Source of the DNA: Burkholderiales bacterium
GTDB taxonomy: Bacteria > Pseudomonadota > Gammaproteobacteria > Burkholderiales > Burkholderiaceae_C
Assembly: GCA_013044035.1 (NCBI GenBank)
Contig: JABEVE010000061.1
Span: 1-36,372, forward strand
Length of the DNA stretch: 36,372 nucleotides
Reading direction: 5' to 3'
Below the pieces are notes generated by a model. It saw nothing but the letters and a program-made list of their open reading frames with translations. It was not told where the DNA came from and did no database searches. The position numbers and the translations under genes were made by a program. Positions 1 to 36,372 of this stretch are shown here, piece by piece. Every line of letters starts with the position of its first letter. The stretch's first letter is position 1.

Positions 1-105
1 CCCCAGGCCTTCGCCCCCATGAACTGGCCGGTTGCCGAGCTGTCGCTGGTGCAGTCGATGCTGGGCAGCGGGCGCTACGCCGTGCTGGATCGGTGGGAGC
101 TGTAG
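1..105 (+). CDS. C-terminal fragment of an unidentified protein (5' end outside window)
   Basis: Frame 1 is open from the first base to a TAG at 103-105 and gives 34 residues ending in YAVLDRWEL. The codon use is GC-rich like the rest of the locus. It lies on the same strand as the polysaccharide deacetylase that follows after about 120 bp, so it is probably the last gene of an upstream operon. The fragment is too short to assign to a family, and no function is proposed. The gap 106-224 holds no other gene and no promoter that I can defend. Confidence 0.5.
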   Translation, partial: PQAFAPMNWPVAELSLVQSMLGSGRYAVLDRWEL

Positions 106-224
106 CCGTCACCATTCCCCATTCACTTTTCCGTTTTGATCGGTAACGAACGCATGACAAGTCGATGGACCTTGTAGCCTCCCATAAATCGGGGGATGAG
201 TGCAGCGCGCAACCACGGTAAGTT

Positions 225-1262
225 ATGCAGGCTTGCTTCATCCGACGCAGCTGTTGTGCTGCACATCGCAGTCCCTTCATGGATGTGTTTCGGCCATCGT
301 GGCCGAAATGGACCGTCACCTTGGAATCCAACCGCGTCGTTTCCTTGAAACGTGTTGCACAGAGCGCAGCCCTGAGAACCGGGCTGTCTGCGAAGTTGAC
401 GCGCGGCAGGAATGGCCGCGCCATCATCATGCTGCATGGCGTTGGTGATGCCGAAATGCCTCAGGCGGACTTCGTCACCGCAATGCGCTGGCTAAAAAGT
501 CATTTTCGAATCCTTAGCCTGGACGCGATGCTGTGCAATATGCAGGAAGGCCGTCCACCTGAAACCATGGGGGAGGTTGCTCTGACGTTCGATGACGGAT
601 TGCGAAATCACGCCGAGATTGCCTACCCCGTGCTGAAGGCTTTGGGACTGCCCGCCACATTTTTTGTCTGTCCGGGCTTGATCGAATCCCGCCAATGGCT
701 GTGGAGCCATGAAGCCCGCTCCCGTCTGAGGCGTTTGAGCGACTCCAGACGCATCGACCTGACATCGGTATTGAAGGCACCGGCGCCGGAAACCGAAACC
801 ATCATGACCTGGATGAAGTCACTGCCTTTGCAACAACGCCAGTTTGCTGAAAACCACATTCGTGATGCGACCCCTGACTTCGTGCCCACCAGGCAGGAGC
901 GCGTTGCCTACGACCCGCTCGACTGGGAAGATCTGCGCCGTCTCGATCCGCGCTTGATCACCGTTGGTTCACACACCATCAACCACCCGATTTTGCCCAC
1001 GCTGGACAATGCGTTGATGCACGACGAGATGACACGCAGCCGCGCTTGGCTTGAGAGCGAGCTTGGGCAGCCGGTTGACCTGTTTTGCTACCCCAACGGT
1101 AGCCAAGATCAGCGAGCGCATCGGTTGGCCGCACAAACTTATCGTGCTGCCGTCTCCACGCTAGAAGGTCACCCGTTTCCCGGTGTCGATTGGCATGCCA
1201 TTCCTCGCATCCCCGTTGCCGCGCGATTGCCCTTGCTGGCCTGGCGCATGTATCGGCCGTGA
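225..1262 (+). CDS. Polysaccharide deacetylase family protein (NodB homology domain)
   Basis: Predicted metal-dependent carbohydrate N-deacetylase of the CE4/NodB type, acting on the exopolysaccharide or its precursor. Counting from ATG 225, the first NodB motif TFDDG is at residues 121-125, with the catalytic and metal-binding Asp pair. The second motif SHTINH is at 249-254, with zinc-ligand His250 and His254, and an FCYPNG segment lies at 287-292. At 345 aa it is close to the XrtA/PEP-CTERM-associated deacetylases. The true start is uncertain. ATG 225 and ATG 279 (MDVFRPSW) are both in frame, neither has a clear Shine-Dalgarno site, and the first 30 residues look non-conserved. No convincing signal peptide is seen. 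The stop overlaps or touches the start of the downstream ATP-grasp/phosphatase gene, which suggests translational coupling. Confidence 0.88.
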   Translation: MQACFIRRSCCAAHRSPFMDVFRPSWPKWTVTLESNRVVSLKRVAQSAALRTGLSAKLTRGRNGRAIIMLHGVGDAEMPQADFVTAMRWLKSHFRILSLDAMLCNMQEGRPPETMGEVALTFDDGLRNHAEIAYPVLKALGLPATFFVCPGLIESRQWLWSHEARSRLRRLSDSRRIDLTSVLKAPAPETETIMTWMKSLPLQQRQFAENHIRDATPDFVPTRQERVAYDPLDWEDLRRLDPRLITVGSHTINHPILPTLDNALMHDEMTRSRAWLESELGQPVDLFCYPNGSQDQRAHRLAAQTYRAAVSTLEGHPFPGVDWHAIPRIPVAARLPLLAWRMYRP

Positions 1263-1264
1263 AC

Positions 1265-3094
1265 ATGACGATGCCCCATGAAGCCTCTCCCGAGCCGGAC
1301 ACGAGTCTGGAAAACGGCGTGGGCGGGGCTGGCGGGCGAATGGTGACGCCAGCCGAGTTGCCGCAGGCCGGACGAACGCAGTCCAACGATTCCCTGGTCC
1401 TCGTCCTCGATGCCGACAGTCCAGCGGGTCTGGCTTGCGTGCAATCGTTGGGCTTTGCCGGGGCGATCGTGCATGCCAGCATGCGAGACAAGCACGCGTT
1501 GACGGCGCAGTCCAGGTGGTGCAGGCACATCGTCCCGCAGCCTGAATACGAGCCGATCGATGGGGCACTGGATTGGTTGCTCAATCTGGATGCCTGCCAC
1601 GACTTCGTTCTCATCATTCCCACCACCGAGGGCTCGCTGCGGTGGTTACGCCGTCTGCCCGAAGCGCATCCTCTGCGCCTGAAGGCGCAAATACCGGCCG
1701 ATGCTGCCCTAGACATCGCGCTGGATAAGGCACGAACGACAGATTTGGGGAAAAGTTTAGGATTACCCGTCCCGCCCTCGCTTCGAATTCAACAAAACGA
1801 CACACTCCGTACGGCTTTCGGCTTTCCCAGCGTACTCAAGCCTGTGCGCAGCAAAGTCGTTGTCGGAGGCGTCTTGAAATCGCTTTCGGTCGAGGTGGTT
1901 AAAACCCCGGAACAGCGCCAAGGTGTCCTGGCTTCCTGGCTGCCCTACACCGAGGTGCAGGAGCAGCGTTGGGTGCAAGGTCACGGCATTGGGGTCGAGA
2001 TGCTGTTTGACCATGGGCGCATGATCTGGGCGTTCATGCATGAACGCCTGCATGAATATCCCTTGACGGGCGGGGCCAGCACGCTGCGCCGTTCCGTTGA
2101 GGCAGATCCCAGACTACTCGCGTGGTCGCACCAGCTCCTGCTGGCCCTGCAGTGGCACGGAGTGGCCATGGTCGAGTGGCGATGCAGTGCAGACGGAGAC
2201 GCTTATCTCATGGAAATCAACCCCAGGCTTTGGGGTTCTTTGCCACTCACGATTGCGTCAGGATTGAATGTGCCACAGCATTTAATGAGCATGGCCCAAG
2301 GGCAGCGCTTCGTCGGGCACTTTGGCTACACGGTTGGGATAACGGCGCGTAATCCTCGTGGCGATCTGCGTTGGTTTTTTGAGAACTGGCGTGCAGACCG
2401 ATCCAACCCCATGTTGTTGACCCGCTCCCCAGTTGTCGCCGCTGCTGGCTGGTTGCGTGTTTTCACCGGCCGAGAGGTATGGGATGGCTGGCATTGGCGC
2501 GATTGGCGTGTATTTGTGCGTGATGGCTGGTATCTGGCGAGTTATGCGCCTAGAAAGCTCGCGAGTCGCCTGCGTGACCGCATCATGGAGATCAAACTGA
2601 GGCGGCATCATGCTGTTGTCCAGCGTGCTTTGCGCCATCGCCAGGCGCCGATTCGCAGCGTGTATTTCGTCTGTTACGGCAACATCTGCCGAAGTCCTTT
2701 TGCAGAGCGTGCTGCGTCGGTGCGCTGGCCTGGGATTGATGTACGTAGCGGCGGGTTTCATGCCAAAACCGGCCGATCCAGTCCCACGCACCTGGTGGAG
2801 GCGGCAAAAAGTATGGGTGTCGATCTGGAGCACTGGACATCGCGTCGCATCAGTTCCGAAGAGGTCGATCAAGCAGACTTGATCGTTTTGATGGATGTCC
2901 ATAACTGGAATTTATTTGCCAGTCATTTCCCAAAGGCGCAAGCGAAAACGACCCTGCTGGGGTTGTTTGAACCCAGGTGCAGCATGGAAATCGCCGATCC
3001 ATACAGCCTGGATCCACAACGAACACGCCTGATACTCGCCGAGGTGCTGCAGGCCCTGGATGCCCTTTCAGCGCAATACCTGGCGCTCCGTTGA
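1265..3094 (+). CDS. Fusion protein: ATP-grasp ligase domain plus low-molecular-weight protein tyrosine phosphatase
   Basis: A two-domain protein of 609 aa from ATG 1265. GTG 1259, overlapping the previous TGA as GTGA, is an alternative start. Residues about 45-350 are an ATP-grasp fold: a lysine strand FPSVLKPVRSK near 187-197, an acidic VEML strand near 244-247, and the metal-binding LMEINPRLWGS at 315-325. ATP-grasp enzymes join a carboxylate to an amine or thiol through an acyl-phosphate. Residues about 464-600 are a complete low-molecular-weight phosphotyrosine phosphatase. It has the P-loop CYGNICRS (nucleophile Cys470, Arg476, Ser477) and the general-acid motif DPY at Asp578. Such phosphatases usually reverse a BY-kinase in polysaccharide loci, and a candidate kinase lies at 23836-24735. 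The ATP-grasp substrate is unknown. The two domains are in one uninterrupted frame, so this is a fusion and not two genes. Confidence 0.85.
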   Translation: MTMPHEASPEPDTSLENGVGGAGGRMVTPAELPQAGRTQSNDSLVLVLDADSPAGLACVQSLGFAGAIVHASMRDKHALTAQSRWCRHIVPQPEYEPIDGALDWLLNLDACHDFVLIIPTTEGSLRWLRRLPEAHPLRLKAQIPADAALDIALDKARTTDLGKSLGLPVPPSLRIQQNDTLRTAFGFPSVLKPVRSKVVVGGVLKSLSVEVVKTPEQRQGVLASWLPYTEVQEQRWVQGHGIGVEMLFDHGRMIWAFMHERLHEYPLTGGASTLRRSVEADPRLLAWSHQLLLALQWHGVAMVEWRCSADGDAYLMEINPRLWGSLPLTIASGLNVPQHLMSMAQGQRFVGHFGYTVGITARNPRGDLRWFFENWRADRSNPMLLTRSPVVAAAGWLRVFTGREVWDGWHWRDWRVFVRDGWYLASYAPRKLASRLRDRIMEIKLRRHHAVVQRALRHRQAPIRSVYFVCYGNICRSPFAERAASVRWPGIDVRSGGFHAKTGRSSPTHLVEAAKSMGVDLEHWTSRRISSEEVDQADLIVLMDVHNWNLFASHFPKAQAKTTLLGLFEPRCSMEIADPYSLDPQRTRLILAEVLQALDALSAQYLALR

Positions 3095-3115
3095 TGCAGT
3101 TTTCAAGGAAACACC

Positions 3116-3158
3116 GGGTCATCCGCAAGTCTTCTTGACCCATCCCTCCAGCGGAGGG
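3116..3158 (+). terminator. Stem-loops downstream of the ATP-grasp/phosphatase gene, possible terminator
   Basis: Just after the stop at 3094, GGGTCA (3116-3121) can pair with TGACCC (3136-3141). A tight perfect hairpin follows: CCCTCC (3144-3149), loop AGC, GGAGGG (3153-3158). No U-tract follows. The convergent gene arrangement (plus-strand gene ends at 3094, minus-strand gene ends at 3306) favours a terminator role, but this is inference. Confidence 0.35.
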
Positions 3159-3263
3159 CAGATCGGCAAGCCGACCTGGGGTGCTCAAAAGCAGGGCCTG
3201 TCCTTGGTATGGCAGGTGCTTCAGTTGCCAATTTTGCTGGGAGTCGAAAGTCTGTTCATTTCA

Positions 3264-3281
3264 TGATTATCGGGATAATCA
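3264..3281. repeat. Perfect 18-bp palindrome between convergent genes
   Basis: TGATTATC is followed by two G residues and then its exact reverse complement GATAATCA. As RNA it folds as a 7-bp stem with a CGGG loop on either strand. It lies 25 bp beyond the stop of the GT2 gene, so it could act as a weak bidirectional terminator or a protein-binding site. It is AT-rich compared with the surrounding genes. Confidence 0.4.
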
Positions 3282-3305
3282 GGGGCGCATTTTCCCGATG
3301 GCGTT

Positions 3306-4307
3306 TTACTTCCCACTTTCAACAACCGAAGATGGCCTGAAGGTGCGCAGTATCTGCATCAAGCCCTTGGCCATCACATAACCCATCCATTTAAGAGTGA
3401 AATGCCAGGCAAGTCCCTGCCTGGCCCAGATCCAGGCCTTCGCATGCTCACGCTGTCGAGATAGGGACAGGGCAAGATCGCGGCACTCATTAGCGCCCAG
3501 CAAGCGAGCAAACCTCAGCGCAGCAGGCGTACTGCAGGTATCCATCAAGTGATTGACGATATTAAGTAAGGTGATGGATTTGGCTTGCTCATCCAAACGA
3601 CTCGAAACATTGTCGCGTCGCGTACGATCCGGTCTGTTATGAACGGACACAGTCAGATCGAGATACGCAATATGTCTTGCAGCGTCGATCGCACGAACAA
3701 ATAAATCCAAATCTTCCGAATATTTTTGACTGCACCAAAATCCGCCTAGCGATCGTAGAAGTTCGCGCCTGAAAATACATGTATTTAAATGTCCAAAAGA
3801 TCCGGAAACAGACAAACTGTCAATTTTGGAAAGATGAATAACTCTACCGCTTTCGGTGGACACAATGCCTAGACGCTCGATCAGATGTGGCTGCCAGAAG
3901 GGTTTGACCGGCTTGCCCTGAAAAAATGTTTCCTGATTCGCGTATAATAAATCCAGCTTCGAGTCCTTGGTGAAGGCATCCGCGACGACTGCAAGATGCT
4001 GCACATCGTGCCAGTAATCATCGTCATCACAAAATCCAATCAAATCTCCAGAAGCAGCTTGTATGCCGACATTTCTTGTGGATGATGGCCCCCCTGCCTG
4101 CGGGCGATCGGTGATTAAGTTGATATATTTGCACCGCACGCCGATTGATGCGGTGATCCGGGCGTTCAAAACTTGCTGATCAGGAGAGGAGTGATCGTCG
4201 ACGACAATAATTTCCAGATCTTGATAATTTTGAGCTGCGACGCCCATCAAGGCAGCATGCAGCAGTTCGGGTCTATTGTGGGTTGGAATAATAATAGAAA
4301 TTTTCAT
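3306..4307 (-). CDS. Glycosyltransferase family 2
   Basis: A 333-aa GT-A fold glycosyltransferase, expected to add a sugar from a nucleotide-sugar donor to the lipid-linked repeat unit on the cytoplasmic side. The N-terminus MKISIIIPTHNRPELL is the standard GT2 opening. VVDDHSS (35-41) and CDDDDYW (93-99) provide the nucleotide- and metal-binding acidic residues, and the segment GGPSSTRNVG lies between them. No membrane anchor is obvious. Base composition is visibly more AT-rich than in the rest of the locus, with many AAA, ATA and AAT codons, and the same holds for the sequence upstream of it. It is therefore a likely later acquisition. It is the last minus-strand gene, separated from the flippase by a 627-bp gap, and no strong Shine-Dalgarno site precedes ATG 4307. 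Confidence 0.88.
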   Translation of the reverse strand: MKISIIIPTHNRPELLHAALMGVAAQNYQDLEIIVVDDHSSPDQQVLNARITASIGVRCKYINLITDRPQAGGPSSTRNVGIQAASGDLIGFCDDDDYWHDVQHLAVVADAFTKDSKLDLLYANQETFFQGKPVKPFWQPHLIERLGIVSTESGRVIHLSKIDSLSVSGSFGHLNTCIFRRELLRSLGGFWCSQKYSEDLDLFVRAIDAARHIAYLDLTVSVHNRPDRTRRDNVSSRLDEQAKSITLLNIVNHLMDTCSTPAALRFARLLGANECRDLALSLSRQREHAKAWIWARQGLAWHFTLKWMGYVMAKGLMQILRTFRPSSVVESGK

Positions 4308-4934
4308 GGTACAAGCTGCAATTTGTACGACCGAGTGGGCGCGATTTTGAGAGGATGACGGCGATTTCTGTCGCGGTGATGGCGTATATTATTGAATGTA
4401 CAAAATCCTCGGATTTGCTTGGCACTGATAAAAATTTAGTGTTTTAGACGCCTCGATGGCAACGAGATCGAATCGGAAGGGTTTGAGCCAAGCCAATCAT
4501 ATTTTCAGACCAATAAAAGGCCTACTTGGTGGTGAGTGAACTATTTCTTTCATTGACAGCGTCTTCCCGCTTCCGGGTGCTTATGGCGATCGCCGGATGC
4601 ATGTTGAGAGTCGGTTCTTGAGCTGGGCGCATACGCATATATTTTTTGTTTGTCGCGGATTATGGTTTATAGACGTTGCGCCGGTTTTAGGCTGCGCGAT
4701 CTTGAATGGGGTGATGCCGGGTGCTTGTTGCTCGCCTGAAGCGCCTTGATTGCCGTGCTGGAGCGTTTATTCCGAGGTCCCAGCACGGTGCCTACAGGCC
4801 AGCGAGATCCAGGCCAAGCACGATTGCTTGCATGCAGCCATGGTTTCTGCTGTGCAGCGCGAACTCCATGGCGGCGGGGGGTGTTTTGAAAGCGGTACCT
4901 GGGCGATTCAGAACTGCTGGATTTCATTTGGCCC
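4308..4934. other. 627-bp non-coding gap, AT-rich on its left half
   Basis: This gap separates the flippase from the GT2 gene. I find no convincing gene in either direction, and the short open frames here have no recognisable domain. The part from about 4310 to 4680 is clearly AT-rich, like the adjoining GT2 gene. It probably holds that gene's own promoter, but no -35/-10 pair stands out. The part from about 4690 to 4930 is GC-richer and contains an inverted repeat at 4753-4788. It could be remnant coding sequence, but I cannot identify a parent. Confidence 0.5.
4753..4788. repeat. Inverted repeat with 9-bp arms
   Basis: CCGTGCTGG (4753-4761) and its exact reverse complement CCAGCACGG (4780-4788) flank an 18-bp spacer in the non-coding gap downstream of the flippase gene. 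It could form a hairpin in the flippase transcript. No T-run follows on either strand, so a classical intrinsic terminator is not supported. Confidence 0.4.
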
Positions 4935-6404
4935 TCAGCGCAGACGCAGGCGGCCCAGCAACTTGACCGCGAGGCCGCGGATCGGTTTGTCGCTGGCCAG
5001 CAGCAGCAGGCCGTAGAGCGTGGCGCCCACCAGAATCTGCAGCGCGACGCGCAGCGCAAGGCTGGGCAGGTGGATCTGGGTGATCACGCCGTACATCAGC
5101 AAGGCGAGAATCGAGAACTTGGCCAGGTCCCGCCAGGGTATGGGCACGTACACGGCGCGCCGGCCGTAATAGGCCGTGGCGGCGGTGTACAACAGATAGC
5201 TCGCCAGCGTGGCAACGGCGGCGCCTTCGATGCCATAGGGGCGCACCAGCAGCGCGCTGAGCGCGATGTTCAAGACCGTGGCTCCCAAGACGGCATACAT
5301 CACCACCTTCGTGAGTTTGTTGATGTAGATCCCGGCGCTGAAGATGGGCGTGCCACCGGACACCAGCATGCCGCCGACGATGAACACGAACAGCGAGGCG
5401 GAAACCTCGTATTTATCGGAGGCCAGCAGGCGCAGCAGATCCGGCCCGACCGCGGCCATGCCGGCCAGGATGGGCAGCGCCAGCACCAGGTAATAGCGCA
5501 GCGCCTGCTGCAGGAAGGCCACCGTTTTTTCCCGGCCCTGCTGTTCCCATTGGCGCAAATACATGGGAATGACGGCTTGTGCGAACGAGGCCGTGAGCAC
5601 GCCCTGGAGATACTCCGAGAAGTTGTACGCTGCCGTATACGACCCCAGCGGCTGAGGCCCGAGCTGGTAGTTGATGATGTAGCGTCCGCCCATGCTGAGC
5701 AGCATGTAGGACAACTCGCTGGCGAGTAGCGGCAAGCCGAACGTGAGCATCGCGACGAACAGCGGGCGGGAAACGCGTTGGATGTCGAACAGGCGCTGGC
5801 GCGCGTAGTAGCCGACGATGAACACCAGCGCCAGCGCCTCGGCAATCATGGCGCCGATGAAAAAACCGTAGAGATTGCGTGCGACGAAAAACAGCACCAG
5901 CAGCACCAGGCCCAGACCGACGTACTTGCGCACCACCGTGAACACGCTGTAGAGGCCACTGCGCTGCTCGGCATTCATCAGGTTGAGCATGGCACTGTCG
6001 ACCACGCGAAACAGGATGAGCGGGGCCGCCAGTGCGATGAGGTCTTGCGCTCCCGAGTGACTCCACCAGGCGTTGGGCATGGCCAGGAAGATCAGCGCAC
6101 TCAGCAGCGCAATCACGGTGCCCACGGCAACCATGCTGAACAGCACCGTGGAGAACAGCTCGACTTTGTCTCCTGGGCGCTTGCCACCCTCGATTTCGGC
6201 ATAAAAGCGGACGATGGATTTTTGCAATCCCATCTTGCCCACGCTGACGAGGAAGCCGAGCGTGACATTGACCAGGCCGAGCACGCCGTATTCCGCCACT
6301 GTGAAGATGCGCGTGAAAATCGGAAACGAGATGATGCTGGCCAGTGTGATGAGCAGCGTGCCGATGGAATAGTTCGAGGTGTGCCGCAGCAGACGCATGA
6401 GCAT
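4935..6404 (-). CDS. Wzx-type polysaccharide flippase (MATE/MOP superfamily, oligosaccharide flippase family)
   Basis: An integral membrane protein of about 489 aa that should translocate the undecaprenyl-linked repeat unit across the inner membrane. The sequence is a succession of hydrophobic helices (about 12-14). It starts with the typical Wzx opening RHTSNYSIGTLLITLASIIS and SFPIFTRIFTVAEYGVLGL, followed later by a helix beginning ALPILAGMAAVGPDLL. I chose ATG 6404 because AAGGAG lies 9 bases upstream (6414-6419). An upstream ATG at 6455 would overlap the GT4 gene by 17 bp. Frames further upstream are only shadows of the GT4 gene. The adjacent GT4 gene is co-directional and the two are almost certainly co-transcribed. 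Confidence 0.88.
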   Translation of the reverse strand: MLMRLLRHTSNYSIGTLLITLASIISFPIFTRIFTVAEYGVLGLVNVTLGFLVSVGKMGLQKSIVRFYAEIEGGKRPGDKVELFSTVLFSMVAVGTVIALLSALIFLAMPNAWWSHSGAQDLIALAAPLILFRVVDSAMLNLMNAEQRSGLYSVFTVVRKYVGLGLVLLVLFFVARNLYGFFIGAMIAEALALVFIVGYYARQRLFDIQRVSRPLFVAMLTFGLPLLASELSYMLLSMGGRYIINYQLGPQPLGSYTAAYNFSEYLQGVLTASFAQAVIPMYLRQWEQQGREKTVAFLQQALRYYLVLALPILAGMAAVGPDLLRLLASDKYEVSASLFVFIVGGMLVSGGTPIFSAGIYINKLTKVVMYAVLGATVLNIALSALLVRPYGIEGAAVATLASYLLYTAATAYYGRRAVYVPIPWRDLAKFSILALLMYGVITQIHLPSLALRVALQILVGATLYGLLLLASDKPIRGLAVKLLGRLRLR

Positions 6405-6413
6405 GCCGCCCGG

Positions 6414-6419
6414 CTCCTT
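6414..6419 (-). promoter_or_regulatory. Ribosome binding site deciding the flippase start
   Basis: The minus strand reads AAGGAG followed by nine bases and ATG (6404). The site lies between the two candidate starts and favours 6404 over 6455. Confidence 0.6.
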
Positions 6420-6438
6420 CGGCGCGGAGCCGATGCCG

Positions 6439-7665
6439 TCAGTGTCGGTGGCCATCGGTGTGCAAGGGCTGCGTTTCGGCGGCCGGGGTCGAGGAGCGGA
6501 CACCACGGTACAGGCGCACCAGCGAGGCGGTGACGATCTCGGCGCAGTAGGTACGCTCGATCGCCGCGCGTCCGGCATGGCCCATGCGTCGGCGCAGGTC
6601 CGGGTCGTCGAGCAGGGTCTGCATGGCGGCAGCAAGCGCCGCCGGATCGTTCGGCGGCACCAGCAGCCCCGTGTTGCCATGGACCACCACATCCTCATGG
6701 CCACTCACGCGTGTGGCCACCACCGCCAGCCCCGAGGCCATGGCCTCGAGCACCGCGTTGGGCAGGCCCTCCTGATGCGAGGCCTGCACATAGAGATCTG
6801 CAGCAGCCAGAATGCCGGGAACATGGCTGACCGCGCCGGGGAAGTCGACGCTGTCGTGCACGCCCAACGCGCGCGCCAACTCTCGCAGTGTGTTGTGCAC
6901 AGGTCCGTCACCGGCCAGCACCAGGCGCAGTTCTACCGGGCGCCGCACCAACGCCCAGGCGCGCAGCAGCACGTCGAGGCCTTTCACCGGCACATGCCGG
7001 CCGACGAAGACCACGCGCTGCAGGGGCGCGTCGGTACGGTTGCAGGCAAAGCGCGCGCAATCCACCGCGTTGGGAATGAGGTGCATCCTGGCAGCCGGGT
7101 AGCCGGCTTCGAGCATGGCCCTGCGCGTGTGTTGGCTGATGCACTGGAAGGCATCGAGGCGTCTGGCGCCGGCGTTGAGCAGGCGGTGGATGGGCCGGTG
7201 CATCAGCGCCGGGTCGAGAATGCCGCCGCGAAATTCGTCAGCCCCGGACACTTTGGCCACCATGGGTATGCCCACCAGCCGGCGCATCCAGCCAGCCGCT
7301 CCGGCCAGATTGCGCACCATATGGATGTGGATGGCATCGAATTGGCGGCGATGTCGCCACAGGTAGGCGGCGAAACGCAGATCGAGCAGGACGGAGCCCA
7401 GGCCTTTGACGCGGGGATAGCTCAGACGCTGTACCGCGATGCCGTCCAGCACTTCATCGCTCGCTTGCCAGGTGTGCAGCCGCGGCGCCAGAACCCGCAC
7501 CTGGTGACCCTGCCGCGCCATGGCCGTGCAGAGCAGTCGCGCCTGCATTTCGGCGCCGCCGGTGGCCGGGTACTGCCCATCCACCACCATCAGGATGCGC
7601 AGTGGAAACTGGGTGTGGACGCGCGGGGTCTCCACACAATCCTCAGAGGTCTTGCGGAATGGCAT
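6439..7665 (-). CDS. Glycosyltransferase family 4 (GT-B fold)
   Basis: A 408-aa retaining glycosyltransferase of the GT4 family that builds the repeat unit. The N-terminal Rossmann half begins LRILMVVDG and has the glycine-rich loop ATGGAEMQ. The C-terminal half carries VVFVGRHVPVKGLDVLLRAW and the E-x7-E signature in EGLPNAVLEAM, followed by GLAVVATRVSGHEDVV, which together hold the donor nucleotide sugar. Length is normal for the family. The start at ATG 7665 has only a weak ribosome site, and a start within the next 24 codons is possible because the first 20 residues are not conserved in kind. It is followed at once by the flippase gene. Confidence 0.9.
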   Translation of the reverse strand: MPFRKTSEDCVETPRVHTQFPLRILMVVDGQYPATGGAEMQARLLCTAMARQGHQVRVLAPRLHTWQASDEVLDGIAVQRLSYPRVKGLGSVLLDLRFAAYLWRHRRQFDAIHIHMVRNLAGAAGWMRRLVGIPMVAKVSGADEFRGGILDPALMHRPIHRLLNAGARRLDAFQCISQHTRRAMLEAGYPAARMHLIPNAVDCARFACNRTDAPLQRVVFVGRHVPVKGLDVLLRAWALVRRPVELRLVLAGDGPVHNTLRELARALGVHDSVDFPGAVSHVPGILAAADLYVQASHQEGLPNAVLEAMASGLAVVATRVSGHEDVVVHGNTGLLVPPNDPAALAAAMQTLLDDPDLRRRMGHAGRAAIERTYCAEIVTASLVRLYRGVRSSTPAAETQPLHTDGHRH

Positions 7666-7790
7666 GGAACTGTGGATGTCGGTCTGGATGCAGGTCGAGT
7701 CGGCGTGGACAGTCTCTCAGACTAGCTGGAATGCGATCGAGAAGTCACCCCATGTTCCAGTGCCGGTCAAGAAACTCTTTGAACCAGCGG

Positions 7791-8561
7791 TCATTGACGG
7801 AATTTCACCAGGCTGTAAAACAGCATGCCCAAATACTCATGCAACAACAGGGTTGATTTTTCCAGGCCGCCGAGTTGCGGGACGAGTCGATCCAGCAACG
7901 GGGCGTGCGTGCTGAGAAAACCAGCTGGCCAGGCACAGACCTTTTGTCCCGCGTCGCGAAAAGCCCTGTAGGAGCGCGGCATGTGATAGGCCGATGTGAC
8001 GAGATAGCGTGCGGCCAACAGATCCTGGGCCGGCATGGCGCGGGTGTTGATGGCGCTTTCGTAGGTGGTGTGGGAGCGCTGCTCCAGTTCGATGCGGTTT
8101 TTCGCAAGACCCAGGGCTTCGGCGAACGCACCCATCACGGCCGCCTCACTCAGGCGCGTGTCGCCCCCACCGGTCAACAGCAAGACACTGCCCGGTGTTC
8201 GTTGAGCGAGCGCCACCGCCGCAAGGGTGCGCCGCAGACCGTCGCCCTGCAGGGCGTTGAAGTCGGTGAGTCGGTCGGGGGGGTGTTCGAAGCCGCCGGC
8301 CAGCACGATGATCACACTGCCGGGAGGCGGCGGCCCGCAACGGGCGTCGTGCCGGGCCCAGTTTTGCAACGCGGAAAAAACCGGATCGACGGTCAAGGGC
8401 ATGGACAGCGCGAGATACACCAGCAGCACGCCGGTGGCACCGGCGCGCATGAACTTCGGCGTGGGCATGCGCCACGCCAGCACGGCTAGCAGGATCAGGC
8501 ACCAGGCGATCAGGGCCACGGGCGCAAGCAGGGATTCAAGCCAGAGTCTCAAGTCGAACAC
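7791..8561 (-). CDS. DUF218/YdcF-ElyC-like membrane protein
   Basis: A 256-aa protein with two N-terminal hydrophobic helices (about residues 9-28 and 37-53) and a periplasmic DUF218 domain. Visible DUF218 features are VIIVLAGGFE, VLLLTGGGDTR, the HTTYESAINTR segment and TSAYHMPRSYRAF. Family members such as ElyC and SanA are linked to envelope polysaccharide or peptidoglycan metabolism, but their biochemical activity is poorly defined. The start is GTG at 8561, with no strong ribosome site. It lies between the hydrolase gene (93-bp gap) and the GT4 gene (125-bp gap) in the same transcription unit. Its role in the pathway is not determined. Confidence 0.85.
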   Translation of the reverse strand: MFDLRLWLESLLAPVALIAWCLILLAVLAWRMPTPKFMRAGATGVLLVYLALSMPLTVDPVFSALQNWARHDARCGPPPPGSVIIVLAGGFEHPPDRLTDFNALQGDGLRRTLAAVALAQRTPGSVLLLTGGGDTRLSEAAVMGAFAEALGLAKNRIELEQRSHTTYESAINTRAMPAQDLLAARYLVTSAYHMPRSYRAFRDAGQKVCAWPAGFLSTHAPLLDRLVPQLGGLEKSTLLLHEYLGMLFYSLVKFRQ

Positions 8562-8654
8562 GATGGTGTATCCATCCTCTCGATGGTGGTCGATACCCGG
8601 TTTTGGGTGAATGCGTGTGGACCGGATGCCACGCCTCGAGTCCGAGGTCTGGCC

Positions 8655-9593
8655 CTAATTGGACACATGCGCTGGATCTGCTCCGGGTGGGACATGGTGA
8701 GCGCGGTCTGGCGCCAGATCCAACGCGGCGCTTTGCCGTTTCAGCACGTCCGCACAAATCCAGTCGATGAAGGCGCGCTGGGCGTTGATCGAGGTCATGA
8801 TGTGGTCGATGGGCGCCAGCCAGTCCGTGCGCAGGCCGGGGATCGGTGCATCATCCAGCCCAAAGGCCTCGACGATTTGTGCGTCGTAGTTGACGTTGCT
8901 GAAGTCAGCCCCCGACTGCACCACCGAGACTTGCACGCCCCTTTGCGCCAGTTGTGTGAGACCCGGAATCAATTGCGCTTTTGTGGGGCGGTCGCCAACA
9001 GGGGCTGCGGCATCGGCCTGCAACCGCTGGAGCCTTCGCATCAGCCCCAGCGAAAGCCAACCCAGAAAACTCACGGCACGTCGCAGGTAGAGCATGAAGG
9101 CGGTTGGCTTGAAACCGTGGCTGCGCAGCCGAATGGCAATGAAACGCCAGCGACTTCGCAGGGTCTGCAAAAAGAAGACGTCATGCAGGATGATGTGGCG
9201 CACGCGCGCGTCTTGCTGCGCGGTCCAATAGCTCGGCAGCGCGCCGGAACAGAAACCGAGCAAGGTGAAATGCGGCACGCGCGTGGCGGCCTGCAGCGTG
9301 TCCATCGCCGCCTGCAAATCGCGCACCACCTGTTGCTGGTAGTTCAGTTGGCCGTCCGCCCCCAGGCTGTCGCCCATGCCGTGCAGGTCGAAACGGATGG
9401 TGGGGATGCCGTGGCGCGCCAGCTCGCGCGCAAGCTTGACGTTGATGCGATGCGGCCCGACGCGGTGCACCACGCCGGCGTTGAACAACACCATGCCGCA
9501 TGCTGCGGCAGACGCGTCGAGGTGTGCGGCGGGCAGGGTCAGGGTGCCGATCAGTCCGTGGTCGGGGCCGAAGGCGAGGGTGGTTTCATGCAT
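8655..9593 (-). CDS. Alpha/beta-hydrolase, exosortase-A-system-associated hydrolase 1-like, Cys in the nucleophile elbow
   Basis: A 312-aa alpha/beta-hydrolase fold protein. IRFDLHGMGDSLG (67-79) is the strand 4 and loop segment typical of the fold. The nucleophile elbow reads LLGFCSG, so the G-x-S-x-G pattern becomes G-F-Cys115-S-G. DH at 263-264 is the candidate catalytic His motif. From memory, the hydrolase 1 family found in exosortase-type EPS loci (TIGR03100) also has Cys at this place, which supports the assignment. Its natural substrate is not known. A Cys nucleophile would suit thioester or acyl-transfer chemistry, which matters next to a thioesterase-less NRPS. The start overlaps the previous hydrolase stop by 8 bp, indicating coupled translation. 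Confidence 0.8.
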   Translation of the reverse strand: MHETTLAFGPDHGLIGTLTLPAAHLDASAAACGMVLFNAGVVHRVGPHRINVKLARELARHGIPTIRFDLHGMGDSLGADGQLNYQQQVVRDLQAAMDTLQAATRVPHFTLLGFCSGALPSYWTAQQDARVRHIILHDVFFLQTLRSRWRFIAIRLRSHGFKPTAFMLYLRRAVSFLGWLSLGLMRRLQRLQADAAAPVGDRPTKAQLIPGLTQLAQRGVQVSVVQSGADFSNVNYDAQIVEAFGLDDAPIPGLRTDWLAPIDHIMTSINAQRAFIDWICADVLKRQSAALDLAPDRAHHVPPGADPAHVSN

Positions 9594-10416
9594 GGGCGGC
9601 TTGTGTCAGGGCGTCAAGCGCGCGGTCCACCCAGGCCCGGGGAACGATGGCGGTGTTCAACGCGCTGTTGGTGGCCCAGTCGATGTCGGAGTCGGAGGGC
9701 GCAATGCGCAATTGGGGCGACGCCAGAAGATCGCGCCTGGCCGTCCAGGCGGTGAACGCGTCGATTTGTGGCGTGAGGATGATGCTGTGGCGGGCACGGC
9801 CGGGCCAGGGTTGGCGCGGGTCGATGCGCGCGGCAATTTGCGCCTTGCAGGCCGGCGTCAGCGCGAAGCCCAGCGTCTCACCGTCAGGATCGGGCAGGTT
9901 GAATTGGCGCAGCGCGGGGTCGATGCGCCAGCGCGAGGCGAACATGCCGGCCATGGTGTCGGCGTTGGATTGCCGCAAGGCCAGTAGATGGCTGCTGCCA
10001 TCGGCCACCGGCTCGAACAGCAGCAGATGGTCCAGCGGCTCGGTCCAACGACGTGAGGCCAGCGCCGCGATGTTGCCGCCCAGCCGCAGTCCCAGGCATG
10101 ACAGCTTGCCGACGCGGCTGCGCTGCAGCAGCAGGTTGCCGGCAGCCACGGTGTCGGCGATGGCGCCGTCGAGGTCGAACTCGGTGTCCTCGCCGGCCGA
10201 GTCGCCGCTGCCGTAGTAGTCGAAGCGCAACACATGAAAGCCAGTCGCCGCCAGGCGGTCGCCGAGCACACGGTACAGGCGATGGGCGCGAATGGCTTCC
10301 TGACCGAAGGGGTTGCACAGCAGCACGGCATGGTCACGTGCCGTGGCGTCGGCACTCGGCTCGAGATGCAGCGCGAACAGCTCGCGCGCGTCGCGCAAGA
10401 ATCGCAGTGGGGTCAA
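9586..10416 (-). CDS. Alpha/beta-hydrolase-fold protein, exosortase-A-system-associated hydrolase 2-like, Arg in the nucleophile elbow
   Basis: A protein of about 276 aa from a proposed TTG start at 10416. The TTG overlaps the phosphopantetheinyl transferase stop as TTGA and has GGAG eight bases upstream. GTG 10425 is also possible. The open frame extends upstream to 10494, but that part is a shadow of the transferase gene. VLLCNPFGQEA (31-41) and VLRFDYYGSGDS (62-73) show the fold. The elbow is CLGLRLGG, so Arg111 stands where Ser, Cys or Asp should be. I recall a similar GLRLG elbow in hydrolase 2 proteins of exosortase loci (TIGR03101). This suggests a non-catalytic or unusual member that works with hydrolase 1, encoded directly downstream with an 8-bp overlap. 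Confidence 0.75.
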   Translation of the reverse strand: MTPLRFLRDARELFALHLEPSADATARDHAVLLCNPFGQEAIRAHRLYRVLGDRLAATGFHVLRFDYYGSGDSAGEDTEFDLDGAIADTVAAGNLLLQRSRVGKLSCLGLRLGGNIAALASRRWTEPLDHLLLFEPVADGSSHLLALRQSNADTMAGMFASRWRIDPALRQFNLPDPDGETLGFALTPACKAQIAARIDPRQPWPGRARHSIILTPQIDAFTAWTARRDLLASPQLRIAPSDSDIDWATNSALNTAIVPRAWVDRALDALTQAAHA

Positions 10417-11261
10417 GTTCGCCACTCCGGCTGATGGCTGGCGATCTGCGGCTCGATATGCGCGAAACCTCCCACCACGGCCAGCGCGGCGCAATAGCCG
10501 CTGGGAGCTGCCAGCGGAGCGATGTCGATGGGTGTGTCAACACCGCCCACCTCCACGGTTCGGCGCTGCCGGTCCAAGCCCACATGCAGCTGGCGCGGCT
10601 CCAGCCGCAGGCCGATGCCCAGTGCTTTCAGGCAGGCTTCCTTGCGTGTCCAGCAGCCGACGAACATGTCCGCATGGTCGGATGCGGCACATTGCGCCAA
10701 CTCGTCGAGCTCCATGGCGCTCAGCACGCCGGCAGCCAGGTCGGGGCCGGGCAGATCGTCGCGCACGGCCTCGATGTCTACACCCACTTCGATACCTGCC
10801 GTCACGGCGATCAGCGCCAGATCCTTGCTGTGGCTCAGGTTGAAGCACAGCGGCGAGCGACCCACGCCAGGCGACGCTTGCAGCAGCACCGGCTTGCCGT
10901 GAGCGTCCGTGGCGAAGCGCAACTGCTGCGGCGGCACGGCGAGATAGGCGCCGAGAATGCGCCGCAGCCAAGCATGCGCCGTCACATAGCGCCGCCAGTC
11001 ATGGGCGTAGACGAAGCGTTGGGCACGCTCGGTCTCGGCGGCGTCGAGCAGGGCGGGCGCATCGGCACCCATATCGCGCAGATCGAGCCGCCAGATGTGC
11101 ACATTGCGGCCCTGCGGCCAGGCCAGCGTGGCCGGCCCATGGGCGCACGGGCGCGGCGGCAGCGTGGTGGCAAGACTCGGCGGCCTGGGGTTGTACGGCG
11201 CATTGCCATGCGCGCGCGACCAGCGCTGGGCATGGGGTTCGCGGGTTGGTGTGGACAGCAT
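10413..11261 (-). CDS. Sfp-type 4'-phosphopantetheinyl transferase
   Basis: Transfers the phosphopantetheine arm of CoA to the conserved Ser of carrier domains. Here it is surely dedicated to the carrier domains of the two megasynthases upstream. At 282 aa it has the Sfp length. The motifs are complete: FNLSHSKDLAL with His144, GVDIE at 160-164 with metal-binding Asp162 and Glu164, and WTRKEACLKALG at 204-215 with Lys207, Glu208 and Lys212. The first 45 residues are a Pro-rich, probably disordered extension. The ATG at 11261 is firm, because GGAGG lies five bases upstream. It follows the NRPS by 22 bp and overlaps the next hydrolase by 4 bp. Confidence 0.93.
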   Translation of the reverse strand: MLSTPTREPHAQRWSRAHGNAPYNPRPPSLATTLPPRPCAHGPATLAWPQGRNVHIWRLDLRDMGADAPALLDAAETERAQRFVYAHDWRRYVTAHAWLRRILGAYLAVPPQQLRFATDAHGKPVLLQASPGVGRSPLCFNLSHSKDLALIAVTAGIEVGVDIEAVRDDLPGPDLAAGVLSAMELDELAQCAASDHADMFVGCWTRKEACLKALGIGLRLEPRQLHVGLDRQRRTVEVGGVDTPIDIAPLAAPSGYCAALAVVGGFAHIEPQIASHQPEWRT

Positions 11262-11283
11262 GGATGCCTCCGTCGGTGATGGT

Positions 11284-14200
11284 TCAGGGCAGGCTCTTGC
11301 CGCGGCCCAGGCCGCCGAACAGGCGTTTGACCAGGCCGGGTCTGCTCAGGGTCTCGACTTCGAGTTCGTCGTAATGGCGCGCGATCTGGCCCAGCGTCTC
11401 GAAGATCAGCAGGCGCGCGTTGGCGCGCTTGCCGGTGCGCTCATGCATGCCGATGACGGCTTGCATCGCCGTGAGCGAATCGCCACCCAGGTCGAAGTAG
11501 TTGTCCTGCGGTTCGATCTGCTCGGGCTTGAGGCCCAGCAGCGAAGACCAGATTTCGGCCAGGGCCTGCTCTGTCGGCGTCAGCGCGCGGTTGATGGCGT
11601 TCGGCTTGGGCGCAGTGCCGGGGTCTGCGCGCGGGGGCGTGGCCTCGGGTTGAATCTCGGGTTTGGCGGCGGCCGCGAGATGGTGCAAGGCGGCTGCCGC
11701 TGGCGAGGCCTGCGTCGCCAGCAAGGCGTTCAGCGGCTGTTGCGGGTCGGCGACGAAGCGTTGAACCAGTTCGAGGAATCGCGTCTTGAACGCCGCTGCG
11801 GTGCTCGCGCTGTAGATGTCGGCGTTATAGGTGAAGCCGCCCTCCAGCCCGTCCGGCACGTCCATCAGCCACAGGCCCAGGTCCTCGGTGGCGCCCTTCT
11901 GGAATAGGAGGATGCTGCTTTGCTCCAGATCACCCCAAAGCCGGGTGCGCTCGCGTGCATCCTGAAACGAGAATAGCGCCTGGTAGATGCCGGCGTGCTG
12001 CGAGCGCGCCTTCATTTCCGGCTCCATCGCCAGGCGCTCGAAGGGAATGTCCTGAAAGCTGAGCACGTCGAGGAATTCCTGCTTGACCCGGTGCAGGTAG
12101 TCGGTCGTGGCCTGGTTCGGGTCGAGCCGTAGTTGAAGCGGCAGCAGGTTGTTGAAAAACCCCATCACCGGCTCGACTTCGGTCATCATGCGGCCGCGCA
12201 CGGGCACGCCGATCACCACGTTCTCGCTGCCGGCGGTCTGCGCCATCATGGCGCCGTACAGCGCCAGCGCCAGCATGTTGAGGGTGACGTCCGACTGTCG
12301 GGCGATGTCACGCAGTTGCTCCGTCGTCGCCTGGTCGATGCGCACCCATTCGGTGGCGCCCTCGCCGCTCATGCCGGCGCTGCGCGGTCGGTCGGTTTGC
12401 AAGGTCTTGGGCGCTGGGGCCTGGGCCAGGCGCAGGTTCCAGTCGCGCAGCTGCGCGGCGAAGGCCGGGCTTCGCAGCCATTCGGCCTGCCAGTGGGCAT
12501 AGTCGGCATAGGTCACGGGCAGGGGCGCGAGGATGTTGGGCGTGCCCTGCCTGCGCGCGGCGTAACAGGCGGCCAGCTCGCTGTAGAGCAGGTCGAACGA
12601 CCAGCCATCCCAGATGATGTGATGGGGCATGAACAAGAAGGCATGCTCTTGCGGCGCCAGCTTGAACAGCGCGACACGGAACAGCGGCGCCTGATGGATG
12701 TCGATGGGCTGGTCGACGATCGCCTGCATGCGGCGCATGAGTTCGGCTTCGCGCTCCGCCTCGGGCCGCTGGCTGAGGTCATCGAAAGGCAGTTCGAAGT
12801 TCGCCGGCGCCATCACCACCTGTTCGTGCCGGCCGTTGACCGTGCGGATGACGCTGCGCAGCGCAGGCTGGCGCAGCATCATGTCGAGCAACGCCTGTTT
12901 GAAGGCGTCCAGCGCCAGCGGGCCGCGCAGGCGGTGCGCGGATGGCGAGTTGTAGACCACCCGACCCGGATACAACTCCTCCATGAACGCGATGCGCTCC
13001 TGCTGCGCGGTGAGCGGCGCGGTGGTGCGTACAGGGTCGTGGCGGATGGCGATGCGGCCACCACCGCCGGCATCCCGGGCCTTATCGATGGCGTGGGCCA
13101 AGCGCTCCGCCGTGGGTGACTCGAACACCAGGCGCAAGGGCAGATTCAGGTCGAGCGCGACATTGAGCTGCGCGACCAGGCGCGCGGCCAGCAGCGAGTG
13201 GCCGCCCATGGCGAAAAAGTCGTCGAGCACGCTCATGCCGGGCAGCTTGAGCACATGCTCCATCAGGCTGAGCACGGCCTGTTCCGTGGCGTTGCGTGCC
13301 GGTACGCGGCTGTGCCCCTTGTCCGCTTGCGTGGGGTTGGGGACGGGCAGCGCGCGTCGGTTGATTTTGCCGCTGGGCAGCAGCGGCATGGCGTCGAGCT
13401 GGACGATGATCTGCGGCACCATGTAGTCGGGCAGCGCCTGACGCAGGTGGTTGCGCAGGGCTTCGCCGTCGACCGGCGCGCCGTCGGCCACGACATAGGC
13501 GACGATGCGCAGGTCGCCCGGGTGGTCTTCACGGGTCATGGCCACGGCCTGGCGGATGCCGGATTGGGCCAGCAGTTGGGTTTCGATTTCGCCCAGCTCG
13601 ATGCGGTAACCGCGCACTTTCACCTGATGGTCGCTGCGGCCCAGGTAGTCGAGGGCGCCGTCGCCGCGCCAGCGGGCGATGTCGCCGGTGTTGTACAGGC
13701 GTCCACCGCTGCGCAATGGATCGGGGATGAAGCGCTCGGCCGTCAACTCGGGGCGCCCGGCGTAGCCCATGCCGACCTGCACGCCGCCGATGTAGAGATC
13801 GCCCGCCGTGCCGATGGGCAACGGCCGCAGCCGGGCATCGAGCACATGCAGTTGGGTGTTGGCGATGGGCGCGCCGATGGGCACCGAGGCGGAGGGCTCC
13901 GCAGGCCGGCATTCCCAGGCACTCACGTCCACCGCGGCCTCGGTCGGGCCGTAGAGATTGGCCAATTTCGATTGCGGCAGTACCGTGAAAAAGCGCTCGA
14001 CCAACTCGAGTGGCAGCGCTTCGCCGGAGCACACCACGCGGCGTAGCCGGGTGCAGGCGCTTGCTGCGGGCTCGTCCAGAAAGAATCGCAACATGGACGG
14101 CACGAAGTGCATCACGTCGATACGTTCGCGCCGCACCAGATCGGCCAAATACGCGCTGTCGCGGTGGCCATCAGGTTTGGCCACGACCAAGGTGGCGCCG

Positions 14201-16317
14201 ACGGCGAGCGGCCAGAAGAACTCCCACACCGAGACATCGAAGCTGAAGGGTGTTTTCTGCAGCACGCGCTCGCCCGGTTGCAGCGCATAGGCCTCCTGCA
14301 TCCACAGCAGGCGGTTGACGATGCCGCGGTGCGCGTTCATCGCGCCCTTGGGGCGGCCGGTGGAGCCGGAGGTGAAAATCACATAGGCCGGATCGGATGC
14401 GTGCCCCAAGGGCGGCAAGGGTGGCACGGCGTCGTCGGCTTGCCAGGCGGCGTCGTCGATGAACACGGGATCACCCGCCGCCGCGAAAGCGCCGCTGCGG
14501 CCGGCATGTTCCATGTGACGCGTGACCAGCAGGCGGACCCCGGCATCGTCCACCATGCCGGCCAGGCGCTCGACAGGCAGGGTTGGGTCCAGTGGCACAT
14601 AGGCCGCGCCGCTGGCGATGATGCCCACCAGCGCCACCACCAGATCGAGGCTGCGCTCCAGGCAAACGCCCACCCGTTCGCCCGGGCCGGCGCCCCGTGC
14701 GCGCAGCGCATGGGCCAGTTGACGGGCGCGGGCATGCAGCTCGCGGTAGTTGAGGGTTTGACCCTCGAATACGAGCGCGGAGGCCATCGGGTCATGCCGC
14801 AGTCCGGTTTGCAGCAGATCGTTCAGCAGCAACTCCTGCGGAAAATCGCGCGCCGTGTTGTTCCAGGCTGCAAGCAGGGCTTGCTCCGATGGCGTGGGCG
14901 CGAGCAGCGTGGCCAGAGCTTGGGCCGGATCGGCGGCTGCGCGCGCCAGCGCTTCGCGGTACAACTCGAGCCAGCGGCGCACCGTGGCCTGATCGAACAA
15001 CGCGGTCTTGTACTGGCATTCCAGCAGCAGTCCTTGCGTGTCTTGGGTGACATTGAGATACAGCTCGAAATTTTCGGCGCTGCGCGGATTGGAAAAGATT
15101 TCCGCTTGCAAGCCTGCCGGTGCAAAGCCGGCGGCATCCATGCGCGCATCCAGATTGAACAGCACGGACACCAGCGGCAAGCGTCCCGGTTCGCGCTGGA
15201 CTTGCAGGTGTTTGAGCAGACCGCCGAAGCTCACGCTCTGGTGTTCGTAAGCATCGAGCACCGCGGTGCGGGATTGCAGCACCAGCGCCGATGTGTCGGC
15301 TTCGACGTCGATCAGCATGCGGATGGGCAGCAGGTTGACGCAGTGGCCGACGAGGCTGTTGCTGCCCTTGCTCGACTGTCCTGCGGCGGAGACCCCGATG
15401 ACGACGTCGTCTTGCCCGGACAAGCGCGAGATCAGCGCGGCGAAGACGCCGAACAGCGTCGCGAACAGACTGGCCCCATGACGCGCGCCGAGCTTGCGCA
15501 CGGCATCCAGCGTGTCCGAGTCGAGACGCAAGTCCTCGCGCCGGGAGGCAAAAGCGCGCTGGGGCAGGCGCGGGCGGCGGGTGGGTAAATCGAGCGCAGG
15601 CATCGAGTGGTCGTACAGCGCGACCCAGTAGCCCGTATCGGCCTCGGCCTGCGCGACAGACGCTGGCTCGAGTTGTGCCAGGGCATGGTCGGCATAGGCT
15701 TCGGCAACCGGCAAGACGGCCTGGGGATGATCTGACGCCGCCGCGGCCAGCAGGGCCGCCAGATCGCGCAGCAGCACGCCGAAGGACCAGCCGTCGCAGA
15801 CGATGTGGTGGGCGGTGAGCACCAGCACGGCATCGAACTCGCTCAGCGCAATGAGCTGGGCGCGCAGCAGCGGGCCTTGTTCGAGGTTGAACGGGGTGTC
15901 GACGTCGGCGCGGACATGGCGCTGCAGCGAGGCTTCGCGCTGCTCGGGGGTGAGGGCGCTGATGTCGTGCACGGGCATGTCGAGCGCGAGGGATTCGGCG
16001 ATGAACATGTCCTGGCCGTCGGCACCGAAGGTCGCGCGCAGCGCGTCGTGGCGGGCGACGAGGGCGCCCAGCGCGCGGCGCAGGACTTCGGCATCGAGCG
16101 CGCCGGGCGCTGTGCTCTGCGAGAGGCTTCGCAGGCGCAGACTGACGGATTCGTTGTAGGCCAGACTGGCTTCGGCGCCGAGCTGGCAGGCGAGCCAGAT
16201 TTCGCGCTGCGCCTCGGTGGTGGGCACGACACGGGCGATGGGCGCGGCGTCGGCGAAAGGGTTGTAGTCGACGGCGGAGAGGCCGTCTGGGCCTGGGTCT
16301 TGGCTCATGTCGTTCAT
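11284..16317 (-). CDS. Non-ribosomal peptide synthetase, C-A-PCP-C-PCP, predicted serine-activating
   Basis: A protein of 1677 aa. Domains by residue: C1 about 28-470 with HHIVCDG (His171, Asp175); A about 500-995 with FTSGSTGRPKG, NLYGPTE, YNTGD and LPSGKINRRALP; PCP1 about 1010-1075 with GGHSL (Ser1041); C2 about 1098-1520 with HHIIWDG (His1233, Asp1237); PCP2 about 1585-1650 with GGDSL (Ser1614). Specificity positions read by eye are D694 V695 W698 H737 V762 S764 L788 V796 D797. This gives DVWHVSLVD, almost the EntF serine code. There is no epimerase, second A domain, thioesterase or reductase, so the last C-PCP pair must be loaded in trans or act in release. C1 should accept the product of the upstream hybrid synthase. 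GGGAG lies nine bases before ATG 16317, and the gap to the upstream gene is 25 bp. Confidence 0.93.
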   Translation of the reverse strand: MNDMSQDPGPDGLSAVDYNPFADAAPIARVVPTTEAQREIWLACQLGAEASLAYNESVSLRLRSLSQSTAPGALDAEVLRRALGALVARHDALRATFGADGQDMFIAESLALDMPVHDISALTPEQREASLQRHVRADVDTPFNLEQGPLLRAQLIALSEFDAVLVLTAHHIVCDGWSFGVLLRDLAALLAAAASDHPQAVLPVAEAYADHALAQLEPASVAQAEADTGYWVALYDHSMPALDLPTRRPRLPQRAFASRREDLRLDSDTLDAVRKLGARHGASLFATLFGVFAALISRLSGQDDVVIGVSAAGQSSKGSNSLVGHCVNLLPIRMLIDVEADTSALVLQSRTAVLDAYEHQSVSFGGLLKHLQVQREPGRLPLVSVLFNLDARMDAAGFAPAGLQAEIFSNPRSAENFELYLNVTQDTQGLLLECQYKTALFDQATVRRWLELYREALARAAADPAQALATLLAPTPSEQALLAAWNNTARDFPQELLLNDLLQTGLRHDPMASALVFEGQTLNYRELHARARQLAHALRARGAGPGERVGVCLERSLDLVVALVGIIASGAAYVPLDPTLPVERLAGMVDDAGVRLLVTRHMEHAGRSGAFAAAGDPVFIDDAAWQADDAVPPLPPLGHASDPAYVIFTSGSTGRPKGAMNAHRGIVNRLLWMQEAYALQPGERVLQKTPFSFDVSVWEFFWPLAVGATLVVAKPDGHRDSAYLADLVRRERIDVMHFVPSMLRFFLDEPAASACTRLRRVVCSGEALPLELVERFFTVLPQSKLANLYGPTEAAVDVSAWECRPAEPSASVPIGAPIANTQLHVLDARLRPLPIGTAGDLYIGGVQVGMGYAGRPELTAERFIPDPLRSGGRLYNTGDIARWRGDGALDYLGRSDHQVKVRGYRIELGEIETQLLAQSGIRQAVAMTREDHPGDLRIVAYVVADGAPVDGEALRNHLRQALPDYMVPQIIVQLDAMPLLPSGKINRRALPVPNPTQADKGHSRVPARNATEQAVLSLMEHVLKLPGMSVLDDFFAMGGHSLLAARLVAQLNVALDLNLPLRLVFESPTAERLAHAIDKARDAGGGGRIAIRHDPVRTTAPLTAQQERIAFMEELYPGRVVYNSPSAHRLRGPLALDAFKQALLDMMLRQPALRSVIRTVNGRHEQVVMAPANFELPFDDLSQRPEAEREAELMRRMQAIVDQPIDIHQAPLFRVALFKLAPQEHAFLFMPHHIIWDGWSFDLLYSELAACYAARRQGTPNILAPLPVTYADYAHWQAEWLRSPAFAAQLRDWNLRLAQAPAPKTLQTDRPRSAGMSGEGATEWVRIDQATTEQLRDIARQSDVTLNMLALALYGAMMAQTAGSENVVIGVPVRGRMMTEVEPVMGFFNNLLPLQLRLDPNQATTDYLHRVKQEFLDVLSFQDIPFERLAMEPEMKARSQHAGIYQALFSFQDARERTRLWGDLEQSSILLFQKGATEDLGLWLMDVPDGLEGGFTYNADIYSASTAAAFKTRFLELVQRFVADPQQPLNALLATQASPAAAALHHLAAAAKPEIQPEATPPRADPGTAPKPNAINRALTPTEQALAEIWSSLLGLKPEQIEPQDNYFDLGGDSLTAMQAVIGMHERTGKRANARLLIFETLGQIARHYDELEVETLSRPGLVKRLFGGLGRGKSLP

Positions 16318-16342
16318 GGGTGTGTGCTCCCGGTGAAGAGGC

Positions 16343-19300
16343 TCATGCCCCCACTTTGAGGAAGCGGCCGGGCTCGGCCGGGTTGGGCACGAACCAGGCG
16401 GGTTTGCCGCTGGCGTCCTTGCCCAGGCGGGCGCCGGGCACGGGCGGCCTGGCAGCGTCGAACACCACCGACACCGGGGACTTGTGGCGCGGCAGGAATT
16501 CGGACTCCTGCAGCTCGCGCACCGAGTCTTTGAACGCGGTGGCGACGAGACGGATGTCGGCCTCGCTGTGCGCGGTGGTGAGGAAGCAGGGGAAGTTGTC
16601 GAGGATGTGCACGCCGCGGCTGCGCATCATGGCGAACAGCAGGTCTTGCAGCGGGTGGTCTTCCAGCCAGGCGACGCGCCAGAGCGAGGCGAAGTGGCGA
16701 ATTTCCAGCGGCGCACCCTGCTCGCGGCAGAAGGCGCTGAGTTCTTCGGCCAGCGCGGTGGTCGAGGCGTTGAGTTGGTGTTGCAGCGGCGGGCCGGCGG
16801 TCTTCAGGTGCAGCAGGCTGGCGTGGGCGGCGGCCAGGGCCAGCGGGTGGCGCACGAAGGTGCCGGCGAAGTAGGTGACGCCGACACTGGGGATGGAGTC
16901 ATCGTCGAACTGCCAGGCGCCGCCGTCGAGCGCGTCCATGAACTCGCGCTTGCCGGCCACCACGCCGATGGGCATGCCGCCGCCGATGACCTTGCCGTAG
17001 GTGGCGAGGTCGGCGCGTATGCCGAACAGCTCTTGCGCGCCGCCGAGCGCGGCACGGAAGCCGGTGATGACTTCGTCGAAGATGAGGCAGGTGCCGCTGG
17101 CGGCGGTGATGCCGCGCACCTCCTTGAGGAAGTCCACCGGGCGCCATTCGGGGCGGCGGCTTTGCACCGGCTCGACCAGCACGGCGGCCAGATCATTCGC
17201 GTTGGCGCGGATGAACTCCAGCGACTCCGGGGTGCCGTAGTCCAGCACGCGCACGTCGCCGAACATGCCGCGCATGATCCCCGGCGCCGCCGGAATGCCC
17301 TTGTGCTGCTTGCCGGAGCGCACCAGCACTTCATCGAAGGTGCCGTGGTAGGAGCCGGTGAACAGCACCACGGTGCTGCGGCCCGTCACGGTGCGGGCCA
17401 TGCGCACCGCGGCCATGACGGCCTCGGAGCCGGTGTTGCACAGACCGGCGCGGTCGAAGCCGGTGAGCTCGCACACCAGTTCGGCCACCGGGCCGGCCAG
17501 CGGATGCTGCGGGCCGATGTCGTAGCCCGCGTCGAGCTGCTGGCGCACGGCGTCGAGCACGAAATCGGGCTGCCAGCCAAACAGACTCATGCCGAAGCCG
17601 TTGAGCACGTCGACATACTGGTTGCCGTCCAGGTCCCACAGGTACGCGCCCTTGCTGCGCGCGATCACGACCTGGTAGACGATGTCCTTGATCATCGGCC
17701 GAAAGCCGTTGACCACGCGCGGGTCGGCGAGGTGGCCGCGGTGCTGCGCGGTGTAGGCGCGGCTCTTGCCGGTGCGCTCGACATACCGGCGCATGAACGC
17801 GGCCAGGCGGGCGCGCTGGCGCTCGGTCAGGGCGCTGGCCTGGGTGTGAATGCGGGCGATGGCGCCGAAGGCCTTCTGCACGTCGTAGCGCTGGGTGGCG
17901 GCATCGTCGGGTGACGCTGCAGCGGGCGTCGATGGTGCTGGCGCGGCGTGTGTTGGGATGGATGCGGACTCGGGCGAGCCAGTGGTTGCAGCTGCCTCTG
18001 GGGCTGTCGCTGTGGTTGGAGAGGAGGTCGCGGCACGGTCTGGCGAGGAGGGGCCGGCAGCCGTGGGCGGCGCAGCGGCAGCCTGCGCGGCCATGAACGG
18101 CGTGCTGCTGAGCAAGGCGAGCTGCTGCGCCATGAGCTGCATTTGCTGCTGGATGAGTTGCTGCAGGGCCGTGGCGGGAGCGTCCGTGGCGAGCGGCGGC
18201 TTGAGCAGGGCTTGCAGGCTGGCTTGGGACGTGGCGAATAGCGCGGGCATGGCGGCGGCACTTGGCGCGGCGGGCTCTAGGCCCGCACCCTGTGGCTGGT
18301 CGATGGCCGCTGCCGGGGCTTGGATCTGGGCCATGGGCTCGGGCGGCAGTTGCGCGTCGAGGTGTGCGGCGAGCAGGTCGATGCTGTACAGGCTTTCCAT
18401 CAACTGGCGGAACGTGACGGGAACGCCGAACTCCTTTTTCACCTGCAGTGCCACTTGCGTCAGGGTGAGCGAGTCGATGCCGAGTTCGACGAAGGCGGCC
18501 GCGGCGTCGGTCTGGCTCAGGTCTTCGCCCGAGACGTCTTCGAACACATCGCGCAGGCGGGCGACGAGTTGGCCCTTGCGGGCAGCGGATGTCGGTGCGG
18601 CGGCGATGTCGGGCTGGGTCGTGGACATGGCGGGAGACATGGCAGAAGGGGAAACCGGCGGAACGAAGGCCAGCACGGTGGCGCTGGGGTTGGGTGCCGA
18701 GCGAGCCATCCCCCTCCCGGCCTCCCCCAAGGGGTGGGGGAGGGGCGCACGATCGGTGTCCGCGGTGGAGTCTGCGCAAACGACAGCGGAGCCGCTGGTA
18801 GGCCCGCTTTCATGCAAGGGGGCGAGGAGCGGCGCACGGCCCGCATGTGTGGTGGAGTCGGCGCAGGCTTGCGTGGTGGCGGGTGTGGGAGCGCTTGCTG
18901 GAGCGTTTGTTGAAACGTTTGTGCAGGCGCATGCTGTGGCGATGCTGGAACTGGGGTCTTGCTCCCTCCCCACGGCGTGGGGAGGGTTGGGGAGGGGAAG
19001 GTTTTGCGGCGCTGATACGGCGCGCGCCACGGGTGCGTCGATCCAGAAGCGCCTGTGCTCGAAGGCGTAGGTGGGCAACTGGATGCGGCGGCGCCCCGTG
19101 GCGGGATTGGCGGCGGGCGCGGGCAGGTCGAGGCCCGCGGTCCACAACGCGCCTTGGGCGAGCAGCATCTGCGCCGCTTCGCGCTCGGGCGCGTCGCCCA
19201 GGCTGGCCACGGCGAACAGGGAAACGCCGGCCCGGCCATGCTGGCGCGCCAGGGTGGCGAGGGTGGCGCGCGGGCCGAGTTCGACCCACGCGGCGTCGGC

Positions 19301-22300
19301 GTGCCGTTGCAGCGCGGTGCGCACGGCGGACGAGAAACGCACCGGCTCGCGCAGGTGGCGCACCCAATAGTCGGCGTGGGTGGCGTCGGCATCGGTGAGC
19401 CAGGTGCCGGTGCGGGTGGAGACGATGGGGATGGTGGGCGGCGAGAGCTTCACCGCGCGTACCGCGGCGGCAAAGGTGTCGAGCGCGCCGTCCATCATCG
19501 GCGAATGGAAGGCGTGCGAGGTTTGCAGCCGGCGGCATGGCACACCGGCGGCGTCCAGTTCGGCTTGCCAGGATTCGATGTCGGCGCTGGGGCCGGCGAC
19601 GACGCAAGCGGTGGGACCGTTCTCGGCAGCCAGGGCCAGGGCTGGGGGCAGGCGCGCGAGCACATCGGCCACGCGCAGGCGCACCGACAGCATGCTGCCG
19701 GGCGGCTGGGCCTGCATCAGCGCGCCGCGCTGCGCCACCAGGCCGGCGGCGTCTTCCAGGGACATGACCCCGGCGAGCGCGGCGGCGACGAATTCGCCGA
19801 CGCTGTGCCCGATGAGCGCAGCGGGCCGCGCACCGCGCGCCAGCCAGCTTTGCGCCAGCGCGTGTTCGAGCGCGAACAGGGCGGGCTGGGTGGTGGCGGT
19901 TTGCGCCAGGGCGCCACCGTCGCCGCCGAACATGCGGGCCTTCAGGTCGAAGGGCAGGTGCGGGGCGAGCGCGTTCAACGCCGTGTCGAAAGCCGCGCGG
20001 AAAGCCGGGTCTGCCGCGTACAGGCCGCTGCCCATGCCGGGGTATTGCGCGCCCTGGCCGGAGAACATCCAGATGGACGCCGGCGCGCCGCTGCCGACCT
20101 GGCGCTGGGCGCGCAGCGCATGACGGGGCGCTTGCAGCGCTTGCATGGCTTCGTCCGCCGTCGCTGCGACGACACACAGGCGGTGCGCGAACACACTGCG
20201 CCCGACTTGCAGGGTGTGGGCGCAATCGGCCAGATTGATGTGCGGGTGCGCTTGCAGATACGCGGCGAGTTGCGTGGCCATGGCGTCCAGCGCCGCGTGC
20301 GTTTTGGCCGAGAGCGTGAGCAACTGCGCACCGGCGGCGGCGGACGACGGTGCGCGCAATGGCGCTTCTTCCAGCACCACATGGGCATTGGTGCCGCCGA
20401 CGCCGAAGCCGCTGACCCCAGCCCGGCGCGGCTGCTCGCCGCGCGGCCAGGGCGTGAGCCGGTCGCAGACCGTGAACGGGCTGTGGGCGAAGTCGATGCC
20501 GGGGTTGGGCGCGGTGTAGTGGATGCTCGGCGGCAGGGTTTCGTGCGCCAGCGCCAGGGCCGTCTTGATCACCCCGGCGGCTCCGGCCGCGATGACCATG
20601 TGGCCGACGTTGCTCTTGAGCGAACCGAGGCGGCAAAAGCCCACTTCGGCCGTGTGCTGGCGGAACGCGCGCGTGAGAGCCTCGACTTCCACCGGATCGC
20701 CCATCGGCGTGGCGGTGCCGTGCGCCTCGACATAGCTCACGCTGCGCGCGTCGATGCCGGCGTCGCGCTGCGCGGCGGCGATCACGGCGGCCTGGCCGTC
20801 CACGCTGGGGGCGGTGAAACTGGCCTTGTCGCGGCCGTCGTTGTTGACGGCCACGCCGCGAATCACGGCGAGCACCGCGTCGCCATCGGCCAGCGCATCC
20901 GGCAGGCGTTTGAGCAGCACCACGGCGGCGCCGTCGGAGAACACCGTGCCCTGGGCCTTCGCGTCGAAGCTGCGCGTGGCGCCGTCGGGCGAGAGCATGG
21001 CGCCGTCCTGGTAGAGATAGCCGCTGTTGGGCGGGCATGTCACCGAACTGCCGCCCGCCAGCGCCATGTCGCACTGTCCGGCGCGCAGGCTGACGACGGC
21101 CTGCGCAATGGCCACCAGCGAGGTGGAACAGGCGGTGTGCACGCTGACCGCCGGGCCGGTGAGGTTGAGGCGGTTGGCGGTGCGCGTGGCGATGTAGTCC
21201 TTCTCGTTGCCCAGCATGGTCTGGAAGGCGCCGAGCGCCTCGACGAGGTCCGGTCGGTGCTGCACGTGATGCTGGAAGTAGGTGGCGTTGTACATGCCGG
21301 CGAACACGCCCACCGGCACCGTCGTAGCGTCTGGCGCGTGGCCGGCGCGCTCCAGGCATTCCCAGCACAGTTCAAGGAAGATGCGCTGCTGCGGGTCCAT
21401 CAGCGCGGCTTCGCGCGGGCTGATGCCGAAGAAGGCCGCGTCGAACTGATCGACGCCGTCGATGATGCCGCGGGCCTTGACGTAGTCGGGGTTGGTGCTC
21501 AGGCTGGCGGGGATGCTGGGGTCGAGATCACACGCGTTGAATGGGGTGATGCTGTCGCGCCCGGTGAGCAGATTGGCCCAGAACTGTTCGACATCCGCCG
21601 CGCCGGGAAAGCGTCCCGCGGTGGCGACGACGGCGATGGGCTCGGGGCCGCTTGCCGCTGCCGTGTGCTCAGGCCGTGTGGCTGCGTCGCGCACCAGCCC
21701 GGCCAGCATGCGGCTGGACAGGCGGCGCCCATCCAGCGCGGGCGCGGCGCCGGGGGCGGACCCCAGCAGGCGCGCCAGGGCGGCGGGCGTGGGCTGGCTG
21801 AAGAATGCATGGGTGCCCAGCCTGCGTGCCGCATCGCCCAGCAGCGACAACACCTTGAGCACCAGCAGCGAGTTGCCACCGAGGTCGAAAAAATTGTCCA
21901 GTCGCCCTACCTGTTGCAGGCCCAGGGCCTGGGCAAAGGCATCGCAGACGCGCTGTTCGGCTTCGCCCTGCGGGGCTTGGTAGGGGTTGGTCAGGTCGGG
22001 GCGAGAGCTTTGCGGCTCGGGCAGTGCCTGCTGGTCGAGCTTGCCATTGGTGGTGATGGGCAGGGCGGGCAGCCAGACGAAGGCGGCGGGCAGCATGTAA
22101 TCGGGCAGGCGTTTGGCCAGCAGGGCGCGCAGGTCCGCGCTGTTCGGGGCTTGGCCGCTCGCAACGCCGTAGGCGATGAGGCGCGCGTTGCCGGCAGCGT
22201 CCTTGCGCGCGATGACGGCGCAGGATTTGACGGCAGGATGCGCGGCGAGCGCAGCCTCGACCTCACCGAGCTCGATGCGAAAGCCGCGAATCTTGACCTG

Positions 22301-23530
22301 GGTGTCGGCGCGGCCGAGGTAGTCGAGGTTGCCGTCGGGCAGTCGGCGCACGAGATCACCGGTGCGATACAGACGCTCGCCAGCCGCGCCAGAGGGGTTG
22401 GGTATGAAGCGCTCGGCGGTGAGTTCGGGCTGGTTCAGATAGCCGATGCCGAGCCCGGCTCCACCCACGAACAGTTCACCCGCTTCACCCGCCGCAACCT
22501 CGGTCAGGCCGGCGCTCAGGACATGCACCTGCGTGGCGTTGATCGGCTTGCCGATGGGGATGCTGCGGGCGTCTGTGGGGAGGTCGCGCGGGATGGTGAA
22601 GGCGGTGGAGAAGGTGGTGCATTCGGTGGGGCCGTAGCCGTTGATCAGGCGTACCTCGGGCAGGGCCTGCAGCGCACGGCGCACGTGACGCACCGACAGC
22701 GCCTCGCCGCCGGTGAGCAGTTGTGTCAGGCCGCGCAGGTGTTCGGGGGCGTCGTCGATCACGGCGTTGAACAGCGCTGCGGTGAGCCAGGCGGTGTTCA
22801 CGCCGTGCGTGCCGATGGTGCGGGCCAGGCCGGCCGGTGTCGGCAGGTCTTCGTCGTGCAGCACGCACATGCCGCCGTTGAGCAGCGGCCCCCAGATTTC
22901 CAGCGTGGACGCGTCGAACCCCAAGGGGGCGGCGTGCAGCATGCGGGTGTCAGGCCCCAGGCGCATGTAGTTGGGCTCGGTCACCAGACGCAGAATGGCC
23001 GTGTGCGGGATGCCGATGCCTTTGGGCAGGCCGGTCGAGCCCGAGGTGTACATGATGTAGGCCAGTGCCACGGCCTGCGACGGCAGCGAAAGCGACAGCG
23101 CGCGCGGCGGGGAGTTGGCTGGCGCGGCATCGAGCACCAGCAGCGGGGCATGTGCCGAGAACCGTTCGGCATGGGCAGCCAGGGTGATGACGAGGCCGGC
23201 GCCAGCGTCGCGCAGCATGTGACTGGTGCGCTCGACGGGATAGGCCGGATCCAGTGGCAAGTAGGCAGCGCCCACCTGCAGGATGGCCAGCAAGGTGGCG
23301 ATGCTGTCGATCGAGCGCGGCAGTGCCACACCGACCACGCTGGCGGGCAGCACACCGCTGGCGCGCAGGCGCTGGGCCAGCACATCCGCGCGCGCTTGCA
23401 GCTGCGCGTAATTCAGGGTTTGAACGCCGTGCACCAGGGCCGGGGTATCGGCATGTCGCAGCGCGAGCCGCGCGAACACGTCAGTGACGGTTCGCGGCGC
23501 GCTGGCGGATGGAGCTTGGTGATCGGTCAT
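16343..23530 (-). CDS. Hybrid NRPS-PKS megasynthase with C-terminal aminotransferase, A-PCP-KS-AT-ACP-AMT
   Basis: About 2395 aa from ATG 23530 (AAGG upstream; ATG 23581 is possible). Domains: A about 15-510 (YTSGSTGLPKG, GYGPTE); PCP with Ser554; KS about 628-1057 with catalytic Cys801, His937 and His977; AT about 1152-1450 with GHSVG (Ser1243) and the malonyl-type motif HAFH at 1339-1342; ACP about 1652-1723 with GIDSL (Ser1687); PLP class III aminotransferase about 1946-2350 with FDEVITGF and Lys2180 in TYGKVIGGG. The A-domain code reads D206 A207 L210 W248 L272 G274 G298 T306 F307, that is DALWLGGTF, close to the valine code. No KR, DH or C domain is present. Predicted action: load valine, extend once with malonate, convert the beta-keto group to an amine as in MycA-like enzymes, and pass the chain to the downstream NRPS. 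A Pro/Ala-rich linker (about 1505-1645) contains repeats, and a Gln-rich helix (about 1788-1808) precedes the AMT. Confidence 0.94.
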   Translation of the reverse strand: MTDHQAPSASAPRTVTDVFARLALRHADTPALVHGVQTLNYAQLQARADVLAQRLRASGVLPASVVGVALPRSIDSIATLLAILQVGAAYLPLDPAYPVERTSHMLRDAGAGLVITLAAHAERFSAHAPLLVLDAAPANSPPRALSLSLPSQAVALAYIMYTSGSTGLPKGIGIPHTAILRLVTEPNYMRLGPDTRMLHAAPLGFDASTLEIWGPLLNGGMCVLHDEDLPTPAGLARTIGTHGVNTAWLTAALFNAVIDDAPEHLRGLTQLLTGGEALSVRHVRRALQALPEVRLINGYGPTECTTFSTAFTIPRDLPTDARSIPIGKPINATQVHVLSAGLTEVAAGEAGELFVGGAGLGIGYLNQPELTAERFIPNPSGAAGERLYRTGDLVRRLPDGNLDYLGRADTQVKIRGFRIELGEVEAALAAHPAVKSCAVIARKDAAGNARLIAYGVASGQAPNSADLRALLAKRLPDYMLPAAFVWLPALPITTNGKLDQQALPEPQSSRPDLTNPYQAPQGEAEQRVCDAFAQALGLQQVGRLDNFFDLGGNSLLVLKVLSLLGDAARRLGTHAFFSQPTPAALARLLGSAPGAAPALDGRRLSSRMLAGLVRDAATRPEHTAAASGPEPIAVVATAGRFPGAADVEQFWANLLTGRDSITPFNACDLDPSIPASLSTNPDYVKARGIIDGVDQFDAAFFGISPREAALMDPQQRIFLELCWECLERAGHAPDATTVPVGVFAGMYNATYFQHHVQHRPDLVEALGAFQTMLGNEKDYIATRTANRLNLTGPAVSVHTACSTSLVAIAQAVVSLRAGQCDMALAGGSSVTCPPNSGYLYQDGAMLSPDGATRSFDAKAQGTVFSDGAAVVLLKRLPDALADGDAVLAVIRGVAVNNDGRDKASFTAPSVDGQAAVIAAAQRDAGIDARSVSYVEAHGTATPMGDPVEVEALTRAFRQHTAEVGFCRLGSLKSNVGHMVIAAGAAGVIKTALALAHETLPPSIHYTAPNPGIDFAHSPFTVCDRLTPWPRGEQPRRAGVSGFGVGGTNAHVVLEEAPLRAPSSAAAGAQLLTLSAKTHAALDAMATQLAAYLQAHPHINLADCAHTLQVGRSVFAHRLCVVAATADEAMQALQAPRHALRAQRQVGSGAPASIWMFSGQGAQYPGMGSGLYAADPAFRAAFDTALNALAPHLPFDLKARMFGGDGGALAQTATTQPALFALEHALAQSWLARGARPAALIGHSVGEFVAAALAGVMSLEDAAGLVAQRGALMQAQPPGSMLSVRLRVADVLARLPPALALAAENGPTACVVAGPSADIESWQAELDAAGVPCRRLQTSHAFHSPMMDGALDTFAAAVRAVKLSPPTIPIVSTRTGTWLTDADATHADYWVRHLREPVRFSSAVRTALQRHADAAWVELGPRATLATLARQHGRAGVSLFAVASLGDAPEREAAQMLLAQGALWTAGLDLPAPAANPATGRRRIQLPTYAFEHRRFWIDAPVARAVSAPQNLPLPNPPHAVGREQDPSSSIATACACTNVSTNAPASAPTPATTQACADSTTHAGRAPLLAPLHESGPTSGSAVVCADSTADTDRAPLPHPLGEAGRGMARSAPNPSATVLAFVPPVSPSAMSPAMSTTQPDIAAAPTSAARKGQLVARLRDVFEDVSGEDLSQTDAAAAFVELGIDSLTLTQVALQVKKEFGVPVTFRQLMESLYSIDLLAAHLDAQLPPEPMAQIQAPAAAIDQPQGAGLEPAAPSAAAMPALFATSQASLQALLKPPLATDAPATALQQLIQQQMQLMAQQLALLSSTPFMAAQAAAAPPTAAGPSSPDRAATSSPTTATAPEAAATTGSPESASIPTHAAPAPSTPAAASPDDAATQRYDVQKAFGAIARIHTQASALTERQRARLAAFMRRYVERTGKSRAYTAQHRGHLADPRVVNGFRPMIKDIVYQVVIARSKGAYLWDLDGNQYVDVLNGFGMSLFGWQPDFVLDAVRQQLDAGYDIGPQHPLAGPVAELVCELTGFDRAGLCNTGSEAVMAAVRMARTVTGRSTVVLFTGSYHGTFDEVLVRSGKQHKGIPAAPGIMRGMFGDVRVLDYGTPESLEFIRANANDLAAVLVEPVQSRRPEWRPVDFLKEVRGITAASGTCLIFDEVITGFRAALGGAQELFGIRADLATYGKVIGGGMPIGVVAGKREFMDALDGGAWQFDDDSIPSVGVTYFAGTFVRHPLALAAAHASLLHLKTAGPPLQHQLNASTTALAEELSAFCREQGAPLEIRHFASLWRVAWLEDHPLQDLLFAMMRSRGVHILDNFPCFLTTAHSEADIRLVATAFKDSVRELQESEFLPRHKSPVSVVFDAARPPVPGARLGKDASGKPAWFVPNPAEPGRFLKVGA
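18721..18743. repeat. GC-rich inverted repeat inside the megasynthase linker, copy 1
   Basis: CCTCCCCC (18721-18728) and GGGGGAGG (18736-18743) are exact inverted arms around a 7-bp spacer. On the coding strand this specifies the peptide PLPHPLGEAGRG. That translated signature commonly marks a REP-like palindromic element inserted in frame in GC-rich proteobacterial genes. It lies in the AT-ACP linker, where extra residues would be tolerated. Confidence 0.55.
18745..18868. repeat. Imperfect 37-bp direct repeats in the megasynthase linker
   Basis: Two copies, 18745-18781 and 18832-18868, are offset by 87 bp (29 codons) and match at 26 of 37 positions by my count. They encode the related peptides VCADSTADTDRAP and ACADSTTHAGRAP. 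The spacing preserves the frame. This suggests that the inter-domain linker grew by duplication. Confidence 0.5.
18964..18986. repeat. GC-rich inverted repeat inside the megasynthase linker, copy 2
   Basis: CCCTCCCCAC (18964-18973), loop GGC, and GTGGGGAGGG (18977-18986) form a perfect 10-bp stem. The coding strand gives PNPPHAVGRE. It resembles copy 1 at 18721-18743 in sequence and in its place within the same linker, so the two probably belong to one small palindromic repeat family. Confidence 0.55.
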
Positions 23531-23835
23531 GACATAGCCTTGGATGCCGGGCATCTTGGCGGTGGTGCGCGAGACGCTCAAACGGGTGTCGGATGCGACG
23601 TTCGAGTCGGATGATTGGGGCAGGAAAAGCCGGAATGGACAACAACGGCGTGGTGGGATCGATCAGCGTTGAGTCTAGGAGCCGAGCCCGTGGATTTGTG
23701 CCCCCCGAATAGGGTGAAATGGCCGGCGCAGGCGCCGCGCCGAGGGGCTACATGCCAAGCGCCGCGAACGGGTTGCGGCGCTTGGCTACACAGACGGCAA
23801 GTTGGGTGGCGTCAGTGCGCGATTCAAGACGCGTG
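23531..23835. other. 305-bp gap between the tyrosine kinase and the megasynthase
   Basis: No gene is seen on either strand apart from non-conserved shadow frames. It contains the strong hairpin at 23754-23786, just past the kinase stop. It probably also contains the start of a separate NRPS-PKS transcript reading on the minus strand. I cannot identify a clear -35/-10 or sigma-54 promoter. It marks the boundary between the EPS export genes and the NRPS-PKS module. Confidence 0.5.
23754..23786 (-). terminator. Strong hairpin downstream of the kinase gene (terminator or attenuator)
   Basis: GCCAAGCGCCGC (23754-23765) and GCGGCGCTTGGC (23775-23786) form a perfect 12-bp stem with a 9-base loop. 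It begins 50 bp beyond the kinase stop on the minus strand. No U-run follows, so it may be a rho-assisted terminator, a 3'-end stabiliser or an attenuator between the export genes and the NRPS-PKS genes. Confidence 0.5.
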
Positions 23836-24735
23836 TCAGTACGCGTAATAGCCGTAGGGCGACGAGGCCGAGGGCGTGCGTGACTGGTTCAGCAGGGTCA
23901 TGACGATGGGGTTTTCTTCCAGGATGGCGAGCGCCTGCTGCACCGAACCCTGGTGGGTCTTGCCGGCGTGTACGACCAGCACCACCTGGCCCATTTGCGG
24001 CGCCAGGGCCCGCGCCTCGGCCGATGGCAATAACGGGGGGCAGTCGAAGATGACGATGCGATCCTGCTGGTGCGCGGCGAGGCGGTTGAGAAATGCGACC
24101 ATGGCCTGGCTGCTGAAAATTTCGGTGGCGCGCTCGTTCTGCGTGCCGGTGGGCAGGAAAGTGAGCTTGTCCACATTGGTGGCGAGCTCCACCTCCGACA
24201 GGTCGAGCGCGGGGTCGAGCAGCAGATCGATCAGGCCGCGCCGCTGGCCGGTGAGTCCCAGTCGCTGGGCCGCGGCCATGCGGGTGGCGTCGGCATCGAT
24301 CAGCAGCACGCTGTGGTTCATCTCCATGGCCATGCTCATGGCCAGGTTGATGGACGTGTAGGTTTTGCCCTCGCCGGGCAGACTGCTGGTGATCATGATG
24401 AGGTTGCCGCGGTCCACCGGCTCGGTGGTCTTGCTGCCGTGGGCGTTGGCCAGGAGCGGGCGCTTGACGCCGCGGAATTCGTCGAGCAGGCGCGAGCGCG
24501 GAGCGCCCGGCACGAGATAGCAGGCGTCTCGCAGCGCGGCAAGATCGATGTCGACACGGTGCTTGGGTGCGGCGAGCGGTGTCGCTGCGGGGGTGACGTT
24601 CTGCAGCGCACCGGCCAGGGCTGCAGGCTGGGCCGGGCTCAACGTTGCCACCTCGGAGTCGCGTGCCCAGGGCATGCCGACCCCGGCCTTGCGGAGCTCT
24701 TCGAGGCGTTTGCTGGCTTGTTCGATGGTGCTCAT
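23836..24735 (-). CDS. Exosortase-type EPS locus tyrosine autokinase (BY-kinase, TIGR03018-like)
   Basis: A 299-aa cytoplasmic P-loop tyrosine kinase that partners with the chain-length protein encoded just upstream (9-bp gap). Walker A is SSLPGEGKT with Lys124. Walker A' is VLLIDAD (143-149). Walker B is IVIFDCPP with Asp231. The C-terminus SPYGYYAY carries four Tyr (294, 296, 297, 299), the usual autophosphorylation cluster. Cycles of phosphorylation and dephosphorylation of that cluster control polymer length and export in this family. The phosphatase domain encoded at 1265-3094 is a candidate antagonist. The long N-terminal region (about 1-105) before the P-loop is typical of the stand-alone cytoplasmic type. 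Confidence 0.9.
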   Translation of the reverse strand: MSTIEQASKRLEELRKAGVGMPWARDSEVATLSPAQPAALAGALQNVTPAATPLAAPKHRVDIDLAALRDACYLVPGAPRSRLLDEFRGVKRPLLANAHGSKTTEPVDRGNLIMITSSLPGEGKTYTSINLAMSMAMEMNHSVLLIDADATRMAAAQRLGLTGQRRGLIDLLLDPALDLSEVELATNVDKLTFLPTGTQNERATEIFSSQAMVAFLNRLAAHQQDRIVIFDCPPLLPSAEARALAPQMGQVVLVVHAGKTHQGSVQQALAILEENPIVMTLLNQSRTPSASSPYGYYAY

Positions 24736-24744
24736 GGCGTCGTC

Positions 24745-26319
24745 TCAATGGGTCAGGTGCAGCATGTTGATGAGCGTCCAGACCACGAACACGACCACCA
24801 AAACACCGCTGCCGAGCATGAACAGCGCGCGATTGCGCTGCTCGTGCAGGGCGGCAGCTGGCGTCAGGGTCAGGGTGATGGAGCCCAGCACGGCGCGCTC
24901 AGTGCTTTCACGCAACTGCCGGGCGTTGCGATAGGTGGGCACGAGCAGCACCAACAGATAGGTGGTGAGCAGGCCGAGAATGACCGAGAGCATCAGAACC
25001 AACGCAATGAGGAAGGTGCGGCGGGGGAATAGCGCCGTGGGCCCCAGGCGCGGAGGATCGACGATGCGGAAGTAGTCCAGCTTGCGGCTGTCGTCCTGGT
25101 TGCGCGACAGCATGGCCGATTCACGCCGCTGCACCAGTTTCTGGTAGTTGTCGTTGAGCACGTTGTAATCGCGGTTGAGCTGGATGTACTGCTCGTCGAG
25201 CTTGGGCATTTGCGTGGCCTGGGTCCGCAGTTGCGCAAGGCGCGCCTGCACATCGCTGACCTGGGCTTGCAGCGATGCGGTGTTGGCATCAGCCTGAGCC
25301 AGGCTGATGCGTAGCTGTTGGTAAATCGGGTTGGTGGCCTCTGAGTACTGAGCCGAGACGCTGGGAGGCATGGGTGGGGCGTTGGCAAGGTGCTGCAGTT
25401 GCTGCTTGCGTTCGCTCTCCAGCCGGGCCAGGGTCTGGCGCGTGGCGATGACGTCGGGGTAGGCATCGGTGTAGCGTTGCAGCAGATCATCGAGGTGCTT
25501 GCGCTGCGCGGCGATGCGCTGATCGATCTCCGACTGCTGCGGTGCCATCACGATGTTGGTGCCGGGCAGCAGCGAGGGGGCCAGCGTGGGTTTGATGTCG
25601 GCGAGCTGCCGCCGCAAGGCATCGCGCGAGCTGGCCGCCGAGCTGAGCTGGCCCTGCAGCATGGTGAGCTGGTCTTGCAACTGCGCCTGCCTGGTGTAGT
25701 AGTCGGTCGCGGCCTGGCCGGAGTAGCCTGGATGCGCGGTCTTGAACTGCTTGAGCTTCGTCTCGGCATCCCGCAGTTTCTTGTCATAGATGGCAATCTG
25801 ACTGTCGATGAAGTGCACCGCCTGTTCAGAGTCCTTGCGGTTGGCGTTGATGCCGTTGCTCACGAACAGATTCAGCAGGCTGCGAACCACACCCAGCGTC
25901 TTTTGCGGGTCGTTGCTGACGTAGCTGATGCTGTAGAGATTGTCCTGTCCATTGATGTTGATGTGCAGTGTTTTCGCGAGTTGCTGAATCAGGAACTCGC
26001 GCTGGATTTCCGTCGCGCCGGGCTTGAGCAGATGGTTTTCGTCGATGATGGTGTTCAGATTCGAGCGTGCCAAGAGGGTGCGCGCCAGCAGGTCAACTTG
26101 CTGGCTGACGTCGGGCTGCACCGTGAGGCCCTGCAGGAGAGGCCCCAGCATGGTCTTGGTGTCGACATAGACGGTGGCCGTGGCGATGTAGCGCTCCTTG
26201 TAGACCGCCAGTCCGAAAGCGCCGAGCAGGGCGAAGACCCAAGCCACAGCCAGGCCCCACCAGCGTTTTTCCCACATTGCGGGCAACAGATTGAACAGGG
26301 GGCGGAGCAGATCATTCAT
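24745..26319 (-). CDS. Polysaccharide chain-length determinant (Wzz/GNVR family, exosortase-type EPS locus)
   Basis: A 524-aa inner-membrane co-polymerase that sets polymer length and activates the kinase. The start MNDLLRPLFNLLPAMWEKRW is typical of the exosortase-associated subfamily (TIGR03007-like). A transmembrane helix at about 22-39 is followed by YIATATVYVDTKTMLGPLL. A long periplasmic coiled-coil region contains LDEQYIQLNRDYNVLNDNYQKL, which matches the GNVR segment. The proline-containing PPRLGPTALFPRR motif precedes the second helix (about 430-455), and a last hydrophobic segment lies near 495-520. There is no clear Shine-Dalgarno site before ATG 26319. The gap to the ATPase gene upstream is 133 bp with nothing recognisable. 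Confidence 0.9.
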   Translation of the reverse strand: MNDLLRPLFNLLPAMWEKRWWGLAVAWVFALLGAFGLAVYKERYIATATVYVDTKTMLGPLLQGLTVQPDVSQQVDLLARTLLARSNLNTIIDENHLLKPGATEIQREFLIQQLAKTLHININGQDNLYSISYVSNDPQKTLGVVRSLLNLFVSNGINANRKDSEQAVHFIDSQIAIYDKKLRDAETKLKQFKTAHPGYSGQAATDYYTRQAQLQDQLTMLQGQLSSAASSRDALRRQLADIKPTLAPSLLPGTNIVMAPQQSEIDQRIAAQRKHLDDLLQRYTDAYPDVIATRQTLARLESERKQQLQHLANAPPMPPSVSAQYSEATNPIYQQLRISLAQADANTASLQAQVSDVQARLAQLRTQATQMPKLDEQYIQLNRDYNVLNDNYQKLVQRRESAMLSRNQDDSRKLDYFRIVDPPRLGPTALFPRRTFLIALVLMLSVILGLLTTYLLVLLVPTYRNARQLRESTERAVLGSITLTLTPAAALHEQRNRALFMLGSGVLVVVFVVWTLINMLHLTH

Positions 26320-26452
26320 GGCATGTCATGGGTGTGCAAGATTGAAGCAAGGCCGAATCATCCGGGTGTTGGCCCGATGGGTAAACCTGCAGATGCGGGG
26401 GTGGCCATCGCCGATTTCGGAAGACGCTCTGCATGCGGAGGTGCTGTCTGCT

Positions 26453-28705
26453 TCACGCACTCTCCAGATAGGCGCGAAATGCATGATCCTGTCGTGCCAG
26501 CAGCCAGTTCGACAAGTGCCAGGCAATGCGCTCGCAAGCGTGGCCATCCCACAGTTCTGGCAGGCGTGCGGGCTTATCGCCCGAATCGAGAATTTCGGAC
26601 ATCTCGCGAAAAATGCGGCGAATGCTGCCGCCCACCAGGACGTTGGTGCCGCCCTGGATCGAGGCCAGGCGCTCGCTTTGTGTCGCCAACGTCAGGCAGG
26701 GAATGCCCAGCGCTGCGGACTGGTCCTGCAGCCAGCCGCTGTCGGTGAGCACGCAGGTGGCCTCGCGCATCAGGCCCAGCATTTCGAGGTAGCTCAGCGA
26801 GGACATGGTGGCGATGGTCGAGGACTGGACCTCGGCGCTGGTCCGGTTCGCATACAGGGCCGTCTGCAGCGCTGCTGGCATGGGCCAGATCAGCGCGATG
26901 GACTTGCTGATGCGACGCAGCGCCGAGTCCAGTTCGGTCAGGACTTTCGCGCCGTTGCCCTCCAGCGCGTGCTCCAGCCACACCAAGGCATAGCCTCTGG
27001 GATGGGTCAGGACGTCGCTTGGAACGCCATGGCTCTTGACGGTCAGGTCAGGAGGTACGCTGCGCGGCAGCCCATGGTGCATGGCGTCAATCCAGGGATT
27101 GCCGGTCATGTGCACGCGGTTGGCGGGAATGCCTTCGGCCTGCAGGCGCACCAGGGCAGTGCGTTCGCCGGCGCAGAGCAGGCTGGAAGCGTGGTCGATG
27201 AGCACGCGATTGGTTTCACGAAGCGCGGCACGGTCGCCATGGCGCAAGCCGGCATCGACCCGCACCACCGGAACCCCGATCTGGCTGGCGGCGACGGCGC
27301 AGACCACTGTGGCGGCCTCGTCCCCACTCAGGATGAGGGCGCTGGGCCGCTGCTGATGGAGCAGACTGGCGATTGTGGCCATGACCTCGGCCAAACGGCC
27401 GGCCACCGACTGCGCCTGCAACTCGAGGATGAAGTCGGTGGGCGGCAGATCGAGATCGGCCGCGTTGCGCGCGGCCAGCTCGGCGTCCTCGATGGCATCG
27501 TGCGCGACGATCTGCACCAGCACCGTGCGCGGCAGATCTTCGCGCTGCGCGAAAGCGCGCAGCAGTGCGCTCATGACCACCACCCCGGCCTGCGATGCCG
27601 CAACGCAGAGCAGCGGTCCCGGCATGCCGGGACCTGCTTCAGGCGGCGGCGAGTACGGCAAATTCAGATCGAGATCAGCAGTCGAGGCCCCTGAGATACC
27701 GGAGAGGGCGTTCGATGTGGGTCTCCCCTGCGAGAGCGCGGGGCCCTGCTGTTGCGCTGGACTGGCAACGCTAGGTTGGTTTTTGCCCCTCGCGGCAACG
27801 GCGGTGACCTGCGCCGGCTCGGTGAATGTCGCGTGCGCGCCGGGCGTGGGCTTGTCCGATGTCGCACCGCTCTGCGCGGCGGGGTCCGTGCCGCTGAGCT
27901 CGGCACGAAGCTCAGTGGCGACGCGGTCGACCCGCGCGGCGTCGATCGTCTCCTGATTGTCCAGAAAGCTCGACAACAGCAAGCGGCTGCACAGCATGTT
28001 GATGCGCCGTGGCACACCGCCCGACCAGTGGTAGATGGCGACAAAGGCGTTGTCGGCGAAAGCAGGACGGTTGTCCCAGCCCACATGGCGCAGGCGGTGC
28101 TCGATGTAGGCGCGCGTTTCGGCCTCGTCCATCGGGCCGAGGTGACAGCTGGCAATCACGCGCTGGCGCAGTTGTTCCATTTGCGGCAGGCGCAGGATGT
28201 CGCGCAGCTCGGGCTGTCCGACGAGAAAACTTTGCAGCAGGGCGCGGTTCCCGAACTGGAAGTTCGACAACATGCGCAACTCCTCGATCGCCGCCGGTCC
28301 CAGGTTCTGCGCTTCGTCGATGATGAGCAGGGCGCTGCGGTTGGTTGTGGCCAGCGAGGCGAGATAAGCCTCCAGTGTGACCAGCAGCTTGGCCTTGCTC
28401 ATGCCGTCGCAGGGAATGCCAAAGGCCAGGGCGACCGCCGAGAGCAACTCGCCAGCTTCGAGCTGGGTGCTGACGATCTGCGCGGCCACGACCTTGGCCG
28501 GATCGAGTTCGGCGAGCAGGGCGCGCAGCAGCGTGGTCTTGCCGGCGCCGATGTCGCCGGTGACGACGATGAAGCCTTCGCCCTGGAACGCGCCAAAACG
28601 CAGGTACTGGTGCGCGCTGCCGTGTCCTTTGCTCTCGAAGTAGAAGCTGGGGTCGGGGTTGATCTGAAACGGCGGTGCCGTCAGGCCGAAGAACTGCTCG
28701 TACAT
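26453..28705 (-). CDS. Fusion: ExeA-like AAA ATPase plus degenerate UDP-GlcNAc 2-epimerase (WecB)-like domain
   Basis: A 750-aa protein. Residues 1-270 are an ExeA/GspA-type ATPase like those of exosortase EPS loci: MYEQFFGLTAPPFQINPDP at the start, Walker A GDIGAGKT (50-57), Walker B ALLIIDEAQNL (125-135). Residues about 270-360 are a low-complexity linker. Residues about 362-735 resemble WecB: SGDEAAT with Asp462, VRVDAGLRHGD (481-491), ETNRVLIDH with Glu497, GNPWIDA (536-542), TDSGWLQDQ (654-662) and a TNVLVG segment. Several expected active-site features are altered. The N-terminal GTRPE signature is missing, Glu is Asp484 in the V-E-A-G-L motif, and the H-R-x-E-N motif is not recognisable. 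The epimerase half may therefore bind a nucleotide sugar without classical catalysis. The gene sits 14 bp after the outer-membrane protein gene. Confidence 0.87.
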   Translation of the reverse strand: MYEQFFGLTAPPFQINPDPSFYFESKGHGSAHQYLRFGAFQGEGFIVVTGDIGAGKTTLLRALLAELDPAKVVAAQIVSTQLEAGELLSAVALAFGIPCDGMSKAKLLVTLEAYLASLATTNRSALLIIDEAQNLGPAAIEELRMLSNFQFGNRALLQSFLVGQPELRDILRLPQMEQLRQRVIASCHLGPMDEAETRAYIEHRLRHVGWDNRPAFADNAFVAIYHWSGGVPRRINMLCSRLLLSSFLDNQETIDAARVDRVATELRAELSGTDPAAQSGATSDKPTPGAHATFTEPAQVTAVAARGKNQPSVASPAQQQGPALSQGRPTSNALSGISGASTADLDLNLPYSPPPEAGPGMPGPLLCVAASQAGVVVMSALLRAFAQREDLPRTVLVQIVAHDAIEDAELAARNAADLDLPPTDFILELQAQSVAGRLAEVMATIASLLHQQRPSALILSGDEAATVVCAVAASQIGVPVVRVDAGLRHGDRAALRETNRVLIDHASSLLCAGERTALVRLQAEGIPANRVHMTGNPWIDAMHHGLPRSVPPDLTVKSHGVPSDVLTHPRGYALVWLEHALEGNGAKVLTELDSALRRISKSIALIWPMPAALQTALYANRTSAEVQSSTIATMSSLSYLEMLGLMREATCVLTDSGWLQDQSAALGIPCLTLATQSERLASIQGGTNVLVGGSIRRIFREMSEILDSGDKPARLPELWDGHACERIAWHLSNWLLARQDHAFRAYLESA

Positions 28706-28719
28706 GGCCGCTTTCGCGT

Positions 28720-30366
28720 TCAGAAGCGGTGGACGACGCCGGCAAAGACCGCCGACTCATTCGAGCTCCCAACCAAGGTGGATCTCAGGAGTTGGCGGCG
28801 CACGCCAAGCAGCCCCGTGGTTCTGGGGGAAAACTGATGATCGAACTGGGCGACGAGGCTGGTCTGGCGCGAGCTCAGGCCCGCGTTGAAACCAAAACCC
28901 GAGTTGTTCGCGCGCAGTAGCGTGACATTCAGGTTGTCCAGAGGGGTCAATCTGCGGCCGTAATTGAATGCGACACCCGTCTGGGTGTTGTCGGATGAGA
29001 AGGTCTGGACGAATTGAAGCAGGCTTTGCCCCGGCAGGAAGAAGTCCTGGGTCTTGGTGCGGTAGAGCGAGATGGCATAGCTGTTGCGCTGGCGCAGCAG
29101 GAGCGCGGTGATGGACAAGGCGTTTTGCAGCGTGGCCGAGGAGGTGTAGAAGTTGTTGGCGGTGGACAGTCCGGCGGGCAGTCCCGAATTGGTCAACAGC
29201 CCTTGCACGGCCTGGGCGCGAGCCACTGGATCCGGGTATTGCGCAAGCAGCATGCCATCGAGGAGGGTCGTGATATTGCTGCCTGGCACGCCGCCCCCAG
29301 CCAGAGCTGAGAGGTACGTGGATGGGCCGCGCGTCCAGTTCATGCTGAACCGCAGCAGGGGCGAGCCGCCACGCGCCTGGATATTCCAGCCGGTGCCGAA
29401 GTACCGGCGCTCCACCGTGGCATCAATGTTGCCGAGGGCGTTGGGCTGCCAGGAGCCTCGGACACCGTAGATGGGTTTTTTCTCTTCGGCGAGAAAGGCC
29501 GTGACTCGTTCATAACCGCCGATGAGCCCCAGCGTCAGGCGATCGGACAAGGCGTCATTGCCAATGGCGCGAAACGAGGTGTCTTTCAGCGAAGCGAACG
29601 GCAGATTGGTGTACGTGGCGTCGGTCTGTCGCGCAATCAGGGTGTAGCCCCAAGGAAGGGGGCGCTGGTCCAGGCTGACCGTCTGGACCGTGTAGCGCCC
29701 GCCGAACACACCTGCATTCGTCGGGCTGCTGTTGATCTTGGTCCAGATATCGTCGCTGCTGGCAATGAAGCGCAAATCCGGGTTGATCAGTCGATCGATA
29801 TAGGGATTGATGCGGTACTGGGTCGAGGTGTACTGATTCGATGTTCCCGGCGTCTGCTGCCCGGCGTAGGGGTTGATGAGATTTTGTTGGGACGTGACGC
29901 CGGCATTCAGGTAAAGGAGGCGATCGACCAGTTCTGATCTCAGATCCAGGCTGCCGATGGGCAGAACGCGGTTGGTTTGCGTGCCGCGCGCGTAGTACAG
30001 CCCGTCCAGACTGAAGTTGCCGCGCAAATGCCAGTGGGCATGGTCGGAGACGACGACCAGGCTAGGCACGACTTCCAGGACGGCGTCGCTACGTGGGCTC
30101 AGGCCGGTGCCGAAGTTGGCATTGCTGGTGCCGGTCGCCAGGACGGCCACGGAGGGCGCCAGATAGGTCGTCGGCGCTGATGCCAAATTCTCGGCAGCTG
30201 CGCCTGATGCTGTCCCGGCCGGCAAGAGCGGGGTGGCGGGAATGGCCGGGATGGCCGGGATCGCGGGAGCACCAGGAACAGTCTGCGCTTGCGCCGTGCT
30301 CCAGTGACCGATAACAACACAAGCAGCAGCGATGGCGCTGGCAAGCGCCGCGCGGTGAACGGTCAT
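28720..30366 (-). CDS. Outer-membrane beta-barrel protein, TIGR03016-like (exosortase-type EPS locus)
   Basis: A 548-aa predicted outer-membrane protein, likely part of the polysaccharide exit path. Start ATG 30366 has GGGAG six bases upstream. The frame runs open further to 30447, but that part has no signal sequence. A signal peptide with hydrophobic core AALASAIAAACVVIGH ends at about AQA-QT (residue 27). It is followed by an Ala-Ile-Pro repeat segment. The rest alternates polar and hydrophobic residues in strand-like stretches such as HWHLRGNFSLDGLYY and YAISLYRTKTQDFF. The chain ends in HRF, with the terminal Phe that the BAM machinery recognises. It lies between the export lipoprotein gene (77-bp gap) and the ATPase fusion (14-bp gap). 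Confidence 0.85.
   Translation of the reverse strand: MTVHRAALASAIAAACVVIGHWSTAQAQTVPGAPAIPAIPAIPATPLLPAGTASGAAAENLASAPTTYLAPSVAVLATGTSNANFGTGLSPRSDAVLEVVPSLVVVSDHAHWHLRGNFSLDGLYYARGTQTNRVLPIGSLDLRSELVDRLLYLNAGVTSQQNLINPYAGQQTPGTSNQYTSTQYRINPYIDRLINPDLRFIASSDDIWTKINSSPTNAGVFGGRYTVQTVSLDQRPLPWGYTLIARQTDATYTNLPFASLKDTSFRAIGNDALSDRLTLGLIGGYERVTAFLAEEKKPIYGVRGSWQPNALGNIDATVERRYFGTGWNIQARGGSPLLRFSMNWTRGPSTYLSALAGGGVPGSNITTLLDGMLLAQYPDPVARAQAVQGLLTNSGLPAGLSTANNFYTSSATLQNALSITALLLRQRNSYAISLYRTKTQDFFLPGQSLLQFVQTFSSDNTQTGVAFNYGRRLTPLDNLNVTLLRANNSGFGFNAGLSSRQTSLVAQFDHQFSPRTTGLLGVRRQLLRSTLVGSSNESAVFAGVVHRF
30235..30270. repeat. 9-bp tandem repeat encoding Ala-Ile-Pro units
   Basis: Units GGCGGGAAT, GGCCGGGAT, GGCCGGGAT and CGCGGGAGC run head to tail. 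They encode a short A-I-P repeat just after the signal peptide of the outer-membrane protein. The nine-base unit keeps the frame when copy number changes. Confidence 0.6.
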
Positions 30367-30443
30367 GGTGGGCTCCCGGGATTCACGCCTGTCTGTTTTG
30401 CATGGGCTTGTCGGCTTGAGGCTGTGGCGTGATCGCGGCGCGC

Positions 30444-31067
30444 TCAAAACCAGCCTTGCGGGATGACAATGGTGTCACCCGGCAAGAGCGGCACGTTGTC
30501 AGCCATGTTGCCGCGGCGCAGCAGGCCGTCGAGGTGAACGCTGTAGGACTTGCCGTCACGAATGAGCACGGCGTCGTTGCCGTTGGCATACGGACTGAGT
30601 CCGCCAGCGGCGATCATGGCGTCGAGCAGGGTCATTTTGTCGCGGTAGGGGATGCTTTGCGGCTTGGCCGCAGCGCCAACGATGCTGACCTGCTGACTGA
30701 GCGCGCCATGGAAGTTGCTCACGACCACGGTCACCACCGGATCCCGCACATACTTGGCGATGTCCTTGGAAATCTTGGCGGCGAGTTGATCGGCCGTCAG
30801 GCCGGCCGCCTGCATGCCACTCACCAGTGGCGAGGAAATGCGGCCATCGGGGCGCACTTGCACGGTGGAGGAGAGGTCCGGGTTCTGCCACACGGTGATG
30901 TGCAGCGTGTCGCTGGGGCCGATGATGTAGTGGTAGTCCGATGCCGCGACCTGGCCGGGCGCAGGAGGAAACCGATTGCTCGCGCAGGCCGACAGCAGCA
31001 GGGTCAGCAAGGCGACGAACACAAAGGAAATACGGGTCCGCCGGAACGGCGTCGCGTGGGTGCGCAT
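30444..31067 (-). CDS. Polysaccharide export outer-membrane lipoprotein (Wza/OtnA family)
   Basis: A 207-aa lipoprotein of the polysaccharide export family. I chose ATG 31067 (MRTHATPFRR) because GGAG lies six bases upstream and the product then starts with a proper signal sequence. The open frame to 31172 would bury it. The lipobox is LSAC, with Cys28 as the lipidated residue. YHYIIGPSDTLHITVWQNPDLS and VQVRPDGRISSPLVSGMQAAG form the poly-export (PES) domain. SLBB-like segments follow with VSIVGAAAKPQSIPY and the closing LLPGDTIVIPQGWF. It is much shorter than Wza and lacks the C-terminal helix that makes Wza's own outer-membrane pore, so the beta-barrel downstream may supply the pore. It is the first gene of the minus-strand unit. 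Confidence 0.92.
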   Translation of the reverse strand: MRTHATPFRRTRISFVFVALLTLLLSACASNRFPPAPGQVAASDYHYIIGPSDTLHITVWQNPDLSSTVQVRPDGRISSPLVSGMQAAGLTADQLAAKISKDIAKYVRDPVVTVVVSNFHGALSQQVSIVGAAAKPQSIPYRDKMTLLDAMIAAGGLSPYANGNDAVLIRDGKSYSVHLDGLLRRGNMADNVPLLPGDTIVIPQGWF

Positions 31068-31400
31068 GCATTTCTCCAGAGGCAGCGTGCAAGCTGGCAA
31101 ACGTTGGACACAAGCGTCGGGGTCAGCCCGCGTTTCTGTGCAGTCTAGGACAGACTTTCGGGCGACGATCACCCTCTATCAGGGGGTTACTGGCGTACGT
31201 TGGCTATGGAAAGATGCACCATAGCCTTGAAATCCGCAATGGCGCTTTCGGGCTCGGTGACCAGCACCATCATTGCTTGCAGCCCATCAGTCGTCACGGT
31301 TGGTCCGCTGGGCCGGCAGGCCGCTCTCCACGCGCCTTGGACGATTGCCAAGAGCCGGGCGGGTCACCGCAGACATCAAGCTGTACAAGGGGGATTTTTC
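31068..31400. promoter_or_regulatory. Divergent intergenic region driving both arms of the EPS locus
   Basis: These 333 bp separate the minus-strand export lipoprotein from the plus-strand sugar transferase, so at least two outward promoters are expected. It contains an imperfect palindrome CCCTCTATCAGGG near 31172 and a small inverted repeat CTTGG...CCAAG near 31336-31352. I looked for a sigma-54 -24/-12 pair, because some exosortase loci use one, and found none with correct spacing. An open frame starting at 31200 crosses most of the region in phase with the transferase. It has no protein-like content, and a good ribosome site (AAGGGGG) precedes ATG 31401. Confidence 0.5.
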
Positions 31401-32810
31401 ATGATCCGGGTTTTTGATCAGTATGTTCCGACACGAACGGTGCTGGAATTGCTGACCGATTTCATCGTGCTGATGCTTTCGGCCGTGTTGTCCGGCGCCA
31501 CCCTGGTGATGCTCGCGCGTCCCAACGACCCCGACCTGGTGGCGGTGCAGGCCACGCTGCTGCCGGCGGCCATTTTCGCCAGCGGCATGTTGCTCTTGTA
31601 CGTCACGTTCGGCGCCTACCAGCGCGACCGCGTGAACTCCCTGCGCACCCTGTTGCTATGCGCGCTGCTGGCCACGATGGTCAGCGTCGGTCCTTTGTTT
31701 TTCGTCTATGCCCAGTCGTTTTTCCCGCACCGCTACGCCTTGCGCTTTCTCGGCTTCGCCTATCTCTATCAGTTCTTGCTGCTGTTGTTGATACGCCAGC
31801 CTCTGCTGGGCAGCCACACGGCACGGTTGTGGACACGAAGCGTTCTGCTCGTCGGTTGTGGTCCGGACGCGCTCGGCGTGGCCAACGATATCGACAGTCA
31901 GGCCTTGGGGGTCTACCGGCTGGTCGGTTTTTATCCTTCCGGGCACGAATCCGACCAACCCTCCAAGCTGCCGGCGCCGGTGTTTTCCCGGGATCAGGAG
32001 CTCCATGTTCTGGTGGCCGAACACCGTATCGATGAAATCGTCGTGGCTGTGCGCGAACAGCGGGGCGGGGTGCTGCCATTGCGGCAATTGCTGGAGTGTC
32101 GCATTCAGGGCATTGCCGTGCACTCCCTGGCCACCTTCAGCGAGCGGCTCAAAGGCGAAGTGCCGCTGGACAGTCTGAAAGCGAGCTGGCTGATCTATGG
32201 CCACGGCTTTGCGCAGGGTGTGGTGCGCACGGTGGTCAAGCGGGCGTTCGACCTCGTGACGTCGATGGGTTTGCTGGCGCTGGCGTGGCCGGTCATGCTG
32301 CTCACGACGCTGGCCATTTGGATCGAGGATGGGGCGCCGGTGATCTTTCGCCAGGAGCGCGTCGGCCGCTTTGGCAGGACCTTCGACGTGCTGAAATTCC
32401 GCAGCATGCGCCAAGACGCCGAGAAGGACGGCGTTGCGCGCTGGGCGCAGGCCAACGACAGCCGCATCACCCGCGTCGGCCGCTTCATCCGCAAGACGCG
32501 CATCGATGAGCTGCCGCAGTTGTTCAACGTGCTCAAGGGTGAGATGAGCCTGGTGGGGCCGCGCCCCGAGCGGCCAAGCTTCGTCCAGCAACTCACCGAC
32601 GAGGTGCCCTACTACGCTGTTCGCCACAGCGTCAAGCCTGGTGTGACCGGCTGGGCGCAAGTGCGCTTTTCCTACGGGGCCTCGCTGAGCGAGGCGCGGC
32701 GCAAACTGCAGTTCGATTTGTATTACGTCAAGAACCACTCACTCATTCTCGATTTGCAGATCATTCTGGAAACCGTTCGGGTGGTGATTTTTGGCGAAGG
32801 CGCGCGCTAA
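31401..32810 (+). CDS. Initiating sugar-phosphate transferase (polyprenyl glycosylphosphotransferase, TIGR03013-like)
   Basis: A 469-aa membrane enzyme that transfers a sugar-1-phosphate to undecaprenyl phosphate and so starts each repeat unit. ATG 31401 is preceded by AAGGGGG with seven-base spacing. The N-terminal part has four hydrophobic helices (about 14-38, 52-72, 82-103, 113-131). A central CoA-binding-like domain (RSVLLVGCGPDALGVANDI) follows. The catalytic bacterial sugar transferase domain occupies about 275-469. Its motifs are complete: PVIFRQERVGRFGRTFDV, LKFRSMRQDAEKDG, RVGRFIRKTRIDELPQLFNV, GEMSLVGPRPERP, KPGVTGWAQV. The first five residues of the loop, MIRVF, and the tail VIFGEGAR match the exosortase-associated subfamily as I know it. 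Confidence 0.93.
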   Translation: MIRVFDQYVPTRTVLELLTDFIVLMLSAVLSGATLVMLARPNDPDLVAVQATLLPAAIFASGMLLLYVTFGAYQRDRVNSLRTLLLCALLATMVSVGPLFFVYAQSFFPHRYALRFLGFAYLYQFLLLLLIRQPLLGSHTARLWTRSVLLVGCGPDALGVANDIDSQALGVYRLVGFYPSGHESDQPSKLPAPVFSRDQELHVLVAEHRIDEIVVAVREQRGGVLPLRQLLECRIQGIAVHSLATFSERLKGEVPLDSLKASWLIYGHGFAQGVVRTVVKRAFDLVTSMGLLALAWPVMLLTTLAIWIEDGAPVIFRQERVGRFGRTFDVLKFRSMRQDAEKDGVARWAQANDSRITRVGRFIRKTRIDELPQLFNVLKGEMSLVGPRPERPSFVQQLTDEVPYYAVRHSVKPGVTGWAQVRFSYGASLSEARRKLQFDLYYVKNHSLILDLQIILETVRVVIFGEGAR

Positions 32811-32830
32811 AGCCCGACGCCTCGCTTCAC

Positions 32831-32852
32831 GGCCCGACTGTGCCGGGCCTTT
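32831..32852 (+). terminator. Terminator-like hairpin between the sugar transferase and tviB-like genes
   Basis: GGCCCG (32831-32836), loop ACTGTGC, CGGGCC (32844-32849) and then TTT. The stem is short and the T-run is weak. It may only lower read-through into the downstream dehydrogenase gene, which starts 27 bp later. Confidence 0.4.
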
Positions 32853-32878
32853 CATCCAACCCTGTTTGAAGGTGATGT

Positions 32879-34159
32879 ATGACGGTTGTTGCAGTAGTCG
32901 GGATGGGTTATGTCGGGCTGCCGCTGGCGGTCGAGTTCGGCAAGAAACATCGCACCATCGGTTTCGATCTCTCGCAGAGCAAGATCGACGCCTACCTGAA
33001 GTGCGTCGACCCCACCGGCGAGGTGACCACGAGCGAACTGCAAGCCGCCAAGCTTCTGGAGCCCACGTCGGATGCGACGCGGCTGCGCGAGGCGGATTTC
33101 ATCGTCGTCGCCGTGCCCACGCCGGTGGATGCGGCGCATAACCCCGACTTCTCGCCGCTGGAGTCGGCCAGCCGGTCGGTGGGGCGCCATCTGAAGCCGG
33201 GCGCCATCGTGGTGTTCGAGTCCACCGTGTACCCGGGCGCGACCGAAGACGTCTGCGTGCCCATCATCGAGCGCGAATCCGGCCTGCGCTGGAAGACCGA
33301 CTTTTTCGTCGGCTACTCGCCCGAGCGCATCAACCCCGGCGACCGCGAGCACACGCTCACGCGCATCGTCAAAGTGGTCTCGGGCGACAGCCCTGAAACC
33401 CTGGAGAAGGTGGCCGCCATGTATGGCAGCATCATCACCGCCGGTGTCTACCAGGCATCGAGCATCAAGGTGGCCGAGGCTGCCAAGGTTATCGAGAACA
33501 CCCAGCGCGACCTCAATATCGCGCTCATGAACGAGCTTTCGCTCATCTTCCACCGCATCGGCATCGACACCACCGAGGTGCTGCAGGCGGCGGGCACGAA
33601 ATGGAATTTCCTGCCCTTCCGCCCCGGCCTGGTCGGCGGCCATTGCATCGGCGTCGACCCCTATTACCTGACACACAAGGCCGACACCCTCGGCTACCAC
33701 CCGCAGGTGATTCTGGCCGGGCGACGCATCAACGACAGCATGGGCACCTACATCGCCGAGCAGACCGTCAAGCAGATGAGCCAGGCCGGCTACCCCATTC
33801 GCGGCGCCAAGGTCATCGTGCTGGGCCTGACCTTCAAGGAAAACTGCCCAGACTTGCGCAACTCCAAGGTCATCGACGTCATTCATGAACTGCGCTCCTA
33901 CGGCGTCGAGGTCTGCGTGCATGACCCGATGGTCACGCCGGCCGAGGCCAAGCACGAATATGGCGTCGACCTTCTCGCCTGGGAGCAGCTTCCGCGCGCC
34001 GCGGCGATCGTGGTTGCCGTGGCCCACGAACCCTATCGGCAAATGACGATGCAGGACTTTCTCGGCAAGCTCGAACCACGCGGCGTCTTCATGGATGTGA
34101 AGGCCGTATTCGATGCTGCACAGTTGCGCGGCCAGGGCGTGCAGGTGTGGCGGCTATGA
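32879..34159 (+). CDS. tviB: UDP-N-acetyl-hexosamine 6-dehydrogenase (TviB/WbpA-like)
   Basis: A 426-aa NAD-dependent nucleotide-sugar dehydrogenase. The family oxidises C6 of UDP-GlcNAc twice, giving UDP-GlcNAcA. The N-terminus VVAVVGMGYVGLPLAVEFGK is the Rossmann loop. ESTVYPGATEDVCVPI and VGYSPERINPGDREH are family segments. KVIENTQRDLNIALMNEL carries the substrate-binding lysine region, and GGHCIGVDPYYL has catalytic Cys256. The whole chain follows TviB of the Vi antigen pathway closely, including WNFLPFRPGLVGGHCIG and LTFKENCPDLRNSKV. The downstream gene is the matching epimerase. The start is supported by AAGG upstream of ATG 32879. Confidence 0.92.
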   Translation: MTVVAVVGMGYVGLPLAVEFGKKHRTIGFDLSQSKIDAYLKCVDPTGEVTTSELQAAKLLEPTSDATRLREADFIVVAVPTPVDAAHNPDFSPLESASRSVGRHLKPGAIVVFESTVYPGATEDVCVPIIERESGLRWKTDFFVGYSPERINPGDREHTLTRIVKVVSGDSPETLEKVAAMYGSIITAGVYQASSIKVAEAAKVIENTQRDLNIALMNELSLIFHRIGIDTTEVLQAAGTKWNFLPFRPGLVGGHCIGVDPYYLTHKADTLGYHPQVILAGRRINDSMGTYIAEQTVKQMSQAGYPIRGAKVIVLGLTFKENCPDLRNSKVIDVIHELRSYGVEVCVHDPMVTPAEAKHEYGVDLLAWEQLPRAAAIVVAVAHEPYRQMTMQDFLGKLEPRGVFMDVKAVFDAAQLRGQGVQVWRL

Positions 34160-34249
34160 ACATCGCCCGTCCATGGCACGCGCTGCCCACCTTCCCATCA
34201 GCCTGCGAATCTCGGCGTGGCCGCTCGGTGCGCTGGTCAGGAACCTTCG

Positions 34250-35311
34250 ATGCATGACTTCTCCCTGCCCCCGTTGCCTCCGTCCTACGACCTGCAGGCC
34301 GCGCTGCGCACGCCCCGGCGTTGGCTGGTCACCGGCAGCGCCGGGTTCATCGGCTCGCATCTGCTCGAACACCTGCTGCTGGCCGGTCACAGCGTGGTCA
34401 GCCTGGACAATTTCGCCACTGGCCACCGCAGCAACCTGGACGAGGTGCGCAGCAAAGTGGGTGAAGCCGCCTGGGCGCGCCATCGCTTCATCGAGGGCGA
34501 TATCGTCGACCCGCAAATCTGCCAGCAAGCCTGCCATGGCGTCGACCTCGTGCTGCACCAGGCCGCGCTCGGCTCGGTGCCGCGCTCACTCGAAGATCCG
34601 CTGCGCACCCACGCCGTCAACGCCACCGGCTTTCTCAACATGCTGGTGGCCGCGCGCGACGCCGGCTGCGCCCGTTTCGTCTTCGCCGCCTCCAGTTCCA
34701 CCTACGGCGACCACCCGGCGCTACCCAAGGTCGAGGCCAACATCGGCAATCCGCTGTCGCCTTATGCCGTGACCAAATACCTCGACGAGCTGTACGCCAG
34801 CGTGTTCACCCGCAGCTATGGCATGCAGACCATCGGCCTGCGCTATTTCAACGTCTTCGGCGCCCGCCAGGACCCCAACGGCGCCTACGCCGCCGTGATC
34901 CCCAACTGGGCCAGCCGCATCAGCCGTGGAGAGCCGTGCATCATCAACGGCGATGGCGAAACCACGCGCGACTTCTGCTACATCGCCAACGTCGTGCAGG
35001 CCAATATGCGCGCAGCGCTGGTGCCGGCGCAAGGCGCTTTACATGAGATTTTCAACGTCGCGTTCGGTGAGCAAACAACACTGAACCAGCTCCATGGCCT
35101 GCTGTGCGAAAACCTGCAGGCACTCATCCCCAATCTGAAGCTATTGCCACCCACCTACCGCGACTTTCGCAAGGGTGATGTGCGCCATTCCCTGGCCGAT
35201 ATCGGCAAGGCCCAAAAACTTCTGGGTTACGCGCCAGCGCGGAGTGTCAGGCAAGGCTTGGGTGAGGCGATGGAATGGTATGTCGCGCCTGATGTGGCGC
35301 ATGCAGCCTGA
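34250..35311 (+). CDS. tviC: UDP-GlcNAc/UDP-GlcNAcA C4-epimerase (TviC/WbpP-like, SDR family)
   Basis: A 353-aa extended short-chain dehydrogenase. It is expected to invert C4 of UDP-GlcNAcA to give UDP-GalNAcA together with the dehydrogenase upstream. [12 protein letters not shown] (29-40) is the NAD-binding loop. [10 protein letters not shown] provides the catalytic Ser region. PYAVTKY has Tyr172 and Lys176. [12 protein letters not shown] and [18 protein letters not shown] are shared with TviC and WbpP. I chose ATG 34250 because CAGGA precedes it by seven bases. An in-frame start at 34217 would add eleven non-conserved residues. The gap to the dehydrogenase is 90 bp and the two genes are certainly one operon. 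Confidence 0.92.
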
Positions 35312-35334
35312 TCGAACAAGAACGGAAGACATCG

Positions 35335-36372
35335 GTGCAACTCGACACATCCATGTCTGGGGAACAAGCGGACGCGTCTAGGCGTCAGGCTTTACGCGTG
35401 GACTCTCTGCTGCATCGTTGCCGAAACTTGCGCATTTTGTCGACACTGCCGTACACAAAGATCGAATTCTGGAATGACTGTGTCACAACCCACCCACTTC
35501 AAGGTAGCCGTCTGAGTTATCTCTGGCGCCTGATCACGCAGGCACCAAAATACGATCTTGTGTTCTTGACTGGCGGCGAACGCATCGATCTGATCTATCT
35601 CGCTTTTGCTGGCCTGATGCCTTGGATGAAGACGTCGCATGTGATTGCCGATGCGCATTGGCAAAAAGCTCATGGCCTGCTGTATGCCTTGCAATACCTA
35701 TTGCTCAGAATGGGCAGGCGTCTGACGGCTCAGGTGCAACCCCACTCGGATGAGGAGATCGAGATCTATCACCGCATCTACGGCATCCCGATCGATCGCT
35801 TGCGCGCAGTACCTTGGGGTTCAACCCTGACTGGCTATGACGTCTCGCCAGCTTCGCGCGAGGAACGCGGCGACTACTTGCTGACGGGAGGCCTGTCATT
35901 CCGGGATTATGAAACTCTTTTCAAGGCTATTTCAGGCATGGAGGTTCAGCTCCAGGTGGGTTTGCCATCAGGTGCGCAGGCAGACGCCTTGATGAAGCGA
36001 TGGAAACACACATCCAATATTCATTTCTACACTGACTGGAGTAATGCACAGTTCATACGCAAAATGGCTGGCTGTCGCATGTTCGTGATCCCTATCGTTG
36101 CTGGTTTGACGCGCAGCACAGCGGACCAGACTCTTGTGAATGCCATGCATTTCGGCAAGATTGTCATCGCCACGGACTCGATTGGCCCGCGCATTTACAT
36201 CCGTCATGGGATCAACGGATTCTTGGTTCCAGCAGAGTCGGCGCAGGCTTGGCGTGAAGCGATCCGAGACGCGTTAACGATGCCAGTCGAGGTTCAACGA
36301 GTGATCTGTGAACGCGCGGCATACAGCGCACAGGTCGAGTTCAATGAGTCGCTTCGCATGATCCGAACTTTA
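35335..36372 (+). CDS. Glycosyltransferase, GT4-like, truncated by the window end
   Basis: The frame is open to the last base. GTG 35335 has GGAAG six bases upstream. ATG 35353 is in frame and has no ribosome site, so the start is uncertain. About 346 residues are visible. The C-terminal half resembles a GT-B enzyme: GDYLLTGGLSFRDYETLFKA, HFYTDWSNAQFIRKMAGCRM, TADQTLVNAMHFGKIVIATD and YIRHGINGFLVPAESAQAW. The classical E-x7-E of GT4 is replaced by a less canonical TADQTLVNAM stretch. The donor and acceptor are unknown. Codon use is less GC-rich than in tviB and tviC, hinting at a different origin. It starts 23 bp after tviC on the same strand. Confidence 0.75.
   Translation, partial: MQLDTSMSGEQADASRRQALRVDSLLHRCRNLRILSTLPYTKIEFWNDCVTTHPLQGSRLSYLWRLITQAPKYDLVFLTGGERIDLIYLAFAGLMPWMKTSHVIADAHWQKAHGLLYALQYLLLRMGRRLTAQVQPHSDEEIEIYHRIYGIPIDRLRAVPWGSTLTGYDVSPASREERGDYLLTGGLSFRDYETLFKAISGMEVQLQVGLPSGAQADALMKRWKHTSNIHFYTDWSNAQFIRKMAGCRMFVIPIVAGLTRSTADQTLVNAMHFGKIVIATDSIGPRIYIRHGINGFLVPAESAQAWREAIRDALTMPVEVQRVICERAAYSAQVEFNESLRMIRTL

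What the first reader, a model, noticed from the sequence alone, without database searches (positions are those of the whole stretch)
10413..23530. Hybrid NRPS-PKS with its own phosphopantetheinyl transferase inside an exosortase-type polysaccharide locus
The sequence shows two megasynthases, an Sfp-type transferase and two unusual hydrolases in one unidirectional block. The block is flanked on one side by EPS export and chain-length genes and on the other by glycosyltransferase and Wzx genes. Known exosortase loci contain hydrolases 1 and 2, an acyl-CoA ligase and a lone carrier protein. A full assembly line with KS, AT and aminotransferase in this place is not something I recall described. 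The inference is that a small acyl-peptide decorates the polysaccharide or its lipid-linked precursor, or is secreted with it.
Basis: partly seen in the sequence, partly recalled or inferred. Interest (0 to 1): 0.88.

Follow-up and report, generated by a model that had tools for sequence, protein, structure and literature searches.

The report
Peptide-making enzymes inside polysaccharide gene cluster
A bacterial gene cluster for making and exporting a slime sugar also carries an assembly line for a small amino-acid-like compound, and the same pairing recurs in other bacterial genera, which suggests that the compound belongs to the slime, although this has not been tested.

Summary
Window 8655-23530 (minus strand) encodes an A-T-KS-AT-ACP-AmT synthase, a C-A-T-C-T synthetase, an Sfp-type PPTase and two alpha/beta-hydrolases, between XrtA-type EPS genes and ElyC/GT4/Wzx genes. 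One label is wrong: no exosortase was found in this genome or 24 same-genus genomes. The module is widespread. Of 49 genomes checked, 21 have a Wza gene within 45 kb of the AmT, against 1.6 expected by chance, in at least three gene arrangements. The other 28 do not; among them is a Variovorax lineage where the compact module sits among unrelated genes. The synthetase has no thioesterase and ends in a basic, hydrophobic tail (75 of 78 complete orthologues). Hydrolase 2 lies within 45 kb in 44 of 49; the two genomes found with a thioesterase lack it. Hydrolase 1 has an invariant Cys at the nucleophile position; hydrolase 2 has Arg there. Best reading: a short, amine-rich pseudo-peptide (A-domain codes read as Val, then Ser or Gly) stays on the last carrier and is moved by hydrolase 1 onto the polysaccharide or its lipid-linked precursor. 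The attachment step is inferred, not shown; a free product is the main rival.

The parts
16343..23530 (-). Hybrid synthase: A (about 38-520 of the 2412-aa ORF), T, KS, AT (malonyl-type HAFH motif), ACP, class-III aminotransferase (AmT); no KR found
   Evidence: Pfam and NCBIfam; active-site motifs TACS, EAHGT, NVGH, GHSVG, GGNSL, GIDSL, YGKV present; AmT profile hits mycosubtilin AmT at 501.8 bits, next best GSA aminomutase 209.1
11284..16317 (-). NRPS C-A-T-C-T, no thioesterase found, with a basic, hydrophobic C-terminal tail (GLVKRLFGGLGRGKSLP)
   Evidence: Pfam; two HHxxxDG and two GGxSL motifs; tail comparison over orthologues
10413..11261 (-). Sfp/HetI-type 4'-phosphopantetheinyl transferase
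   Evidence: PF01648 53.6 bits, PF22624 44.6 bits; NF042922 121 bits, below its cut-off of 370
9586..10425 (-). Hydrolase 2: alpha/beta-hydrolase fold with Arg at the nucleophile position, probable pseudo-enzyme
   Evidence: TIGR03101 75 bits, cut-off 202.75; alignment A3 of 38; model pLDDT 92.6; fold matches
8655..9593 (-). Hydrolase 1: alpha/beta-hydrolase fold with Cys115 at the nucleophile elbow and His264
   Evidence: TIGR03100 78 bits, cut-off 168.45; Cys115 and His264 invariant in 37 of 37 aligned; model pLDDT 85.9, strand 108-114 followed by helix 115-127; fold matches
23836..24735 (-). XrtA-type tyrosine autokinase TIGR03018
   Evidence: 233.9 bits, cut-off 230.65
24745..26319 (-). 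Polysaccharide chain length determinant TIGR03007
   Evidence: 422 bits, cut-off 278.85
26453..28705 (-). TIGR03015 ATPase fused to a UDP-GlcNAc 2-epimerase (WecB-type) domain
   Evidence: 368.6 bits, cut-off 324.5; TIGR00236 WecB 138 bits, below its cut-off of 210
28720..30447 (-). TIGR03016 outer membrane protein
   Evidence: 152.6 bits, cut-off 90.85
30444..31172 (-). Polysaccharide export protein (Wza type), TIGR03027
   Evidence: 209.2 bits, cut-off 180
31200..32810 (+). EpsB-type polyprenyl glycosylphosphotransferase TIGR03013
   Evidence: 474 bits, cut-off 393.35
32879..34159 (+). TviB-like UDP-GlcNAc C-6 dehydrogenase
   Evidence: NF011729 504 bits, below its cut-off of 592; TIGR03026 392 bits, cut-off 189.8
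34217..35311 (+). TviC-like UDP-GlcNAcA C-4 epimerase
   Evidence: NF011728 418.7 bits, below its cut-off of 760
7791..8561 (-). DUF218/ElyC-like membrane protein
   Evidence: PF02698 90.5 bits
6439..7665 (-). GT4 glycosyltransferase
   Evidence: PF13692 142 bits
4935..6455 (-). Wzx-type flippase
   Evidence: PF01943 72 bits
3306..4307 (-). GT2 glycosyltransferase
   Evidence: PF00535 75.9 bits

Best explanation
The five genes PKS, NRPS, PPTase, hydrolase 2 and hydrolase 1 form one functional module that serves the EPS made by the surrounding Wzx-type locus. Proposed steps: (1) the PPTase charges the carrier domains (inferred from family). (2) The starter A domain loads an aliphatic amino acid, Val-like by its binding-pocket code (code read here; its meaning is recalled). 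(3) KS and AT add one malonyl unit, and the AmT turns the 3-keto group into an amine, giving a 3,4-diamino acyl chain (inferred from domain order and the mycosubtilin-type AmT). (4) The NRPS adds Ser (Gly in more distant orthologues); the final C-T pair adds a further unit loaded in trans or accepts the chain. (5) With no thioesterase, the chain stays on the last T domain, held near the membrane or a partner by the basic tail. (6) Hydrolase 1 takes the chain onto Cys115 and, with hydrolase 2 as a non-catalytic partner, passes it to an amine or hydroxyl of the EPS repeat unit on its lipid carrier, before Wzx export. Steps 1-4 rest on domain anatomy; steps 5-6 are inference.
For: Gene order EPS block, PKS, NRPS, PPT, hyd2, hyd1 is conserved in G013, G010 and G021, and in G001 without a PPT match. 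EPS linkage recurs in different arrangements: Dyella and Rhodanobacter, with TviB/TviC/EpsB on one side and hyd1/hyd2, kinase, Wzz and Wza at the far end; V. paradoxus, with PKS, NRPS, PPT, hyd2, hyd1, Wza, kinase, sugar transferase contiguous on one strand (independently annotated record CP063167). Wza within 45 kb of the AmT: 21 of 49 (20 without one match under the cut-off) against 1.6 expected. Hyd2 within 45 kb: 44 of 49. Two synthetases have a C-terminal thioesterase (G045, G047; PF00975); these genomes have no hyd2 at E<=1e-12. No room for a thioesterase (at most 95 residues after the last T motif) in 75 of 78 complete synthetases, in one more by eye. C-terminal tail: 75 of 78 meet the criterion, against 22.9% of random segments. 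Cys and His invariant in 37 of 37 hydrolase 1 sequences; Arg in at least 90% of 38 hydrolase 2 sequences. The one true exosortase-family pair examined (G039; 307 and 273 bits, over cut-off) shows the same Cys/Arg pattern.
Against: Of 49 genomes, 28 have no Wza within 45 kb on the same contig (many are drafts). In 10 Comamonadaceae regions of 40 kb from that group (G043, G044, G049, G050, G053, G054, G059, G060, G064, G065) no EPS block was seen, only a 28% TviC-like match at the edge of G050; 9 of 10 sit at one site next to ttcA-like and phosphoglycerate-mutase-like genes (gene names by eye). Hyd1/hyd2 occur in EPS loci without the megasynthases (G014, G018), so they are not specific to them. 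Besides the two with a thioesterase, G068 and G069 have no hyd2 at E<=1e-12, and G076 has it 77 kb away. Two Variovorax plasmids have the synthases with no hydrolase pair within 18 kb. Two relatives have a thioesterase, so their product is probably free. No enzyme that would attach the product was identified other than by inference. The tail criterion is lenient, and the tail could be a docking peptide.
Confidence: 0.42

Rival explanations
1. The module makes a free, secreted small molecule (metallophore or signal) that is used together with the slime; its genes lie with EPS genes because both are needed in biofilms. Hydrolase 1 is a stand-alone thioesterase that releases it.
For: One Variovorax lineage keeps the compact module with no EPS genes seen and, in 7 of 10 regions, next to a convergent RND-type pump (pump named by eye). 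Two relatives end in a thioesterase. Two Variovorax plasmids carry the synthases about 8 kb from copper oxidase and cupredoxin genes, and a more distant Spirosoma plasmid homologue also lies near copper genes; a vicinal diamine would chelate copper (general knowledge).
Against: No exporter or receptor gene that stays with the module across the clades was recognised in the regions read (not searched for as such). The EPS link recurs in three arrangements, which co-use alone does not require. The final synthetase carries a conserved tail instead of a release domain.
Confidence: 0.33
2. Hitch-hiking: EPS loci are variable islands that collect foreign cassettes, and the megasynthases are passengers with no role in EPS.
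For: Same-genus genomes have EPS loci without the megasynthases on the stretches read (G004, G008, G014, G018, G022, G024), so the cassette comes and goes. Its GC is higher (0.67-0.72) than that of the flanking bins (0.54-0.66). One relative (G013) has a 461-aa ORF, transposase-like by eye, in the gap before the PKS gene.
Against: The same passenger next to EPS genes in three different orders and in both Burkholderiales and Xanthomonadales is unlikely by chance (21 of 49 against 1.6 expected, kinship ignored). The window ORFs are intact and the AmT is highly conserved (66-89% identity over five relatives).
Confidence: 0.18
3. The product is a regulator or substrate of the EPS machinery (for example loaded on the outer membrane protein or chain-length protein) and is not part of the sugar polymer.
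For: The megasynthases lie directly after the chain-length and kinase genes in the window genus.
Against: That neighbourhood is not kept in Dyella, where a cupin/JmjC protein and EpsB precede and a glycosyltransferase (by eye) and a Wzy_C protein follow.
Confidence: 0.07

Closest known systems
Mycosubtilin/iturin synthases and microcystin McyE (PKS with in-line beta-aminotransferase)
   Same: KS-AT-ACP-AmT order (recalled for these) and a class-III aminotransferase whose closest solved relative by far is the mycosubtilin AmT
   Different: Starter is an A-T module rather than a fatty acid (the detail for mycosubtilin and McyE is recalled); the second protein is a short C-A-T-C-T without thioesterase; genes lie in an EPS locus
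XrtA/PEP-CTERM exosortase-associated EPS loci (TIGR03007, 03013, 03015, 03016, 03018, 03027; hydrolases TIGR03100 and 03101; ligase TIGR03098)
   Same: Six EPS families above their cut-offs; a divergent hydrolase 1/2 pair with the same Cys/Arg signature as a true pair in G039. One relative of the wider set, G068, has an exosortase 36 kb from the AmT in an XrtA-type EPS region
Glycopeptidolipid loci of mycobacteria (recalled, not tested)
   Same: NRPS and PKS genes next to glycosyltransferases
   Different: Those make a cell-surface lipid, not a Wzx-type exopolysaccharide; no gene relation was tested
Orphan 'T1PKS, NRPS-like, NRPS' clusters reported by antiSMASH in Variovorax and Rhodanobacter genome papers (PMC10946135, PMC11596576)
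   Same: Same genera and cluster type in passages seen by term search; the Variovorax one was labelled microsclerodermin at 21% similarity
   Different: In the passages seen, neither paper links the cluster to EPS genes; identity with the present module was not checked

Membership tests
Exosortase (XrtA) EPS locus | XrtA exosortase in the genome | tested here: not met
   TIGR03109: 0 matches in G000 and in 24 same-genus genomes; PF09721: 0 of these 25. G000 is 95% complete.
Exosortase (XrtA) EPS locus | XrtA-type EPS core genes above cut-off | tested here: met
   TIGR03007, 03013, 03015, 03016, 03018, 03027 all over their cut-offs
Exosortase (XrtA) EPS locus | Hydrolases 1 and 2 at the family cut-off | tested here: not met
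   78.4 against 168.45 and 75.1 against 202.75 bits
Exosortase (XrtA) EPS locus | Acyl-CoA ligase TIGR03098 at cut-off in the window | tested here: not met
   A domains only, 236 and 219 bits against 592; best stand-alone match in the genome 477 bits on contig C63
Hybrid NRPS-PKS with mycosubtilin-type AmT | KS, AT, carrier and AmT domains with active-site motifs | tested here: met
Hybrid NRPS-PKS with mycosubtilin-type AmT | Product with a beta-amino group | not testable with these tools
   needs chemistry
Free natural-product cluster | Release domain or thioesterase in the cluster | tested here: inconclusive
   No TE domain in the window synthetase; hydrolase 1 could act in its place
Wzx/Wzy-type EPS locus | Glycosylphosphotransferase, Wzx, chain length protein, kinase, export protein | tested here: met
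Wzx/Wzy-type EPS locus | Wzy polymerase | tested here: inconclusive
   None recognised among the window ORFs scanned with Pfam; a Wzy_C protein is present in the Dyella locus
Sfp-type PPTase | ACPS and N-terminal PPTase domains above cut-off | tested here: met

The most novel reading that the evidence does not exclude
A widespread class of bacterial exopolysaccharide, not described in the papers searched, is decorated with a short, amine-rich pseudo-peptide built by a dedicated NRPS-PKS, and a Cys-type alpha/beta-hydrolase with a pseudo-hydrolase partner is the transferase that moves it from the last carrier domain to the sugar. The exosortase-associated hydrolase 1/2 pairs would then be transferases of the same kind for simpler carrier-bound groups.
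Probability: 0.33. Interest if true: 0.86.

Novelty: new variant of a known kind. Interest (0 to 1): 0.64.

Why it matters
If the product is joined to the slime polymer, modular peptide synthesis would be a source of polysaccharide substituents, which would change how EPS chemistry is predicted from genomes, and it would suggest a function for the exosortase-associated hydrolase pair. If the product is free, a large family of orphan NRPS-PKS clusters in Variovorax, Dyella, Rhodanobacter and Lysobacter still gains a biological context (biofilm) and a test system in culturable strains.

Tried and rejected
Considered and set aside: (1) exosortase locus proper: no exosortase. (2) Siderophore: no receptor or transporter gene that stays with the module was recognised in the regions read; it was not searched for as such. 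(3) A role for the hydrolases as strict megasynthase thioesterases: weakened by G014 and G018, which have them in EPS loci without megasynthases, and by two plasmids with synthases but no pair nearby. (4) Hydrolase function from fold: both models match many generic esterases, and sequence search of hydrolase 1 against solved structures finds only alpha/beta-hydrolases of other or unknown function, which says nothing about the substrate. (5) PADLOC: no defence family for hyd1, hyd2, PPT or ATP-grasp. (6) Literature: in ten searches no title or abstract start in the listings describes a PKS-NRPS module tied to EPS. The library holds only open-licence PMC papers, so this is weak evidence of novelty. 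Haft 2006 (PMC1569441; abstract, section list and term search only) has no hit for hydrolase, ligase, acyl carrier or peptide synthetase. PMC10946135, PMC5583390 and PMC11596576 were seen only as passages found by term search.

EPS labels on the tree were set by me from Wza distance or EPS genes in the flank (two, L047 and L052, on weak 24-35% matches); 12 of 84 rows stayed unlabelled because of short contigs or unclear flanks, and two loci with partial AmT (L041, L051) were left out. The tree was the 'quick' kind and is unrooted: 3 changes of the label, direction unknown. Of 63 loci meant for the Wza search, 13 were dropped because of the limit of 50 and one was not held, so 49 were searched. 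Of the 49, G077's Wza match is a fragment under the cut-off, and G041 lies just outside the limit at 45.1 kb. The tail test used 78 complete synthetases out of 90 sequences, after leaving out six cut by a contig end, one PKS ORF (L056) and five duplicates. Gene calls outside the window come from my own codon-score script. A-domain codes were read by motif, and their amino acids are recalled.

Full report
What is there. The window is contig C105 of a 3.7-Mb draft genome of 108 contigs, 95% complete. On the minus strand, read 5' to 3', come an export protein, an outer membrane protein, an ATPase fused to a UDP-GlcNAc 2-epimerase domain, a chain-length protein, a tyrosine kinase, the PKS, the NRPS, a PPTase, hydrolase 2, hydrolase 1, ElyC, GT4, Wzx and GT2. 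EpsB, TviB-like and TviC-like genes run the other way at the right end. Six of the EPS proteins score over the cut-offs of XrtA-system families. The genome has no exosortase: TIGR03109 finds none in it or in 24 same-genus genomes, while three of the 16 other-family genomes in that search carry one over the cut-off, and PF09721 again finds 0 of 25. The locus is therefore of XrtA-related EPS type without the sorting system. One relative outside the genus, G068, does have an exosortase 36 kb from its AmT.

The assembly line. The PKS has one A-T loading module, KS, AT with the malonyl-type HAFH motif, ACP and AmT, with all active-site motifs looked for found. No KR was detected. The AmT profile matches the mycosubtilin AmT at 501.8 bits and the next family at 209.1. 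The NRPS is C-A-T-C-T. Binding-pocket residues read off by motif are, for the PKS A domain, D A L W L G G T F; for the NRPS A domain, D V W H V S L V D in the window and its closest relatives and D I L Q L G M V W in more distant same-genus ones; other codes occur in the wider set. From memory these three mean Val-like, Ser and Gly. In several Dyella and Rhodanobacter loci and in Piscinibacter the second NRPS module shows its own A domain, also Gly-like. The predicted chain is therefore a short pseudo-peptide with a vicinal diamine. This is a prediction from domain order and has not been tested.

Relatives. In the genus, full or partial orthologues of the NRPS (44-86% identity) were found in 11 of 24 genomes besides the window; G017 has a more distant partial one (42%) beside a hydrolase pair. 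EPS genes lie on the same contig in G001, G010, G011, G012, G013, G021 and G023 and in the window, that is 8 of 12; the contigs read of G002, G007, G019 and G020 are 4.1-20.2 kb long. G007 also has no chain-length gene over the cut-off. Six same-genus genomes show what the EPS locus looks like without the megasynthases, on the stretches read: G014 and G018 keep the hydrolase pair near the kinase gene, and G004, G008, G022 and G024 show no such pair (G004 has a hyd2-like domain in a longer protein).

Wider distribution. NRPS matches accompany the PKS in 79 of 80; the other is a 4.6-kb contig. Wza (PF02563) lies within 10 kb of the AmT in 6 of 49 genomes, at 10-45 kb in 15 (one of them a fragment under the cut-off), and farther or on another contig in 28. 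About 1.6 would be expected within 45 kb by chance, ignoring kinship. Three arrangements are seen: (a) the window genus; (b) Dyella and Rhodanobacter, with TviB, TviC and EpsB on one side of the PKS-NRPS, a cupin/JmjC protein and a Wzy_C protein in Dyella, a weak Wzx match in Rhodanobacter, GT4 genes and, at the far end, hydrolases, kinase, chain length and export genes; (c) V. paradoxus, with PKS, NRPS, PPT, hyd2, hyd1, export, kinase and sugar transferase in one run, which the annotation of CP063167 shows independently. On an AmT tree of 84 rows the EPS label needs 3 changes, against 19.9 for shuffled labels. The order names Burkholderiales and Xanthomonadales are partly recalled (one search gives Burkholderiales for Variovorax).

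Counter-evidence. In ten Comamonadaceae regions without nearby Wza, 40 kb each, no EPS block was seen; nine of the ten share one site beside ttcA-like and phosphoglycerate-mutase-like genes, and seven of the ten have an RND-type pump gene downstream (names by eye). There the module is PKS, NRPS, PPT, hyd2, hyd1 alone (in one of the ten, G053, no PPT was recognised and hyd1 only by tblastn). Two Variovorax plasmids carry the synthases with TIGR04325 methyltransferases and a 2OG-Fe(II) oxygenase, without the hydrolase pair within 18 kb, and with copper genes nearby.

The end of the line. A thioesterase (PF00975) was found after the last T domain in G045 (Ideonella) and G047 (MAG named Vitreoscilla); these two genomes have no hyd2 at E<=1e-12. 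Of 78 complete synthetases, 75 have at most 95 residues after the last T motif, one more is short by eye, and these two are the rest. Three further genomes lack hyd2 within 45 kb: G068 and G069 have none at that limit (G069's locus L081 has a weak match), and G076 has it 77 kb away. In 75 of 78 complete synthetases the last 32 residues hold a stretch rich in basic and hydrophobic residues, against 22.9% of random segments of the same proteins; mean net charge of the last 20 residues is +3.4. The exceptions are the two with a thioesterase and L079. I read the tail as a membrane or partner tether; a docking role is equally possible.

The hydrolase pair. Hydrolase 1 has Cys115 and His264 in 37 of 37 aligned sequences; the model puts Cys115 at the strand-helix turn where the nucleophile of this fold sits. 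Hydrolase 2 has Arg at the corresponding place in at least 90% of 38 sequences, so it is probably not a hydrolase at all. The one true exosortase-family pair examined, in G039 (TIGR03100 307 bits, TIGR03101 273 bits), shows the same Cys and Arg. This signature suits transfer from a carrier thioester at least as well as hydrolysis; that is inference.

Verdict. The idea that the product decorates the polysaccharide is the best-supported of several readings but is unproven; I put it at 0.42, with a free product at 0.33. Nothing in the search listings describes it, but that library is partial.

Noticed in passing
26453-28705: XrtA-type ATPase (TIGR03015) fused in one ORF to a WecB-type UDP-GlcNAc 2-epimerase domain; full-length matches occur in G010, G013 and G021, while G001 gives separate matches to the two halves.
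   Followed up: partly
429-3094: Polysaccharide deacetylase gene followed by an ATP-grasp plus low-molecular-weight phosphatase fusion; G011 has both near its EPS genes.
   Followed up: no
L139:8753-15883 (G000 contig C63): Second set in the same genome: asparagine-synthase-like protein, TIGR03098-like ligase (477 bits), 87-aa carrier-like protein, NadE-like, methyltransferase-like and GNAT-like proteins (names by eye except the ligase).
   Followed up: partly
L120:18858-19772 (Dyella); gaps upstream of the PKS gene in G010 and G001: A cupin/JmjC-type protein (probable 2OG-Fe hydroxylase) sits just upstream of the PKS in Dyella, Ideonella and the Vitreoscilla-named MAG and, by eye, in G010 and G001, but not in the window's 305-base gap. 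In G013 the gap holds a 461-aa ORF that looks like a transposase by eye.
   Followed up: partly
L201:31541-35813, L203:31009-35280, L202:23310-31518: Copper oxidase, cupredoxin or copper ATPase genes near PKS-NRPS homologues on two Variovorax plasmids and near a PKS homologue on one Spirosoma plasmid.
   Followed up: no
L204 (Rhizobium sp. SL42 plasmid): A 49%-identical AmT in an NRPS-PKS cluster beside polysaccharide pyruvyl transferase, GH16 and glycosyltransferase genes: a possible fourth polysaccharide link in another class.
   Followed up: no
L126:8327-9100, L200:10980-11753, L135:12479-13276: TIGR04325-family methyltransferases, or relatives of one, recur next to the module in Variovorax, Piscinibacter and others.
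   Followed up: partly
G011 and G001 PKS genes (L032, L030-L031): G011's PKS has an extra N-terminal stretch matching a condensation domain (28%); G001 and G010 have an N-terminal extension that looks by eye like the remnant of one, so the window's A-T start may be derived.
   Followed up: no
G068:C5 (L127-L129): A relative with an exosortase (PF09721 242 bits) 36 kb from the AmT, in a region with XrtA-type ATPase, kinase and chain-length relatives: the one case seen where exosortase locus and megasynthases meet.
   Followed up: partly
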